Source: Flagellimonas taeanensis (lineage in GTDB: Bacteria > Bacteroidota > Bacteroidia > Flavobacteriales > Flavobacteriaceae). Taken from it: a stretch of 64,000 nucleotides of DNA. The notes under the pieces were generated by a model. It was not told the origin of the DNA, did no database searches, and saw only the letters and a program-made list of their open reading frames with translations. Shown here piece after piece: positions 1 to 64,000 of this stretch (the first letter of the stretch is position 1; the number at the start of each line of letters is the position of its first letter). Location of the stretch: contig NZ_QXFO01000022.1 of the NCBI RefSeq assembly GCF_003584105.1, forward strand, positions 131,501 through 195,500. Direction: 5' to 3'. The translations under genes were made by a program, and so were the position numbers.

Positions 1-213
1 TAGATTTTCGGCCAACACCTGAAGGGTCTTGGTCTTTCCCGTACCCGTGGCCCCGGCAATGAGGCCATGTCGGTTAAGGGTCTTTAAGGGAACCTTGATC
101 AAGGCATTGGTGATGGCCTCGCCATCCAGCATGCCAGCACCAAGGGTAATGTAATCCCCCTTCATGGCATAGCCCTGTTCTATCTCTGCAAAGAATTTTT
201 CTTTGTTGCCCAT
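1..213 (-). CDS. HerA-like (DUF853) ATPase, N-terminal part
   Basis: The first 71 residues of a minus-strand gene that runs off the left edge. The start is the ATG at 213, giving MGNKEKFFAEIEQGYAMKGD. A Walker A motif, GATGTGKTKT, lies near residue 54-63 and is preceded by LNRHGLIA. This layout, an acidic N-terminus followed at once by a P-loop, is that of the bacterial HerA-like DUF853 ATPases, which are predicted DNA translocase/helicase-type enzymes of the cytoplasm. The Walker B motif and the C-terminal domain are outside the window, so the family call rests on the N-terminus alone. The gene is divergent from the ridA-like gene. Confidence 0.75.
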   Translation of the reverse strand, partial: MGNKEKFFAEIEQGYAMKGDYITLGAGMLDGEAITNALIKVPLKTLNRHGLIAGATGTGKTKTLQVLAENL

Positions 214-358
214 GCTGTTCAATTTCCGATAAAAATAGGGTAATTTTAAGCAAAACTGAAACCAGAATTATGAAATGCGCCATGACAATTCTTGATACCC
301 ACCGATATGTTCTGGCGAATTGCATCTAACCGATTAAAAAACAGTAAAATTTGAACAG

Positions 359-811
359 ATGAAACCTTTTCAATATACCCTATTGGCCATTTTGATCAGT
401 GGAATCATGGCGACGAGCCATGCCCAGGAAAACACTGAGCTCATTTTTCATCAATCGCACGAACCCAAAAAACAGGACGCTCCCTTCAGCGATGTGGTAC
501 AAGCCGGAAACCTGTTCTTTTTGGCAGGACAGATTGGGATGGACCATTCCACGCGCACAGTGGTCCAAGGCGGGATACAGGCCGAAACGGAACAGGCCAT
601 TAAAAACATTGAGGCGGTATTGGCCCAGCATGGATTGGGATTGGGGAATGTGGTAAAGTGTACGGTGATCTTGGGCAGCATGGATGATTTTGCGGCTTTC
701 AATGAAGTATACGTCAAATATTTTACGAACAAACCCGCAAGGACCACCTTTGCCGCAAGTGGATTGGCAAGAAATGCCAAAGTTGAGATTGATGTTGCTG
801 CAGTAAAGTGA
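359..811 (+). CDS. RidA family protein with signal peptide
   Basis: A 150-residue protein of the RidA/YjgF/YER057c family. The family hydrolyses reactive enamine/imine intermediates released by pyridoxal-phosphate enzymes, although many members have other or unknown roles. The family pattern is clear: SDVVQAGNLFFLAGQIG near the start of the fold, KNIEAVLAQHG in the middle, and PARTTFAASGLARNAKVEID at the end, which carries the conserved Arg of the ligand pocket. Unusually for a cytosolic family, residues 1-23 form a good signal peptide (MKPFQYTLLAILISGIMATSHAQ), so the protein is probably periplasmic. It stands alone between a divergent gene and the secreted lectin gene, with 98 bp to the latter. 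Confidence 0.9.
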   Translation: MKPFQYTLLAILISGIMATSHAQENTELIFHQSHEPKKQDAPFSDVVQAGNLFFLAGQIGMDHSTRTVVQGGIQAETEQAIKNIEAVLAQHGLGLGNVVKCTVILGSMDDFAAFNEVYVKYFTNKPARTTFAASGLARNAKVEIDVAAVK

Positions 812-909
812 CCCTCAGGGGGCGCATGGTCGAAGATATGGAACAATTGACTGGTAAAATTGGAACCTTTGTCTTACTTTGTGATTTTCATAGCAGAAGG
901 TAAAGGTCC

Positions 910-3447
910 ATGCAGAAAAAAAGTTTTTTTAATGCCAACCGTATCCGAAAAACTGGGTTCTTCGGCATTATTGCTTTCCTGTTCCCATTGCTTTCTATTG
1001 TTCAGGCCCAGAACAATGTTGCCCCGGTAGTAACTGCGAACGGGGATCAGGTCTATTGCCCGGAGACTTCTATCCCAATAGCCACTTCCTTCAATATTGT
1101 TGACCCAGACGACACGGAGATCGATGCATTTTACATTCAAATTTCCACAGGCTATGAAAGAGGGTACGATCAATTGCAGCTGACAAACAACCATCCCTTG
1201 GTCACTATGGCATGGGATGCCCAAGAAGGAAAATTGACCCTAAGGGGGCCTTCTGGCGGTGCAGTTTCCTATTCCGATCTGATCGCGGCCGTACAGGATG
1301 TGGTTTTTGTAAGCACTTCCGAAGCACCTGTAGAAGAAAAATATTTTTCGTTTACCATTGGGAGTGCCAATTACTTGCCAGAAACAGGACATTACTATGA
1401 GTATGTTCCTGCACTTGGTATACGATGGGACGATGCGAAGGTCGCTGCAGGGAACAGGACCTTTTTTGGCCTACAGGGATATTTGGCTACCTTAACTTCG
1501 GATGCTGAAGCCCAGCTTGCGGGCGAACAAGCTGCGGGAACAGGGTGGATAGGAGGTTCTGATGAGCAGACAGAAGGTGTCTGGAGGTGGATGACAGGCC
1601 CTGAGGAAGGGCAGATTTTTTGGAACGGGGACTATAGTGGCAGCAGCCCCAACTTTGCTTTTTGGAACACCATGGAACCCAATAACCTGGGTGATGAGGA
1701 TTATGCCCATATCACAGCACCGGGGATTGGGATAACGGGCTCTTGGAACGATTTGCCCATAGCGGGGGACACCATGGGGGATTATCAGCCCAAGGGCTAT
1801 ATTGTGGAATATGGGGGCCTTCCAGGAGACCCTGTTCTGACACTCTCGGCCAGTACCAGAATAAGCACGCCCAAAGTATTGGAAGTTATCCCCAATACAA
1901 TTTGCGGACCGGGAGAGGTAACTTTGCAAGCCGAAGCGAGCATGGGTGATATTCTATGGTTTGCTGCAGAAGATGGTGGGGCTCCTTTGGGCATGGGGAC
2001 CACGTTCCAGACCCCTTGGCTGACCCAAAGCACCACTTTTTATGCCTTGGCTTCCTACAATGGATGCCTGACAGGGGAAAGGGTGGCCGTGGAAGCAGTT
2101 GTAAAGCAAAGACCGTCCATCAATGATGGCTTTACGATCACCAATTGTGATTCCGACGGAGCGCTCGATGGTTTCATGGATTTTGACCTTACCCAATATC
2201 TATATCTCATTGGACCAGATCATGTCAATTTGGACATCACATTCCATCTGTCCGAAAGTGATGCCGAAAACAATGTGAACCCACAGATAGCTACGCTTTT
2301 CAACAATAACATTGCCAATGAGCTCTATTTTAGGGCCGAAGGTTCGGGGGAGTATTGCCATTCGGTGGGCAGGTTGTTTTTGGATGTGACAACGACCTCA
2401 CTGCCCCAGGACTATCAGTTTGAACTGGAATCCTGTGATCAGGGTGTCTCGGACGGTATAACTTCATTTGATTTGGAGGAAGCGGCCGCAGCCATTCTTT
2501 CGCAGTTTCCCAATGGTCAAGATTTATCCATTTCCTTTTACCAAAATGAAGATGATGCCTATTTGAATCGAAACAAGATCAGCGCAACCAATATCCATTC
2601 CAACACAACACCGTATTCCGAACTTGTGTATGTGCGGGTCGAGGATGAACAGTCGGGTACCTGTTATGGGGTCGGGCAGCATTTGTTGTTGACGGTCCAT
2701 CCAATCCCGTCCTTTCAGATGGAACAAAACCACATATTCTGTACAGGAGGAAGTGTAACGGTGCAACCCTTCGGCGCGGATGGGGATTATGAATACGAAT
2801 GGTATGATGCCAATGGTCAACCCATGGGAAATGCCAATTTCAATACCATTTCGCAACAGGGTTCCTATAGTATAGTGGCCATCTCGGAGTATGGATGTGC
2901 ATCGGAACCTATGTCATTTGAGGTCCATGAATCGGGGCCTCCCAACTTATCGCCCCAATATGTGAGTGTCGAGGATGATGGGGAAACCGGTACCATAACC
3001 ATTTTGCACCAAAATGGACAATTGGGCCTGGGAACTTATGTGTTTTCATTGGATGGTCCGTTTGGGGATATGCAGTCAGAAGGTGTTTTCGCCGATTTGG
3101 AACCTGGACTTTATACCCTCTATGCCACGGATGTGAATGGTTGTGGGTCCGATATGATCAAGGTTGGGGTCACGGGCGTTCCAAAATTCTTTACCCCAAA
3201 TAATGATAATGTCAATGATCAATTGAAGGTTTTGGGGGTCACGGAGGAATTTTATCAGAGCGGTGCATTTTACATTTATGACCGTTATGGAAAATTGCTT
3301 GCCCAAAGAGATCCAATGGTTGAGAGCTGGAACGGGTTTTATGACGGAAAACCCTTGCCGCCTTCCGATTATTGGTATGTCATGGAACTGGTGGATGTCG
3401 ATGGAGCACTACATCGGAAGCAAGGACATTTCACCTTGAAGCAATAA
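910..3447 (+). CDS. Secreted C-type lectin-domain protein with type IX (type B) sorting domain
   Basis: An 845-residue exported protein. Residues 1-35 are a signal peptide ending in VQAQ. About residues 160-300 form a C-type lectin-like domain: a GYLATLTSDAEAQ helix, GWIGGSD, and EPNNLGDEDYAHI followed by GSWNDLP. Next comes an Ig-like CHU_C-associated segment with paired cysteines (TICGPGEVTL near residue 330), then repeated modules containing NCDSDGALDGF and SCDQGVSDGI. The last ~85 residues are a gliding-motility-associated C-terminal domain: PKFFTPNNDNVND, YIYDRYGKLL, WNGFYDGKPLPPSDYWYV. Such domains direct secretion through the type IX system and, for type B, often attachment via SprF/PorP partners. 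It is probably a surface adhesin or glycan-binding protein; the ligand is unknown. Confidence 0.9.
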   Translation: MQKKSFFNANRIRKTGFFGIIAFLFPLLSIVQAQNNVAPVVTANGDQVYCPETSIPIATSFNIVDPDDTEIDAFYIQISTGYERGYDQLQLTNNHPLVTMAWDAQEGKLTLRGPSGGAVSYSDLIAAVQDVVFVSTSEAPVEEKYFSFTIGSANYLPETGHYYEYVPALGIRWDDAKVAAGNRTFFGLQGYLATLTSDAEAQLAGEQAAGTGWIGGSDEQTEGVWRWMTGPEEGQIFWNGDYSGSSPNFAFWNTMEPNNLGDEDYAHITAPGIGITGSWNDLPIAGDTMGDYQPKGYIVEYGGLPGDPVLTLSASTRISTPKVLEVIPNTICGPGEVTLQAEASMGDILWFAAEDGGAPLGMGTTFQTPWLTQSTTFYALASYNGCLTGERVAVEAVVKQRPSINDGFTITNCDSDGALDGFMDFDLTQYLYLIGPDHVNLDITFHLSESDAENNVNPQIATLFNNNIANELYFRAEGSGEYCHSVGRLFLDVTTTSLPQDYQFELESCDQGVSDGITSFDLEEAAAAILSQFPNGQDLSISFYQNEDDAYLNRNKISATNIHSNTTPYSELVYVRVEDEQSGTCYGVGQHLLLTVHPIPSFQMEQNHIFCTGGSVTVQPFGADGDYEYEWYDANGQPMGNANFNTISQQGSYSIVAISEYGCASEPMSFEVHESGPPNLSPQYVSVEDDGETGTITILHQNGQLGLGTYVFSLDGPFGDMQSEGVFADLEPGLYTLYATDVNGCGSDMIKVGVTGVPKFFTPNNDNVNDQLKVLGVTEEFYQSGAFYIYDRYGKLLAQRDPMVESWNGFYDGKPLPPSDYWYVMELVDVDGALHRKQGHFTLKQ

Positions 3448-3494
3448 TGGACAAGTTGCACCATTTTGCAATTTCTTAGCATTATCTTTGCACC

Positions 3495-4127
3495 ATGGTA
3501 GAAGAAAACGTGATGGATTTGGTGGACAAGGGGCTGATGCTTCCCTTGATGGAAGAATTTTATACCATTCAAGGGGAAGGGTTCCATAAAGGGACGGCCG
3601 CCTATTTTATTCGTGTTGGAGGTTGCGATGTGGGCTGCCATTGGTGTGATGTGAAGGAAAGCTGGAATGCGGAAACACATCCACCGACCTCCATTGACAG
3701 TATCATTGCCAATGCAAAAAAATACTCCGATACCATTGTCATAACAGGTGGTGAACCCTTGACCTGGGATATGGGACCATTGACCCATGGCCTCAATAAA
3801 GAAGGGATGAAGACCCATATTGAGACTTCTGGCGCCTATCCGTTGACCGGGGTTTGGGATTGGATCTGTCTTTCTCCCAAAAAGAACAAATTGCCTATAG
3901 GGGATATCGCCAAAAAAGCGGATGAGCTCAAAGTAATCGTGTACAACAAGCACGATTTCATATTCGCGGAGGAACAGGCGGCCCAAGTGGAGGACAACTG
4001 TATTCTCTATCTACAACCGGAATGGAGTGTTCGTGATAAGATGGTTCCCTTGATCGTGGACTACGTCATGAAAAATCCCAAGTGGAAGATTTCCCTACAG
4101 ACCCACAAGTATCTGAACATTCCTTGA
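3495..4127 (+). CDS. queE: 7-carboxy-7-deazaguanine synthase (radical SAM)
   Basis: A 210-residue radical SAM enzyme that makes 7-carboxy-7-deazaguanine from 6-carboxy-tetrahydropterin in the queuosine (preQ0) pathway. The N-terminus has the QueE signature EEFYTIQGEGFHKGTAAYFIR. It is followed by the cluster-binding cysteines in GGCDVGCHWCDVKESW (CX3CX2C), the usual short radical-SAM loop of this family. ITGGEPLTW is the GGEP motif that contacts S-adenosylmethionine. LSPKKNKLP and YLQPEW are also family-typical. Length matches the family. Other queuosine genes are not nearby. The start is the ATG at 3495, 47 bp after the lectin gene. Confidence 0.93.
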   Translation: MVEENVMDLVDKGLMLPLMEEFYTIQGEGFHKGTAAYFIRVGGCDVGCHWCDVKESWNAETHPPTSIDSIIANAKKYSDTIVITGGEPLTWDMGPLTHGLNKEGMKTHIETSGAYPLTGVWDWICLSPKKNKLPIGDIAKKADELKVIVYNKHDFIFAEEQAAQVEDNCILYLQPEWSVRDKMVPLIVDYVMKNPKWKISLQTHKYLNIP

Positions 4128-4136
4128 TTTTAAGAC

Positions 4137-4964
4137 TTAACGCCCCCCATTGTTCTGAAGGTCCAGCAGGCATTCGGCATCCAATTGGGGCACCGAGGCC
4201 AAACCTTTAGAAATGTTGCTTTGCATGGATTTCACCATGGGGCCTCCAAACTGGAGCTCGGCACGCATCAAACAACCGTCCACATTGCAGTGGTTGTTGC
4301 CTGTTTCTACATCATTTTCACCAATTTCTGTGTCCTCATGCTCGGGGTGGACAGGGTCGGTACCTAGATTGACTAGGCCCAATAAGTGCCCAAATTCATG
4401 GTTGAGAGTGGCCGCTTCCAAATCGGCAACGGAAATGGACAAACTTCTACTGGCCAAATCCCTTACGGTGGATTCATAGATGATCATGGATGTATTTCGA
4501 TATACCGCACCCAAGGTGACCAAGTCCTCGCTTTCATCATCTGAATCGGAAGGGGCATCGGCAAAATAAATATAAATGGCTAAAGTGCTTCCATCGTTAT
4601 AAGCCGTCCTATTATCCCTTTCCAGTTCCGCTACCTCATTGAGGGTAAGGGTCTCCTCACCAGGCGAAGAGAGCGGGCTGTATTTGAATTCTACATCTTC
4701 TTTAAAAGTCCTGGCCCGAATGAATTCTTCAAGGGTGTCAATGGCATCTACCGTAGGTTGAAAACCGGAGACATAACCTATTTCTATAAGGAGTTTGTCA
4801 AACGAACCATTGGATAGGATATCATTGGCGGAAGCCCCAGTTGCCAATAAATTGGCAGACCTGTTGGGGGTCGGGTTGGAGTCTGGATCATTCCCGGAAT
4901 CCTTGGAACAGCCCAAAAAGAGCATCAAAGAAAGAACGGAATAAAGGGCAATTTTCTTTTTCAT
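4137..4964 (-). CDS. Lipoprotein with metzincin-type zinc protease motif
   Basis: A 275-residue predicted lipoprotein: MKKKIALYSVLSLMLFLGCSKD gives a lipobox with Cys19, followed by a low-complexity linker (SGNDPDSNPTPNRS). The catalytic core is LNHEFGHLLGLVNLG near residue 190, an HExxHxxGxxN/H-type zinc site, followed about 40 residues later by GCLMRAEL, which can serve as the Met-turn. Two cysteines (NHCNVDGC) lie between them. This resembles the small exported metalloproteases of Bacteroidota. The third zinc ligand position is Asn in HEFGHLLGLVN, with His in VHPEHED downstream, so zinc ligation is not certain. The gene is convergent with queE with only 9 bp between them. Confidence 0.75.
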   Translation of the reverse strand: MKKKIALYSVLSLMLFLGCSKDSGNDPDSNPTPNRSANLLATGASANDILSNGSFDKLLIEIGYVSGFQPTVDAIDTLEEFIRARTFKEDVEFKYSPLSSPGEETLTLNEVAELERDNRTAYNDGSTLAIYIYFADAPSDSDDESEDLVTLGAVYRNTSMIIYESTVRDLASRSLSISVADLEAATLNHEFGHLLGLVNLGTDPVHPEHEDTEIGENDVETGNNHCNVDGCLMRAELQFGGPMVKSMQSNISKGLASVPQLDAECLLDLQNNGGR

Positions 4965-5006
4965 GATCTTGAATATAAGATAAAAAACGTTCCATAAAGG
5001 AAACTA

Positions 5007-5738
5007 TTATGGTTCCATGGTAAGTTTGGCCAAGTAATCATAATGTTCGCCCTCCATGACGAGCTCACAATGGATATGGTTTGCCAAACATGCATTTTGC
5101 AAGGTATTGAAATCCACATAGACCCAGTCAAAAGGCTCACTTTTCAATCCCTTGTATTCCATGGTAAAGTTGACTTCGCCATAATACCCACCATTGTCAG
5201 GAATCCAGTACCCACCATCTTCATCTTGATCGAACATATAGATGATGTCGCTACTGTCCAACAATATCTGTCCATTGGGCCGCAATAATGAGGCCAAATG
5301 CCGCAAAAAAACATCCAATCGATCCAAAGTGCCAGCCAATCCAATCCCGTTCATCAGCAAAAGGATGGTGTCGAACGTATCGTTGCTATACTCCAAGATG
5401 GGGCTTTTCACCGTGTTGGCTATGCCACGTTCCTTGCACACCGAGATGCATCCCTCCGAGCTGTCCAGAGCGGTAACATCCAGACCTTTTTGCTGAAGGT
5501 ACAGGGAGTGGCTCCCGGCCCCGCAACCAATATCCAGTACTTTACCATGGGCCATTTGAAGGGCCATTTGCTCCATTTTTGGCATTTCGTCAAAATCGCG
5601 GAACAGATAGGGTATGGGGATGACATCCTCTTCATCCAAAGAGGAATAGGTTTTTATGTCCTCGGTGTACTTGCCGTGTTGAAAGTCCATCAACGCCTTG
5701 CCAAAAACATCTGCCATGGGTCGGAAAAGTTTCTGCAA
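5007..5738 (-). CDS. Class I SAM-dependent methyltransferase
   Basis: A 243-residue Rossmann-fold methyltransferase. Motif I is VLDIGCGAGSHSLYLQ near residue 68, followed by the acidic residue of strand 2 in VTALDSS and motif III/IV-like DTILLLMNGIGLAGTLDRLD. The N-terminus (ADVFGKALMDFQHGKYTEDI) resembles a group of flavobacterial methyltransferases with unassigned substrates. An alternative start is the internal Met8 (position 5717). It is divergent from the YkgJ-family gene, with 53 bp between the start codons. No neighbour indicates the substrate. Confidence 0.85.
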   Translation of the reverse strand: MQKLFRPMADVFGKALMDFQHGKYTEDIKTYSSLDEEDVIPIPYLFRDFDEMPKMEQMALQMAHGKVLDIGCGAGSHSLYLQQKGLDVTALDSSEGCISVCKERGIANTVKSPILEYSNDTFDTILLLMNGIGLAGTLDRLDVFLRHLASLLRPNGQILLDSSDIIYMFDQDEDGGYWIPDNGGYYGEVNFTMEYKGLKSEPFDWVYVDFNTLQNACLANHIHCELVMEGEHYDYLAKLTMEP

Positions 5739-5791
5739 AGGTCTGACTTTAATTGTTTGGAAAGGTTTAAAATGGATAAGTTTGTGGTGTT

Positions 5792-6286
5792 ATGGACGAA
5801 TTTTTGGAAGAATTGCCCCAAAGAGCCAGGGAAAAGCATGCAGAGAACAAGAAGTTTTTTGCGAAGCTGAAAAAAAAGCCGCCCAAGGACCTTGACTACG
5901 TAATGCAGGAACTGCATGAAGAAGAGTTTAGGCGCACGGACTGCCTTGCCTGTGCCAATTGCTGCAAAACAACAGGGCCTTTGTTCACCAATGCCGATAT
6001 TGAACGCATTGCGAAGCACTTTCGGATGAAACCTTCCCAGTTCATAGATCGGTATTTGAGGATCGACGAAGAGAACGACCATGTGCTCCAAGAGGTTCCC
6101 TGCACTTTCTTGGGGGCGGACAATTACTGCTCCATTTATGAGGTAAGGCCAAAGGCCTGTCGCGAATTTCCACACACCGACCGCAAAAAGTTCCAGCAGA
6201 TCAGTAATCTCACCCTGAAGAACGTTGCCATATGCCCTGCAGCTTTTAACATTGTAGAAGCGATGAAAAAAAGCATAAAAATTTGA
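5792..6286 (+). CDS. YkgJ family cysteine-cluster protein
   Basis: A 164-residue cytoplasmic protein of the YkgJ/Fe-S cysteine cluster family, whose function is not established. Two cysteine groups define it: CLACANCCKTTGP near residue 51-63 and CTFLGADNYCSIYEVRPKAC near residue 107-126, followed by REFPHTD. These spaced cysteines probably bind an iron-sulfur cluster or zinc. The N-terminal ~45 residues are highly charged (Lys/Glu-rich). It sits 21 bp upstream of the sterol-desaturase-like gene in the same direction, so the two may be co-transcribed. Confidence 0.88.
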   Translation: MDEFLEELPQRAREKHAENKKFFAKLKKKPPKDLDYVMQELHEEEFRRTDCLACANCCKTTGPLFTNADIERIAKHFRMKPSQFIDRYLRIDEENDHVLQEVPCTFLGADNYCSIYEVRPKACREFPHTDRKKFQQISNLTLKNVAICPAAFNIVEAMKKSIKI

Positions 6287-6307
6287 CGATTTTTTATATT
6301 TGGGGAT

Positions 6308-7138
6308 ATGGAGCAGATCATATCCTATTTTGAGACCATCCCATCCTTGCACCGAAGCTTGATCTTGGTAGGGGGGATTACTTTTTTTTGGGTTTTGGAA
6401 GGAATCGTACCCTTGTTCAATGTACCCTATAAAAAATGGAGACATTCCGTTCCCAATTTCTTTTTTACATTGACCACGATCATCGTAAACTTTCCGTTGG
6501 CGTTTCTGTTGCTGAAGTCCTCGGATTGGGCGGTGGAAAACCAGTTTGGGATCATCAACTGGTTGCCAGAAATGCCCTTGTGGCTCTATGTAGTCTTGGG
6601 GGTCATGCTCTTGGACCTGATAGGCGCCTACGCCGCACATTGGGTGGAGCATAAGGTAAAGCCGCTTTGGATGGTCCACTTGGTGCACCACTCCGACCAT
6701 AATGTGGACACGACCACGGCCAACAGGCACCATCCGCTGGAAAGCCTGATCCGATATACTTTTACCTTGGTAGGGGTTTTGATCGTGGGTGCGCCCATTG
6801 GCATCATCATGCTCTACCAGAGTCTTTCCGTGGTGTTTTCGCAGTTCAACCATGCCAATATCCGTTTGCCCAAAAAGGTGGACAATGCCATCAGTTGGTT
6901 TGTGGTAAGTCCCGACATGCACAAAGTGCACCACCATTATCAGTTGCCCTACACCGATTCCAATTATGGCAATATTTTCTCCATCTGGGACCGACTTTTT
7001 GGTACCTACATGACCTTGGACGTGAAGGACATTGTCTATGGAGTGGATACGTTTCCGGATGAAAAAGAGAACAGCAGCATCAAAGGACTTTTAAAACAGC
7101 CATTTCATAAATACCGAAGGCCGACTACTAAAGGGTAA
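6308..7138 (+). CDS. Sterol desaturase / fatty acid hydroxylase family protein
   Basis: A 276-residue integral membrane protein of the fatty acid hydroxylase superfamily, a non-haem di-iron enzyme group. Several hydrophobic segments lie in residues 20-130. The histidine clusters that bind iron are present: HWVEH near residue 114, HLVHHSDHN near 127, NRHHPLE near 142 and HKVHHHYQLPYTDSNYG near 204-220. The end, SIWDRLFGTYM, is typical of bacterial members. Substrate cannot be read from sequence; bacterial relatives act on lipids or carotenoids. It follows the YkgJ gene closely. Confidence 0.88.
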   Translation: MEQIISYFETIPSLHRSLILVGGITFFWVLEGIVPLFNVPYKKWRHSVPNFFFTLTTIIVNFPLAFLLLKSSDWAVENQFGIINWLPEMPLWLYVVLGVMLLDLIGAYAAHWVEHKVKPLWMVHLVHHSDHNVDTTTANRHHPLESLIRYTFTLVGVLIVGAPIGIIMLYQSLSVVFSQFNHANIRLPKKVDNAISWFVVSPDMHKVHHHYQLPYTDSNYGNIFSIWDRLFGTYMTLDVKDIVYGVDTFPDEKENSSIKGLLKQPFHKYRRPTTKG

Positions 7139-7210
7139 GTGGTCATTTCGAAAAGAGATGCTTTCCATCTATTGAAAAACCTTTACTTCATAAAATATCT
7201 CGACTGCCCC

Positions 7211-7270
7211 TTCGACTTACTTCGACTACGCTCAGCAACCAACGCTCAGGGTGACAACTCAGGATGACAG
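7211..7270. repeat. Degenerate TTCGACTACGCT intergenic repeat
   Basis: The 194 bp between two 3' ends holds TTCGACTTACTTCGACTACG followed by CTCAG and CTCAGGGTGACA, a decayed copy of a palindromic intergenic element. A better copy lies at 57961-58032, where TTCGACTACGCT recurs. Both copies sit at operon ends. Nothing else was seen in this gap. Confidence 0.5.
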
Positions 7271-7332
7271 TTTGATGTGACGAATGCAATCAATATTCGA
7301 GAAAATTCGAGCAATTCGTGTCAAGGGTTATA

Positions 7333-8559
7333 TCAATCATAAATTAAATACTTAGCCCTAATTTTTTTGAATTTTTCCAGATCATCTTGCCAAGTGGCCT
7401 TGATCTCTGCATTCGTCATCCCTTGTTCAATCTGTTTTTGCAATAGGGGAGTACCAGCATGTTTGGTGAATCCATCCGTTAAAAAGAATTTAGATTTATC
7501 CGTAGTGTTTTGGTAGGCATCAATGACCCATTCCATGGTCACTTCGTTCATTCGTGGTGTTTGGGAAAGATCCTTGCCATAACAGGTCTTGCCTTCCTCT
7601 TTCGGGGTTTTGGAACCGAAGTTGGGTTCCGGCACATATTTGAAATCATACTGGGTGCTGTCCATAAAGGAAGCCCCATACCGCTGGAACTGAAATTCGG
7701 TGCCGCGTCCCGCATTCACATTGGTACCTTCAAAAAGTCCCAAACTGGGATAAAGGGTAATGGAAACATCGTTGGGCAGGTTGGGCGAAGGCCGGATGGG
7801 CAAATGGTACTCGGAAGCATGGGTGTAGTTTTCCAATTCCACAACGGTGAGATCGGCCTTTAGGCCGTTTTCCAACCATCCTTCCCCATTGAGCATCTGG
7901 GCATATTCACCCATGGTCATTCCATACACCAACGGTATCGGGTTTAGGCCAAGATAGCCTGCGTGTTCTTTCATCATGGTGGGGCCATCCACGTAATGTC
8001 CGTTCGGGTTGGGCCGGTCCAGCACAATAATGGGGGTTCCGTTTTCCGCACACGCTTCCATCACCAATTGCAACGTGGCAATGTAGGTATAGAACCGAAC
8101 GCCCACATCCTGGATATCGAAAACCACCACATCCAATTCTTCCAATTGTGCTTTGGAGGGCTTTCGGTTTTTTCCGTACAACGAAACAATGGGAAGACCT
8201 GTTTGTGAATCCACACCATCCTTTACATGCTCCCCAGCATCGGCCGTGCCCCGAAAACCATGTTCGGGCGCAAATACCTGTTTTACCTCCACATTATGGG
8301 AAAGTAGGGAATCCACCAAGTGGGTATGACCATTTCCATGGAACACAACGCTAGTGGGATTGGCCACGACGCCCACTCGTTTTCCTTGCAACAAGGGAAG
8401 GTAGGCCTCGGTCCGGTTGGCGGCCACGATGATTTCCGGTGCCGGTTCCATAATGGGTTCGGTTGTGGCAATAGGATCCTGTTTTTGTTGGCCCTTGCAC
8501 GCGCAAAGGATCAAAAACAATAATAAAACTGTACTTTTGACTTTAGATAAAATGGGCAT
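7333..8559 (-). CDS. DUF1343 exo-beta-N-acetylmuramidase, NamZ family lipoprotein
   Basis: A 408-residue protein of the DUF1343 family, whose characterised member NamZ removes N-acetylmuramic acid from the non-reducing end of peptidoglycan fragments. Residues 1-21 (ending LILCAC) look like a lipoprotein signal with Cys21. Family landmarks are GKRVGVVANPTSV, VFAPEHGFRG near residue 100, VVFDIQDVGVRFYTYI near residue 147, LDRPNPNGHYVDGP near residue 180, and GRGTEFQFQRYGAP-like text near residue 285. The role is cell wall recycling or scavenging at the periplasmic face. Its ATG lies only 3 bp from the start of the divergent permease gene. Confidence 0.9.
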   Translation of the reverse strand: MPILSKVKSTVLLLFLILCACKGQQKQDPIATTEPIMEPAPEIIVAANRTEAYLPLLQGKRVGVVANPTSVVFHGNGHTHLVDSLLSHNVEVKQVFAPEHGFRGTADAGEHVKDGVDSQTGLPIVSLYGKNRKPSKAQLEELDVVVFDIQDVGVRFYTYIATLQLVMEACAENGTPIIVLDRPNPNGHYVDGPTMMKEHAGYLGLNPIPLVYGMTMGEYAQMLNGEGWLENGLKADLTVVELENYTHASEYHLPIRPSPNLPNDVSITLYPSLGLFEGTNVNAGRGTEFQFQRYGASFMDSTQYDFKYVPEPNFGSKTPKEEGKTCYGKDLSQTPRMNEVTMEWVIDAYQNTTDKSKFFLTDGFTKHAGTPLLQKQIEQGMTNAEIKATWQDDLEKFKKIRAKYLIYD

Positions 8560-8562
8560 TCG

Positions 8563-9804
8563 TTGAATTTAGAATTGTTTATTGCCAAGCGCCTGATCAC
8601 AGGGAAGGAACATAAAATTAGTATTTCCGCCCCTATTATAAAAATCGCGATCGCTGCGATTGCCATTGGCGTGGTCATGATGCTAATTGCCATTGCCACC
8701 GGCGTGGGGCTAAAACATAAGGTCAGGGAGAAAATCGCGGCCTTCAACGGGCACATCCAAGTTTCCAACTACGACAATAACAGTTCCGAGGTTTCGGTCT
8801 CCCCCATATCCATCCATCAGGATTTTTATCCCCGATTCAAGGATGTGGAAGGGGTGCGGCACGTCCAAGCGGTGGCCACCAAAGGTGGGATCATCCGTAC
8901 CGAGGATACATTCGAAGGGATGTTGGCCAAGGGAGTGGGCACCGATTATGACTGGACAGCTTTCAAGGACTTTCTTGTGGAGGGCAGATTGCCCGACTAC
9001 TCCGGAAAACTCAACGATGAGGTGCTGGTCTCCAGAAGAATGGCCAATAGGTTGCAATTGGGAGTGGGGGATACCTTCTTTTCCTTTTTTCTAAAAGATG
9101 ATGATGCTTCGCAAATACCCAATAACCGACGCTTCAAGATCGTTGGGATCTACGACAGTGGTTTTGAGGAGTTTGATGCCACCTATGTCTTTGTGGATAT
9201 CCGCCACATCCAGCGCATGAACAAGTGGGAGGACAATCAAATCGGCAATTTTGAGGTCTTTTTGGACGATTTTGACCAGTTGGAAGAAAAGAGCAATGAG
9301 ATCTATGGCAAAACCATTTCCAGCCTTGACACTCAGAACATCCAAACAAAATACTATCGAATTTTTGAATGGTTGGGCCTTTTCGACTTCAATATCGCCC
9401 TGATCATCGGGATAATGGTCATCGTGGGGGGCATCAACATGATTACGGCCCTTTTGGTCTTGATCTTGGAACGCACCCAGATGATAGGCATTCTAAAGGC
9501 GTTGGGATCTGCCAACTGGAGCATCAGAAAGGTGTTTTTGTACAATGCGGCCTATTTGATCGCCATCGGACTTTTCTGGGGCAATGCCATAGGACTGGGT
9601 TTCATTTTCCTTCAGGACAGGTATCGTATGTTCAAGTTTCCCAATCCTGAGGAATATTACATCGAATATATCCCGATAAGCATTGACCTGGCCACCATTT
9701 TGCTATTGAATGTAGGGGTGATGCTCCTTTGTCTATTGATGCTCTTGGTACCATCCTATATCATCACCAAGATCACTCCGGTGAAGGCCATACAATTTGA
9801 GTAG
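8563..9804 (+). CDS. ABC transporter permease of the FtsX/LolC-E type
   Basis: A 413-residue inner-membrane permease of the MacB/FtsX superfamily, closest in layout to LolC/LolE. It has one N-terminal transmembrane helix (IIKIAIAAIAIGVVMMLIAI), a periplasmic domain of about 230 residues, then three C-terminal helices (NIALIIGIMVIVGGINMITA near residue 280, YLIAIGLFWGNAIGLGFIF near 328 and ILLLNVGVMLLCLLMLLV near 380). The motif ERTQMIGILKALG between them is the coupling helix characteristic of these permeases. The start is a TTG (MNLELFIAKRLI); no ATG fits the conserved start. The ATPase partner is not adjacent. Possible roles are lipoprotein release or envelope stress export. Confidence 0.87.
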   Translation: MNLELFIAKRLITGKEHKISISAPIIKIAIAAIAIGVVMMLIAIATGVGLKHKVREKIAAFNGHIQVSNYDNNSSEVSVSPISIHQDFYPRFKDVEGVRHVQAVATKGGIIRTEDTFEGMLAKGVGTDYDWTAFKDFLVEGRLPDYSGKLNDEVLVSRRMANRLQLGVGDTFFSFFLKDDDASQIPNNRRFKIVGIYDSGFEEFDATYVFVDIRHIQRMNKWEDNQIGNFEVFLDDFDQLEEKSNEIYGKTISSLDTQNIQTKYYRIFEWLGLFDFNIALIIGIMVIVGGINMITALLVLILERTQMIGILKALGSANWSIRKVFLYNAAYLIAIGLFWGNAIGLGFIFLQDRYRMFKFPNPEEYYIEYIPISIDLATILLLNVGVMLLCLLMLLVPSYIITKITPVKAIQFE

Positions 9805-9836
9805 TATTTGAAATCTAGATTGATCTATACCATATC

Positions 9837-10613
9837 ATGATACAGCTTAAGAACAATACATATACTGTGGGAATCGATGCAGGAGAACTGGTCAATTTTG
9901 TGGTCGATGGATATGAATTCATCCACCAAAAGGGAAGTCCGGGCTGGGGAAGTTCGGACACGGAGATGTTTCCCATCATCGGCCCAGTGAACGAAGCCAA
10001 TTTCAGGGTCAAGACACCCAAAGGGGAAGCAGTCCAGGATCAACACGGATTATTGCGGCAAATGGAGTACGGGTTGGAATCGCAAACGGAAACATCTGTC
10101 TTTTTTGCAAAGCGATACCATGCGGGCAGTGCCGTGAACAATTCCAAGTACCCCGACAAATCCACCGAGCCCCAATTGGCGTGGCCCTACGATTTTGTTT
10201 TTGAAAAATCCTTTCTGTTGAAGGACGGTGTGCTGGAAATCACGTTCAAGATCACCGGCGAGAAGGGAATGCCCTTTATGTTGGGGTACCATCCGGCCTT
10301 TAAGTTGCATTCCAGTTCCCCAAAGATCGTGGCCAAAGGCAGGGAAATCTCTTTGGATGAGGTCCTCGCCGTTGGGAACAGGGCGTTGCAGGTGCCCAAT
10401 TGTAGCTCCATCACACTACAGGATAGCAGGCAGATAACCGTGGAGACCGAAGGTTTTGGAAATTTTATGTGCTGGACCGAAGTGGACAATATGGTCTGTA
10501 TCGAGCCGATTTCGTTTTATCCCTATGACGTGAAACAATCGAACCTGCACGAAGGCTTTCTGCATTTGGACGGAACAGCAACATTTAAGGTGAGCTTGAA
10601 ACCAGGGGTCTAG
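9837..10613 (+). CDS. Aldose 1-epimerase-like protein (cytoplasmic)
   Basis: A 258-residue galactose-mutarotase-fold protein without a signal peptide. Conserved landmarks are YEFIHQKGSPGWGSSDTEMFPIIGP near residue 27-50, HGLLRQMEY near residue 68, and MLGYHPAFKL near residue 148, where the His is in the catalytic position. The family interconverts alpha and beta anomers of sugars. It belongs to the short COG2017 branch, whose substrates are mostly unassigned. It follows the permease by 32 bp and is convergent with the exonuclease gene (11 bp apart). It is distinct from the lipoprotein GalM in the arabinose operon. Confidence 0.85.
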   Translation: MIQLKNNTYTVGIDAGELVNFVVDGYEFIHQKGSPGWGSSDTEMFPIIGPVNEANFRVKTPKGEAVQDQHGLLRQMEYGLESQTETSVFFAKRYHAGSAVNNSKYPDKSTEPQLAWPYDFVFEKSFLLKDGVLEITFKITGEKGMPFMLGYHPAFKLHSSSPKIVAKGREISLDEVLAVGNRALQVPNCSSITLQDSRQITVETEGFGNFMCWTEVDNMVCIEPISFYPYDVKQSNLHEGFLHLDGTATFKVSLKPGV

Positions 10614-10624
10614 CAGGATCAATT

Positions 10625-11995
10625 TTAAGGGGCCAGAACGTTGGTCTTGGCGTGTTTCAACAAATAGGTAGCCAGAATGCTGTCCGTTTCCACCGTATTC
10701 TTTTGTGGGGTGATGAATGCCTCGATATCATCAAATGAATTGATCTCAACATCACTGTCGATAAAGCCATAGCCTCTATATATTCCCTCAGAGATGAGCA
10801 CTACGGCATTTTCATTTTCATCCCTGCCTTTTTCCTTGATAATCTTCACTTCGGAAGCCAACATCTTCATGTGGTCAATGGCTTCCTGTACTTTTTCATT
10901 GTAGGATGCAACGGTTTCCTCCCCTCTGCAGATTCCTTCACAGGTGTTGATTTGGTGATGGGAACAGGCGGCATTCGTCTGTTGCAAATGGCAATACTTG
11001 GGGCAAAGCGCAAAATTTTTGCACAGTTCTTCCAAATAGGCCCTGCAATCGGTCTGGTTGTAGAAAATCTTTAGTGGGTTGGGAACTCCTTTGTTGGTAT
11101 TGAAGGCCAGGTGCACAATACCGTTCCTGTCCTCATAGGCAAAAATCGCATATTGCCGCACCGTGCGTTTTTGGGCACGGTTGTAGGGGGGAAAGAGTCT
11201 TTTGATTTCGGCGGATTCCATCAGCAGGGCGACCAGTTCGTTGCCGGAAAGCTTAAAATCGATGTCGGCCGTTTCACTGCACATTTGGGTTTCCTTCACG
11301 CTTTTGTCATAAAAGTGTCCGAGCACCCTTTTTTTCAAGTTGATAGCCTTTCCGACATAGATGATTTCCCCTTTTTGGTTCTTGAAATAATAGATGCCCG
11401 GTTTGGGTGGGATTTTGTCAAAAACGGACTTGGGCAGGTGGGGAGGGAGGGTGGCCTCTTGACTCCGGGCATTCAAAAATTGCTTGAAGACACTTTCGGA
11501 AGTTGGAATGGCCATCAATTTTTGAAAGAGCAGTACGGTGGCATGGGCATCACCTCGGGCCCTGTGCCTGTCCACTAAGGGAATCTGGATGGCAGAGCAC
11601 AGTTTTCCCAAGCTGTAGGATCCCAATCCGGGGATGAGCTTTCGGGACAACCGTACCGTGCACAATTTTTTTCTTGTAAAATCGACCCCGATCTGTCTGA
11701 ACTCCTCCTTGATCACCCCGTAGTCAAAATTTACGGAGTGTGCCACAAAGACACAGCTTTCCGTTAGGTCCAGAACATTGTTTGCTATTTCGGAAAAAGT
11801 GGGCGCACCCTGCACCATTTGGTCATCGATGCCTGTGAGGCCAGTAATAAAATGTGGAATGGGGCATTGGGGGTTCACCAGAGTGGTGAACTCGTCCACA
11901 ATCTGGTTTCCATCATACTTGAAAATGGAAATTTCAGTGATCTTGTTGCCTTTGATGCCGTTGCCCGTGGTCTCTATGTCGATGATGGTGTACAA
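10625..11995 (-). CDS. DnaQ-type exonuclease fused to a UvrC-type GIY-YIG nuclease
   Basis: A 456-residue two-domain nuclease. Residues 1-165 are a DEDDh 3'-5' exonuclease: IIDIETTG (first Asp/Glu pair), HSVNFDYGVI (second motif), and DRHRARGDAHAT (the His-x4-Asp motif). Residues 190-290 are a GIY-YIG domain as in UvrC/Cho: PPKPGIYYFKNQKGEIIYVGKAINLKKRV. A cysteine-rich segment follows (CAKNF-like CKNFALCPKYCHLQQTNAAC near residue 335). This fusion is widespread in Bacteroidota and is thought to act in DNA repair, but its role is not proven. The start is the TTG at 11995; an in-frame stop 30 bp upstream leaves no ATG. Confidence 0.9.
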   Translation of the reverse strand: MYTIIDIETTGNGIKGNKITEISIFKYDGNQIVDEFTTLVNPQCPIPHFITGLTGIDDQMVQGAPTFSEIANNVLDLTESCVFVAHSVNFDYGVIKEEFRQIGVDFTRKKLCTVRLSRKLIPGLGSYSLGKLCSAIQIPLVDRHRARGDAHATVLLFQKLMAIPTSESVFKQFLNARSQEATLPPHLPKSVFDKIPPKPGIYYFKNQKGEIIYVGKAINLKKRVLGHFYDKSVKETQMCSETADIDFKLSGNELVALLMESAEIKRLFPPYNRAQKRTVRQYAIFAYEDRNGIVHLAFNTNKGVPNPLKIFYNQTDCRAYLEELCKNFALCPKYCHLQQTNAACSHHQINTCEGICRGEETVASYNEKVQEAIDHMKMLASEVKIIKEKGRDENENAVVLISEGIYRGYGFIDSDVEINSFDDIEAFITPQKNTVETDSILATYLLKHAKTNVLAP

Positions 11996-12236
11996 AACGA
12001 TGGATCCTAATCGACCCTGAAATTAGATATAAAGTAAACAGTTACCAAACGGATGGGCCATTACAGTAGCTATGCACATCAGGGGCAATGTGGCGATAAT
12101 CGCTCCTATAGCATGTATAAAGGAATTTTTTTTTGAAAGAATGGAAATCTGCCTATTGGTCAAAGTCAACTTTTTCATCCAATAAATGTTTCTTCAGATA
12201 AAAAAAAGAGTGGAATCGAAGCCATTTTATCAAAGG

Positions 12237-12260
12237 TTTGAAAGTGTAAAAAATATACTT
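12237..12260 (+). promoter_or_regulatory. Upstream copy of the arabinose-type element
   Basis: Contains GTGTAAAAAATATACTT. Over 24 bases it matches the copy at 12377-12400 at 18 positions, and it lies exactly 140 bp upstream of it. Paired sites at this distance could allow DNA looping by a repressor. It is the weakest of the set. Confidence 0.45.
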
Positions 12261-12320
12261 GTAATTTGATTTTTGATAGAATTTTTTGACCAAATCCCCA
12301 AAAAAGGGCTTAATAAATCA

Positions 12321-12344
12321 ATATAGTATCAAAACAGGATAATA
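12321..12344 (+). promoter_or_regulatory. Hydroxyproline-regulon motif, copy a (susC1)
   Basis: ATATAGTAT, eight bases, then GATAATA. It contains the imperfect inverted repeat TAGTATC/GATAATA. It has the same 24-bp layout as the five other copies in this window, and a TAnnTTTA box begins 28 bp beyond its end. Confidence 0.7.
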
Positions 12345-12372
12345 TTTCCATAAATCTTCTAATTCATAAAGT

Positions 12373-12380
12373 TACATTTA
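12373..12380 (+). promoter_or_regulatory. Probable susC1 promoter -7 box
   Basis: TACATTTA, close to the Bacteroidota TAnnTTTG consensus. It is placed 28 bp after motif copy a and overlaps the element at 12377-12400. The predicted leader is about 95 nt. Its position suggests activation through the motif and repression through the element. Confidence 0.5.
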
Positions 12381-12400
12381 CAAGTGTAAAAATAACGCTT
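12377..12400 (+). promoter_or_regulatory. Arabinose-type element shared with the ara operon promoter
   Basis: Core GTGTAAAAATAACGCTT, preceded by TTTACAA so that TTTACA-AG-TGTAAA is a palindrome. It matches the element at 45430-45453 at 20 of 24 positions; all four differences are transitions. It overlaps the probable promoter box, which suits a repressor site. Binding by the Nudix AraR-type protein at 44466-45203 is inferred. Confidence 0.6.
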
Positions 12401-12480
12401 ATTAATTTTTGACAAAATTTCAAAATCAAGAGTGATGAGTTTTATGCGAGAGATTAACTAAACAAACTAAAAATGTATTT

Positions 12481-15477
12481 ATGAAATTGGCTAGCTTTTT
12501 ATTCAAAGAATGTCAGGGAACAAATCGTTTCAAAAAACAGGTTTTGTTTGCCATGTTCTGCCTTTTTGTGGTGCAGGTTGGACTTTCCCAACAGAAGGTT
12601 TCAGGTACTGTGACCGATGAGCAGGGAATTCCCATTGCAGGGGCGGCAGTTATGCAAAAGAACACGACCAACGGTACCGCCACGGATTTTGACGGGAATT
12701 TTGAGATCACCACCACTGCTCCCAATGCCGTACTGGTATTTTCCTATTTGGGTTTTGTGGCACAAGAGATCCCCGTTCAGGGATCCACTATAAATGTAAT
12801 GTTGAAAGAGGATCTACAGCAACTCTCTGAAGTGGTGGTGATTGGTTATGGTACGCAAAAACGTGCCGATGTCACCAGTTCCGTGGCCACAGTGAAGGCC
12901 GAGGATTTTGTGCAGGGCAACGTTAGGGATGCTGCACAGCTTATCCAGGGCAAGGTTGCGGGCCTATCTGTTTCCGCACCTTCAGGGGACCCCACCAAGG
13001 GGACCCAGATCAGTCTAAGGGGTATATCAACGTTATCGTCAGGAGGATCCAATCCCTTGGTGTTGGTGGATGGTGTTCCGGGCAGCTTGAACACGGTGGC
13101 CCCTGAAGATATTGAGTCCATCGATGTTTTGAAAGATGGCTCCGCCACTGCGATTTATGGTACGCGGGGTACCAATGGGGTGATTATCATTACCACCAAA
13201 CAGGGTACCAATGATATGAAATCCACCATTGAATACAACGGGTATGCCTCCTTGGCCACCATTGCTGATAGGATGGACTTTTTGGACGCATCCGAGCTCA
13301 GGGAAAAATTCAACGAGGGATACACTTTTACCGGTGCCAACCTACAGGATTTTGGAGCCGATACGGATTGGGTGGATGCAATTACCAGGGATGCCTTCAG
13401 CCAAGTGCACAACATTATCTTTAGGGGAGGAAATTCCACTTCAAACATGACGGCCTCTGTGAACTATAGGGATATTGAGGGAATCTTCCTGAAATCCAAT
13501 AATGAGAAGTATACGGGTAGAATCAATGTGAACCACGCCATGTTTGATAATAAACTGAAGACCAATGTTGGTGTCATTTTAAGTGAGCAAGTGTACAATG
13601 CCTTGGGTGATGGGGAGAGCTTCAACCCATACATTTATCGTCAGGCCATTATTCACAATCCAACGGAACCCATTCGAAACGAGGACGGAAGCTGGTTTGA
13701 AAGAGCCGTATATTTTTATGACAACCCAGTTTCCTATATCGAAGAAACATTTGGGGAAAACCGGTACCGAACCAGTAGGATAGATTTCTCCATGAGCTAT
13801 GATTTTGGGGACCACCTTACCGTAAAAGGTTTATACACCCGAAAAGGGGAAACCAATATCAGGGGATTCTATCAGACAAAGAACCACGTGTCCACCACTG
13901 AAAATGGACAGGGTGGATTTGCATCCAGAGGCACGGATAATTACGTAGGGAACTATGGTCAGTTCACCGTGGATTACGACAACAGTTTTGGTGCCCACAA
14001 AGTAACTGCACTGGTTGGGTACAACTACGAGGATAACATGAACGAGGGTTTCTGGGCCACCAACCGAAGGTTCCCCACCGATGGTTTTACCTATAACAAT
14101 TTAGGTAGTGGGCAAGGACTACAGTTGGGAGAGGCTGGTATGGGCAGCTATAAGAATGCGGACAAGTTGATTGCATTCTTCTCAAGGGTGACCTATAACT
14201 ATGATGACCGCTACCTTTTGATGGCCAGTATGCGTCGTGAAGGCTCCTCCCGTTTTGGTGAGGATTACAAATGGGGTAATTTCCCTGGAATTTCCTTGGG
14301 ATGGCGTATAGACCAAGAATCCTTCGCTGATAACTGGAACTGGTTGTCCAATTTGAAACTACGTACAGGTTTTGGGGTCACTGGTACCAATGCGGGTAAC
14401 AGATACCAATCCTTGAGTGGACTTACTTATGGGGATTATTTCTTGAACAATGGTGAATGGGTAAGGCAGTTGGTGCCTTCCCGTAATGCCAACCCCAATT
14501 TACGCTGGGAAAAGAAGGAGGAATTTAACGTGGGTCTGGATTATGGAATCTTGGACGGACGGATCAATGGTTCCGTGGACTATTATAACAGGACAACCAA
14601 AGATGCCCTCTTCAACTATAGCGTTCCCACACCACCTTATTTTTATGGCAATATAGCGGCCAATGTGGCGCAGATCAAGAACTCTGGTCTGGAATTCTTA
14701 GTGAACGTGACCCCGTTCCAAACGGAGAATTTCCAGTGGACCGCGAACTTGACCTATTCCACCAATACGAATGAGATTGTATCCCTGTCCAATGATGAAT
14801 TCCAATTAACCAACGATTTCTTCGATCAAGGATATACAGGAGAACCCATTCAGATTGCTACCCACAGGGTTCAGGAAGGGCAGCCCATCGGCAACTTCTT
14901 TGGATTGAAGAGCGTGGACATCACTGATGATGGAATCTGGATCATTGAAAGACCGGACGGAACACGGGTTCCTGCAACTGAGGCTACCAACGATGACCGT
15001 CAGGTATTGGGGAATGGTCTTCCGAAAGCATACTATAGCTGGAACAACACCATGAAATACAAGAACTGGGACCTTATGTTCAACCTTAGGGGTGCATTGG
15101 ATTACCAAGTCCTGAACTTTTCCCGCATGTTCTATGAGAATCCCACCATCGGTTACAATACCTTGGATTCCGCTTATGATCTGGTGTATGGTAAAGCAGT
15201 GCTGCAAGATGTGCAACGTTTTGTGAGCCACTATGTGGAAGATGGTGACTTCTTGAAGATTGACAATGTTACCTTGGGGTATACCCTTCCCAAAGATGCC
15301 ATTAAGTTTGCCCAGACATTCCGCATCTACGCCTCTGGTCTGAACTTGGCAACCTTTTCAAAATATAAGGGAATCGACCCAGAAGTAAATCGGGATGGAT
15401 TGGCACCAGGCAATGATGAAAGGGATAAATACCCTACCATCAGGACATTTACATTGGGCATCAACTTCACATTTTAA
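12481..15477 (+). CDS. SusC/RagA TonB-linked outer membrane transporter 1
   Basis: A 998-residue SusC-family transporter. It has a signal region ending VQVGLSQQ (residue ~37), a carboxypeptidase-regulatory-like domain (VSGTVTDEQGIPIAGAAV to DGNFEI), a TonB box region (LSEVVVIGYGTQKR near residue 115-128), and a plug with SSVATVKAEDF and PLVLVDGVPG. The beta-barrel ends in LGINFTF with the terminal aromatic residue. It forms the energised channel that imports oligomers held by its SusD partner, which lies 11 bp downstream. The promoter region carries both the hydroxyproline-regulon motif and the arabinose-type element, which none of the other transport genes here does. I therefore infer a glycopeptide or arabino-oligosaccharide substrate; the protein itself does not reveal it. 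Confidence 0.93.
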   Translation: MKLASFLFKECQGTNRFKKQVLFAMFCLFVVQVGLSQQKVSGTVTDEQGIPIAGAAVMQKNTTNGTATDFDGNFEITTTAPNAVLVFSYLGFVAQEIPVQGSTINVMLKEDLQQLSEVVVIGYGTQKRADVTSSVATVKAEDFVQGNVRDAAQLIQGKVAGLSVSAPSGDPTKGTQISLRGISTLSSGGSNPLVLVDGVPGSLNTVAPEDIESIDVLKDGSATAIYGTRGTNGVIIITTKQGTNDMKSTIEYNGYASLATIADRMDFLDASELREKFNEGYTFTGANLQDFGADTDWVDAITRDAFSQVHNIIFRGGNSTSNMTASVNYRDIEGIFLKSNNEKYTGRINVNHAMFDNKLKTNVGVILSEQVYNALGDGESFNPYIYRQAIIHNPTEPIRNEDGSWFERAVYFYDNPVSYIEETFGENRYRTSRIDFSMSYDFGDHLTVKGLYTRKGETNIRGFYQTKNHVSTTENGQGGFASRGTDNYVGNYGQFTVDYDNSFGAHKVTALVGYNYEDNMNEGFWATNRRFPTDGFTYNNLGSGQGLQLGEAGMGSYKNADKLIAFFSRVTYNYDDRYLLMASMRREGSSRFGEDYKWGNFPGISLGWRIDQESFADNWNWLSNLKLRTGFGVTGTNAGNRYQSLSGLTYGDYFLNNGEWVRQLVPSRNANPNLRWEKKEEFNVGLDYGILDGRINGSVDYYNRTTKDALFNYSVPTPPYFYGNIAANVAQIKNSGLEFLVNVTPFQTENFQWTANLTYSTNTNEIVSLSNDEFQLTNDFFDQGYTGEPIQIATHRVQEGQPIGNFFGLKSVDITDDGIWIIERPDGTRVPATEATNDDRQVLGNGLPKAYYSWNNTMKYKNWDLMFNLRGALDYQVLNFSRMFYENPTIGYNTLDSAYDLVYGKAVLQDVQRFVSHYVEDGDFLKIDNVTLGYTLPKDAIKFAQTFRIYASGLNLATFSKYKGIDPEVNRDGLAPGNDERDKYPTIRTFTLGINFTF

Positions 15478-15488
15478 AATATAAGACT

Positions 15489-17093
15489 ATGAAAAATATA
15501 CGAAACAAAGTGATTGCACTTAGATTGAGATTTTTGGTGCTGTCGGTCAGTGTGATTCTGCTACCGATAGGCTGTACTGACCTAGAGGAGGAAGTTTTCT
15601 CGGAAGTGACCGAATCCTCCTTCGTGCCAGCGGAGTCGGATATCATTTCAGTGATGGCCTCCGCCTACACGCCCATGCGCTATGTTATGGGATGGCAGGG
15701 ATACTTTGACCTTCAGGAAGAGCCTGCGGATATGTTTGTTACCCCAACAAGGCCCAATGGATGGGATGATGGGGGAACCTATAAAAGGATGCACTTCCAT
15801 GAATGGACGGAGACCCAGTGGCAGCCAAGGAATACATGGATCACCTGCTTTAATGGCATCAACAGCGCCAATAGGGTTATTCTTCAAATCGAGTCAGGGG
15901 AACTGCCCGTGAGTGAGGCCCAAGCTACATCCATCATTGCAGAAATGAGGGCACTCAGGGCCCTCTACTACTCTATGTTGGTAGATACACACGGAAATGT
16001 GCCCATCATTGCCAGTTATAGTGATGAACTTCCTGTTCAGAATACCCGTACCGAGGTCTATGATTTCATCGTCTCAGAATTGAACGAGGTGATTCCAGAC
16101 CTGACCGAAATAGTAGATCAATCCACTTATGGGCGTATGACCAAATGGGCGGCATACCATGTTTTGGCACGTGTGTACCTGAACGCCGAAGTTTATACAG
16201 GTACTGCTCAATGGGCCAATGTGATCACTGCTTGTGATGCAATTATCGGTAGTGGGGCTTTCACCCTCTCATCCAGTTATTCCGACATATTCGCCACAGA
16301 GAACCAAGGTAATCCCGAAATGGTCTTTGCCATTCCGTATGATCAGATTTTTGCGGGACAATGGAACGCCCACATGAAAATGTTGTTGCCCGACCACCGA
16401 TTGGTATTCGGGATGCAGGCACAGCCATGGGGAGGATCCAGCTGTAACCCACAGTTCATAGATAGTTACGAACCTACGGATAACCGTTTGGCCGATACTT
16501 GGTTGATGGGTGACCAGTTGAACTACTCGGATGGAAGCGTTGTCATGACCCTAAGAAAAGAAATGCCGAGTATATATAACTGTGATTTCACAGATGGGTT
16601 CAGGTGTGGAAAGTACGAAATAGAACCAGGGGCCACAGGAGGTCTTAGCGTCGATTTCCCGTTCTTGCGGTACACAGATGTATTGATGATGAAGGCAGAG
16701 GCATTGCTCCGAACCAATAGAAGTGATGAAGCTGCTGTCATAGTTACCCAAGTGCGTCAAAGATCTTTTGATGATTCGGCCGATGCAACGGTCACCGGAG
16801 CCGAATTGGAAGGGGATACCACGGTCCAGTACGGAACTTTGGCCGAGGATGGCACCATCGATCAACCAGGAGATCAATCCGTAGTGCCCTATGGACGTTT
16901 TTTGGACGAACTGGGCTGGGAATTTGCGGCGGAGGCCAGAAGAAGGACAGATTTGATACGCTTTGGAGTATATCAGACCAAAAACTGGTACAACCATACT
17001 CCTAAAGGAGACTATACCACTCTTTTCCCTATAGGTTTGGAAGAAAGGAACACCAACACCAACTTACAGCAGAACCCTGGATACCCCAACTGA
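15489..17093 (+). CDS. SusD/RagB outer membrane lipoprotein 1
   Basis: A 534-residue SusD/RagB lipoprotein. The signal peptide ends VILLPIGCTDLEEE, placing the lipidated Cys near residue 29. TPR-like helices follow (ISAEMRALRALYYSMLVDTHGNVPI-type text near residue 155, AAYHVLARVYLNAEVY near residue 220). The C-terminal part has the family pattern FLRYTDVLMMKAEALLRT near residue 395 and GWEFAAEARRRTDLIRFG near residue 477, ending in FPIGLEERNTNTNLQQNPGY. It caps the SusC1 barrel and binds the substrate at the cell surface. A strong terminator 50 bp downstream ends the pair as a two-gene operon. Confidence 0.93.
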   Translation: MKNIRNKVIALRLRFLVLSVSVILLPIGCTDLEEEVFSEVTESSFVPAESDIISVMASAYTPMRYVMGWQGYFDLQEEPADMFVTPTRPNGWDDGGTYKRMHFHEWTETQWQPRNTWITCFNGINSANRVILQIESGELPVSEAQATSIIAEMRALRALYYSMLVDTHGNVPIIASYSDELPVQNTRTEVYDFIVSELNEVIPDLTEIVDQSTYGRMTKWAAYHVLARVYLNAEVYTGTAQWANVITACDAIIGSGAFTLSSSYSDIFATENQGNPEMVFAIPYDQIFAGQWNAHMKMLLPDHRLVFGMQAQPWGGSSCNPQFIDSYEPTDNRLADTWLMGDQLNYSDGSVVMTLRKEMPSIYNCDFTDGFRCGKYEIEPGATGGLSVDFPFLRYTDVLMMKAEALLRTNRSDEAAVIVTQVRQRSFDDSADATVTGAELEGDTTVQYGTLAEDGTIDQPGDQSVVPYGRFLDELGWEFAAEARRRTDLIRFGVYQTKNWYNHTPKGDYTTLFPIGLEERNTNTNLQQNPGYPN

Positions 17094-17144
17094 TCGGTAA
17101 GTATATAGCATTTCATTAATTGTTTTGAGTTAGTAGTTAGTGAC

Positions 17145-17178
17145 GAAAGCGAATGGATTTCCATTCGCTTTCTTTTTT
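17145..17178 (+). terminator. Intrinsic terminator after susD1
   Basis: GAAAGCGAATGG, loop ATTT, CCATTCGCTTTC, then TTTTTT. A perfect 12-bp stem with a T tract, 51 bp after the susD1 stop. Confidence 0.9.
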
Positions 17179-17336
17179 ATGCAAGGACAATTTTTGACTG
17201 GAAAATGAGGTGTCGGCAGTATGTATATGGGGGCACTTTTTGCATCTCAAATGACACTTGACAATATGTGTCGAATGCTCCATTGGGAGCCATAAAAAGA
17301 GGGGCTAAAGTTAAAAACACCATGGATGTAATAACA

Positions 17337-17360
17337 TATTATCGTATATGCATATTATAT
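17337..17360 (-). promoter_or_regulatory. Hydroxyproline-regulon motif, copy e (susC2, inverted)
   Basis: Read on the minus strand: ATATAATAT, eight bases, GATAATA. It has one change from copy a in the conserved positions. The TAAGTTTC box downstream of it on the plus strand starts 34 bp from its edge, the same gap as the other inverted copy (29071-29094). Confidence 0.55.
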
Positions 17361-17466
17361 TATCCCACACCATTTAAGCTCTTCAAATTTTTTATAAGTT
17401 TCGGTAAGGAAATCGTTAAATCCTTTCAAACAGCCTAGCTAAGGATAATAGTGTAATAAATAAAAT

Positions 17467-17504
17467 GCATTTATGGTACCGCTTCTATAGGTACAGATAA
17501 ATGC
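17467..17504 (+). other. Leader hairpin upstream of susC2
   Basis: GCATTTATGGTACC, a nine-base loop, GGTAC, AG, ATAAATGC. The arms can pair over about 13 bp with one mismatch. There is no T tract, so it is not a terminator. It lies about 215 nt before the susC2 start, inside the probable leader RNA; an attenuation, RNA-stability or protein-binding role is possible. Confidence 0.5.
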
Positions 17505-17719
17505 GGCCGTGCCAAGTGGATTTTTGGCCCAAGATCCAATTGAACATGGATAGATCTTCAAACTTGGTGCTTTCTCAGTGCGCCAAGGTTCAGAATGCAA
17601 TTGTAATAATTAATGCTTATATGGAGAAAGAACCCAGAAGTAGTCTTGGTCACTTGACAGTATAAAAGATTGGAGTGAGCCATTAAAAAACCAATTAAAC
17701 TTAAACCACTAATTCAAAC

Positions 17720-20700
17720 ATGAAAAACCTTAAAAAGTTATCCAAAAGGATAACAAACCTATTGTTACTGGTCTGTACGTATATGATTTGTTTTATCGTT
17801 GGGACCACAGAGACCTATGCCATGCACCTGCCCCTTTTGGAATGGGAAAATGAAGAGGGGCTGTTCAAGATTTCCGAACTTGGTCTTAACACGAATGGAA
17901 AAGATGTCCCAAATGCTAAAAGCACCGAGAATGACATGGACAATCTTCAATTTTCGGCCAGCGGAAATGTTTCGGACGGTACAGGGGTGCCACTCCCCGG
18001 TGCCAGTGTTGTGGAAAAAGGGACTTCAAATGGGACCCAGACCGATTTTGACGGTAATTTCACCATCCAAGTTTCCGGTCCGAATGCCATTTTGGTAGTC
18101 TCATACATGGGGTACGATTCCCAAGAGGTTGCGATAAATGGACAATCCAGCATTTCTGTGGCCCTAGAAGAGAGTGCGCAGGCCCTTTCCGAAGTGGTCG
18201 TTACCGCTCTGGGTATTAAAAGTGATAAAAGGGCATTGGGCTATGCCACGGCCCAAGTGGATGGGGACGACATAAGTGGGGTCAAGGCGACCAACAACTT
18301 TGTGAACTCCTTGAGCGGAAAGGTGGCAGGGGTACAGATTTCCAGTACCTCCAGCCAGCCAGGTAGTGGTACCCGTATCGTGATCAGGGGTGGATCTTCC
18401 ATTACAGGGAACAACCAGCCTTTGATCGTAGTGAACGGTGTTCCCTTTGATGCGGCCAACTCCAGCACATCATCCGGTCTTGGAGATATTGATCCCAACG
18501 CCATTGAGAGCTTAAGCGTTCTTAAAGGAGCTTCAGCTGCAGCCCTTTATGGAAGTAGGGCGGCTAATGGTGTATTGCTCATCACCACTAAATCTGGAGA
18601 ATTCGAATCCAAGCCAGTCATCACTTTCTCCAACTCTGTGAGCTTTGATAGAATTTATGAAGTACCCCTCCAGAAAACATGGTCGCAGGGATTTTGGGAT
18701 GGTACGGATTGGAGCTATGTAGATGGTGAAACGTCATTTACATCCACCAGTTGGGGTCCAAGAATATCGGATGTGCCGGGGGCACAGTACTATGATAGGT
18801 GGGACGTTTTTAAAACGGGTATCACCAATGAAAGTACGATCAATGCTTCTGGAGGATCCTCAAAAGCATCTTATTTTGTGAGCTATAGCAACTTGATGAA
18901 CGATGGTATATTGGACCCCATGAAGTTTAGGAGAAACTCCATCAATGCCAATACCTCCTTTAAGTTCACACCAAAGCTGACCGTGTCATCCAGTATTCTA
19001 TATACCACCCAAAAGAATTCCCGCTTGGACGAGGATAGTTCCAACAGTGCGTTCATGAATACAGTTTTGGCGGCGCCTAATACATGGAACCCCTATCCTT
19101 TATATAACGAGGAAGGTAATTTAAGATCCTATCGTGGAGGTTCTAGGGACCCCTATCTATGGCTGTTGAACAATGTTGGGGATAATAATATTAGAGATCG
19201 TTTCAATGGTACCATCACTATAGAGTACCAGATTTTGCCCAAACTGAGCTTCAGGTCCGTTACAGGTATCAGTACCTCCAGTTTGCATGAAGATGCCCAT
19301 TATAACAAGGGAGGGTATGCATCTGTTCAAGGATCCTACTCAACTAGTGAGCGATTTGATAGAAATATAGAATCAACAGAAACATTGACCTATGACAATG
19401 ACTTTGGAGATTTTAGTGTAACGGCCTTGGTGGGGCATAACATTTCCGAAGAGAGAAGACGTCAGGTATATTTCAATGGTACAGGCTTGGTCCTGCCCGG
19501 CATTTATAATACGGCCAATGTGAGTGGTTATTCTGCTGGGGAGTATAATAGGATGTTTAGGGCCTATTCCTACTTTGGTCAAGCTGTGATAGGGTACAAA
19601 AACTTTTTGTACTACACCGTAACCGGCAGAAATGATTGGGCTTCGAGTTTGGCGGACAGCTTTTTCTATCCTAGTCATAGCTTAGGCTTTGTGTTCAGTG
19701 AATTGTTGCCGAAATCAGATGTGTTCAACTATGGGAAATTAAGGGCCAGTTATGCAAAAGTAGGCGCACCAGCTGACCCATATACTCGCAACGTAGTGCT
19801 TGGAAGCCCTCTTAGTGATGGTGTTTTATGGCCGTTTAATGGTCAGCAAAGCTATCTGTCCACAACACAGATTGCGAATTTTGGATTGACCAATGAGTTC
19901 AAGAGCGAGGTGGAATTGGGTGCCGAATTAAAGTTTTTCCAAAACAGATTGGGAGTCGATTTTGCCTACTATCATAACTGGAGCGACAACCAAATATTGG
20001 GGGAACAGTTCCTTGCTTCTACGGGATATACCTATGGAAATGTCAATATTGGGGGCATAACCCATAAAGGTGTCGAATTGGGAATTTATGCAACACCTAT
20101 CCAAACAGAAGATTTTGAATGGGATGTCAATGTCAACTTTTCCAAGGACAACCCCATGGTCGATAATTTGGGCAACACTGACGAGCCCATTGGTGTAGGA
20201 TCTTATGGTACTGCAGTTGTGGGCCAACCTTATCCTGTGATCTATGGCCCCGGTTTCCTACGGGACGATCAAGGTAGATTGGTATTGAGTGATGCTCCGG
20301 GAACAGGATACGGACGCCCATTGGCGGATAACTCCCAAAACCAAATATTGGGACAGACCGTGCCAGATTGGATGGGAAGCTTTAGAACAGGTTTCAGATA
20401 TAAGAATCTTTCGTTTTCCGCTTTGTTGGATGTCAGCGTTGGAGGATATCTGTACAGCTTGAACGATCACTATCTTACCTATTATGGTATGGCCAAGCAC
20501 CAAGAGAACAGGCCCGAGGACAACATGATCACCTTTGATGGTGTCATGGGACATTATGATGCGGGAACCGGTCAAGTTGTTGTGACCAGTGAGACACCCG
20601 AACCGACCCGATATGACCTATACTGGCAGACCGTGGCACAGAACGTTTGGGAAGACAACATCATGCCCAGGGACTATATCAAGTTGAGGGAAGTGAACCT

Positions 20701-20917
20701 GTCCTACAGGATTCCAAAGGATATGCTGTCGAATGTTGGCCTTACCGCTTTGGACATCTCCCTCTCGGGAAGAAACCTTTGGAGAAAGTTCAAGGATGGT
20801 TTTGAAGGAGCGGATCCTGAAGTGAATACCGATGGGATTACCAACGGGAATGCCTACTTGGGGTACAGTATGCCGGCCACCAAGACCTATACACTCACCT
20901 TAACCGCCAAATTTTAA
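17720..20917 (+). CDS. SusC/RagA TonB-linked outer membrane transporter 2
   Basis: A 1065-residue SusC-family transporter. After the signal region (LLLLVCTYMICFIVGTTETYA) comes an unusual acidic, low-complexity stretch of about 50 residues (LEWENEEGLFKISELGL to STENDMDNLQ). Then come the carboxypeptidase-regulatory-like domain (SASGNVSDGTGVPLPGASV to DGNFTIQ), the TonB box region LSEVVVTALGIKSDKR near residue 158, a plug with PLIVVNGVPFD, and a barrel ending in LTLTAKF. Its SusD partner follows after 10 bp. The gene pair belongs to the motif-bearing set and precedes three peptidase-like genes, so peptide or glycopeptide uptake is the likely job (inference). Confidence 0.93.
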   Translation: MKNLKKLSKRITNLLLLVCTYMICFIVGTTETYAMHLPLLEWENEEGLFKISELGLNTNGKDVPNAKSTENDMDNLQFSASGNVSDGTGVPLPGASVVEKGTSNGTQTDFDGNFTIQVSGPNAILVVSYMGYDSQEVAINGQSSISVALEESAQALSEVVVTALGIKSDKRALGYATAQVDGDDISGVKATNNFVNSLSGKVAGVQISSTSSQPGSGTRIVIRGGSSITGNNQPLIVVNGVPFDAANSSTSSGLGDIDPNAIESLSVLKGASAAALYGSRAANGVLLITTKSGEFESKPVITFSNSVSFDRIYEVPLQKTWSQGFWDGTDWSYVDGETSFTSTSWGPRISDVPGAQYYDRWDVFKTGITNESTINASGGSSKASYFVSYSNLMNDGILDPMKFRRNSINANTSFKFTPKLTVSSSILYTTQKNSRLDEDSSNSAFMNTVLAAPNTWNPYPLYNEEGNLRSYRGGSRDPYLWLLNNVGDNNIRDRFNGTITIEYQILPKLSFRSVTGISTSSLHEDAHYNKGGYASVQGSYSTSERFDRNIESTETLTYDNDFGDFSVTALVGHNISEERRRQVYFNGTGLVLPGIYNTANVSGYSAGEYNRMFRAYSYFGQAVIGYKNFLYYTVTGRNDWASSLADSFFYPSHSLGFVFSELLPKSDVFNYGKLRASYAKVGAPADPYTRNVVLGSPLSDGVLWPFNGQQSYLSTTQIANFGLTNEFKSEVELGAELKFFQNRLGVDFAYYHNWSDNQILGEQFLASTGYTYGNVNIGGITHKGVELGIYATPIQTEDFEWDVNVNFSKDNPMVDNLGNTDEPIGVGSYGTAVVGQPYPVIYGPGFLRDDQGRLVLSDAPGTGYGRPLADNSQNQILGQTVPDWMGSFRTGFRYKNLSFSALLDVSVGGYLYSLNDHYLTYYGMAKHQENRPEDNMITFDGVMGHYDAGTGQVVVTSETPEPTRYDLYWQTVAQNVWEDNIMPRDYIKLREVNLSYRIPKDMLSNVGLTALDISLSGRNLWRKFKDGFEGADPEVNTDGITNGNAYLGYSMPATKTYTLTLTAKF

Positions 20918-20927
20918 TACAAAGACT

Positions 20928-22382
20928 ATGAAAAGAACATATATAAAGCACTACGCTATTTTGGTCGCTATGATGACCCTGTTGATAGGTTGTGACAGTT
21001 GGATAGACGTTGACCAAGATCCCAATAGTATTGTGGATGGTCCGCTGATCACAGAAAATGTGATGTTGATCGGGATAGAGGCCGAATGGGCCGCTTTGGC
21101 CACCAATCAGATGGATACCTGGGAAGGTTTTGCCCAATGGTTGTCCTGGCATTCCATTGAAGGTTCAACCTCAAGATCTATGGATATCAATGCCGGTTAC
21201 GGGAATGAAGTTTGGAATTCCTATGCCTATTCGTTGAAACACGCCGTGGAATTGTATGACAAAGCAGAGGCAAATGGCAACACCCATTACCAAGGTGTGG
21301 CCGGTATCATTGCTGCCTTTCATTGGTTCTATATCGCTGATGTATACGATCAGGCACCATTGGAAGACGCTATCCAGGGACTGGATGCGGTACAACCCAC
21401 CTTGGCAAGCCAAGCGGAACTTTATGCACATGCCAATGGACTTTTGGATGAAGCGATTGCCCTTTTGGGTGCCCCTAACCAAGGGGATCGAGTTCCGGGA
21501 ACTGACGATTATCTTCTTGGAGGGGATATGGACAAATGGATCAGGTATGCATACTCAATGAAGGCCAGACAAGCTTTAAGATTATCCTATGCTCCCGGCA
21601 CGACCGCCACGGCCCAGGCCGATTTGGCCCTATCGTACCTCCAAAATGGCATGACATCCAATGATGACAGTGTGATGTGGAGGCATTTGGAAGAATTGGC
21701 CAATGCAAACCCTCTATTCAACTATATGAACAGGGCATACTCAGGTGGACTTGGATTGACACCGGGCAACTTTTTGATCGACTTGATGAATTCCTACAAT
21801 GACCCTAGGAGACCCATGATGTTCACCTATTCAGAGGAGTTCCCTGATGGATTTGTCGGTTTACAGTCCGGAGCAGTTGTCCAACCAGGGCAAACGCCCA
21901 GCCACTGGAAATATACCTACATTTCCATGTCCTATCCGGCACAGATTATGTTGTACTCAGAAACCCAGTTCATCAAAGCAGAGGCCCATGCACTCAAGGG
22001 ACAGTGGGCTTTGGCTGAGGAAGCCATGAAGGCTGGGGCAAGGGCCGATATGGAATTTATTGGAGTGGATGCAGCCGAAATTGATACCTATCTGGCACAA
22101 GCATCATTGACCATGCCCACCAATGTGGAAGATGCACAAAAGCTTATCATTGAGCAAAAGTACATGGCGAATGTGTTCAGGACCCATGAAAGCTATTTTG
22201 ACTTTGTAAGGACAGGGTATCCAGAATTCGATTTTGACTACATGTTGTTGAATGTCTACAACACCGAAACGTTTCCCCGAAGGTTTCCCTATCCGCTCAA
22301 TGAGGTGGAGCGAAACCCAAACGTTGCCGCTGTTGGTCAACCGGATTGGTTTGCCAAAGGGACCACTTGGGACAATAAATAA
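20928..22382 (+). CDS. SusD-like outer membrane lipoprotein 2 (SusD-like_2 type)
   Basis: A 484-residue lipoprotein: MMTLLIGCDSWIDVDQDPNS gives the lipidated Cys near residue 23. The opening WIDVDQDPNSI and the later EWAALATNQMDTWEGFAQW, GVAGIIAAFHWFYIADVYDQAPLEDA and SYPAQIMLYSETQFIKAEAHALKG follow the SusD-like_2 subfamily rather than the classical SusD/RagB pattern of its neighbour at 15489. It ends with RRFPYPLNEVERNPN. It is the surface substrate-binding partner of SusC2. A strong terminator lies 16 bp after the stop, so transcription into the first DUF885 gene is probably limited or comes from another promoter. Confidence 0.92.
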   Translation: MKRTYIKHYAILVAMMTLLIGCDSWIDVDQDPNSIVDGPLITENVMLIGIEAEWAALATNQMDTWEGFAQWLSWHSIEGSTSRSMDINAGYGNEVWNSYAYSLKHAVELYDKAEANGNTHYQGVAGIIAAFHWFYIADVYDQAPLEDAIQGLDAVQPTLASQAELYAHANGLLDEAIALLGAPNQGDRVPGTDDYLLGGDMDKWIRYAYSMKARQALRLSYAPGTTATAQADLALSYLQNGMTSNDDSVMWRHLEELANANPLFNYMNRAYSGGLGLTPGNFLIDLMNSYNDPRRPMMFTYSEEFPDGFVGLQSGAVVQPGQTPSHWKYTYISMSYPAQIMLYSETQFIKAEAHALKGQWALAEEAMKAGARADMEFIGVDAAEIDTYLAQASLTMPTNVEDAQKLIIEQKYMANVFRTHESYFDFVRTGYPEFDFDYMLLNVYNTETFPRRFPYPLNEVERNPNVAAVGQPDWFAKGTTWDNK

Positions 22383-22397
22383 CCAACCAATGAAGAT

Positions 22398-22437
22398 GGA
22401 AAAGGGGCCGGGCCAATGGCCCCCTTTTCCTTTTTTG
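22398..22437 (+). terminator. Intrinsic terminator after susD2
   Basis: GGAAAAGGGG and CCCCTTTTCC form a 10-bp stem, with inner CC/GG pairing around GGGCCAAT, followed by a TTTTTT tract. It starts 15 bp after the susD2 stop codon. Confidence 0.9.
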
Positions 22438-22500
22438 GACAAGGTATAACAATGGATTGGGTATTTTTGGTAGGGTCTGTTTTTAAATAGACCTTGACCA

Positions 22501-24261
22501 ATGGACATAAAAATGAACAAAAACATGAAGAGATTTTACAAAATGCACCTCAAGGCCCTATTATTGGCTTTGGGCATGGCATGGGCCGGACATTCCCAGA
22601 ACGGTGTAGGGAACGAACCTCCAGTTAGTGAACTATATCAATTGATGAACGAGATGTCCGCCGATGAAGGAAGTCTGGGCAGGTTTTACATTGTGGACAG
22701 TTCGCCCGAGAAAAGGGAACGTTTCATACAGTTTTATCAAGATTACTTGTCTAGGTTGGAAAAGTTTTCCTTTGACCAATTGTCAGTGAATGGCAGGGTA
22801 GATTACCTTTTGGTCAAAAGTGACATCAACCGGAATTTGAGAAACTTGGAGGAAGAGAAAAAAGAATATGCCAAAATTGAAAAATGGGTGTCCTATGCAG
22901 GCCCCATTTACGAAACGGAGAAATTGCGCAGAAGGGGAATCCATTTGGAATCTTCCAAAATAGCCGCCGAGTTCAATGCGATCAGTAATGAGCTGGAAAG
23001 CCTGTCTGCAGCACTTTCCAAGGAACCGCCATTGTTTGACCGTAACCTGGCCGAGAGAGGGCAGGATGTGGTCAAAGGCCATCAGACGGCCCTGGAAAGC
23101 ATCTATCAATTCTACAATGGATACGATCCAGAATTCACATGGTGGATGGAAAAGCCCTACGCCAAGCTTATGGAACAACTCAAGGCCTATGGGAAGCTTA
23201 TCATGGACAAAGTGGATGAGAGCACCCTTTCCAAGGATGATGGCAGCGGAATTGTAGGCAACCCAGTGGGTGCAAAGGAACTCAAGAACCTTTTGGAAGA
23301 TGCGTTCATCCCCTACACGGCAGAAGAGTTGGTGGAAATAGCCAATAAAGAATTTGCTTGGTGCGATAGGGAACTGTTGAAGGCGTCCCGTGAAATGGGG
23401 TTTGGGGATGATTGGAAGGCCGCGCAGGAAAAAGTGAAACAATCCTATGTGCCAGAAGGCCAACAGCCCGAAGCGATGTTGGACCTTTACAATCAATCCA
23501 TAGACTTTTTGAAGAAAAACGACTTGTTGACCATTCCGCCTGTGGCCGAAGAAACCTGGAGAATGAGCATGATGAGTCCTGAAAGGCAGAAAATCGCACC
23601 TTTTTTCTTGGGAGGAGAGGTCCTGCAGATCTCATATCCCACAAACACTATGGACCATGATGATAAAATGATGAGCATGAGGGGAAATAACCCACACTTC
23701 TCTAGGGCCACCGTGCACCATGAACTGATAGCGGGACACCACTTGCAAGGGTTCATGAACAGGAGGAACAAGACGTACAGAAATTTCAGGACCCCTTTTT
23801 GGACAGAGGGATGGGCACTCTACTGGGAACTTATCCTTTGGGATATGGATTTTCCCCGATCCCCGGAAGACCGCATCGGTATGCTCTTCTGGAGAATGCA
23901 CCGTTGTGCCAGGATCATTTTCTCCCTCAACTACCATTTGGGCAAGTGGACCCCACAAGAATGTATCGATTATCTGGTGGACAGGGTGGGCCATGAAAGG
24001 GCCAATGCGGAAGGAGAGGTCAGACGGTCGTTCACCGGAAGGTACGGCCCATTGTACCAATTGGCATACATGACCGGAGGGATGCAGTTCTATGCACTCA
24101 AAAAAGAACTGGTGGATTCGGGAAAAATGACCTATAAGGAATATCATGATGCCGTATTGCGGGAAAACAGCATGCCTGTGGAAATGGTGAGGGCCATACT
24201 CACCAACCAACCCTTGGACAAGAATTATAAAACTTCATGGAAGTTTTATGATAGAAAATAG
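22501..24261 (+). CDS. DUF885 family predicted zinc peptidase 1
   Basis: A 586-residue exported protein of the DUF885 family. Starts at 22501, 22513 and 22525 are in frame; the last gives the cleanest signal peptide (MKRFYKMHLKALLLALGMAW). The central motif TVHHELIAGHHLQGFMN near residue 402-418 has the HHExxxGH pattern of this family, which resembles the zinc sites of M3/M32-like peptidases. TEGWALYWE near residue 435 supplies the second conserved Glu. Family members are predicted metallopeptidases; direct biochemistry is scarce. It is the first of three tandem paralogues that share the GWALYWELxLWD, RIGMLFW and VGHERxNAE blocks. It differs at the motif (IAGHH, not IPGHN). Confidence 0.85.
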   Translation: MDIKMNKNMKRFYKMHLKALLLALGMAWAGHSQNGVGNEPPVSELYQLMNEMSADEGSLGRFYIVDSSPEKRERFIQFYQDYLSRLEKFSFDQLSVNGRVDYLLVKSDINRNLRNLEEEKKEYAKIEKWVSYAGPIYETEKLRRRGIHLESSKIAAEFNAISNELESLSAALSKEPPLFDRNLAERGQDVVKGHQTALESIYQFYNGYDPEFTWWMEKPYAKLMEQLKAYGKLIMDKVDESTLSKDDGSGIVGNPVGAKELKNLLEDAFIPYTAEELVEIANKEFAWCDRELLKASREMGFGDDWKAAQEKVKQSYVPEGQQPEAMLDLYNQSIDFLKKNDLLTIPPVAEETWRMSMMSPERQKIAPFFLGGEVLQISYPTNTMDHDDKMMSMRGNNPHFSRATVHHELIAGHHLQGFMNRRNKTYRNFRTPFWTEGWALYWELILWDMDFPRSPEDRIGMLFWRMHRCARIIFSLNYHLGKWTPQECIDYLVDRVGHERANAEGEVRRSFTGRYGPLYQLAYMTGGMQFYALKKELVDSGKMTYKEYHDAVLRENSMPVEMVRAILTNQPLDKNYKTSWKFYDRK

Positions 24262-24292
24262 TTGTTTTAATTGTTTTGAGTTTAGTTCCCTG

Positions 24293-24316
24293 GGGCCACC
24301 AATTTATTGGTGGCCC
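24293..24316 (+). terminator. Hairpin after DUF885 gene 1
   Basis: GGGCCACCAA, loop TTTA, TTGGTGGCCC: a perfect 10-bp stem, followed only by a short T run (ATTTTG). It is probably a terminator, and the next gene has its own motif and promoter box downstream. Confidence 0.7.
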
Positions 24317-24394
24317 TAGGATTTTGTAGGAGCTCTTTAACCCCCGGCCAAAGGGTTACGTTCCAAGGATATCTGCTTGAAACTACATTAGATA

Positions 24395-24418
24395 ATATAA
24401 TATCAATTACAGTTAATA
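24395..24418 (+). promoter_or_regulatory. Hydroxyproline-regulon motif, copy f (DUF885 gene 2)
   Basis: ATATAATAT, eight bases (CAATTACA), GTTAATA. It lies in the 310-bp gap between DUF885 genes 1 and 2. A TACCTTTA promoter box begins 29 bp after its end, the same spacing as at the hydroxyproline operon. Confidence 0.7.
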
Positions 24419-24447
24419 TGCGATTACGGGACGGCATAAATCTACAA

Positions 24448-24455
24448 TACCTTTA
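24448..24455 (+). promoter_or_regulatory. Probable -7 box for DUF885 genes 2 and 3
   Basis: TACCTTTA, a near match to TAnnTTTG, 29 bp beyond motif copy f. The predicted leader is about 110 nt. Confidence 0.5.
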
Positions 24456-24571
24456 AAGTGTCTACGAAAATTCAAGTTTTCGGCTATGCCCAAAAATGAT
24501 TCGGACCACTCCAGTGCCCATTTCATTTCCTTTAGGCATTTCATTTTTTTTAAACCAAACCAACGATCAGG

Positions 24572-26347
24572 ATGAGAAATAAAAAAATGTTTTGGATGGC
24601 CTCTTTAATTCTTATGATGGGGTCAATTTCAACCTCCTTGAATGCACAGGCAAAACAAGAAGCTCTATATGTGCCTTGCGAGGAAATACCGGATTTGATG
24701 ACCAAGTACGGCGCGGATTACAGTGCATTGGTACGTTTCTATGCGCCAGGTGCCCGTGGATCTTGGGGAAGAACGTCCGACCCAGGGGGCTCACCCGAAC
24801 GAAGGGAAAGAATGACCAAACTGCGAAACGACTATTTGGCAAAGTTGGCAAAGCTGGATTTCAATGCACTTCCACAAGAATGCAAGGCCGATTATGTGCT
24901 CTTCAAACGGGATTTGGAAAAAGAAAATACCGAGGCCAAGGAACAAGAAGTTGTATATCAAAAAATCAAAAAATGGTTTCCCTTCTCGGACAATATTTAT
25001 TCCTATCTGAAGGGCAGGAGAAGAGGACATCAACCGGACGCCACAAAAATGGCCAAGGAATGGAACGATGTGGTGCAACAGCTTAAAACCTTAAAAGGAC
25101 AGCTTGAAGCCACTGTTTCCTTGGGAGAGGACGAGGTTGAAGAGGCCCTGCGTGTTATCGAAGACTTGAAAAACTCTGCGGAGAACGTCTATTCTTTTTA
25201 CAACGGATACGACCCGCTCTTCACTTGGTGGATACCTACCGTGCACGAAGAAATGGGCAAAGGTTTTGATGCCTATGCCGAGGTGTTCAAGAATAAGATA
25301 GATAAAGGAAAACCTGTTGATGAAAGTGGCATTGTGGGCAACCCTGTGGGTAGGGAAGAGCTGATGAAACAATTGGAGTATGAGATGATAGACTATACTC
25401 CGGAAGAATTGATAAAGTTGGCGAATGAAGAGTTCGCTTGGTGCGATGCCGAATTGTTGAAGGCATCCCGGGAAATGGGATTTGGCGATGATTGGAAGGC
25501 CGCCCAAGAAAAGGTGAAGAATGCCTACGTGGAGCCCGGAAAACAACCGGAACTGATATTGCGCCTTTACAACGAAGCCGTTGACTTTCTCAAAAAGAAT
25601 GACCTGATCACAGTTCCCCCACTGGCTGAAGAAGTTTGGGGTATGGGAATGATGTCTCCTGAGCGCCAATTGGTAAATCCATTTTTTACCGGTGGCTCCT
25701 CCATCAGCATCTCATATCCCACTGATGCCATGTCCTATGAAGAGCGTATGATGAGCATGAGGGGCAACAACCCACATTTCTCTATGGCGACTGTGCACCA
25801 CGAATTGATCGCAGGGCATAACCTGCAAGGTTTCATGAACAGCCGTCACCGCACCTACCGTAATTTCCGCACCCCATTCTGGACAGAGGGATGGGCCCTG
25901 TATTGGGAGCTTTTGTTGTGGGACAAAGGTTTTCCACAAGGCCCTGAAGATCGTATTGGCATGTTGTTCTGGCATATGCACCGTTGCGCACGTATCATTT
26001 TCTCCCTCAATTATCATTTGGGAAAATGGACGCCACAAGAATGTATAGACTTTTTGGTAGATCGTGTTGGGCATGAGCGTGCCAATGCCGAAGGCGAGGT
26101 GAGACGTTCCTTTGTGGGCAACTATCCACCGTTGTACCAATTGGCATACCTGACAGGAGGGCGTCAGTTCTACGCCTTGCACAAAGAACTTGTGGATAGC
26201 GGTAAAATGACCGACAAGGAATTCCACGATAGGATCATCACCATGAACGCCATGCCGGTCGAGATGGTCAAGGCCATCATGACGGACCAGAAAATCAACA
26301 AGAACTATAAGGCCAAATGGAAGTTCTACGATCCGCCAAAACAATGA
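24572..26347 (+). CDS. DUF885 family predicted zinc peptidase 2
   Basis: A 591-residue exported DUF885 protein. The signal peptide is MRNKKMFWMASLILMMGSIS to LNAQ (residue ~25). The family motif is VHHELIAGHNLQGFMN near residue 408, with TEGWALYWELLLWD following. In its C-terminal half it is more alike to DUF885 protein 1 than to protein 3, including IAGH. VPCEEIPDLMTKY near the N-terminus is shared with protein 3 (IPCQEMPFLMENF), so the three arose by repeated duplication. It has its own promoter and motif (24395-24455), and overlaps protein 3 by 4 bp (ATGA), so the two are translationally coupled. Confidence 0.87.
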   Translation: MRNKKMFWMASLILMMGSISTSLNAQAKQEALYVPCEEIPDLMTKYGADYSALVRFYAPGARGSWGRTSDPGGSPERRERMTKLRNDYLAKLAKLDFNALPQECKADYVLFKRDLEKENTEAKEQEVVYQKIKKWFPFSDNIYSYLKGRRRGHQPDATKMAKEWNDVVQQLKTLKGQLEATVSLGEDEVEEALRVIEDLKNSAENVYSFYNGYDPLFTWWIPTVHEEMGKGFDAYAEVFKNKIDKGKPVDESGIVGNPVGREELMKQLEYEMIDYTPEELIKLANEEFAWCDAELLKASREMGFGDDWKAAQEKVKNAYVEPGKQPELILRLYNEAVDFLKKNDLITVPPLAEEVWGMGMMSPERQLVNPFFTGGSSISISYPTDAMSYEERMMSMRGNNPHFSMATVHHELIAGHNLQGFMNSRHRTYRNFRTPFWTEGWALYWELLLWDKGFPQGPEDRIGMLFWHMHRCARIIFSLNYHLGKWTPQECIDFLVDRVGHERANAEGEVRRSFVGNYPPLYQLAYLTGGRQFYALHKELVDSGKMTDKEFHDRIITMNAMPVEMVKAIMTDQKINKNYKAKWKFYDPPKQ

Positions 26348-28092
26348 AAATGAGAAGTACTTTTTGGGGACTTTTAAGTCTGGCATGGATGGCTACTATT
26401 CATGCACAGGAATTTAAGAAAGGGGATTTCATTCCTTGTCAGGAGATGCCATTTCTCATGGAGAATTTTGAAGCGGATTTCCAGGTGTTGGATAATTTTT
26501 ATAGTCCTTCCACAGGGCCATACTATGGTTTTGGACGAAGAGGTCAATCAGCTTCATATCCGGAAAAATTGGACCGAATGGACCGCTTGTACCATCAGTA
26601 TTTGGACAAGCTGACCGCTGTTGATTTTGAGGCATTGCCCCAAGAATGTAAAGTGGACTATATCCTGTTCAAAAGAGACCTCAATGAAAACTTGCGTCAA
26701 TCCCAAGTGGAAAGACGTGAGCTGGACAGCGTGGCCCAATGGTTCCCTTTCAGCGACACCGTGTACGATTTGTTCAAATTGAGAAGAAGGGGAATTCAGC
26801 CCGATGCGCAACAAGTGGCAAAGGATTGGTCCAGTATCTTTGATCAAATTGATTCACTGAAAACCGTCTTGAGAAATTCCGATGACCTGAGCGTTTTGGT
26901 CATCAGAAAAGCAACTGAGGTTGGCAATGGATTGCAGCAGACTTTGGCTGATGTTCATGGGTTCTATAATGGATACGACCCTATGTTCACGTGGTGGGTC
27001 TCAAAGACCTATGAAGATTTGGATGCATCCTTAAAGGAATACACCGAGCTGTTCAAGCAGAAGCAGACCCCGGACAAAAATGGGATCGTTTCCCGAAAAC
27101 CAGTAGGTCGCGAGGAACTTATCCGCCTATTGGAATATCAAATGGTTCCGTATACGCCTGAGGAGCTCACCAAAATAGCTAATGAGGAATTTGCCTGGTG
27201 CGAAAAGGAAATGTTGAAGGCATCACAAGAACTTGGGTTTGGAAACGATTGGAAAGCCGCCCTTGAGCATGTGAAGGATACCTACGTTCCCCCAGGAAAG
27301 CAACCGGAGGCCATTTTGGATCTTTACGACACCTCTATCGATTTTTTGAAAAAGAACGACTTGATCACCATTTCCCCCTTGGCCGAAGAAGTTTGGGGGA
27401 TGTATATGATGTCACCGGAAAGACAGCGTACCAATGCCTTTTTTACAGGCGGATGGAACATTACCATTTCCTATCCTACAAACACCATGGACCACGAGTT
27501 TAAGATGATGAGCATGCGCGGAAACAACCCTAATTTTTCGTTTGCTACCGTACACCATGAATTGATCCCCGGACATAACATGCAGTACTTTATGAATGCC
27601 CGGCACCGTACCTATAGAGATTTTGGGACCCCATTTTGGATGGAAGGATGGGCATTGTACTGGGAGCTCTTGTTGTGGGACATGGATTTCCCGACCACAC
27701 CTGAGGAACGGATAGGAATGTTGTTCTGGCATATGCACCGTTGCGCCAGGATTATTTTCTCCTTCAATTTTCATATGGGCGAATGGACACCGCAGCAGTG
27801 TATCGATTTTTTGGTTGATAAGGTCGGCCATGAACGGATCAATGCGGAAAGCGAGATCCGCGGACCCTTGTCAAGCAATAGCAATCCGCTATATCAAGTA
27901 GGCTATTTAACGGGAGGTCGTCAATTCTATGCCTTGAAAAAGGAAATGGTGGACAGTGGAAAAATGGAGATCAAGGAATTCCATGACAAGGCCATCAAGT
28001 TGAATGCCATGCCCATGGAAATGATACGGGCCATCATGACGGATCAAAAATTGACCAAGGATTTCAAGACCAATTGGAAGTTCTACGAATAG
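26344..28092 (+). CDS. DUF885 family predicted zinc peptidase 3
   Basis: A 582-residue exported DUF885 protein. I place the start at the ATG at 26344, which overlaps the preceding stop (ATGA) and gives the signal peptide MKMRSTFWGLLSLAWMATIH. The motif is VHHELIPGHNMQYFMNARH near residue 402, the most canonical of the three. MEGWALYWELLLWD follows, where the other two have TEGWALYWE. Predicted periplasmic metallopeptidase; substrate unknown. Given the flanking hydroxyproline pathway, peptides rich in proline or hydroxyproline are a reasonable guess. It is convergent with the AraC gene, with 43 bp between stops and no clear terminator. Confidence 0.87.
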   Translation: MKMRSTFWGLLSLAWMATIHAQEFKKGDFIPCQEMPFLMENFEADFQVLDNFYSPSTGPYYGFGRRGQSASYPEKLDRMDRLYHQYLDKLTAVDFEALPQECKVDYILFKRDLNENLRQSQVERRELDSVAQWFPFSDTVYDLFKLRRRGIQPDAQQVAKDWSSIFDQIDSLKTVLRNSDDLSVLVIRKATEVGNGLQQTLADVHGFYNGYDPMFTWWVSKTYEDLDASLKEYTELFKQKQTPDKNGIVSRKPVGREELIRLLEYQMVPYTPEELTKIANEEFAWCEKEMLKASQELGFGNDWKAALEHVKDTYVPPGKQPEAILDLYDTSIDFLKKNDLITISPLAEEVWGMYMMSPERQRTNAFFTGGWNITISYPTNTMDHEFKMMSMRGNNPNFSFATVHHELIPGHNMQYFMNARHRTYRDFGTPFWMEGWALYWELLLWDMDFPTTPEERIGMLFWHMHRCARIIFSFNFHMGEWTPQQCIDFLVDKVGHERINAESEIRGPLSSNSNPLYQVGYLTGGRQFYALKKEMVDSGKMEIKEFHDKAIKLNAMPMEMIRAIMTDQKLTKDFKTNWKFYE

Positions 28093-28135
28093 ATGGGCAA
28101 CCATGATCGGACTACCCTATTGGAGTTTGTTTGGT

Positions 28136-29011
28136 TCAAGAAGCCTTGGATTGGTTGTTCCATTTTTCAATGGAATATCTCCTGTACTGGGTTGGGGTAA
28201 CACCTTTCAGTTCCTTGAACTTCCTGTTGAAATTGGCAATGTTCAGAAAACCACATTGTTCGGAGACCATGGCAATGGAAAGATCGTTGTTCTTGAAGAG
28301 CAATCGGCATGCATGTTCTATCCGGATCTCGATCAAAAATTGAAAGAAGGTCTTGTTGGTCCTTTTCTTGAAATAACGGCAAAAAGCATTCTTGCTCATA
28401 TTGGCCCTATCGGCCACGGAATCCAACGAAAAGGATTCATGGAAATGGTTCAGGGCAAACTCGAACACATTGTTCATGCGGTTGCCCTCGTCGTTCGTGT
28501 AAATTTTTCGATACACGAAAGTGGACAAGGGTTGTCTTTCGGAGGAGATCATGATATCGAGTATGTGCAATAAGGTGGCTATCCGTTGTATGCGGCTTTG
28601 GTTTTTGAGATGACCGAAATGGAACGATAGCTTTTCCAGATTGGTCAATATTTTAATGCCATATCCTGATTCTTCGAAAAAGAGTTGGAGCCTGGTCATA
28701 TCCGACAGGTTGAAGAAATCCTTGCCAAAGGATTTTTTTGTGAAGAACAAGGTGTACATGACCGATTTGGAAGAGTTTTTCGGGTCGCTCCTGAACACAT
28801 GGGGCACATTTTCCCCAATGACCACCACATCACCTGCATTGAAATCGTTTACTGTGTCTCCCACAATGAGGGATCCCTCTCCCGAAGCAACATAGCTTAT
28901 CTGTATTTCTTCATGTTGGTGCAGTTTGTCATAAAAGACAATGCCGGTATCTTCTTGATACACCAGTGCTTCTTGCTCAGGTTTTGGGATTTTAAAAGGT
29001 AGAACTTTCAT
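28136..29011 (-). CDS. AraC-family transcriptional regulator
   Basis: A 291-residue regulator. Residues 1-90 are a cupin-type sensor (HQHEEIQISYVASGEGSLIVGDTVNDFNAGDVVVIGENVPHVF). Residues 190-285 are two helix-turn-helix motifs of the AraC type: SLDSVADRANMSKNAFCRYFKKRTNKTFFQFL and LSIAMVSEQCGFLNIANFNRKFKELKGVTPTQYRR. It faces the hydroxyproline operon across a 267-bp divergent region that holds two copies of the 24-bp motif. It is therefore the best candidate for the protein that reads that motif, with hydroxyproline or a derivative as the inducer (inference). One motif copy sits 60 bp before its own start, which would allow autoregulation. Confidence 0.88.
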   Translation of the reverse strand: MKVLPFKIPKPEQEALVYQEDTGIVFYDKLHQHEEIQISYVASGEGSLIVGDTVNDFNAGDVVVIGENVPHVFRSDPKNSSKSVMYTLFFTKKSFGKDFFNLSDMTRLQLFFEESGYGIKILTNLEKLSFHFGHLKNQSRIQRIATLLHILDIMISSERQPLSTFVYRKIYTNDEGNRMNNVFEFALNHFHESFSLDSVADRANMSKNAFCRYFKKRTNKTFFQFLIEIRIEHACRLLFKNNDLSIAMVSEQCGFLNIANFNRKFKELKGVTPTQYRRYSIEKWNNQSKAS

Positions 29012-29028
29012 AGCGCGGAGGTTTTGTA

Positions 29029-29036
29029 TAAAATTA
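29029..29036 (-). promoter_or_regulatory. Possible -7 box of the AraC gene
   Basis: TAATTTTA on the minus strand, near TAnnTTTG. It starts 34 bp downstream (minus direction) of motif copy b and lies 18 bp before the AraC start codon. Confidence 0.4.
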
Positions 29037-29070
29037 ATGACTTTATTGGTTGAAATGGCATATTGGGGTA

Positions 29071-29094
29071 ATATAGTATTGGTTTTAGATAATA
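29071..29094 (+). promoter_or_regulatory. Hydroxyproline-regulon motif, copy b (AraC side)
   Basis: ATATAGTAT, eight bases (TGGTTTTA), GATAATA. It is 60 bp upstream of the AraC start and is inverted relative to that gene. Confidence 0.65.
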
Positions 29095-29197
29095 AAAATC
29101 AAGAAAGGGGCTATGTCCCTTGTTCTGGCTGTTGATATCCTCCGATTTTTTAGCTAAATTTTGCCCATTGAATTGGGTATGTCCCGTTCTTCCGTCA

Positions 29198-29221
29198 ATA
29201 TAGTATCATAAAAGGCTAATA
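29198..29221 (+). promoter_or_regulatory. Hydroxyproline-regulon motif, copy c (catabolic operon)
   Basis: ATATAGTAT, eight bases (CATAAAAG), GCTAATA. It lies 57 bp upstream of the first catabolic gene. The promoter box begins 29 bp after it, which puts the motif near -55, a usual activator position. Confidence 0.75.
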
Positions 29222-29250
29222 AATAGACTCGATCTTGGTAAATGGTCTTT

Positions 29251-29258
29251 TACTTTTG
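29251..29258 (+). promoter_or_regulatory. Promoter -7 box of the hydroxyproline operon
   Basis: TACTTTTG, a full match to the Bacteroidota TAnnTTTG consensus, 20 bp before the start codon at 29279. Confidence 0.7.
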
Positions 29259-29278
29259 TAATTAAAATACTAAACATT

Positions 29279-30202
29279 ATGATACAATGGGAAGGCATTA
29301 TGCCTGCTGTAACGACAAAATTCACTAGCGAGGACAAATTGGACCTTGCCATGTTTGAGAAGAACATCAAGGCCCAAATGGATGCTGGAGTCCATGGGAT
29401 TATTTTAGGTGGCTCACTGGGGGAAGCCAGTACGCTTACCCAAGAGGAAAAAGAAACCTTGATCAAGGCTACACTTAAAATGGTAGGAGGCCAAATTCCT
29501 GTTGTGATGACCATAGCCGAACAAAGCACTAAAGAGGCTATTTTCATGGCCCAACAAGCCGAAAAGGCAGGTGCCCAAGGAATTATGGTGTTGCCTCCAA
29601 TGAGGTATAAGGCAACCGATCATGAAACCGTTGTGTTTTTTAAGTCCATAGCCAACAGCACCTCACTTCCCATGATGATCTATAACAATCCCATAGATTA
29701 TAAAATTGAGGTAACTTTGGATATGATGGAAGAATTGTTGGAGTGCGATAATATCCAGGCCGTAAAGGAATCCACAAGGGACATTACCAATATCATTAGG
29801 TTGAAAAACCGTTTTGGCGACCGTTTGAAGGTCTTCACCGGGGTGGACACTCTAGGACTGGAGAGCCTGGTGAGTGGTGCCGATGGTTGGGTGGCCGGAT
29901 TGGTATGTGCCTATCCAGCAGAGACCGTTGCCATATACGAATTGGTCAAAGCGGGAAAAATCGATGAGGCCCTAGAGATCTACAGGTGGTTCATGCCTTT
30001 GTTGGAGTTGGATATAGTCCCTCAATTGGTGCAGAACATCAAGTTGGCGGAAGTGGCCACTGGGATCGGTACCGAAAACGTAAGGCCACCAAGATTGCCC
30101 TTGCAAGGAAAAGAAAGGGAGCGGGTCCTCAACATTATAGAGACTGCCATGAAGAGCAGACCGGTGCTCCCAGAATATAAGAATATAAAAAGCACAGTAT
30201 GA
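29279..30202 (+). CDS. DapA-family lyase, probable 1-pyrroline-4-hydroxy-2-carboxylate deaminase
   Basis: A 307-residue aldolase of the dihydrodipicolinate synthase/N-acetylneuraminate lyase family. The Schiff-base lysine is in IQAVKESTRD near residue 162, the conserved Tyr in MIYNNP near residue 136, and GGSLGEASTLT near residue 41-51 replaces the usual GTTGE loop. In this context it should convert the product of D-hydroxyproline oxidation to 2-oxoglutarate semialdehyde, the third step of trans-4-hydroxyproline breakdown. The function comes from the neighbours: semialdehyde dehydrogenase, hydroxyproline epimerase and an FAD dehydrogenase all follow. It overlaps the next gene by 4 bp (ATGA). 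It is first gene of the operon. Confidence 0.88.
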   Translation: MIQWEGIMPAVTTKFTSEDKLDLAMFEKNIKAQMDAGVHGIILGGSLGEASTLTQEEKETLIKATLKMVGGQIPVVMTIAEQSTKEAIFMAQQAEKAGAQGIMVLPPMRYKATDHETVVFFKSIANSTSLPMMIYNNPIDYKIEVTLDMMEELLECDNIQAVKESTRDITNIIRLKNRFGDRLKVFTGVDTLGLESLVSGADGWVAGLVCAYPAETVAIYELVKAGKIDEALEIYRWFMPLLELDIVPQLVQNIKLAEVATGIGTENVRPPRLPLQGKERERVLNIIETAMKSRPVLPEYKNIKSTV

Positions 30203-31725
30203 TTACAGGTAAAAACTGTATTGCAGGAGATTTTAGCGGAAAGGGGAACGTTGAGTTCAAAACAATGAACCCCAAATTGAACAGTGAAAACCCAACAACT
30301 TTTGTGGAAGCCACAAAAGAAGAGATTGAGGAGGCCGTTTCCGAAGCATGGAACGCCTTCAAAACGTATAGAAAACTACCAGGGGCAAAACGAGCAGCTT
30401 TTTTGAATGCCATTGCCGATGAAATTTTGGCCCTGGACCAAGAATTGGTGGATACCTACACCACAGAATCCGGGCTTCCCGAAGGAAGGGCCGTCGGGGA
30501 AAGGGGCAGGACCGTGTTCCAGTTGAGGACCTTTGCCGAACTGGTCGCCAATGATGATTGGAGGGAAAACACCTTCGATGCTGCCCAACCGGACAGAAAA
30601 CCCTTGCCAAAGGATGATTTGAGAAAGACAATGATTCCCTTAGGGCCTGTGACCGTATTTGGCGCCAGTAATTTTCCATTGGCCTATTCCACGGCAGGTG
30701 GCGACACTGCAAGTGCCTTGGCTGCAGGTTGCCCCGTAATCGTGAAATCGCATCCCATGCATGCAGGGACGTCTGAACTGGTTGCTTCGGCCATTGTAAA
30801 AGCTGCTGAAAAAACGGGCATGCCCAAAGGAGTGTTCTCCAGTATCAACGGGGGCATTCAGGCTGGGGTCGATTTGGTGAACCATCCCAAGGTAAAAGCG
30901 GTGGGATTCACGGGAAGTATCGGCGGGGGAAGAGCCCTGTTCGATTTGGCGGCAAAAAGAGAAGAGCCTATTCCCGTATTTGCGGAAATGGGAAGCATCA
31001 ACCCGGTTATCATCACTCCGAGTGCCATATCCAAAAGGGCAGGAGAGATTGCCAAGACATACGCTGGTTCCATCACTTTGGGAACGGGTCAGTTTTGTAC
31101 CAATCCTGGTCTATTGTTGACGGTAAAGGATGGTAATACAGAGAATTTTGTAAATGAACTGGCCAAAGAGACCATTGCCCTGGACCCACAGTGCATGCTG
31201 CACCCCAATATCAAAAGCGGGTATGACAAAAAAGGTGCCGATGTAACTTCCCAGGCCGGGGTAGAGGTCGTTGGAAAAGTGGAAGGAACACTGGAACCCA
31301 ATTATGCGGCCTCAGTGGTGGCAACAGTATCGGGGACCGAGTTTTTGGCCAATCCCAAATTGCACCAAGAAGTTTTTGGGCCTTTTTCCATGGTGGTCCA
31401 GTGTAAGGATGAAACTGAGCTCCTTCAGATCATAGAAGGATTGGAAGGGCAATTGACCGGTACCCTTATTGCGGAGGAGGATGACGCCTTGGACTTGGTA
31501 GAAATTGTGGATGCCCTTCAGAATAGGGTGGGCAGGGTCATCTATAATGGCGTTCCCACAGGAGTTGAGGTCTGTCCGGCCATGCAACATGGCGGCCCTT
31601 ATCCGGCCTCAACGGATTCGAGGTTCACGGCGGTGGGCATCCATTCCATAAAAAGATGGGTAAGGCCTGTGAGCTATCAGTCCTTTCCGCAGTCATTGTT
31701 GCCGGAATACCTCAAGGGATACTAA
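30199..31725 (+). CDS. 2,5-dioxovalerate (2-oxoglutarate semialdehyde) dehydrogenase
   Basis: A 508-residue NAD(P)-dependent aldehyde dehydrogenase. The catalytic Cys lies in TLGTGQFCTNPGLL near residue 300, the general-base Glu in VFAEMGSINPV near residue 263, and the nucleotide-binding residues in GSIGGGRALFDLA near residue 235. The QFCTNPGL form and the N-terminus GKNCIAGDFSGKGNVEFKTMNP are typical of the KGSADH branch that oxidises 2-oxoglutarate semialdehyde to 2-oxoglutarate, the last step of hydroxyproline (and some pentose/aldarate) catabolism. It is translationally coupled to the deaminase. In the arabinose half no oxidative arabinose pathway exists, so hydroxyproline is the likely source of its substrate. 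Confidence 0.9.
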   Translation: MITGKNCIAGDFSGKGNVEFKTMNPKLNSENPTTFVEATKEEIEEAVSEAWNAFKTYRKLPGAKRAAFLNAIADEILALDQELVDTYTTESGLPEGRAVGERGRTVFQLRTFAELVANDDWRENTFDAAQPDRKPLPKDDLRKTMIPLGPVTVFGASNFPLAYSTAGGDTASALAAGCPVIVKSHPMHAGTSELVASAIVKAAEKTGMPKGVFSSINGGIQAGVDLVNHPKVKAVGFTGSIGGGRALFDLAAKREEPIPVFAEMGSINPVIITPSAISKRAGEIAKTYAGSITLGTGQFCTNPGLLLTVKDGNTENFVNELAKETIALDPQCMLHPNIKSGYDKKGADVTSQAGVEVVGKVEGTLEPNYAASVVATVSGTEFLANPKLHQEVFGPFSMVVQCKDETELLQIIEGLEGQLTGTLIAEEDDALDLVEIVDALQNRVGRVIYNGVPTGVEVCPAMQHGGPYPASTDSRFTAVGIHSIKRWVRPVSYQSFPQSLLPEYLKGY

Positions 31726-31772
31726 TTGCAGATTGATCACTAATAAATAGATGGTTTTTTAAAGAGCTACTA

Positions 31773-32780
31773 GTGGCAAGAAAAACATTTTTTTGTGTTG
31801 ATGCACATACCTGTGGCAACCCGGTTAGGGTTGTGGCAGGGGGAGGTCCCAACCTTTTAGGGGCCAACATGAGTGAAAAAAGACAGCATTTCCTCAAGGA
31901 ATATGACTGGATAAGAAAAGGGTTGATGTTTGAGCCCAGGGGACATGACATGATGAGCGGGAGCATTCTGTTCCCGCCCCATGAACCCGAAAATGACTTC
32001 GCCATCCTTTTCATAGAGACCTCCGGGTGTTTGCCCATGTGCGGGCACGGGACCATAGGGACCATAACCGTGGCTATTGAAGAGGGGTTGATTGCTCCCA
32101 AAGTGCCTGGAAAGATACGGATGGAAGCACCGGCCGGGTTGGTGGAGATCGAATACCAACAGACCGGAAAAAAAGTGGATTGGGTGCGTTTGGTGAATGT
32201 AAAATCCTATTTGGCCGCCGAAAATCTGACCGTGGAGTGCCCGGAATTGGGAGAAATCATTTTTGATGTGGCCTATGGTGGAAATTACTATGCCATTGTG
32301 GATCCCCAACAAAACTTCAAGGGAGTGCACCATTTTTCCGCAGGCCAGATCATTCAGTATTCCCAAGTGGTGCGAAATAGGATCAATGAAAAATATCCGG
32401 ACAAGTTCATCCATCCAGAAAACAGTACCATTCGCGATGTAAGCCATATGCTTTGGACGGGAGACCCAATTGACCCGACCTCATCCGGAAGGAATGCCGT
32501 TTTTTACGGGGACAAGGCGATAGACCGCTCCCCTTGTGGTACAGGAACCTCGGCCCGAATGGCCCAGTTGTATGCGAAGGGAAAATTGAAAGTGGGGGAA
32601 CCTTTCATCCACGAAAGTTTTATAGGCAGCAAGTTTATCGGGAAGGTGGTAAAGGAAACCACATTGGCGGACAAAATGGCTATCGTACCCAGTATCCAGG
32701 GATGGGCCCAGGTCACAGGATACAACAACATCATCATAGATGATGACGACCCGTACGCACACGGGTTTCAAGTGTTATAA
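31773..32780 (+). CDS. 4-hydroxyproline epimerase (proline racemase family)
   Basis: A 335-residue member of the proline racemase family. Both catalytic cysteines are present: PMCGHGTIG near residue 90 and DRSPCGTGTSARM near residue 253. Enzymes with two cysteines are racemases/epimerases; the related 3-hydroxyproline dehydratases have Thr instead of the second Cys. The opening FFCVDAHTCGNPVRVVAGGGP and GHDMMSGSIL are typical of the hydroxyproline epimerase branch. It converts trans-4-hydroxy-L-proline to cis-4-hydroxy-D-proline, the first step of the pathway. The start is GTG at 31773; an in-frame CTA precedes it and no ATG is available. It lies 47 bp after the dehydrogenase gene. Confidence 0.92.
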   Translation: MARKTFFCVDAHTCGNPVRVVAGGGPNLLGANMSEKRQHFLKEYDWIRKGLMFEPRGHDMMSGSILFPPHEPENDFAILFIETSGCLPMCGHGTIGTITVAIEEGLIAPKVPGKIRMEAPAGLVEIEYQQTGKKVDWVRLVNVKSYLAAENLTVECPELGEIIFDVAYGGNYYAIVDPQQNFKGVHHFSAGQIIQYSQVVRNRINEKYPDKFIHPENSTIRDVSHMLWTGDPIDPTSSGRNAVFYGDKAIDRSPCGTGTSARMAQLYAKGKLKVGEPFIHESFIGSKFIGKVVKETTLADKMAIVPSIQGWAQVTGYNNIIIDDDDPYAHGFQVL

Positions 32781-32791
32781 ATCGTTCCAAA

Positions 32792-34036
32792 ATGAAGAAA
32801 GTGATTGTTGTGGGGGGAGGCATCTCCGGACTTTTTAGTGCCTATTATTTGGTAAAGGAAGGGTATGAGGTAACGGTATTGGACCAGACCGATATGACCA
32901 GTGGGGCCTCTTACATCAATGCAGGATACATCACCCCGAGCCATTTTATACCCTTGGCCGCCCCAGGAATCATCACACAAGGCCTCAAATGGATGCTGGA
33001 CAGTTCCAGTCCGTTCTACATCAAACCCAGATGGGACATGGAATTCTTCAAATGGGCCCTGCTCTTCAAGAAATCGGCCACTGTTTCAAAAGTGAAAAAA
33101 GCAATGCCTGTTCTCATGGAACTCAACCTGAAGAGCAGGGATTTGTATGAAGAAATGCTGTCCGCCCAGAATTTTGACTTCCATTATGAAAGAAAAGGGG
33201 TACTGATGGCCTATTGTTCGGACAAGGCCGAAGAGGAAGAACACGAAGTGGCCGAACAAGCCATAAAAAAAGGTCTGGATGTTTCGGTGCTTACCAAAGA
33301 AGCACTGCACGAAATCCAACCAGTTTTTTCGGACAAGGTAAAGGGAGCGGTACACTATAAATGTGATGCCCATATGACCCCACACCATTTCATGCAACAA
33401 CTAAAGGATTGGTTGCTATCGCAAGGAGTGCGGTTCAGAATGGGACAAAAAGTAGAAGATGTCATTGTTGAGGGCAAAAAAATAGTGGCCATCAAAACCC
33501 ACAATACGGTTTTTGAGGCCGATGGATTTGTTCTGGCCTGTGGAAGCTGGACCTCAAAACTGGCATCCACTATAGGGTTGAACATTCCCATTCAAGGTGG
33601 AAAGGGGTATAGCATGGATGTGAACCGCCCCACCGGAATTACATTGCCTACCATATTGGTCGACGCCCGGATGGCAATCACCCCAATGGATGGTTTTACG
33701 CGTTTTGCCGGGACCATGGAATTCTCAGGCAACAACGATACCATCCAAAGAGAACGGGTCGAGGCCCTTGCAAAGGCGGTAAAGGCACATTATCAGAATA
33801 TTGAAATACTGCAAGCAGAAAAGGATAGGGCGACTTCAGGATTGAGGCCAGTATCCCCGGATGGATTGCCATATATTGGAAAAACCTCCAAATACAGCAA
33901 TCTTGTCATCGCATCGGGACATGCCATGATGGGGTGGAGCCTTGGTCCTATAACAGGCAAGTTGGTAGCACAGGAGATGGCCAATGCACAACCCTTGATC
34001 GATCTTTCCCCACTTTCCCCCGACCGATTCAACTAA
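32792..34036 (+). CDS. FAD-dependent D-amino-acid (D-hydroxyproline) dehydrogenase
   Basis: A 414-residue flavoprotein of the DadA/D-amino-acid dehydrogenase family. The FAD-binding dinucleotide motif VIVVGGGISGLFSAYYL opens the protein and the ribose-binding Glu/Asp lies in VTVLDQTD. The second half has GFVLACGSWTSKLA and TSGLRPVSPDGLPYIGKT near residue 347-364, the usual C-terminal FAD contact, followed by GHAMMGWSLGPITGKL. It should oxidise cis-4-hydroxy-D-proline to 1-pyrroline-4-hydroxy-2-carboxylate, the second pathway step. As last gene of the four it completes the pathway. It is a single-subunit form, with no extra Fe-S subunits as in the three-subunit HcnABC-like enzymes. Confidence 0.9.
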   Translation: MKKVIVVGGGISGLFSAYYLVKEGYEVTVLDQTDMTSGASYINAGYITPSHFIPLAAPGIITQGLKWMLDSSSPFYIKPRWDMEFFKWALLFKKSATVSKVKKAMPVLMELNLKSRDLYEEMLSAQNFDFHYERKGVLMAYCSDKAEEEEHEVAEQAIKKGLDVSVLTKEALHEIQPVFSDKVKGAVHYKCDAHMTPHHFMQQLKDWLLSQGVRFRMGQKVEDVIVEGKKIVAIKTHNTVFEADGFVLACGSWTSKLASTIGLNIPIQGGKGYSMDVNRPTGITLPTILVDARMAITPMDGFTRFAGTMEFSGNNDTIQRERVEALAKAVKAHYQNIEILQAEKDRATSGLRPVSPDGLPYIGKTSKYSNLVIASGHAMMGWSLGPITGKLVAQEMANAQPLIDLSPLSPDRFN

Positions 34037-34144
34037 TACATCCTCATCTACTGGTCTCTTGGCACTAACCTATGGTACGCTGCATTTTATATAGGTACCA
34101 TTCAAATCGTACACTTTTTTGCATCTGAATAGGCATTTAGGGTA

Positions 34145-34168
34145 ATATAGTATCAGTATCAGGTAATA
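34145..34168 (+). promoter_or_regulatory. Hydroxyproline-regulon motif, copy d (DPP IV operon)
   Basis: ATATAGTAT, eight bases (CAGTATCA), GGTAATA. It sits between the D-hydroxyproline dehydrogenase gene and the DPP IV gene. A TAGTTTTA box begins 30 bp after it. Confidence 0.75.
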
Positions 34169-34198
34169 AGAACTGATGGACAATTGGAGATTATCTCT

Positions 34199-34206
34199 AG
34201 TTTTAA
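34199..34206 (+). promoter_or_regulatory. Probable -7 box of the DPP IV operon
   Basis: TAGTTTTA, one change from TAnnTTTG, 30 bp beyond motif copy d. It implies a transcript start near 34212, which excludes the upstream ATG at 34184 as the translation start. Confidence 0.5.
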
Positions 34207-34219
34207 CCTTATGTATACT

Positions 34220-36484
34220 ATGGAATCTTTTGTCAAAAAAATAAGTGTATTTTTTATACTTATAACTTCGGGAACAGCATTTGCCCAAGGTACTTTAGCG
34301 GAATATAAAAAGGCAATTGCCCTGGATTCGTTGTTTCGGGACAAGGTCATCAACTCACCTTCCAGTTTTCATTGGTTGGAAAATGGGTTGTTGTGGTATG
34401 TGAACAATACTTCCGAAGGAAAGGAATACTTGTGGGTAGATCCTTCAGGTGAGGCCCAACAAAAATGTTTTGACCATACGGTCTTGGCCAAATTGTTGTC
34501 CGAAACATTTGACAAAGAAATTGATGCGGCCCATATTGATATCAGCGAACTGGAGTTTGATAAAGACATGGGTGAAATCAAGTTCATTTTTGACAAAAAG
34601 AAGATTTCCTACCGCACAAGCACCAATACGTTGACCATCATCGATGCAGATCCAAAGGATAGGGACCGAAACAGGGGCTATTGGGGCAGCAGGTTTGATG
34701 AGACCAGCAATCCGCCCGTGATGTCGCCAGACTCCAGCATGATTGCATTTATCAAAAACAGCAACCTGTACATCAAGAACAACAAGACCGAAGAGGAAAC
34801 CCGATTGAGTTATGATGGGGCGCCCGGTTTTTTCTATTCGAGTTATATCAAATGGTCTCCCGATGGGAAAAGGATCATGGCCTACAAAGTGCGTCCGGGC
34901 GATGACCGAAAAATCTATTTTGTGGAATCCAGTCCGGCAGATCAGTTCCAGCCCAAACTGCAGTCCAGGGACTATTTGAAACCGGGGGATGAACTTCCCT
35001 TCAAAAGCCCGCAATTGTTCTTGGTGGACTCCAAAAAGCACATCCCGATCCCAACAGACGAATTCAACCATCAATTTGGCCTGAACCGAATCGATTGGAG
35101 GGAGGACAGCCGGGCCTTCTCCTTCGAGTTCAACCAGCGGGGCCATCAGGCCTACAAAGTGATCGAAGTCGACGCTTTGACGGGGAGCCTGAAAGTTTTG
35201 GTGAACGAGACCAGTGACACCTTCATTGACTATAGCAGTAAAAAGTACCGATACGATGTGGCAGATGGCAAAGAGATCATTTGGACCTCAGAACGGGACG
35301 GTTGGAACCATATTTACCTCTACGATGGAAAGACAGGGCAGGTAGAAAAGCAACTCACGAAAGGAGAATGGGTCGTACGACAAGTCATCCATGTCGATGA
35401 AGAGAACAGGCAAGTCTATTTTACCGCCAGCGGGGTGGACAAGGATCAAGATCCCTATTTCATCCACTATTTCAAGGTGGGTCTTGATGGAAAGAACCTC
35501 ACCCGCTTCACAGTGGAAAATGCTGACCATGAAGTAACGTTCTCAAAAGATTTTTCATATTATGTGGATCAATACTCAAGAGTCGATGCACCGCCAGTGA
35601 CCCTCTTGAAATCATCAAAAAATGGCAAGACCATCATGCAATTGCAAAAGGCGGACCATTCCGCTTTGCTGAAAGAAGGATGGATAGCTCCCGAAGTTTT
35701 CACGACACAAGGGAGGGACGGTGTCACCGATATTTGGGGCATCATCATTAGGCCGACTTCCTTTGATCCCAACAAGACCTATCCGGTCATAGAATACATA
35801 TACGCAGGGCCCCACAGTTCCTTCGTGCCAAAAGATTTCAGTGCCTACTATTGGTCTATGTCCTCCTTGGCCGAGTTGGGCTTTATTGTGGTGCAGATCG
35901 ATGGGATGGGTACTTCCAACCGATCCAAGGCCTTTCACGACATCTGCTGGCAGAATTTAAAGGATGGCGGTTTTCCCGATCGGAAGATTTGGATCAAGGA
36001 AGCGGCAAAAAAATACCCCTACATGGATGCGGAAAAAGTGGGGATTTTCGGAACTTCGGCAGGAGGACAGAATGCGGCCGCAGCCCTGGTCTTCAATTCG
36101 GATTTTTATGACGTGGCGGTCTCATCCTGTGGGTGCCATGACAACAGAATGGACAAGATTTGGTGGAACGAACAGTTTATGGGCTATCCCATTGGTCCCC
36201 ATTACGCAGCCAGTTCCAATGTGGAAAATGCAGCCCAAATGGGCGGTAACCTGATGCTCATATTGGGTGAGGTGGACGACAATGTGGATCCTGCTAGCAC
36301 CATGCAGTTTGCCAACGCACTGATCAAGGCCAACAAAGATTTTGAATTGGTCACCATACCCGGAATGGGACATTCCTCTGGGGGAGATTTTGGGGAGCGT
36401 AAACGCAAGGACTTTTTTGTAAAGCACTTGATGGAAGTGGACCCACCTTCATGGGAAGCCATCTATGGTCAGAAAACCAATTAA
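34220..36484 (+). CDS. DPP IV-family S9 serine peptidase, exported
   Basis: A serine peptidase of family S9, 754 residues from the ATG at 34220 (MESFVKKISVFFILITSGTAFAQ, a clear signal peptide). An ATG at 34211 is also in frame; the one at 34184 lies before the predicted transcript start. An N-terminal beta-propeller is followed by an alpha/beta hydrolase domain. The catalytic Ser is in GIFGTSAGGQNAAAA, Asp in LGEVDDNVDPAS and His in IPGMGHSSG. Family members remove Xaa-Pro dipeptides or related units. The propeller segment before KWSPDGKRI reads GAPGFFYSSYI and lacks the Glu-Glu pair that DPP IV uses to hold the substrate N-terminus, so its specificity may differ. It is first gene of a four-gene operon whose other members act on arabinosides. 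Confidence 0.88.
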   Translation: MESFVKKISVFFILITSGTAFAQGTLAEYKKAIALDSLFRDKVINSPSSFHWLENGLLWYVNNTSEGKEYLWVDPSGEAQQKCFDHTVLAKLLSETFDKEIDAAHIDISELEFDKDMGEIKFIFDKKKISYRTSTNTLTIIDADPKDRDRNRGYWGSRFDETSNPPVMSPDSSMIAFIKNSNLYIKNNKTEEETRLSYDGAPGFFYSSYIKWSPDGKRIMAYKVRPGDDRKIYFVESSPADQFQPKLQSRDYLKPGDELPFKSPQLFLVDSKKHIPIPTDEFNHQFGLNRIDWREDSRAFSFEFNQRGHQAYKVIEVDALTGSLKVLVNETSDTFIDYSSKKYRYDVADGKEIIWTSERDGWNHIYLYDGKTGQVEKQLTKGEWVVRQVIHVDEENRQVYFTASGVDKDQDPYFIHYFKVGLDGKNLTRFTVENADHEVTFSKDFSYYVDQYSRVDAPPVTLLKSSKNGKTIMQLQKADHSALLKEGWIAPEVFTTQGRDGVTDIWGIIIRPTSFDPNKTYPVIEYIYAGPHSSFVPKDFSAYYWSMSSLAELGFIVVQIDGMGTSNRSKAFHDICWQNLKDGGFPDRKIWIKEAAKKYPYMDAEKVGIFGTSAGGQNAAAALVFNSDFYDVAVSSCGCHDNRMDKIWWNEQFMGYPIGPHYAASSNVENAAQMGGNLMLILGEVDDNVDPASTMQFANALIKANKDFELVTIPGMGHSSGGDFGERKRKDFFVKHLMEVDPPSWEAIYGQKTN

Positions 36485-36511
36485 TTTTAAATAGAGGAAA
36501 AAGATTTGATT

Positions 36512-39500
36512 ATGAGACTAGCTAAGTTATTCATTTGTACATTTTTGGGTTTTGGCGCTTTGGGACTGAACGGTTTACAAGCACAAAATGGCAACCAAAT
36601 ATTGGATGGTATAGGCGAGACAGGGATGATTGCCCGGTATATTTTCAACGGGGATGCGAAGGATTGGTCCCGAAACAACCTACATGCTAGGATATATGGT
36701 CCCAGTGCCAAGTTTGAGGATGATGAAAAATTTGGTAAGGTACTTTCCCTCGCAGCAGATGGCAAGTCATACATTGCTATTTCCGGTGAAGCCGTGGAAG
36801 GGGAAGAATCATTGAGCATATCCACATGGGTCAATTTCAGGTCCATGCAAACTGGCCAACATCTTTTTGATTTTGGAAAAGATGACAGGACGCATTTTTT
36901 TGTGGCCCCTTCGGGAATCCAAGGCAAAGAGGGATATCAGGCACAGATAGTAAAAGATGGCAAGGAGCAGTTCACGGCCATTGCGGCTAGCTCCAAAATT
37001 GAATTGGGCGAATGGGTACATCTGGCCATAGTGCTGGATATTCCCTCCAAATCCATGAACATTTTTATCAATGGGGAACAGGTGGGGAAAGCCGAGAACA
37101 TGGATATGGAACTGGCAGAACTGTTCACCCATGAGAACCTGCTGTATATCGGGAGGTCGATAACATCCAACAACACCTATCTCGATGCGAAGATCCATGA
37201 TTTCCGATTGTATCGAATCCCCTTGAGCGAAAGGCAAATAGGAAGGATCCGATACATCGCCCTAAGAGGAGGGGAGGGAACAGCAAGAAGGGAAAGGCCA
37301 GAGGACAACTTACCACAATTTGAAGCGGGAACCCCCCAATTGTACAATACGTACCTCACCGGGGTATCCAATATTGAAGTGGAGACCGAAGTGGGCCATC
37401 TGCCCAGATTGCCACGTTACGTCCAAGGCACCTACCGTAATGGCGTCAAAGGTCCCGAAGTAAGGGTGTTGTGGCCATCCCCAACGGACAACACCCAGGT
37501 GTTGCAGACAGGGACCTACGAGATCATCGGTCAAGTGGCAGGCACGGATTTTCAGCCTAAGGCCAAGGTCACGGTAAGAACAGGCAAAGAAATGGGCACA
37601 CCCAGCCGCAAACTGGAGGTATTCGGATTGGATGAGGTGTCCTTGGATGCCGATGCCAATGGCCAACAGACAAAGTTTATCGAGAACAGGGACAAATTCA
37701 TCAAGACATTGGCGCAGACCAATCCAGATTCCTTTCTCTACATGTTCCGAAATGCCTTTGGGCAAGAACAACCGCAAGGCGCAAAGCCATTGGGCGTTTG
37801 GGACAGTCAAGAGACCAAATTGAGGGGGCATGCCACGGGCCACTACCTTACCGCCATTGCCCAAGCCTATGCCAGCACAGGTTATGACAAGGAATTGCAG
37901 GCCAATTTTGCCGATAAGATGGACTATATGGTGGAAGTACTCTACCAATTGTCCCAAATGTCCGGACAGCCCACCAAAGCAGGAGGGGAACATGTGTCCG
38001 AACCAACGGCCGTTCCCCCAGGACCAGGCAAGTCTGCCTATGATTCCGATATTAGTGAAAATGGCATTCGGACTGATTACTGGAATTGGGGAAAAGGGTT
38101 CATCAGTGCCTATCCGCCCGACCAGTTCATCATGTTGGAAAATGGGGCCACTTACGGGACCCAGCCTACCCAAGTTTGGGCCCCTTATTACACTTTGCAC
38201 AAGATTTTGGCCGGTTTGATGGATATTTATGAAGTCAGCGGAAATGCGAAGGCCCTTGAAATTGCCAAGGGAATGGGCGATTGGGTATATGCCCGATTGA
38301 GCCAAGTGCCCACAGATACCTTGATCAGCATGTGGAACACCTACATTGCAGGGGAATTTGGGGGCATGAACGAGGCCATGGCCCGTTTGGACAGGATCAC
38401 CGATGAACCACGCTACCTGAAGGTCGCCCAATTGTTTGACAACATCAAAATGTTCTTTGGTGATGCAGGACATTCCCACGGATTGGCCAAAAATGTGGAT
38501 TCGTTCCGAGGGCTGCATGCCAATCAGCACATCCCTCAGATCATGGGCGCGCTCGAGATCTATCGCGATTCGGAATCACCTGAATATTATCGGGTGGCCG
38601 ATAATTTCTGGTACAAGGCCAAGAACGATTACATGTACAGTATCGGAGGTGTCGCCGGGGCCAGGAATCCCACCAATGCGGAATGCTTTATTGCCCAGCC
38701 CGCCACATTGTACGAGAATGGGTTTTCAGCAGGAGGACAAAATGAGACCTGTGCCACCTACAATATGTTGAAACTTACCAAAAACCTGTTCCTGTTTGAC
38801 CAGAGGACCGAGTTGATGGATTATTATGAGCGTGGACTCTACAACCATATCCTTGCCTCTGTGGCTGAGGACAGTCCGGCCAACACCTATCACATATCGT
38901 TGAGGCCCGGTTCCGCAAAAAGATTTGGGAATGCTGATATGAGTGGCTTTACTTGTTGCAACGGCACCGCTTTGGAGAGCAGCACCAAGCTCCAGAACTC
39001 CATTTATTTCAAAAATCTGGATGCGAATGCCCTGTATGTGAACCTCTATGTGCCCTCCACATTGAACTGGGAAGAGAAAAATATTATCATTGAGCAGAAA
39101 ACAGCTTTCCCGAAAGCGGACGAAACCCAATTGATCATCAAGGGGAAGGGGAAATTTGACCTGAACCTTAGGGTACCCCAATGGGCGACCAAAGGTTTTT
39201 ATGTAAGGGTGAACGGCAAGGAAGAAAAAGTAATGGCCCAACCGGGTAGCTACCTCACCTTGAGCCGCAAATGGAAGGATGGTGATATTGTGGATATCCA
39301 AATGCCGTTCCAGTTCCATTTGGAGCCCGTGATGGACCAACAGAACATTGCCAGTCTGTTTTACGGTCCTATACTATTGGTGGCCCAAGAACCTGAATCC
39401 AGGAACGATTGGCGCAAAGTGACCTTGGATGCCAATGATATTGGTAAGACCATTGAAGGTGACCCCAAGGCTTTGGAGTTTACCATTGACGGAGTGGTCT

Positions 39501-39562
39501 TCAAACCGTTCTATGAAACCTATGGGCGCCACTCGGTGTATTTGGATGTAACCTTGAAATAA
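36512..39562 (+). CDS. DUF1680 (GH127/GH146-type) beta-L-arabinofuranosidase with LamG domain
   Basis: A 1016-residue exported enzyme starting at the ATG at 36512 (MRLAKLFICTFLGFGALGLN, signal ending LQAQ). Residues ~30-250 form a concanavalin-like LamG domain (MIARYIFNGDAKDWSRN, LSISTWVNF, WVHLAIVLDI, LYIGRSI). A bacterial Ig-like segment (~280-365) follows. Residues ~370-1000 are the DUF1680 catalytic region: WNTYIAGEFGGMNE, GGQNETCATYNMLKL near residue 744 and GFTCCNGTALESS near residue 814. The Glu-x-Cys and Cys-Cys groups correspond to the zinc ligands and cysteine nucleophile of characterised GH127/GH146 beta-L-arabinofuranosidases, which act on hydroxyproline-linked or pectic beta-L-arabinofuranosides. 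It follows the DPP IV gene by 27 bp and precedes the DUF5695-like gene by 12 bp. Confidence 0.88.
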   Translation: MRLAKLFICTFLGFGALGLNGLQAQNGNQILDGIGETGMIARYIFNGDAKDWSRNNLHARIYGPSAKFEDDEKFGKVLSLAADGKSYIAISGEAVEGEESLSISTWVNFRSMQTGQHLFDFGKDDRTHFFVAPSGIQGKEGYQAQIVKDGKEQFTAIAASSKIELGEWVHLAIVLDIPSKSMNIFINGEQVGKAENMDMELAELFTHENLLYIGRSITSNNTYLDAKIHDFRLYRIPLSERQIGRIRYIALRGGEGTARRERPEDNLPQFEAGTPQLYNTYLTGVSNIEVETEVGHLPRLPRYVQGTYRNGVKGPEVRVLWPSPTDNTQVLQTGTYEIIGQVAGTDFQPKAKVTVRTGKEMGTPSRKLEVFGLDEVSLDADANGQQTKFIENRDKFIKTLAQTNPDSFLYMFRNAFGQEQPQGAKPLGVWDSQETKLRGHATGHYLTAIAQAYASTGYDKELQANFADKMDYMVEVLYQLSQMSGQPTKAGGEHVSEPTAVPPGPGKSAYDSDISENGIRTDYWNWGKGFISAYPPDQFIMLENGATYGTQPTQVWAPYYTLHKILAGLMDIYEVSGNAKALEIAKGMGDWVYARLSQVPTDTLISMWNTYIAGEFGGMNEAMARLDRITDEPRYLKVAQLFDNIKMFFGDAGHSHGLAKNVDSFRGLHANQHIPQIMGALEIYRDSESPEYYRVADNFWYKAKNDYMYSIGGVAGARNPTNAECFIAQPATLYENGFSAGGQNETCATYNMLKLTKNLFLFDQRTELMDYYERGLYNHILASVAEDSPANTYHISLRPGSAKRFGNADMSGFTCCNGTALESSTKLQNSIYFKNLDANALYVNLYVPSTLNWEEKNIIIEQKTAFPKADETQLIIKGKGKFDLNLRVPQWATKGFYVRVNGKEEKVMAQPGSYLTLSRKWKDGDIVDIQMPFQFHLEPVMDQQNIASLFYGPILLVAQEPESRNDWRKVTLDANDIGKTIEGDPKALEFTIDGVVFKPFYETYGRHSVYLDVTLK

Positions 39563-39574
39563 AATTGGATCGTA

Positions 39575-42280
39575 ATGGAGATGAAGCATAAGAAATATGG
39601 ATTGGCCTTGGTATGTTGTTTGGCGATCCTATCGGGACTGCAAGCACAACGAACTTATTGGAGCAGGGTAGAGAACAGGGAATCTACCTTGGGCATTGCC
39701 GATGTCTATCAGAAATTCAGCACACCAGATTTTCAGCTAAAATTGGTCAAGGCCTCGCAGACCGTTGCCGCCCTTAGACCCAATAGTGAACCTTATTTTG
39801 ATTATACCCCTGGGGAACGCCTTGAGATGAGGGACAAGGACAGCCTTTATCATTTGGGCGACATCAACTTAAGAATCAAAAATGTAGAGGGTATATGGAA
39901 ATCGTATTCCACCGCTACCAGCCGTGCAGCCGTAAAACCTTTGGAAGTCAGTGGAAGTGTGCTTGCCGCTGCCGATTTGGCCAATACCTTGCCCAGTGAT
40001 ATTCCCGTTTCGGTAAAAAGGTATTATGAATTGGACAATGATCAACTGATCATGCGCTTTGAGATCAGCAACAAGCAAAATACACCTGTGGAAATTGGGG
40101 CATTGGGCATCCCGATGACCTTTAACAACATCCTGGAAGGGAAATCATTGACGGAGACCCACGCGCAAAACGTATTTTTTGACCCCTATATAGGAAAAGA
40201 TGCCGGCTATCTGGAAGTGAAAAGACTGAGCGGAAGAGGCCCTGCACTTTTGGTACTGCCCAAGGAAAACATGGCCTTTGAGGCGTACCGACCCTTATTG
40301 GACGACCCAACGCCAAAGAGCATCGTTTTTGAAGGCTTTCATGAGTGGATGGCCCATAGCAAGGCCTATGCGGAAAAGGAATGGCAGGGAGTGGAGCAGT
40401 GGAACAACCCCACCTCGCTCATTCTTCAGCCCAAGGAGACCAAAAACTTTTCCTTGAAGTTTGTCTTGTCCGAAGGCATTAAGAACATCCAGGAAACATT
40501 GGTAAAGGAAGAACACCCAGTGGCCGTTGGGGTCCCAGGTTATGTGTTGCCCCAAGATGTGGAGGGCCAATTGTTCGTGGATTACATAAGTGAAGTGGCT
40601 TCTTTGGAGATTGAACCTAAAGGTTCTTTGGAGGTCAAGGAGAATGGGAAGACCCCATCAGGAAAGAAGAAATATCGTGTCCAAGGGAAAAAATGGGGTA
40701 GGGCAAGGCTTACCATAACCTACGCCGATGGTGTGGAGCAGACCATCAATTACAAGACCATCAAACCGGAAACCGAGGTTATCAAGGATTTTGGACATTT
40801 TTTGACCACGGAGCAATGGTTTGATGACCCCAACGATCCCTTTGGACGGAATCCATCAGCCATCACGTATGATTATGAGAAAAAAGAGCAGGTGGTGCAG
40901 GACGAAAGGGTCTGGATCAGCGGGTTGAGCGATGAAGGTGGTGCCGGAAGTTGGTTGGCCGCCATCATGAAACAATTGGTGCAGCCCAATAAAGAAGAGA
41001 TCCAAAAGTTGCAGGGATTTGTGGACGAGACACTTTGGGGAGGTATTCAGTACAATGAAGGTCCCCACAAGTACGGCGTGAAAAAGAGCATATACTACTA
41101 CGAGCCCGATTCGCTGCCCAAGGGCACATACAGTGACAAGATCAATTATAAGACCTGGGCGGCCTGGGACCACAAGCATGCCAACGACCCGGGAAGATCC
41201 TATAACTATCCCCACGTAGCGGCTGCCTATTGGGTCATGTACCGCCTGTCCAGATATCATCAAGGGTTGGTGGACAATAGGTCCTGGGATTGGTATTTGG
41301 AAAATGCCTACCATACCAGTGTGGCCATGGTAGAGCAGGCCCCTTACTATGCCCAGTTCGGGCAAATGGAAGGTTCTGTGTTCCTTTTCATTTTGGAAGA
41401 TTTGAAAAATGAAGGGTTCGCGGAAATGGCCACAGATCTGGAAAAGCGGATGAAGGAAAGAGCGGACCACTGGAAGGCATTGGACTATCCCTTTGGCAGT
41501 GAAATGCCCTGGGATTCCACAGGACAGGAGGAAGTCTATATGTGGTCCAGTCATTTTGGATATGACCGAAAAGCGATGGTGACCCTAAATGCCATATTGG
41601 CCTATATGCCCACCATGCCCCATTGGGGCTATAATGGCAATGCCAGAAGATATTGGGACTTTTTGTACGGTGGCAAGGCAGGAGAAACTTCCCGTGTGGA
41701 GCGTCAGATACACCACTATGGATCGTCGTTGAACGCCATTCCCGTATTGAGCCATTTCCGTAAAAAACCGGACGACCTATATTTGTTGAAAGTGGGTTAC
41801 GGTGGCCTTTTGGGTGGAATATCCAACATCACCCAAGATGGATTTGGTCCGGCGGCCTTTCATTCCTATCCATCAACGCTAAAAATAGATGGGATTTCTG
41901 GGGATTATGGCTCCGGTTTCTATGGTTATGCCGTGAACACTTCGTCCTACCTTGTCAAAGATGAGGATATGGGATGGTTGGCCTTTGGGGGCAATTTGTC
42001 CCAAAAAGGGGGTGTGGTGGAAATGGAACTGACCACCGCTGCACGGTCAAAAGTATATATCGCCCCAAAAAAGATTTGGCTCACCTTGGATGCGGGATCG
42101 TTTGAAAAAGTAATCTACAAGGAAAGTACTGGTGAGGTGACCCTTATTTTGGGTGCAAGAACAGCTCATGCCCCCAATGCCTATTTGCGGATGGATGGAG
42201 AGGCAGAACTGCCATATCCAAAAGTGCGGGGTGCCTACGAAATTGCACTGGACAAAAAGGAAACGGTGATCAAACTGTAG
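39575..42280 (+). CDS. DUF5695-like exported protein, predicted glycoside hydrolase
   Basis: A 901-residue exported protein with signal peptide MKHKKYGLALVCCLAILSGL (from Met3) ending QAQR. I assign it to DUF5695 from memory of the family; this is moderately sure. An N-terminal beta-rich part (to residue ~430) is followed by a region of Trp- and Tyr-rich helices typical of an (alpha/alpha)6 barrel: GLSDEGGAGSWLAAIMKQLV, GRSYNYPHVAAAYWVMYRLSRYH, ENAYHTSVAMVEQAPYYAQFGQMEGSV and MWSSHFGYDRKAMVTLNAI. A catalytic residue cannot be named. Its place between a DUF1680 enzyme and a GH43 enzyme, 12 and 3 bp away, argues for a glycosidase in the same pathway. Confidence 0.65.
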   Translation: MEMKHKKYGLALVCCLAILSGLQAQRTYWSRVENRESTLGIADVYQKFSTPDFQLKLVKASQTVAALRPNSEPYFDYTPGERLEMRDKDSLYHLGDINLRIKNVEGIWKSYSTATSRAAVKPLEVSGSVLAAADLANTLPSDIPVSVKRYYELDNDQLIMRFEISNKQNTPVEIGALGIPMTFNNILEGKSLTETHAQNVFFDPYIGKDAGYLEVKRLSGRGPALLVLPKENMAFEAYRPLLDDPTPKSIVFEGFHEWMAHSKAYAEKEWQGVEQWNNPTSLILQPKETKNFSLKFVLSEGIKNIQETLVKEEHPVAVGVPGYVLPQDVEGQLFVDYISEVASLEIEPKGSLEVKENGKTPSGKKKYRVQGKKWGRARLTITYADGVEQTINYKTIKPETEVIKDFGHFLTTEQWFDDPNDPFGRNPSAITYDYEKKEQVVQDERVWISGLSDEGGAGSWLAAIMKQLVQPNKEEIQKLQGFVDETLWGGIQYNEGPHKYGVKKSIYYYEPDSLPKGTYSDKINYKTWAAWDHKHANDPGRSYNYPHVAAAYWVMYRLSRYHQGLVDNRSWDWYLENAYHTSVAMVEQAPYYAQFGQMEGSVFLFILEDLKNEGFAEMATDLEKRMKERADHWKALDYPFGSEMPWDSTGQEEVYMWSSHFGYDRKAMVTLNAILAYMPTMPHWGYNGNARRYWDFLYGGKAGETSRVERQIHHYGSSLNAIPVLSHFRKKPDDLYLLKVGYGGLLGGISNITQDGFGPAAFHSYPSTLKIDGISGDYGSGFYGYAVNTSSYLVKDEDMGWLAFGGNLSQKGGVVEMELTTAARSKVYIAPKKIWLTLDAGSFEKVIYKESTGEVTLILGARTAHAPNAYLRMDGEAELPYPKVRGAYEIALDKKETVIKL

Positions 42281-42283
42281 GAT

Positions 42284-44431
42284 TTGGGGAATAGAACGCT
42301 GAACATAGTATTGCTGACCTTGGTGTTGGCGAATGCCTTTGGCCAGCAGCCTATGGGCCAACTCCCCATGGAAAAGGTGAATCCTATCCTCCCCGGGTAT
42401 TTTGCTGATCCCACCATCAAAAAGTTCGGGGACACCTACTACATCTATGCCACGACCGACAACGAAATGCTGGCATCCGGTGTTCCCACGGTCTGGTACA
42501 GTACGAATTTTGAACATTGGTACAACTATACCATGGAAGTTCCTTCCTTGGAGTCCGTCAACCTCAGGAATTTTTGGGCACCGGATATCATAGAAGGGGA
42601 TGATGGCAAATATTACCTCTATTTTGGCAATTGTCAGGCCGGGTGCAACATCTACGGATATGTGTCCGATACCCCTGTGGGCCCTTGGGAAAAATTGAAC
42701 AAGGACGATAGTCCGGTAATCGCACACAACTATCCCAGAAAAGGGTTTCCTTCCCTCGATGCCCAATTTTTTGAGGATAGTGACGGGCGGATCTATGCCT
42801 ATTGGGGCACATGGGTGCATTACAATGGTGGATATGCCGTAGGGGAGTTGGACACGGATACTATGGCCGAGGTCAAGAATTCGAAGAACATCCCTTTGGA
42901 AGAGACCCCGGAACCTTTTGAGGCCGCTTATATGATGAAAAAAGGGGACAAATACATTTTGATGTATTCTGGCGGTTCCTGCCATGATGAAACCTACAAT
43001 GTAAGGTATTCCCATTCAGATACACCCTATGGGCCATTTGTTCCGGGGGAGAACAACCCCATTTTGTCCACCAATGAAGAAGGAACGGTCCATGGTCCGG
43101 GACACCATTCGGTGTTGGAGGAAAACGGGAAATATTACATGGTCTATCACAAACATGATTACCCTATGACAAGGGGTGGCCTGTCCCGACAAGTTGCTGT
43201 GGATGAAATGGTTTTTGAAAACGACTCTACCATTAGAAAAGTGGTTCCGGGACAAAAAACCCTTCAGGATTTGAGGGCACCCGACCTACCGAGGAATTTG
43301 GCATTGGGAGCAGAAGCCACGGCATCGTCATTTTATCATTTGCAATCCCTTCAGTACGATTATGCCCATAAACCCTCTTTTGCCACGGATGACCATAACG
43401 CCACTATGTGGAAGGCGGCAGACAATTCCTTCCCACAACAGTTGACCCTTGACCTAGGAAAAGTGACCGACATCAAAAGGGTGATGACACAGTTCGAGTT
43501 TGCAGGGTACTATTACCAATACAAACTGGAACATTCCACGGATGGAGAAAACTGGAACCTTTATGCAGACCGTTCCAGCAACAAAACACCGGGAAGTCCC
43601 ATGGTCGATGACAATGATGTCAATGCCCGCTATTTGAAACTAACGGTCTCGGATGTTGAAAAAACAGGGCTTTATGCGGCAGTTTGGAACATCAAGGTGT
43701 TCGATTCCTTGTTCGAAATCCCATTGAACTTGCAGGGCAAGCCCTCAAATGAGAGCAATGGGGCAAAAAGTGCTCACCGGAAATTGGTGGATATTGATGC
43801 AAAAGGTTTTCCTTCCCAAAATGAATTTGTCCATCTGCCCAATAGTGGGAGCCTAGGTGGAAATTTTGAAAAGGAAGGGGAAGTGGTAATTGAAGAGGAT
43901 AAAGAGGGAATTAGGGCCTTCAACTTTACAGAAGGAGCCTTGGTTTTGGACCAAGCTGTTCCACGAAGTTTAGAGTGGAATGGGGCTTTCACCGTGGCTA
44001 CTTGGGTAAAAAATCCACAAATAGCCAAAGAAGGGGAGTGTTTGTTGTCTTGGTGCGATAGGTTCAGGTTCAATCTGGCCAATTCATACACTGCCTTGCA
44101 TTTCAATAGTGGACATTATGGGGCTGCCGCACATTTGGATGGTCATTTCGACATGGGGTACAATACCCTTCCTATGGCCAATGAATGGCACCACATTGTA
44201 CTTACTTTTGATGGGGTGGTCGAAAAAATATATGTGGATGGTCAACTGGACAATTCCCAAAACATGACCTTGGCCTCACAGATCACCAATGCGAAAATCA
44301 GGATAGGAGCTTCGGATGTGGGCGAGCATTTTTCTGGACACATGGCCTCCTTGCAAATGTATGACTATGCCTTGACCCAAAAGGAAATAGGTGAATTGAT
44401 GTTGTTGACCACACCTTTACGGAAAAAGTAG
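42284..44431 (+). CDS. GH43 family glycoside hydrolase with F5/8-type C and LamG domains
   Basis: A 715-residue exported enzyme that begins with TTG, 3 bp after the preceding stop; the signal region is NIVLLTLVLANAFGQQ. Residues ~28-330 are a five-bladed GH43 propeller: NPILPGYFADPTI carries the general base Asp, RNFWAPDIIEGDDGKYYLYF the second Asp, and PEPFEAAYMMKKGDKYILMYS the catalytic Glu. Residues ~345-485 are an F5/8 type C (CBM32-like) module (NLALGAEATASS, LDLGKVTDIKRVM). Residues ~540-705 are a LamG module (FTVATWVKN, WHHIVLTFDG, RIGASDVGEHFSGHM). GH43 enzymes are mostly alpha-L-arabinofuranosidases, arabinanases, xylosidases or galactosidases; an arabinofuranosidase fits here. Last gene of the DPP IV operon; convergent with the Nudix regulator gene. 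Confidence 0.87.
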   Translation: MGNRTLNIVLLTLVLANAFGQQPMGQLPMEKVNPILPGYFADPTIKKFGDTYYIYATTDNEMLASGVPTVWYSTNFEHWYNYTMEVPSLESVNLRNFWAPDIIEGDDGKYYLYFGNCQAGCNIYGYVSDTPVGPWEKLNKDDSPVIAHNYPRKGFPSLDAQFFEDSDGRIYAYWGTWVHYNGGYAVGELDTDTMAEVKNSKNIPLEETPEPFEAAYMMKKGDKYILMYSGGSCHDETYNVRYSHSDTPYGPFVPGENNPILSTNEEGTVHGPGHHSVLEENGKYYMVYHKHDYPMTRGGLSRQVAVDEMVFENDSTIRKVVPGQKTLQDLRAPDLPRNLALGAEATASSFYHLQSLQYDYAHKPSFATDDHNATMWKAADNSFPQQLTLDLGKVTDIKRVMTQFEFAGYYYQYKLEHSTDGENWNLYADRSSNKTPGSPMVDDNDVNARYLKLTVSDVEKTGLYAAVWNIKVFDSLFEIPLNLQGKPSNESNGAKSAHRKLVDIDAKGFPSQNEFVHLPNSGSLGGNFEKEGEVVIEEDKEGIRAFNFTEGALVLDQAVPRSLEWNGAFTVATWVKNPQIAKEGECLLSWCDRFRFNLANSYTALHFNSGHYGAAAHLDGHFDMGYNTLPMANEWHHIVLTFDGVVEKIYVDGQLDNSQNMTLASQITNAKIRIGASDVGEHFSGHMASLQMYDYALTQKEIGELMLLTTPLRKK

Positions 44432-44465
44432 TTTCATTGTGGGAAGATCATTCCCAAAACCATGC

Positions 44466-45203
44466 TCAGAGCTTAAAGCTGAACCCGTCTTCCTCGACCT
44501 TCTTCTTGTACTTCTCCTTATCAAAAACAAAAAGATAGGCTCCTTTTCGGGAAACGGTCATGTCCTTCTCGTTCAATTTTACCAGGACATCCAAGGAATT
44601 CACCTTGTTGATAAAGTTGCGCTTGTCCAGTTTTTTGTTCAGAATGGATTCATATAGGTTTTGGAGCTGGCGCATGGTGAATTTTTCGGGAAGCAGTTCA
44701 AAACCGATGGGCATGGTCATGGCCCTGCGCCGCAAACGGGCTATGGCCTTTTGGATCATTTCCTCGTGGTCAAAGATCAAGTTGGGGGCTTCGTTGAGGT
44801 CGAACCATCGGGCGGACTCGATCTGTATGCCATCGAACTGATGCGAATCTACATCGATCAGCGCAAAATACGATACCGAAATGGTACGTTGACCGGGGTC
44901 CCTGTCTACTTTACTGTAGGTGTACAATTGCTCCATGTAGATATTGCTCAAGCCGGTCAAGGTGTTCAATACCCGTGTCGCAGCTTGGTCCAGGTTCTCA
45001 TTTTTCTTCAAAAACCCACCAATGAGGGACCATTTCCCCTTTTCAGGCTCAAAATTCCGTTTGATGAGCAATATTTTCAAGTTGGTCTTGTCAAAACCAA
45101 AAATAATACAGTCCACAGCCAGTAGTACTTGGTCTTCTTTCTGATAAAAATTAAGCTGCCTGTTAATATCTGTGGACAAATCTGCTTCTTTGGGTATTTC
45201 CAT
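44466..45203 (-). CDS. Nudix-domain transcriptional regulator, AraR-type
   Basis: A 245-residue regulator with an N-terminal Nudix fold and a C-terminal winged helix-turn-helix (FTMRQLQNLYESILNKKLDKRNFINKVNSL near residue 175-205). The Nudix box is broken: GGFLKKNENLDQAATRVLNTL has lost the REUxEE glutamates needed for metal and catalysis, as in the NrtR/AraR regulators that only sense ligands. In Bacteroides a Nudix-type AraR represses arabinose genes and is released by L-arabinose (established). Here it sits divergent from the whole arabinose operon. The start is the ATG at 45203; a TTG at 45239 is in frame but less likely. Confidence 0.87.
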   Translation of the reverse strand: MEIPKEADLSTDINRQLNFYQKEDQVLLAVDCIIFGFDKTNLKILLIKRNFEPEKGKWSLIGGFLKKNENLDQAATRVLNTLTGLSNIYMEQLYTYSKVDRDPGQRTISVSYFALIDVDSHQFDGIQIESARWFDLNEAPNLIFDHEEMIQKAIARLRRRAMTMPIGFELLPEKFTMRQLQNLYESILNKKLDKRNFINKVNSLDVLVKLNEKDMTVSRKGAYLFVFDKEKYKKKVEEDGFSFKL

Positions 45204-45368
45204 AAGGGCTAAAATCCTAAAACTAAATTTTTTAAACAAATATCTTTTGATGAAAAACCTTAAAAAAAATCCCCTAAATCCATAAATGGAAAAAGAAAAT
45301 ACATCATTTACACATAATTCCTTTATATGTATCTGAAAATGAGAAATTAATGTTTAATTTTATATATG

Positions 45369-45383
45369 GTGTAAAATTGACAC
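45369..45383. promoter_or_regulatory. Candidate AraR operator palindrome
   Basis: GTGTAAAATTGACAC: seven base pairs around a central A, with one mismatch. It resembles the core of the elements at 45430 and 12377 (RTGTAAAA...AYRC). Binding by the neighbouring Nudix regulator is inferred. Confidence 0.6.
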
Positions 45384-45429
45384 ATTAAAATTGAAATTTA
45401 ATTTGTTTTAACAAAAAAACTTTTGTTAA

Positions 45430-45453
45430 TTTATAAATGTAAAAACAACACTT
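45430..45453 (+). promoter_or_regulatory. Arabinose operon element shared with susC1
   Basis: Core ATGTAAAAACAACACTT preceded by TTTATAA. It matches 12377-12400 at 20 of 24 bases; the adjoining GTTA upstream and TAAT downstream are also similar. It lies 127 bp before the GH51 start. Confidence 0.6.
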
Positions 45454-45579
45454 GAATAATGATTTCAACACGCAAATTGAGTTGATCTATTTAGGTTAGT
45501 TTAAGTTTAGTAATTATAGTTCAAGGCCATGACTGGTTCGTGGCCTTTTGACTTTTACAACAATTAAAAAAACGTTTTT

Positions 45580-47112
45580 ATGAGATACCTGACTTTACTC
45601 TTGGCCTTAATGCTCTCGTCGCAGTTGTTTGCCCAGCAACCTGTTTTGATAAGTGTAACCGAAGCTTCCGATTCTCCGCAGATCAGTAGGCACATTTACG
45701 GCCATTTTACCGAACACTTGGGACGTTGCATTTATGAAGGCCTGTATGTTGGAGAAGAAAACAAGATCATACCCAATACTGAAGGTGTGCGCAATGACAT
45801 TATTGAGGCCCTCAAGGAACTCAATATCCCCAACCTGAGATGGCCTGGAGGCTGTTTTGCCGACACCTACCATTGGAAGGATGGAGTGGGGCCCAAGGAT
45901 GAAAGGCCGACCATTGTGAACCGTTGGTGGGGCGGGACGACCGAGGACAACAGTTTTGGCACACATAACTTTCTGAACCTTTGCGAGGTGCTTGGTGCAG
46001 AACCTTACCTCTCTGCCAATGTGGGCAGTGGCACTGTACAAGAACTGATCGACTGGGTACAGTACACCAACCATGATGGCGTTAGTCCGATGGCCGATTG
46101 GCGCCGGGAAAACGGCCGTGAGGCCCCATGGAAAGTAAAATACTGGGGCGTGGGCAACGAGACATGGGGATGTGGTGGAAACATGACCGCCGAATACTAT
46201 GCCGATATCTACCGTCAGTATGCCACTTTCATGCCTGGATGGTCCGGGGAAACGGAAATCTACAGAATAGCCTCGGGAGCTTCCGAAGATGATTACCATT
46301 GGACGGAGACCTTGATGAAGAATGTACCCTACCATTTGATGGAAGCAGTAGCCCTTCACGATTACGCAGTTTTTGATTGGTCCGACAAAGGGCCGTCTGT
46401 CAATTTCGACGATGAGATCTACTTCAAGTCGATGGAACAGGCACTGAAAATGGAAGAGTACGTTACAAAGCACATCGAAATCATGGATAAGTACGATCCC
46501 GAGAGCAAAGTGGCCCTTTTTGTGGATGAGTGGGGCGGCTGGTACGATGCCGAACCCGAAGTGAAAAATGGCGTGCTCTACCAACAGAACACCATCAGGG
46601 ATGTGATGATCGCAGGGACGGTGCTCAATACGTTCAACAACCATGCGAGAAGGGTGAAAATGGCCAACTTGGCCCAAATGGTCAACGTGCTCCAGGCCGT
46701 GATCCTCACCGATAAGGAGAAGATGATCAAAACCCCCACCTACCATGTCATGCATATGTACAAAGTGCATCAGGATGCGCAATTGTTGCCTTCCAAAATA
46801 GAGGGCAATATGGAGTTCAGGGAACTTCCGTCCATCTCCGTTTCTGCCTCCAGAGACAAAACGGGGAAGGTCCATATCTCCCTAGTGAACATCGATCCTG
46901 AAAATGAGATACCTGTGGAATTGGATGTGGCTGGCTTGGACATCAAAAATATAGATGGACAAATCTTGACATCGGACAAGTTGCAGGACCATAATTCCTT
47001 TGATGCGCCCGAAAAAGTAACGCCAAAGGAATTCAAGGGTGCCAAACTGAAAAAAGGAAGCATATCCCTTACCATTCCAGCCCATTCACTCATTGTTTTA
47101 CAAGGGAAATAA
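45580..47112 (+). CDS. GH51 alpha-L-arabinofuranosidase (exported)
   Basis: A 510-residue exported GH51 enzyme. The signal peptide is MRYLTLLLALMLSSQLFAQ. The GH51 opening ISRHIYGHFTEHLGRCIYEGLYVG is followed by LRWPGGCFADTYHWKDGVGP near residue 90. The acid/base Glu lies in GVGNETWGCGG near residue 194 and the nucleophile Glu in LFVDEWGGWY near residue 310. The family removes terminal alpha-L-arabinofuranosyl groups. It is first gene of a ~12.4-kb operon with seven more genes downstream in the same direction and small gaps (3-48 bp). Expression is probably controlled by the AraR-type regulator upstream. Confidence 0.93.
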   Translation: MRYLTLLLALMLSSQLFAQQPVLISVTEASDSPQISRHIYGHFTEHLGRCIYEGLYVGEENKIIPNTEGVRNDIIEALKELNIPNLRWPGGCFADTYHWKDGVGPKDERPTIVNRWWGGTTEDNSFGTHNFLNLCEVLGAEPYLSANVGSGTVQELIDWVQYTNHDGVSPMADWRRENGREAPWKVKYWGVGNETWGCGGNMTAEYYADIYRQYATFMPGWSGETEIYRIASGASEDDYHWTETLMKNVPYHLMEAVALHDYAVFDWSDKGPSVNFDDEIYFKSMEQALKMEEYVTKHIEIMDKYDPESKVALFVDEWGGWYDAEPEVKNGVLYQQNTIRDVMIAGTVLNTFNNHARRVKMANLAQMVNVLQAVILTDKEKMIKTPTYHVMHMYKVHQDAQLLPSKIEGNMEFRELPSISVSASRDKTGKVHISLVNIDPENEIPVELDVAGLDIKNIDGQILTSDKLQDHNSFDAPEKVTPKEFKGAKLKKGSISLTIPAHSLIVLQGK

Positions 47113-47118
47113 GCACAG

Positions 47119-49104
47119 ATGAAAAAAATGATATGGATAGTCGCCAGTCTATTGGTGTTGGTGACCTCATGCAAAAAAGAAGCGGAAAAGCAAGCGGAGA
47201 CCAAAGATGGAATCTATGCGGAATCCGGTTATCCCATTGAACCGGTGAACATTCAAAATGTAAAAATCAAGGATGAATTCTGGTTGCCGATCATACAGCG
47301 TGTTCAAGAAAAAACCATCGAGTATGCCTTGGAAAAATGCAGGGAAGAGGGTCGGTTCGATAACTTTCTGATCGCAGGAGGTAAAATGGAAGGGGCGGTA
47401 AAAGGGGCCATGCCCTTTGATGATACGGATGTCTATAAAATCATAGAAGGAGCTTCCAATTCCTTGATTAGCGCACCGAATCCACGACTGGAGCAATTGT
47501 TGGATTCCTTGGTGTCCATCATACAAGTAGGGCAGGAAGCAGATGGTTATTTGACTACCTGGCGCACCATAGACCCTGCAAATCCCCCCGCAAATTGGGT
47601 GAATGTAGAAAAGGGAGAACGTTGGGAATCCTTGGCAGCAAGCCATGAATTATATAATGCAGGGCACTTGTTCGAAGCTGCCGTGGTGCACCATAAGGCC
47701 ACGGGCAAGCGCAACTTTTTGGACATCGCCATAAAAAATGCAGACCTGATGGTGGAGACCTTTGGCGAAGGAGAGGGTAAAATTGCCGCCGTACCAGGAC
47801 ACCAGATCATTGAAACAGGCCTGATCCAATTGTATCAAACCACAGGGAAAAAGGAATATTTTGACCTCGCCAAATATTTCTTGGACCATAGGGGCAAACC
47901 GGAGCACCATGAACTTTTTGGGGCCTATTCCCAAGACCATCTGCCCGTGGTGGACCAGGACGAAGTGGTGGGGCACGCCGTGAGGGCCGTGTACATGTAT
48001 GCCGGGATGACGGACATTGCCGCCATTGAAAAGGACTCGGCTTACCTTAAGGCCGTAAACGCCCTTTGGGACAACATGGTGAACAAAAAAATGTATATCA
48101 CAGGAGGGATTGGCGCCAAACATGATGGAGAAGCCTTCGGCGAAAATTACGAATTGCCCAACCTGACCGCTTACAACGAAACATGCGCATCAATCGGAGA
48201 TGTCTATTGGAACCATAGGTTACACAATTTGACAGGAGATGTAAAATACTTCGATGTCATTGAAAGAACCCTCTACAATGGTCTCATTTCGGGGCTCTCT
48301 TTGGACGGACAAAAATTCTTTTACCCCAATGCATTGGAATCGGATGGGGTGTATAAATTCAATCAAGGGGCTTGTACCCGAAAGGATTGGTTCGATTGCT
48401 CTTGCTGCCCCACCAATGTGATTCGTTTTATCCCAGCTATGCCCGGTTTGATTTATTCCAAACAAGATAACACCCTGTTTGTGAATCTATATTCGGCCAA
48501 CACAGCCAAAGTCGAACTTATGAACCATACTGTTGCGGTGGAACAAGAAACTTCCTACCCTTGGAACGGCAAGGTGAAATTTACGGTAAAACCGGATGAG
48601 GCAGGTGAGTTCACCATCAAACTTAGGATACCGGGTTGGGCCAGAAATGAAGTCTTGCCTGGGGATTTGTATCAATACGCATCCAAAGATGAAGCCGCCA
48701 ATAAGCTTTTCCTGAATGGCGAGCAGCTTGAAGGGGTAGTTGATAATGGCTATTTCACAGTGACCAGAACATGGGAGCCTGGGGATGAGGTGGAACTCGA
48801 ATTTCCAATGTCCGTTCGAAAAGTGATCGCCAATCCAATGGTAGAGGAAGACAAAGGAAAAATGTCACTCGAATATGGTCCCGTGGTGTATGCGGTGGAG
48901 GAAATCGATAACAAGGGCAAATTTGATGACATCCAACTATCTACGAATGAAGAATTCAAGGTGGAGATGCAACCCGATTTGTTAAAAGGGGTCAATACGA
49001 TATCAAATGAAAAGCTGACCGCAATACCTTATTATGCATGGTCGAACAGGGGCATTGGAAAAATGAAAGTTTGGTTGCCAACTGAAAAGCAAGGTAATTA
49101 CTGA
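47119..49104 (+). CDS. DUF1680 (GH127) beta-L-arabinofuranosidase, lipoprotein
   Basis: A 661-residue lipoprotein (MKKMIWIVASLLVLVTSCKK, lipidated Cys18). It follows the GH127 plan closely: GHAVRAVYMYAGMTDIA, GGIGAKHDGEAFGENYELPN, AYNETCASIGDVYWNHR near residue 350 and FDCSCCPTNVIRFIPA near residue 427. The Glu-x-Cys pair and Cys-Cys pair match the zinc site and nucleophile of HypBA1 of Bifidobacterium longum. The Glu in DGEAFGE, 16 residues before the Glu-x-Cys, matches its acid/base. HypBA1 removes beta-L-arabinofuranose from hydroxyproline-linked beta-1,2-arabinosides, the link found in extensins. It is surface- or periplasm-anchored, and lies 6 bp after the GH51 gene. Confidence 0.92.
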   Translation: MKKMIWIVASLLVLVTSCKKEAEKQAETKDGIYAESGYPIEPVNIQNVKIKDEFWLPIIQRVQEKTIEYALEKCREEGRFDNFLIAGGKMEGAVKGAMPFDDTDVYKIIEGASNSLISAPNPRLEQLLDSLVSIIQVGQEADGYLTTWRTIDPANPPANWVNVEKGERWESLAASHELYNAGHLFEAAVVHHKATGKRNFLDIAIKNADLMVETFGEGEGKIAAVPGHQIIETGLIQLYQTTGKKEYFDLAKYFLDHRGKPEHHELFGAYSQDHLPVVDQDEVVGHAVRAVYMYAGMTDIAAIEKDSAYLKAVNALWDNMVNKKMYITGGIGAKHDGEAFGENYELPNLTAYNETCASIGDVYWNHRLHNLTGDVKYFDVIERTLYNGLISGLSLDGQKFFYPNALESDGVYKFNQGACTRKDWFDCSCCPTNVIRFIPAMPGLIYSKQDNTLFVNLYSANTAKVELMNHTVAVEQETSYPWNGKVKFTVKPDEAGEFTIKLRIPGWARNEVLPGDLYQYASKDEAANKLFLNGEQLEGVVDNGYFTVTRTWEPGDEVELEFPMSVRKVIANPMVEEDKGKMSLEYGPVVYAVEEIDNKGKFDDIQLSTNEEFKVEMQPDLLKGVNTISNEKLTAIPYYAWSNRGIGKMKVWLPTEKQGNY

Positions 49105-49108
49105 AACT

Positions 49109-51130
49109 ATGAAGGGATTTTCGAAAGTGGTTTTTTTAGGGGGACTGGTGTTTATATTGGGTCTTTTCTCATGTAAAACTGAGAAAGGGGATACTGTTCA
49201 AGGTGCCACTGGGGAAAAGCGTAATCTGGCAATCGATTTGGGCGATACCGGAATCAAGATACAGCCTACCATGTATGGAATTTTTTATGAGGATATCAAT
49301 TTTGCCGCAGATGGGGGTCTATATGCTGAATTGATCAAGAATCGCTCCTTCGAATTTCCCGACCCAAAAATGGGATGGGAAGAGCCCAATAGTGTAAAAT
49401 ACTCCTTGAACAAAGAATCAGGTTTTTCCAAGATCACCGATTATGTCGAGCCAAAAGGAGGAAACAAAAGGTTCAGTCACACCGTTGTCCAAAACGATGC
49501 AAGGTACGAACTCTTCAACACCGGGTTTCGCGGTATCGGTCTAAAAAAGGATGCATCATACCATCTTTCCATTATGTTGGCCAATGCCACAGGGGTAAAA
49601 AAGCTGAAAATTGCTTTGGTGGATACCGTTGGAACTGTTTTGGCCTCCTCTGAAATCATTCCGGATAATAAGGACTGGAAAACGTACGAAAGGGTTCTGG
49701 TTCCCAATACAATAGAAGAAAAAGCCAAACTCAAGATCACTTTTGAGGGCAATGGAAGCATTGATATGGATATGCTCTCCCTTTTTCCCAAAGACACATG
49801 GAAGGGTAGAAGGAACGGTCTTCGCAAGGACTTGGTAGAATTGTTGGAAGGATTGAACCCTGGATTTTTAAGATTTCCCGGAGGATGTATTGTGGAAGGG
49901 AAAACCTTGGACCAACGTTACCAATGGCAAAATACGGTCGGCCCTGTAATGGAACGGGAGCTGTTGATCAACCGATGGAACAATGAATTTGCGCACAAAT
50001 CGGCACCGGATTATTACCAAACCTTTGGCCTTGGGTTCTTTGAATATTTTCAATTGGCCGAAGATTTGGGTGCACAACCTGTTCCCATTTTGGGATGTGG
50101 AATGGCCTGCCAGTTCAACTCAGGCGAATTGGTACCATTGGAAAACCTTGGTCCGTTTGTGCAGGAAGCTTTGGATCTAATTGAGTTTGCCAACGGCAAT
50201 GTAAGCACCCCATGGGGAAAATTACGGGGAGAAATGGGACATCCTGAAGCTTTCAATATGAAATATTTAGGTATTGGGAATGAACAATGGGGGCCGGAAT
50301 ATTTTGAACGGTACAAGATTTTTGCCAAGATCATTGGCGAAAAGCACCCCGAAATCATATTGGTCTCCACACCAGGCCCTTTCCCTGATGGTGACATGTT
50401 CGACTATGGTTGGGAGCAGATGAGGGAATTGAATGTGGCCTTGGCAGACGAGCATTATTACAAGCCACCGGAATGGTTTTTGGAAAATGCCAATCGTTAT
50501 GATAGCTATGACCGCAATGGCCCGAAGGTATTCGCGGGTGAGTATGCCGCGCATCCCAAGGAAGTGGAAGACGGTACATTGGAGAATAATTGGAGAGCGG
50601 CACTTTCCGAGGCGGCCTTTATGACGGGCCTTGAACGTAATGCAGACTTGGTTCACATGACATCTTATGCCCCTTTGATGGCACATGCCGAAGGGTGGCA
50701 ATGGGCACCCGATTTGATTTGGTTCAATAATCTTGATTCGTATGGCACGGTCAATTACCAAGTGCAAAAGCTATATTCCAACAATGCAGGGACGGATTTA
50801 TTGAAAATAACCGAGGAAGGCAAAGCCTTGATTGGACAGGATGGATTGTATGCAAGCGCCGTTAAGGACGCCGATACCGGAGAGCTTATTATTAAAATAA
50901 TAAATACGGAATCGCATCCACAGCAACTCAAGCTTGTAACCAATAATGGAACTCTGGATAAAACAGGTGCAATGTTCAGCCTGCAAAGCAGTGATTTGCA
51001 GGCGGTGAACTCATTTGAATTCCCAAACATGGTAAGTCCAAAGGAGAGTACATTGACAGTCATTACTGACATGGTCGAAGTTGCCGTTGAACCCTATTCG
51101 GTGAATGTTTTGAAAATCAAAATACTATAA
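49109..51130 (+). CDS. GH51 alpha-L-arabinofuranosidase, lipoprotein, with N-terminal carbohydrate-binding region
   Basis: A 673-residue lipoprotein (GGLVFILGLFSCKTEKG, lipidated Cys22). It is the long GH51 type with YGIFYEDINFAADGGLYAELIKNRSFEF near residue 52, a carbohydrate-binding insert (residues ~90-240: SHTVVQNDARYELFNTG, YHLSIMLANA), then the barrel: PGFLRFPGGCIVEGKTLDQRYQW. The acid/base Glu is in GIGNEQWGPEYF near residue 393 and the nucleophile Glu in VFAGEYAAHPKE near residue 475. It differs strongly from the shorter GH51 at 45580, so the two probably cleave different linkages. It starts 4 bp after the GH127 gene. Confidence 0.92.
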   Translation: MKGFSKVVFLGGLVFILGLFSCKTEKGDTVQGATGEKRNLAIDLGDTGIKIQPTMYGIFYEDINFAADGGLYAELIKNRSFEFPDPKMGWEEPNSVKYSLNKESGFSKITDYVEPKGGNKRFSHTVVQNDARYELFNTGFRGIGLKKDASYHLSIMLANATGVKKLKIALVDTVGTVLASSEIIPDNKDWKTYERVLVPNTIEEKAKLKITFEGNGSIDMDMLSLFPKDTWKGRRNGLRKDLVELLEGLNPGFLRFPGGCIVEGKTLDQRYQWQNTVGPVMERELLINRWNNEFAHKSAPDYYQTFGLGFFEYFQLAEDLGAQPVPILGCGMACQFNSGELVPLENLGPFVQEALDLIEFANGNVSTPWGKLRGEMGHPEAFNMKYLGIGNEQWGPEYFERYKIFAKIIGEKHPEIILVSTPGPFPDGDMFDYGWEQMRELNVALADEHYYKPPEWFLENANRYDSYDRNGPKVFAGEYAAHPKEVEDGTLENNWRAALSEAAFMTGLERNADLVHMTSYAPLMAHAEGWQWAPDLIWFNNLDSYGTVNYQVQKLYSNNAGTDLLKITEEGKALIGQDGLYASAVKDADTGELIIKIINTESHPQQLKLVTNNGTLDKTGAMFSLQSSDLQAVNSFEFPNMVSPKESTLTVITDMVEVAVEPYSVNVLKIKIL

Positions 51131-51178
51131 ATGTAAAATATGTTTTGGGCCATAATGGCCCAAGCACTGACCCACACA

Positions 51179-52855
51179 ATGAAAGCATACGTAATAGGAC
51201 TTGATTATGGTTCCGATTCGGTAAGGGCTGTACTGATCGACACCCAAAATGGTACAGAGCTGGCCTCTGAAGTGTTTTGGTATCCCAGATGGAAGGCGCA
51301 AAAATATTGCAGGCCGGAGATCAACCAGTTCCGTCAGCATCCATTGGACCATATCGAAGGATTGGAGCAGACCATACGGGCCGTGATGAAGCAAAGCGGC
51401 GTGTCCCCGGAAACCGTCAAGGGAATCTGTATCGATACCACTGGATCTTCCCCAATGCCGATTGCCGAAGATGGAACAGCATTGGCCATGGTGCCAGGAT
51501 TTGAGGAGAACCCAAATGCCATGATGGTGCTTTGGAAAGACCATACCGCAGTAAAAGAGGCCAACGAGATCAACGAATTGGCCCGAACTTGGGGAGGGGA
51601 AGATTTTACCAAATACGAAGGGGGCATCTATTCTTCCGAATGGTTCTGGGCCAAAATACTCCATGTGGCCAGAGCTGATAAAGAGGTGGTCAATGCCACC
51701 CATACTTGGATGGAACATTGTGATTATGTCACCTATCTTCTGGCTGATGAAAAGGATCTTAAAAAATTCAAGAGAAGCAGATGTGCAGCAGGCCACAAGG
51801 CGATGTGGCACGAAAGCTGGGGCGGACTTCCAGACGCGGAATTTTTAGCAAAACTGGACCCTTATCTGGCATCGCTTCGCGGAAACTTATACCATGAAAC
51901 CTATACTTCCGATGAGGTGGCAGGCCATCTAAATAAAGAATGGGCAAGTAAACTGGGTTTGACCACCAACACGGTCATTGCCGTAGGAACTTTTGATGCC
52001 CATGCAGGTGCCGTAGGTGCCAAAGTGGACCATCATGCCCTGGTCAGGGTCATGGGGACTTCCACATGCGATATTATGGTGTCTCCCAAAGAAGCAGTGG
52101 GCAGCAAAACGGTCAAGGGAATCTGCGGGCAGGTAGATGGTTCCGTAATCCCGGGAATGATTGGGCTTGAGGCAGGGCAATCCGCTTTTGGTGATGTGCT
52201 CGCATGGTTCAAAGATCTATTGGAATGGCCCATGGACCATCTGATTATGGAATCAACCGTGCTTTCAGAGGCGCAAAAACAAGAACTTCAGGCTGAAGTG
52301 GAATCAAAATTCATTCGCACCTTGTCCGAACAAGCAGAGGGGATTCCTTTGACGGAGTCTGTTCCCATTGCTTTGGATTGGGTGAACGGGCGAAGGACAC
52401 CGGATGCCAATCAAGAGTTGAAAAGTGCCATTGCCGGTATCTCATTGGGGACCACGGCACCACATATATTCAAATCCTTGGTGAATGCTATCTGTTTTGG
52501 TGCCAAAATGATCGTGGACCGTTTTGAAGAAGAAGGGGTAAAGATCGAGACCGTGATCGGTATCGGTGGGGTGGCACGAAAATCCCCTTTCATTATGCAG
52601 ACTTTGGCCAATGTGCTGAACATGCCCATCAAGGTGGCCGAGTCCGATCAGGCCCCTGCATTGGGAGCGGCAATATATGCGGCCGTGGCATCGGGAATCC
52701 ATAAAAATGTGATCGAAGCTAGCAAGATCATGGGCAGTGGCTTTGAAGCGGAATATGTGCCAGAGCCCTCCCAAGTGGAGACCTATGCCCAATTATTGGG
52801 AGAATACAAGGCCCTTGGGAGCTTTGTGGAAGAACGAACCAACAAAAACAAATAA
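51179..52855 (+). CDS. araB: Ribulokinase
   Basis: A 558-residue FGGY-family kinase that phosphorylates L-ribulose to L-ribulose-5-phosphate. The start is chosen at the ATG at 51179 because it gives the conserved opening MKAYVIGLDYGSDSVRAVLID. An in-frame ATG at 51140 would add 13 residues that fit no homologue. Other landmarks are GICIDTTGSSPMPI near residue 81, GTFDAHAGAVGAKVD near residue 266, IPGMIGLEAGQSAFGDVLAWF near residue 323 and GIGGVARKSPFIMQTLANVL near residue 462 (adenosine-binding region). It is separated from the downstream araD by 3 bp. Confidence 0.95.
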   Translation: MKAYVIGLDYGSDSVRAVLIDTQNGTELASEVFWYPRWKAQKYCRPEINQFRQHPLDHIEGLEQTIRAVMKQSGVSPETVKGICIDTTGSSPMPIAEDGTALAMVPGFEENPNAMMVLWKDHTAVKEANEINELARTWGGEDFTKYEGGIYSSEWFWAKILHVARADKEVVNATHTWMEHCDYVTYLLADEKDLKKFKRSRCAAGHKAMWHESWGGLPDAEFLAKLDPYLASLRGNLYHETYTSDEVAGHLNKEWASKLGLTTNTVIAVGTFDAHAGAVGAKVDHHALVRVMGTSTCDIMVSPKEAVGSKTVKGICGQVDGSVIPGMIGLEAGQSAFGDVLAWFKDLLEWPMDHLIMESTVLSEAQKQELQAEVESKFIRTLSEQAEGIPLTESVPIALDWVNGRRTPDANQELKSAIAGISLGTTAPHIFKSLVNAICFGAKMIVDRFEEEGVKIETVIGIGGVARKSPFIMQTLANVLNMPIKVAESDQAPALGAAIYAAVASGIHKNVIEASKIMGSGFEAEYVPEPSQVETYAQLLGEYKALGSFVEERTNKNK

Positions 52856-52858
52856 GAT

Positions 52859-53560
52859 ATGGGCTCAAAATACAAATCGCTTAAAGAAGAATGTTATGAG
52901 GCCAACATGGAGCTGAATGCCCTTGGTTTGGTCATCTATACCTTTGGGAACGTGAGTGCCGTGGATAGGGGAAATTCGGTTTTTGCCATCAAGCCCAGCG
53001 GTGTGCCTTATGAAACATTAAAACCTGAGGATATTGTCATCGTGGATTACGATAACCAAGTGGTGGAAGGGAAATTAAGACCTTCATCAGACACCAAGAC
53101 CCATAGCTATCTCTACAAAAATTGGGAAAACATCGGCGGAGTGGCACACACCCATGCCATGTATTCCGTATCCTGGGCACAAGCCCAATTGGACATCCCG
53201 ATTTTTGGTACCACCCATGCGGACCATCTCACACATGACATTCCCTGCGCCCCGCCCATGGCGGACGAACTCATCCAAGGGAACTACGAGCACAATACCG
53301 GAATCCAAATCTTGGACTGCTTCAAGGAAAGAGGGTTGGATCATAATGAAGTGGAAATGATATTGATAGGAAACCATGGTCCGTTCGCTTGGGGCAAAAA
53401 TGCGGCAAAAGCGGTCTATAACACCAAAGTTTTGGAAACCGTGGCACAAATGGCCTATTTGACCCTACAGATAAATCCCGATGCACCAAGACTAAAAGAA
53501 TCACTCATAAAAAAACACTACGAGCGTAAGCATGGTAAAAATGCCTATTACGGTCAATAA
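52859..53560 (+). CDS. araD: L-ribulose-5-phosphate 4-epimerase
   Basis: A 233-residue class II aldolase-fold epimerase, which converts L-ribulose-5-phosphate to D-xylulose-5-phosphate. Zinc ligands are in VAHTHAMYSVSWAQA near residue 96 and NHGPFAWG near residue 171. TFGNVSAVDR near residue 23 and KPSGVPYETL near residue 42 form the phosphate-binding region. Length matches the family. It lies between araB and araA and completes the isomerase pathway. Confidence 0.95.
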   Translation: MGSKYKSLKEECYEANMELNALGLVIYTFGNVSAVDRGNSVFAIKPSGVPYETLKPEDIVIVDYDNQVVEGKLRPSSDTKTHSYLYKNWENIGGVAHTHAMYSVSWAQAQLDIPIFGTTHADHLTHDIPCAPPMADELIQGNYEHNTGIQILDCFKERGLDHNEVEMILIGNHGPFAWGKNAAKAVYNTKVLETVAQMAYLTLQINPDAPRLKESLIKKHYERKHGKNAYYGQ

Positions 53561-53577
53561 TATAATTTTACATCTAA

Positions 53578-55083
53578 ATGAAAATAGCTTCTAAAGAAAT
53601 CTGGTTCGTGACCGGAAGTCAACACTTATATGGCCCAGAAACCTTGAAACAGGTGGCCTCTAATTCCCAAAGTATAGTGGACGGACTCAATGGATCGGGC
53701 CAATTGCCCATCAACTTGGTCTTTAAACCGATAGTGACCACTCCCGATGACATCCTAAAATTGTGCCGCGAAGCCAGTAACGACCCTTCCTGTATCGGCC
53801 TGGTAGCTTGGATGCACACCTTTTCGCCTTCCAAAATGTGGATTGCCGGACTTACTGCACTGAGCAAACCCTTGTGCCACCTGCATACCCAGTTCAATGC
53901 AGAGATTCCCTGGGAAAATATCGATATGGACTTCATGAACTTGAACCAATCTGCTCACGGTGACCGGGAATTTGGATTTATGATGTCCCGCATGCGAAAG
54001 AACCGAAAAGTGATTGTGGGCCATTGGAAAAGTGAAAGGGTGCAACAAAAACTGGGTGTTTTTGCCCGTGTGGCGTTGGGCGCCGATGAACTTCGGCATA
54101 TGAAAGTGGCCCGTTTTGGGGACAATATGAGGGAAGTAGCCGTTACCGAAGGTGATAAAGTGGCCGCACAGATGCGTTTTGGTGTGGCTGTCAATGGATA
54201 TGACTCTTCGGATATCACGGGCCGTATCGATGCGCTGGACCAAAAGGGAGTGAATCAACTCCTTGAAGAATATGAAACGACATATACCCTGTCGGATGCA
54301 TTGCAAAAAAATGGAGCGAAACGCCAATCCTTGGTGGAAGCGGCCAAAATTGAACTCGGACTTCGCACATTTTTGGAAGAAGGAGGCTTCAAGGCATTTA
54401 CCGACACCTTCGAAAATCTGGGCGTTCTAAAACAATTGCCAGGAATTGCCGTGCAAAGGCTCATGGCCGATGGTTATGGATTTGGGGGCGAGGGTGACTG
54501 GAAAACAGCGGCCATGCTCAGGAGCATGAAGGTGATGGCCCAAGGACTGAAAGGAGGCACCTCTTTTATGGAAGATTACACCTACCATTTTACCCCGCAA
54601 AAGGAATATGTGTTGGGATCCCATATGCTGGAAATCTGCCCGTCCATAGCCAGTGAAAAAGCTTCATGTGAGGTACACCCCTTGGGAATCGGGGGCAAAG
54701 AAGACCCTGTTCGGTTGGTCTTCAATTCCCCTGCGGGAAATGCGATCAATGCTTCTTTGGTCGATATGGGAAACCGCTTTCGGTTGATCGTCAACGAAGT
54801 GGAGGCTGTGGAGCCTATGGCCAATTTGCCAAAATTGCCCGTTGCTAGGGTGCTTTGGGAGCCAAAACCCAACCTGGACATAGCGGCAACGGCATGGATC
54901 TATGCAGGTGGCGCACACCATACCGTGTATTCCCAAGCATTGGACACTGAATATATGGAAGATTTTGCCGATATTTTCGGAATTGAACTCTTGGTGATCG
55001 ATGCCGATACCAAGATCAGGAATTTCAAAGACCAATTGCATGCCAATGAAGCCTACTATCATTTGTTTCAGCATGGTATGTAG
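53578..55083 (+). CDS. araA: L-arabinose isomerase
   Basis: A 501-residue enzyme that converts L-arabinose to L-ribulose. It opens with [38 protein letters not shown] is near residue 80 and [12 protein letters not shown] near residue 100. Metal-binding Glu and His residues sit in [14 protein letters not shown] (Glu near 305), FMEDYTYHF (Glu near 330) and [12 protein letters not shown] (His near 347), with a further His in [10 protein letters not shown] near residue 444. Length is that of bacterial AraA. It lies 17 bp after araD; the gap to the mutarotase gene is 42 bp. Confidence 0.96.
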
Positions 55084-55125
55084 CCAATACAGACTAAAGA
55101 TTAACTAACAAACAAACAGATTATC

Positions 55126-56310
55126 ATGAGGACAGCACAACCTTCCCTTTTTTGTTTTGTTTTTCTCCTAACACTTTTAAATTTGGGATGTAAGGAAAAC
55201 AAAAAAGAAAGCCAACCAAGTATGGAAACCACAGATGCCCAACAAGGGAAAGATTTTATTGAGAAGCGCATTTTTGGAAAAATGCCGGATGGGCAGACAG
55301 TGGAAAAATACACCTTGAGGAATGCCTCGGGAATGGAAATCGATGTGATCACCTATGGTGGTATCATCACACGTTGGACGGCCCCGGACAAAAATGGTTC
55401 GTATGAAGACATTGTCCTAGGGTTTGACGATTTGCAACAATACCTTGATGGAAACCCCTATTTTGGGGCCTTGATAGGCAGATACGGCAACCGTATCGCC
55501 AACGGAAAGTTCAGTTTGGATGGTGAGACCTATACCCTCGCTACCAACGATGGCGAGAATCATCTCCATGGTGGCGAAAAGGGCTTTGATAAGGTACTTT
55601 GGCAAGCCAAAGGGGAGAGTGCCGCCGATGGTGCATCACTGGAGCTGATCTATACCAGTGCCGATGGGGAGGAAGGATATCCAGGCAAACTGGACGTGAA
55701 GGTCACCTATACCCTGACTGGCGACAATGAACTGGATGTGCGCTACGAGGCCACAACGGACAAGCCTACCATTGTGAACCTTACCCAACACAGCTACTTT
55801 AACCTTTCGGGTGATTTTACCCAAAGTGTACTCGATCACGAACTTTTCTTGGATGCCGACAGTTATCTGCCCGTTGATGGTGGACTTATCCCGACTGGGG
55901 AGTTTCGTGATGTGTCGGGAACCCCGTTTGATTTCAAACAACCCAAATTGATAGGCAAGGAGATCAATGCCGAAGATGGGCAGTTGAAATTGGGCAAAGG
56001 ATATGACCACTGTTGGGTACTCAATCCCAAAGAAGGCAATTATGGTCTGGCTGCAGCCGCATATCATCCTAAAACGGGACGTTTATTGGAGGTGTATACA
56101 AATGAGCCCGGAATTCAATTCTATAGCGGAAACTTTTTGGATGGCACCTTGCCCGCACAAAAAGGTGGAACCTATGGGCAAAGAGCAGGATTTTGTTTGG
56201 AGACCCAACATTATCCCGATACCCCCAACCAAGAAGGATTTCCTTCCGTTAGGCTGAACCCTGGCGAGACCTATTCATCCAGGACCACGTTTAAACTATC
56301 TACCAAATAA
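55126..56310 (+). CDS. galM: Aldose 1-epimerase (galactose mutarotase), lipoprotein
   Basis: A 394-residue lipoprotein (FVFLLTLLNLGCKENKKES, lipidated Cys22) of the GalM family. Landmarks are ITYGGIITRWTAPDKNG near residue 68, GRYGNRIANGKF near residue 122, NHLHGGEKGFDKVLW near residue 145, where the His is structural/catalytic, LTQHSYFNL near residue 222 (second catalytic His) and the terminal PGETYSSRTTFKL. The catalytic Glu is probably in FCLETQHYPD near residue 362. It interconverts sugar anomers and is placed in the periplasm between hydrolases and the symporter, so it probably supplies the anomer that the importer or isomerase prefers. Confidence 0.93.
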   Translation: MRTAQPSLFCFVFLLTLLNLGCKENKKESQPSMETTDAQQGKDFIEKRIFGKMPDGQTVEKYTLRNASGMEIDVITYGGIITRWTAPDKNGSYEDIVLGFDDLQQYLDGNPYFGALIGRYGNRIANGKFSLDGETYTLATNDGENHLHGGEKGFDKVLWQAKGESAADGASLELIYTSADGEEGYPGKLDVKVTYTLTGDNELDVRYEATTDKPTIVNLTQHSYFNLSGDFTQSVLDHELFLDADSYLPVDGGLIPTGEFRDVSGTPFDFKQPKLIGKEINAEDGQLKLGKGYDHCWVLNPKEGNYGLAAAAYHPKTGRLLEVYTNEPGIQFYSGNFLDGTLPAQKGGTYGQRAGFCLETQHYPDTPNQEGFPSVRLNPGETYSSRTTFKLSTK

Positions 56311-56317
56311 GCAGGAC

Positions 56318-57937
56318 ATGAGGACATTGGATACTTTTGATTGGATTACTATATCCGCTTATTTTGTTGTGCTTTTAGGAATCGCCGTTTGGGTGATACG
56401 CAAGAAAAAGGAAAGCACGGAAGATTATTTCCTTGCCGGTAGAAATGTGGGATGGTTTGTGGTGGGTGCCTCCATTTTCGCCTCCAACATAGGTTCCGAA
56501 CACGTTGTGGGACTTGCTGGTGCTGGTGCCGGTAACCGTTTGCCCATGCTCATTTATGAGATACAGGCATGGGTGGTGCTCATCTTGGGATGGGTATTTT
56601 TGCCTTTCTATGCACGGGCAGGTGTCTTCACTATGCCAGAATTCTTGGAGAAGCGTTTTGATGCACGGTCCAGATGGATTCTTTCCGTATTTTCCATTGT
56701 GGCCTATGTGCTCACCAAAATATCGGTGACCATTTATGCAGGTGGAATCGTGGTTTCTGCCTTATTGGGCATCGATTTCTGGACGGGGGCCATCGCTACT
56801 GTGGTCTTGACAGGGGTCTATACCGTTCTGGGCGGGATGCGTGCCGTGGTCTATACCGAAACCCTTCAGGCCATAATATTGGTTATCGGTGCTGCTGCCC
56901 TTACCCTCATCGGTCTGGACCATGTGGGAGGTTGGCAGAGCATGAAAGAGACCGTTACCCCGGAATACCTTAATATGTGGCGATCCGCTTCCGATCCCGA
57001 TTTCCCATGGCCATCCCTTTTTATTGCGAGTACGATCACGGGAATTTGGTATTGGTGTACGGATCAGTACATTGTCCAAAGGGCTCTTACGGCAAAGAAC
57101 ATCAAAGAGGGTAGGAGAGGGACCATTTTTGGCGCCCTGTTGAAGTTGATGCCTGTTTTCCTCTTTCTGATTCCTGGCGTTATTGCTTTGACCTTAAAAA
57201 TGCGCGGTGAACTGGATTGGGACAGCCCAGATGAGGCTTTCCCCGTTCTGATGAGCAACCTGTTGCCATCCGGATTGCGCGGTCTGGTCGCGGCAGGACT
57301 TTTGGCAGCATTGATGAGTTCCCTGGCCTCTGTTTTCAATTCATGTTCCACGCTGTTCACAGTAGATATCTACAAAAAATTACGACCCAACACACCAGAG
57401 AAAAAATTGGTAAGGACGGGACAGATTGCTACGGTGATCGTGGTGATCATCGGTATCATTTGGATTCCTATCATGGCCAACATATCGGGAGTCCTTTACG
57501 AATACCTTCAAAGTGTACAATCCTATATAGCCCCGCCGATCACGGCCGTTTTCCTGTTGGGGATATTCCACAAGCGTATCAATGCACAAGGAGCTTTTAT
57601 CACCCTTGTTGTTGGATTTATAGTGGGGGCACTAAGGATTATTCTGGAATTGGTGAAAGAATCCTTGGATCCTGGAAGTTTCTGGTTCCTTTTGGGAGAT
57701 ATGAACTTCCTATCCTTTGCATCGTGGTTCTTCCTGTTCTGTATCGTGTTGATACTGGTGGTAAGCTATGCGACCAAGGCACCTTCGGAAGAAAAATTGC
57801 AGAACCTCACCTATGCCACTATTTCTGAGGAGGAAAAAAGTAAGAACAAAAGCAGTTACAACTGGAAGGACATTGTCATTTCCCTCCTTATTGTGACCAT
57901 TGTCATCTATGTGATGGTGTGGTTCAATGGGAAGTAG
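56318..57937 (+). CDS. Sodium/solute symporter (SSS family), probable L-arabinose importer
   Basis: A 539-residue inner-membrane protein with about 14 hydrophobic segments, of the sodium:solute symporter family and the SGLT branch. The signature ADYFLAGRN-like text is EDYFLAGRNVGWFVVGASIFASNIGSEHVVGLAGAGA near residue 31-66. WCTDQYIVQRALTAKNI near residue 247 and GLVAAGLLAALMSSLASVFNSCSTLFTVDIY near residue 325-355 are typical sugar-SGLT regions. It is last gene of the arabinose operon, 7 bp after galM, and probably imports free L-arabinose released by the periplasmic hydrolases. It resembles the sugar transporters rather than the proline (PutP) ones by context, but a role in hydroxyproline uptake cannot be excluded. 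Confidence 0.9.
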   Translation: MRTLDTFDWITISAYFVVLLGIAVWVIRKKKESTEDYFLAGRNVGWFVVGASIFASNIGSEHVVGLAGAGAGNRLPMLIYEIQAWVVLILGWVFLPFYARAGVFTMPEFLEKRFDARSRWILSVFSIVAYVLTKISVTIYAGGIVVSALLGIDFWTGAIATVVLTGVYTVLGGMRAVVYTETLQAIILVIGAAALTLIGLDHVGGWQSMKETVTPEYLNMWRSASDPDFPWPSLFIASTITGIWYWCTDQYIVQRALTAKNIKEGRRGTIFGALLKLMPVFLFLIPGVIALTLKMRGELDWDSPDEAFPVLMSNLLPSGLRGLVAAGLLAALMSSLASVFNSCSTLFTVDIYKKLRPNTPEKKLVRTGQIATVIVVIIGIIWIPIMANISGVLYEYLQSVQSYIAPPITAVFLLGIFHKRINAQGAFITLVVGFIVGALRIILELVKESLDPGSFWFLLGDMNFLSFASWFFLFCIVLILVVSYATKAPSEEKLQNLTYATISEEEKSKNKSSYNWKDIVISLLIVTIVIYVMVWFNGK

Positions 57938-57960
57938 TATTGTCCAAAGAACTTCTTAGC

Positions 57961-58032
57961 TGTCAGTTCGAGCGCAGTCGAGACCTACATCCGTATCAAA
58001 ACCAATAGGTTTCGACTACGCTTAACCTGACA
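57961..58032. repeat. Palindromic intergenic element (REP-like)
   Basis: Left arm TGTCAGTTCGAGCGCAGTCG plus AGACCT, right arm AGGTTTCGACTACGCTTAAC plus CTGACA, around a 21-base loop. The arms pair over most of their 26 bases. It shares TTCGACTACGCT with the decayed copy at 7211-7270. It lies at the convergent end of the arabinose operon and the efflux operon. The rest of the 219-bp gap is unremarkable. Confidence 0.7.
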
Positions 58033-58156
58033 ACACCTGAATTTGATTCAAGGAATATCCGAATATCAGCATAGATTTAAGACAAAGTCCAGTTTCTTGA
58101 CTCTAAAAGCGAAGCGGTCTTTTATATGCCCTGTATCAAGACAATAGTTTTGAGGT

Positions 58157-59467
58157 TTATATCTCCAGGTTTCCCGCCAATTGTTTCAGCACAATCTCGG
58201 ATAGTTTGGCCTGGAATTTTGCATTGCTGAGCCGTACACTGGCATTGATGTAGTTCAACTGTGCCGTTCTGAACTCTATGGTGGGAATGATACCGATCCG
58301 GTATTTTTCCATGGTAATCTCCAGATTTTCTTTGGCAATGCTCTCGTTCCTTTCTTCAAGCTCCATGAGGCTTATGTTGGTCAGATAGGTCTGGTAAGTG
58401 GTGTTCACCAAAGATATCAGCGCCTGTTCTTGTTGGGCAATGGCAATTTCAGCATTCTCTAGGGCCACTTTTCCCATTTTCTCGTTCCTGTTCTGGTTGA
58501 AACCATCGAACAGATTAAGCGTAGCCCCGAAACCATAGCTGAATCCCTTGGATTCTGAACTTATGGCAAAGCCCAACTCTGATTTGGAATTGCCAATGTT
58601 GTACCCAGAGGTCACAAATACGGACGGATAACGGGCCGCCTTGATCTGCTTGAGTTCCAGTTCGCTGATGCGCTTGTTTATTTTTTCGGCCTGCAGTTGT
58701 GGGTTTTCCTCAGCTACCTTGGTTTCCAGTTCGTCCAACACCAATTTCTGGTCCACGAAAATCTCAGGAATTACCTTGAAATCGATTTTCAGGTCACGGG
58801 CCAATTGTTCATTCAGTTGGGTCTTGGTGTTCTTGTAGAGTTCTTGTTGGCGCTGCATCAGGGTCTGGTCCGTATTGAGGTCCACTTGGGCGTTCAGTAC
58901 TTCCAATTTGGATGCCTTACCTATGGTAAAACGGTTCTGGGCCAGTTCCACACGTTGCTCCGAAATGATGAGGGTACTGTCCAAGGCAGATAGCTGTTGC
59001 TGTTGTTGTACGAGGTCATAGTAGGTGATCATGACCTCTCCAACAGTGGTCAAGATCGCCTGTTTCAATTCGGCTTCACCCAATTTTTTGGTTTCCTTCA
59101 GCTGCTCGTAATTGGCGAACATGCGAAGACCATCAAAAACGGTCCACTCCAAGGCCACACCATAATTGAAGTTGCTGTTTTTTACATTGTCCCGATCCTG
59201 AACAGTACCATCATTACGGACTTGGGTCAAACTTTGTATGGTGTTGTTGTCATTCAGATTGGCCCCGACCTGAGGAAGCATTCCAGCCTGTCCCGGGGTA
59301 GTGCCCAACGCGTCTATCTTCAGTTCGTTACGGGCTGTCTTTATTTGATAATTGTTCTCAAGGGCTATTTTGACCGCATCTTGCACGGTAAGGATTTCCT
59401 GTGCATTGGCCAAAGCAATGCTGCCCAGTACGAATATAAAAATGCTTATTCGCTGCTTAATGTCCAT
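58157..59467 (-). CDS. TolC-family outer membrane efflux protein
   Basis: A 436-residue outer-membrane channel protein. A signal peptide ends LGSIALANAQ (residue ~22). Two repeats of long coiled-coil helices follow the TolC plan: LTVQDAVKIALENNYQIKTARNEL near residue 26 and AQVDLNTDQTLMQRQQELYKNTKTQLNEQLAR near residue 205. The repeat occurs again in the second half, ending with TIEFRTAQLNYINASVRLSNAKFQ and VLKQLAGNLEI. It is third gene of the efflux operon and overlaps the RND gene by 11 bp. With its partners it makes a trans-envelope export channel. Confidence 0.93.
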   Translation of the reverse strand: MDIKQRISIFIFVLGSIALANAQEILTVQDAVKIALENNYQIKTARNELKIDALGTTPGQAGMLPQVGANLNDNNTIQSLTQVRNDGTVQDRDNVKNSNFNYGVALEWTVFDGLRMFANYEQLKETKKLGEAELKQAILTTVGEVMITYYDLVQQQQQLSALDSTLIISEQRVELAQNRFTIGKASKLEVLNAQVDLNTDQTLMQRQQELYKNTKTQLNEQLARDLKIDFKVIPEIFVDQKLVLDELETKVAEENPQLQAEKINKRISELELKQIKAARYPSVFVTSGYNIGNSKSELGFAISSESKGFSYGFGATLNLFDGFNQNRNEKMGKVALENAEIAIAQQEQALISLVNTTYQTYLTNISLMELEERNESIAKENLEITMEKYRIGIIPTIEFRTAQLNYINASVRLSNAKFQAKLSEIVLKQLAGNLEI

Positions 59468-62400
59468 GTGAGGAAAGTTCTAAGTTTTTGAATTCTGGAC
59501 GAATGACTTTTTTTCTGGACCACATAAGGTACAGGGCCGGGATGATGAACAAGGTGAGCACCAAGGAGAACAAGGTGCCACCAATGATCACAACGCCCAT
59601 GCCGGTACGACTGGCAGATGCGGCACCGAGCGACAGTGCTATGGGGAGTGCTCCCAACGCAATAGTGAGACTCGTCATCAATATGGGCCGTAACCGTGAT
59701 ACCGATGCCCTCATGATGGCGTCCATTTTGGATAGACTCTGGTCCTCTTCTTGTAACTGATTGGCAAACTCAACGATAAGAATCCCGTTCTTGGTCACCA
59801 AGCCTATCAGCATGATGGTACCGATCTGGCTGAAAATATTCCAAGTTTCGCCGAACAACCACAACGAAAACATTGCTCCGGCAACGGCCATGGGCACGGT
59901 AAGGATGATGATGATAGGATCAATAAAACTTTCAAACTGGGCAGCGAGTATCAGAAATATCAACAGGAAAGCAAGGCCAAACGCAAATGCGGTGTTGGAG
60001 CTACTTTCAACAAAGTCGCGGGATTCACCGCCAAGATCGGTGGTAAATGTGTCGTCCAAGACCCTGTCCTTTATGGCGTTCATGGCGTCAATTCCATCAC
60101 CGATACTCTTGCCTGGGGCCAAATTGGCCGAAACTGTTGCCGACATATATCGGTTGTTGTGGAACAATTGTGGCGGACTGCTGTGTTCTTCGGTCGTCAC
60201 CAAATTGTCCAACTGGATGAGCTGGCCCTCGTCGTTTTTTACAAAAATGGAGGTAAGGTCCGTGGGATCGTTGCGATCTTGCTTGTCGAACTGACCGATT
60301 ACCTGATATTGTTTTCCGTTCATCAAAAAGTACCCAAAACGTTGCCCGCTCAAGGAAAGTTGTAAGGTTTGTGCCACATCCCGTACGGAAACCCCGAGGC
60401 TTTCCGCTTTTTCCCTATCAATGGAGACGTAGATTTCTGGCTTGTTGAACTTTAGGTTCACGTCCACAAAGGAGAAGGTTGGGTCTTTTTCTGCCTCGGC
60501 CATGAACTCAGGAACCTTTTCTTGCAACTTTTCAAAATTCTTTGCTTGGATGATGAACTGTATGGGCGGTCCTCCGCGTCGGTTTACCGAGATGGTGGGC
60601 CTTTCGGATACATTCGATCTTCCGCCGACATAGGCCTTGGCCCATTCTCCAAGATCCTGGGCTATTTCCTGTTGGGAGCGTTCCCGTTCACTGGGATCTA
60701 CCAAAGCTACATTGGCCCTTCCACTGTTCACCGATGAGGTGCCAAACCCAGGGGAGGTCAAGATGAGACTGACTTTTTTCTCTGGGATGGAGTCATTGAT
60801 GAGTTCCGTGATCCCGTTCATCAACTTGTCCATGTATTCATAGGAAGACCCTTCGGGAGCGGTAACGCTCAACCTCACAAAGCTACGGTCGTCATAGGGT
60901 GCAGTCTCTTTTTGGAGCAGGGAATAGAAAAGCACTATCAATCCCAGACATCCGATAAGAATGGGGAAACTGAGCCATTTCTTCTGCATGAACTTTCCCA
61001 AAGCACTTTTATAGGATTCGTTCATGGCCACAAAATATTTTTCAGTAACCTGATAAAATTTTGATTTACTCTGCTTACCTGGTTTGGTAAGGTATGCATT
61101 CAACATGGGCGTGAGCGTAAGGGAAACAAATGCCGAAACCAATACCGCTGTCCCCAAAACCACACCGAATTCCCTGAACAATCGACCCACAAAACCTTCG
61201 AGGAAGATAACGGGCAGAAACACTGCTGCAAGGGTGATGGAGATGGAGATGACCGCAAAAAAGATTTCCTTGGAGCCTTTTACGGCCGCTTCAATGGGAT
61301 TCATGCCCTCCTCAATTTTTTTATAGATATTCTCCGTGACCACAATACCGTCATCTACCACCAATCCAGTGGCGAGCACGATGGCCAATAGGGTAAGCAC
61401 GTTAACGGAGAATCCCAAGAGCCACATGAAAAAGAAAGTAGCGATCAGCGAAACAGGAATGTCCAACAAAGGACGTAAGGCCAGGGACCAGTTCCTGAAG
61501 AACAGATAAATTACCAAGATGACCAGGATAATGGATATCAGAATGGTCTCCGCAACTTCTGTCACCGCTTTCTTTACGAATACGGTATCGTCGATAACAA
61601 CATTCAGTTTAAAATCTTCGGGGAGGTCGTTCTGTAATTTTTCATATTCTTCATAAAAGGCATCGGCGATTTCGAGATAATTGGTCCCAGGTTGGGGAAT
61701 CACGGCAACGGCCACCATGGGCTGTCCAGAATCACTCATTTTGGTTTCCATGTTCTCGCCTTCAAGGCTGGCACGGCCTATATCGCTCAATTGTACCAAT
61801 TTTTCACCGTCGGCCAATATGATGATGTTGTTGAACTCCTCTTCGGTATTGAGGTTGCCAAGGGTTTTTACGGTCAGTTCGGTATTGTCCCCTGTAAGTT
61901 TACCAGAGGGCAATTCGATGTTCTGGGCCAAAAGTGCAGCGCGCACATCGGCCACGGTAAGTCCGTAGGATGCCAGTTTTAAGGGATCTATCCATAATCT
62001 CATGGCATACCTTCGTTGTCCCCAGATCTGCACTCCACTCACTCCGGGAATGGTCTCGATCCGTTGGGCGATCACATTTTCGGCATAGTCCGAAAGCTCC
62101 AGAATATTTTTGTTGTTGCTCTGGACGGTCATGGAGATGATTCTGTCGGCATCGGCATCGGCTTTCGACACTACGGGCGGCGCATCCAGATCTTCGGGCA
62201 AGCTACGCAAAGATTGTGATACTTTGTCGCGTACATCGTTTGCGGCAGCTTCCAGGTCCTTATCCAGTTCAAACTCAATACTGATGGAACTGGAACCCTG
62301 TACACTTGATGATGTAATGTTGCGTATCCCATCGATGGAGTTGATGGCTTTTTCCAGAGGCTCGGTGATCTGGGACTCAATGATATCGGCATTTGCTCCA

Positions 62401-62555
62401 GAATAACTGGTTCGAACCGATACCACTGCAGGGTCTATGGAGGGAAACTCCCGAACACCCAAGAAAGTGTAACCAATGATCCCAAAAAGGATGATGGTTA
62501 TGTTCATCACAATGGTGAGGACCGGCCTTTTGATGCTTATCGTGGAGAGATTCAT
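59457..62555 (-). CDS. RND efflux transporter inner membrane subunit
   Basis: A 1032-residue transporter of the hydrophobe/amphiphile efflux RND family (AcrB/MexB-like). It opens MNLSTISIKRPVLTIVMNI. Helix 4 contains VLATGLVVDDGIVVTENI near residue 400, with the proton-relay Asp-Asp pair. Helix 10 region has IMLIGLVTKNGILIVEFANQL near residue 930. The porter domain includes GVREFPSIDPAVVSVRTSYSGANADIIE. Twelve transmembrane segments fit the hydrophobic profile. It exports drugs, bile-like or other amphiphilic compounds; substrate unknown. It overlaps the adaptor gene by 4 bp and the TolC gene by 11 bp. Confidence 0.95.
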   Translation of the reverse strand: MNLSTISIKRPVLTIVMNITIILFGIIGYTFLGVREFPSIDPAVVSVRTSYSGANADIIESQITEPLEKAINSIDGIRNITSSSVQGSSSISIEFELDKDLEAAANDVRDKVSQSLRSLPEDLDAPPVVSKADADADRIISMTVQSNNKNILELSDYAENVIAQRIETIPGVSGVQIWGQRRYAMRLWIDPLKLASYGLTVADVRAALLAQNIELPSGKLTGDNTELTVKTLGNLNTEEEFNNIIILADGEKLVQLSDIGRASLEGENMETKMSDSGQPMVAVAVIPQPGTNYLEIADAFYEEYEKLQNDLPEDFKLNVVIDDTVFVKKAVTEVAETILISIILVILVIYLFFRNWSLALRPLLDIPVSLIATFFFMWLLGFSVNVLTLLAIVLATGLVVDDGIVVTENIYKKIEEGMNPIEAAVKGSKEIFFAVISISITLAAVFLPVIFLEGFVGRLFREFGVVLGTAVLVSAFVSLTLTPMLNAYLTKPGKQSKSKFYQVTEKYFVAMNESYKSALGKFMQKKWLSFPILIGCLGLIVLFYSLLQKETAPYDDRSFVRLSVTAPEGSSYEYMDKLMNGITELINDSIPEKKVSLILTSPGFGTSSVNSGRANVALVDPSERERSQQEIAQDLGEWAKAYVGGRSNVSERPTISVNRRGGPPIQFIIQAKNFEKLQEKVPEFMAEAEKDPTFSFVDVNLKFNKPEIYVSIDREKAESLGVSVRDVAQTLQLSLSGQRFGYFLMNGKQYQVIGQFDKQDRNDPTDLTSIFVKNDEGQLIQLDNLVTTEEHSSPPQLFHNNRYMSATVSANLAPGKSIGDGIDAMNAIKDRVLDDTFTTDLGGESRDFVESSSNTAFAFGLAFLLIFLILAAQFESFIDPIIIILTVPMAVAGAMFSLWLFGETWNIFSQIGTIMLIGLVTKNGILIVEFANQLQEEDQSLSKMDAIMRASVSRLRPILMTSLTIALGALPIALSLGAASASRTGMGVVIIGGTLFSLVLTLFIIPALYLMWSRKKVIRPEFKNLELSSHGH

Positions 62556-63628
62556 TGTGTTTGGGTCAAGGGTTCAAGTTCTTCGAGAACGACTTTCACC
62601 GGAGAGCCGTTCTGCAGTGCCATCACACCATAGGTGAGTATGGTGTCGCCAGGGTGGAGATTGGTCAGCACCCGAACCACTTTGCCGGTACGCGCCCCGA
62701 TTTCAACATCCACTTCTTTGGCCTTTCCATCTTCCAGGATAAAGATCCTTTTTCCATTTTGTACGGGAATCAATGCTTCTGAGGGCACCAGTAGGGCGTT
62801 GTCCACTGTTTCCAAAGGCAACTGGACACTGGTGTAGGCGCCTGGATATAGTTTGTTGTCCCTATTATCCATGATAGCCCTCATCCTGAGGGTTCTGGTG
62901 GTGATGTCCACTTCAGGGTCTATGGCATAGATGGTGGCACTGTATTCTTCCCTTGAATCGGAAGCGGTAAAGGTCAGCACAGTGCCCACTTTTACTTGTG
63001 AAGCATATTTCTCAGGAACCGAGAAGGTGATTTTCAGTTCGTCGGTATTCACCAATTTGGCAATGACTGTAGTTGGGGTCACATAGGTGCCCTCGGAAAT
63101 GGCACGCAGGCCAATGGTTCCTGAAAATGGGGCCCTAAGGGTAGTTTTGGACAATTGCGCCTGAATCAGTTCGGCTTCGGCACTTGCCGATTGGTAGTCC
63201 GCACTGGCAATATCGTATTCTTCTTGGCTTATGGCCTGTTTTTCCAACAACAGCTTTGCCCTTCGCTCATTTTCAGAGGCCAATTTTTTTGCGGTCAGCG
63301 CCTTGGAAAGCTGGGCACGTAGCTCAATATCGTTCACTTTTAACAGTACCTGCCCTTTTGATACTTTACTTCCTTCCTTGAAATTGATGCTCTCGACAAT
63401 TCCCGATACTTCGCTTCTGATCTCGATCTGTTCATTGGCTTCGAGAGTCCCGGCTATGGAAATGTTGTCCTTAAAGATCTGGGGTTTTAGGACCATGCCG
63501 GAAACTGTGGGGATGCTGGGGCCTGGACCGCCCGATTTGCCCACTTCTGCATTGGACTTGATTCTGTAGGCGATGAGTGCACCTATTCCAATGACTAATA
63601 GGATGTAAACAATGTTTCTTACTTTCAT
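62552..63628 (-). CDS. RND efflux periplasmic adaptor subunit
   Basis: A 358-residue membrane-fusion protein with an N-terminal anchor (NIVYILLVIGIGALIAYRI). The biotinyl-lipoyl half-motif SGIVESINFKEGSKVSKGQVLLKVND lies near residue 72-97, a coiled-coil hairpin at ~98-160, and the second half-motif LRAPFSGTIGLRAISEGTYV near residue 168. Beta-barrel and proximal domains follow (VKVGTVLTFTAS, LRMRAIMDNRDNKLYPGAYTSVQLPL). It joins the RND pump to the TolC channel. First gene of the minus-strand operon, downstream of a perfect palindrome that probably serves as an operator. Confidence 0.93.
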   Translation of the reverse strand: MKVRNIVYILLVIGIGALIAYRIKSNAEVGKSGGPGPSIPTVSGMVLKPQIFKDNISIAGTLEANEQIEIRSEVSGIVESINFKEGSKVSKGQVLLKVNDIELRAQLSKALTAKKLASENERRAKLLLEKQAISQEEYDIASADYQSASAEAELIQAQLSKTTLRAPFSGTIGLRAISEGTYVTPTTVIAKLVNTDELKITFSVPEKYASQVKVGTVLTFTASDSREEYSATIYAIDPEVDITTRTLRMRAIMDNRDNKLYPGAYTSVQLPLETVDNALLVPSEALIPVQNGKRIFILEDGKAKEVDVEIGARTGKVVRVLTNLHPGDTILTYGVMALQNGSPVKVVLEELEPLTQTQ

Positions 63629-63647
63629 TTTGGTTTGGTGGATGGGA

Positions 63648-63670
63648 ACACTATTTTAAAAAAATAGTGT
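63648..63670. promoter_or_regulatory. Perfect palindrome, probable repressor operator of the efflux operon
   Basis: ACACTATTTT, AAA, AAAATAGTGT: a perfect 10-bp inverted repeat 20 bp upstream of the adaptor start. The promoter box at 63676-63683 puts the transcript start inside it, the arrangement of a repressor site. TetR-family proteins often control such pumps, but no regulator gene is in the window. Confidence 0.65.
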
Positions 63671-63675
63671 ACGGT

Positions 63676-63683
63676 CAAAGATA
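63676..63683 (-). promoter_or_regulatory. Promoter -7 box of the efflux operon
   Basis: TATCTTTG on the minus strand, a full match to TAnnTTTG, 47 bp upstream of the adaptor start codon and just upstream of the palindrome. Confidence 0.6.
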
Positions 63684-63868
63684 AAGTTTACCTGTTGTTC
63701 CATGAAGATCGATAAGGGTATTTTAACACAGGAAACCTTTGAACGTCCACTTGTTATGGGTTAACGACGAATACTGGGGCACAAACCGCATTTCAACTAC
63801 TGAACTGTTAATTTTTTTTTTTGCCCTCGGGATTGACCAATGTCATTTCACGTCCAAAAAGTGACCTT

Positions 63869-63876
63869 TATCTTTG
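63869..63876 (+). promoter_or_regulatory. Promoter -7 box of the universal stress protein gene
   Basis: TATCTTTG, a full match to TAnnTTTG, 18 bp before the ATG at 63895. Confidence 0.55.
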
Positions 63877-63894
63877 GGTAAAACAGAGATTCCG

Positions 63895-64000
63895 ATGAAA
63901 ACCGTACTGATCCCCACAGATTTCTCCACAAATGCGCTCCAGGCGCTCAAGTATGCCCAAGAACTCTTCAAATGTGAGCGGGCATGCTTTTTTGTGTTAC
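63895..64000 (+). CDS. Universal stress protein (UspA family), N-terminal part
   Basis: The first 35 codons of a gene that leaves the right edge. The product begins MKTVLIPTDFSTNALQALKY followed by AQELFKCERACFFVL. The VLIPTDFS opening, with the conserved Asp at the start of the UspA fold, and the following Ala-rich helix are characteristic. The nucleotide-binding glycine motif would lie beyond the window. It is divergent from the efflux operon. Confidence 0.85.
   Translation, partial: MKTVLIPTDFSTNALQALKYAQELFKCERACFFVL

Follow-up and report, generated by a model that had tools for sequence, protein, structure and literature searches.

The genes for an outer-membrane uptake pair, susC1-susD1 (12481..17093, forward strand), and for a set of putative deglycosylation enzymes (34220..44431, forward strand) in Flagellimonas taeanensis probably stand under a two-signal gate, in which an arabinose repressor, AraR, would have to be released and an AraC-type activator switched on before a glycoprotein bearing hydroxyproline-arabinosides is imported and broken down. 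The second set, named from domain searches, comprises an S9 peptidase, a GH127-type protein, a DUF5695 protein and a GH43 protein. Both operons lie in a 64-kb stretch of DNA (the window), and each carries a predicted AraR operator together with a motif that recurs at genes for hydroxyproline catabolism.

The preliminary description had pointed to a 24-bp element shared by the susC1 promoter and the arabinose operon, and a recount bears this out: positions 12377-12400 and 45430-45453 are identical at 20 of 24 bases, the four differences all being transitions, and a third copy at 12237-12260 is identical to 12377-12400 at 18 of 24. The element does overlap the susC1 promoter box, by the final four bases of what is probably a -7 box (12373-12380), and it does resemble the palindrome GTGTAAAATTGACAC near the Nudix regulator gene, which has a GTGT-N7-ACAC core at 45367-45385. 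Dinucleotide shuffling of the two upstream regions gave a likeness of 20/24 in 16 of 500 trials; the bare 24-mer similarity is weak evidence, and the restriction to transitions adds nothing to it. Each 24-mer holds a one-mismatch copy of the inverted repeat AAGTGT-N7-ACACTT (12242-12260, 12382-12400 and 45435-45453), and this repeat is not a product of chance. Shuffling the susC1 upstream region 2000 times gave at least one one-mismatch site in 2 shuffles and two sites in none, and shuffles of the ara upstream region yielded at least one in 3 of 2000. A fourth one-mismatch site, absent from the preliminary description, lies at 34243-34261. The genome (4.09 Mb) has 12 places within one mismatch of the repeat, four of them inside the 64-kb window. 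Laxer matching gave no excess, either in the window at up to three mismatches (23 matches versus 25.4 expected from shuffles) or in the genome at up to two (131, fewer than the 177 for a reversed control pattern).

Comparison of araR loci firmly supports AAGTGT-N7-ACACTT as the predicted operator of AraR in the Flavobacteriaceae. A spacer test, allowing one mismatch, covered the 80 best of the 475 araR loci found: N7 gave 130 matches in 75 loci, and each of the remaining spacer lengths between 0 and 15 gave 1-8. A position weight matrix was built from 101 sites in 55 of 58 loci (L042-L099), with Flagellimonas and its nearest relatives excluded; the training set includes the araR loci L059 and L048, probably those of G030 and G075, whose susC1 regions were left out of it. 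Because the training sites were chosen at one mismatch or fewer, the matrix favours that form. A site scoring at least 10 was present within 500 bp upstream of araR in 75 of the 80 loci, and no site of that score was found in the same interval in the other five, L033 and L038 among them. Of 125 sites in these 80 loci, 11 have an exact TAnnTTTG starting 9 bases ahead of the operator, and any other offset accounts for 1 to 3; we take TAnnTTTG to be the -7 promoter consensus and used it to call the susC1 -7 box.

Within the window, the four best places by this matrix are 45435 (score 26.2), 12382 (23.0), 34243 (20.8) and 12242 (16.4), followed by 45367 (6.3) in fifth position. Ten random 64-kb sequences of 70% A+T gave best scores of 6.2 to 22.5, and three other one-mismatch places in the genome score 16.5-17.6, above the distal susC1 site (16.4); single scores below about 20 are therefore not decisive alone. 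All eight of the other one-mismatch places (L005-L010, L015 and L016) score 17.6 or less, two of them below 10, and some are intergenic and A+T-rich (L008, L015). A further arabinose regulon may lie outside the window.

AraR itself (44466..45203, reverse strand) has a degenerate Nudix domain and a winged helix, as indicated by domain search, PDB match and residue comparison. PF00293, PF21906 and PF19368 exceed the Pfam cut-offs, giving NUDIX, NrtR_WHD and AraR_C domains. Its best PDB match is BtAraR (5bs6, E 2.6e-68, versus 1.4e-25 for 3gz5), and it reaches 144 of 400 bits against the NCBIfam NtrR model, below the model cut-off; by these comparisons its closest solved relative is BtAraR rather than the NAD-linked NrtR. 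The L-arabinose-binding residues R34, R86 and H131 are identical in the window AraR and in 80/80 orthologues, in which Y5 and F129 are likewise invariant. Eight of the ten ligand-contact residues are identical in all 80; of the hydrophobic ones, F36 is kept in 78 of 80, and V92 is Thr in all. Six base contacts have been reported as absolutely conserved: K179, R180 and N181 are identical in 80/80, and the window AraR has Asn, Arg and Lys in place of K184, K204 and R205 and also differs from BtAraR at S163, R183, K200 and A208. An AraR of at least 70% identity is found in 28 of 60 genus genomes.

BtAraR (BT0354) of Bacteroides thetaiotaomicron, as presented in the available text of PMC4666351, is likewise a Nudix and winged-helix protein with a GTGT-N7-ACAC operator. 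The core of its crystal duplex, AAGTGT TACTTTT ACACCC (PMC4666351, Table 2), has the same half site and 7-base spacer as the window operator. The regulons are also alike, with paired operators at the arabinose operon and extra sites at SusCD loci (PMC4666351), and three B. thetaiotaomicron polysaccharide utilisation loci are described there as being under dual HTCS and AraR control (Chang et al. 2015; PMC4666351). Relative to what that text describes, the host here belongs to the Flavobacteriaceae rather than to Bacteroides or Prevotella, three of the six base-contact residues differ, an AraC-type, hydroxyproline-linked protein takes the place of the HTCS as second regulator, and one predicted operator lies inside signal-peptide coding sequence.

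The arabinose operon (45580..57937, forward strand), encoding GH51, GH127, GH51, araB, araD, araA, galM and a sodium symporter, carries AraR sites only. Its predicted main operator, AAATGTAAAAACAACACTT (45435..45453, forward strand), immediately follows a probable -7 box (45427-45434). A second, weaker predicted operator, TGGTGTAAAATTGACACAT, occupies the fifth-ranked place (45367..45385, forward strand) with the core GTGT-N7-ACAC, and a second site 68-69 bp from the main operator also occurs in loci L022-L025.

At susC1, the predicted proximal AraR operator AAGTGTAAAAATAACGCTT (12382..12400, forward strand, one mismatch) lies one base 3' of the probable -7 box TACATTTA (12373..12380, forward strand), which resembles TAnnTTTG; it has the second-best matrix score in the window. 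The predicted distal operator AAGTGTAAAAAATATACTT (12242..12260, forward strand, one mismatch), the weakest of the four, lies 140 bp away in a stretch that tandemly repeats the proximal region. One half of each susC1 operator is degenerate (ACGCTT, ATACTT), so that affinity may be low. The AraC-type motif, ATATAGTAT-N8-GNTAATA (12321..12344, forward strand), lies 61 bp from the proximal operator, start to start, and 28 nt from the -7 box. In the orthologues, a -7 match of at least 5/6 is found at a gap of 28 nt in 15 of 17 and at 29 nt in 2 of 17; a rival box position 22 nt from the motif averages 4.0 versus 4.76 of 6.

These orthologues comprise susC1 matches of E 1e-280 or better in 15 of 60 genus genomes (its own included), 14 of them at 86-100% identity and one, in G134, at 51%, and three more at 73-83% among 120 genomes sampled in the family. 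The operator is present upstream in all 18, in 17 with one mismatch or fewer and in G075 (L101) with two, and no AraR operator was found upstream of 10 other, less related SusC genes (0/10). The AraC-type motif is present in 17 of 18, G134 being the exception, and its spacing to the operator is 61-62 bp in 17/17 that have both. The preliminary description had read susC1 as carrying both an arabinose-type operator and a hydroxyproline-linked motif, and the orthologues suggest that this predicted pairing is a conserved one. The distal second site occurs in 13 of 18 orthologues; the two operators are mostly 140-141 bp apart, a length that is no independent evidence because the intervening region is homologous. 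The tandem repeat in the susC1 upstream region extends over 12130-12425 with a shift of 136-140 bp, pairing 12237-12267 with 12377-12407 and 12266-12284 with 12402-12420, which looks like a duplication of promoter and operator.

The AraC-type regulator (28136..29011, reverse strand), a protein with cupin and HTH domains and the presumed hydroxyproline regulator, is divergent from dapA, the first of a set of genes for hydroxyproline catabolism (29279..34036, forward strand) encoding a DapA-type lyase, an aldehyde dehydrogenase, a 4-hydroxyproline epimerase and an FAD amino-acid dehydrogenase. One AraC-type motif lies between the regulator gene and dapA (29071..29094, forward strand), and another, at the catabolic operon (29198..29221, forward strand), is followed after 29 nt by a -7 box (29251-29258) without an AraR site. 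Exact copies of ATATAGTAT-N8-GNTAATA in the window start at 12321, 29071, 29198 and 34145, and weaker copies with one mismatch are found before the second DUF885 gene (24395..24418, forward strand) and before susC2 (17337..17360, reverse strand). At up to three mismatches the window has 11 copies versus a mean of 1.2 in 100 shuffles, and all four exact matches in the genome fall inside it; because the pattern was derived from the window copies, these own-genome counts are partly circular. At two mismatches the genome shows no excess, with 9 forward and 5 reverse matches versus 10 and 7 for the control.

Among 60 genomes, 58 had a dapA match, and in the best 30 loci the AraC-type regulator gene adjoins dapA in 30/30 and the motif lies upstream of dapA in 30/30 with one mismatch or fewer. 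The gap between the motif and a -7-like box (at least 5/6) is 29 nt in 15 of these loci and 30 nt in the other 15, and it is 28-30 nt across the dapA, S9 and susC1 promoters. From position alone, the AraC-type protein is presumed to be tied to this motif, and from its gene neighbours we infer that its effector is hydroxyproline. Between susD2 and the regulator gene, three DUF885 genes stand in a row (22501-28092), and their products are possibly peptidases of the same system.

The operon that starts with the S9 peptidase gene repeats the arrangement found at susC1. Its AraC-type motif (34145..34168, forward strand), the probable -7 box TAGTTTTA (34198..34205, forward strand) at a 29-nt gap from the motif, and the predicted AraR operator (34243..34261, forward strand) are each present in 14/14 orthologues, and the spacing between motif and operator is 98-99 bp in all 14. 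This operator lies inside the signal-peptide codons of the S9 gene, whose ATG is at 34220. Its seven codons show zero synonymous change in 14 genomes, and apart from two overlapping windows this is the sole place of such invariance among 748 seven-codon windows; the one amino-acid change, in one genome, falls in the spacer. The orthologues and the synonymous-change test speak against a coding coincidence. In the genus, a close susC1 and the S9 gene (E 1e-150 or better) occur in one and the same set of 14 genomes, all of which have AraR.

An inverted repeat, GAGATTATCTC (34187-34197; L157-L170), just before the S9 -7 box is nearly invariant in the 14 orthologues. The DUF5695 protein (39575-42280) has a near full-length Pfam match and is a member of the module in G075, G030, G094 and G134 as well; the literature match to the name DUF5695 concerns, by its title, fungal regulators. 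The protein is a candidate enzyme for hydroxyproline-arabinosides.

Taken over the four classes of promoter, the two sites are distributed distinctly. Upstream of dapA the AraC-type motif is present in 30/30 loci and the AraR site in 0/30; upstream of araR the AraR site is present in 75/80 and the motif in 0/80; at susC1 the figures are 18/18 for AraR and 17/18 for the motif; and the S9 operon has both in 14/14. Within the window alone, the closeness of AraR sites to AraC-type motifs was not significant (P 0.17), and the argument therefore rests on relatives. Since the genus genomes are related, their counts are not independent, and three genomes from outside genera carry most weight.

In these three, G075, G030 and G094, araR is on a different contig from susC1, and the AraC-type regulator gene adjoins the susC1D1 genes and the GH127-DUF5695 set. 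The neighbourhood of araR was checked for ara genes in the window, G030, G094 and G134, and araR stands beside them in G030 and G094. Of the three unlinked 40-kb regions around susC1, two contain the S9 gene and one the hydroxyproline genes. Each region has only two AraR sites scoring at least 13, at susC1 and at the start of the S9/GH127 operon. Five of these six sites are accompanied by an AraC-type motif at the distance expected, 61-62 or 98 bp; three of these motifs match exactly and two have one mismatch. At the remaining site, S9 of G094, the AraC-type copy is in the same place but has three mismatches. In G134, of the same genus, both sites stand 98 bp apart before the GH127 operon, and the susC1 homologue has only the AraR site. 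The preliminary description had seen in the shared 24-mer the strongest sign that both halves of the locus act on one substrate. The bare likeness is weak, but the case for a shared substrate is strengthened by a second operon that pairs the two predicted sites and by an operator kept where araR is unlinked; the interpretation is supported better than by the evidence first given for it.

We propose that the 24-bp element consists of the tail of a -7 box and an operator of AraR. Without L-arabinose, AraR would cover the transcription start at the ara operon and at susC1D1, and at the S9-GH127-DUF5695-GH43 operon it would cover the first codons; L-arabinose would release it. The AraC-type regulator would most likely activate from beside the -33 region in response to hydroxyproline or one of its products. 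Uptake and deglycosylation genes would then require both an activator present and a repressor released, and the two catabolic operons would respond to one signal each. With an activator site beside -33 and a repressor site over the transcription start, the simplest logic is AND. Sites, spacing and conservation come from sequence comparison, and from it we infer binding, polarity and effectors. The GH127 enzymes and hydroxyproline catabolism point to hydroxyproline-O-arabinosides, and the substrate would be a glycoprotein of this kind, extensin- or AGP-like. With less assurance, but on balance, we also favour reading the arrangement as a coincidence detector for one linkage, in which the amino acid and its bound sugar are both sensed, and which would be old, persisting across several genera with one operator held in signal-peptide codons.

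Among the alternatives, the one that deserves most weight, although we consider it unlikely, accepts that the sites bind AraR and denies the AND gate: AraR would only damp susC1 and S9 in an OR-like or graded manner, or the AraC-type protein would be a repressor. The degenerate half sites at susC1 and the position of the S9 operator inside a coding region fit such damping. A motif 28-30 nt from the -7 box is, however, in the usual position of an activator, and an operator after the -7 box is in that of a repressor; the AraC-type motif keeps that distance in three promoter classes, and the susC1 operator lies downstream of its -7 box. It is quite improbable that a different Nudix regulator binds the susC1 sites, making susC1 answer to another sugar. 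The genome does contain further Nudix paralogues (C15:39806, 38% identical; C5:249598), but no site scoring at least 10 lies within 1.5 kb of the paralogues (L002-L004), versus 75/80 araR loci, an AraR of 81% identity or more occurs in each of the 15 genus genomes that have a susC1 match, and the three genomes from other genera have one of 67-71%.

The remaining two readings would leave the susC1 sites without a role. Linkage could have carried the susC1 operator along with the neighbouring araR/ara operon in Flagellimonas, where araR and the hydroxyproline epimerase gene share a contig and are no more than 15 kb apart in 24 of 28 genus genomes (AraR at least 70%); with three other genera keeping the site while araR is on a different contig, this is very improbable. 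The reading that the 24-mers are ordinary A+T-rich promoter sequence matched by chance draws on the 16 of 500 shuffles that reach 20/24 and on lax matching without excess, and is scarcely credible given the spacer test, the 18/18 orthologues versus 0/10 controls, the synonymous constraint at S9 and the retention in unlinked genera.

The presumed activator can be likened by family and role, from description only, to LhpR of Pseudomonas aeruginosa, an AraC-family protein that activates hydroxyproline catabolism on binding L-hydroxyproline according to the available text of PMC6608401. The window regulator has an AraC-type HTH with a cupin-like sensor and shares its motif with neighbouring hydroxyproline-catabolic genes in 30/30 dapA loci; compared with LhpR as described there, its motif also stands before SusCD and glycosidase genes. 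The HypBA1/HypBA2 system of Bifidobacterium longum handles hydroxyproline-linked beta-L-arabino-oligosaccharides, with GH127 enzymes aimed at hydroxyproline-bound arabinose. It has, to our knowledge, neither hydroxyproline catabolism nor such regulation, and the likeness to the window locus, again by description, lies in the GH127 enzymes common to both. In the Latescibacteria, degradation of hydroxyproline-rich glycoproteins has been predicted, with extensin arabinosides of green-algal walls as the proposed target of GH127 (PMC4454575); that case, in the available text, is one of gene content and names no regulator or joint locus (PMC4454575).

If the two-signal gate is correct, two co-regulators sense two sides of one glycoprotein linkage, and bacteria could tell hydroxyproline-rich glycoproteins (extensins, AGPs, green-algal walls) from arabinan or free hydroxyproline. 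Polysaccharide utilisation loci usually sense an oligosaccharide and, as far as we know, at most one second, general signal. Judged by titles and the starts of abstracts among the matches listed, we found no publication on this combination. The proposal would also give a predicted substrate to an uncharacterised SusCD pair, a DUF5695 protein and a GH127-type protein. Two further SusC relatives at 44-47%, L104 (G117) and L105 (G100), have a weak AraC-type motif with two mismatches and are without an AraR site; an AraC-type gene lies within about 10 kb of each, and they are perhaps under hydroxyproline control without arabinose control.
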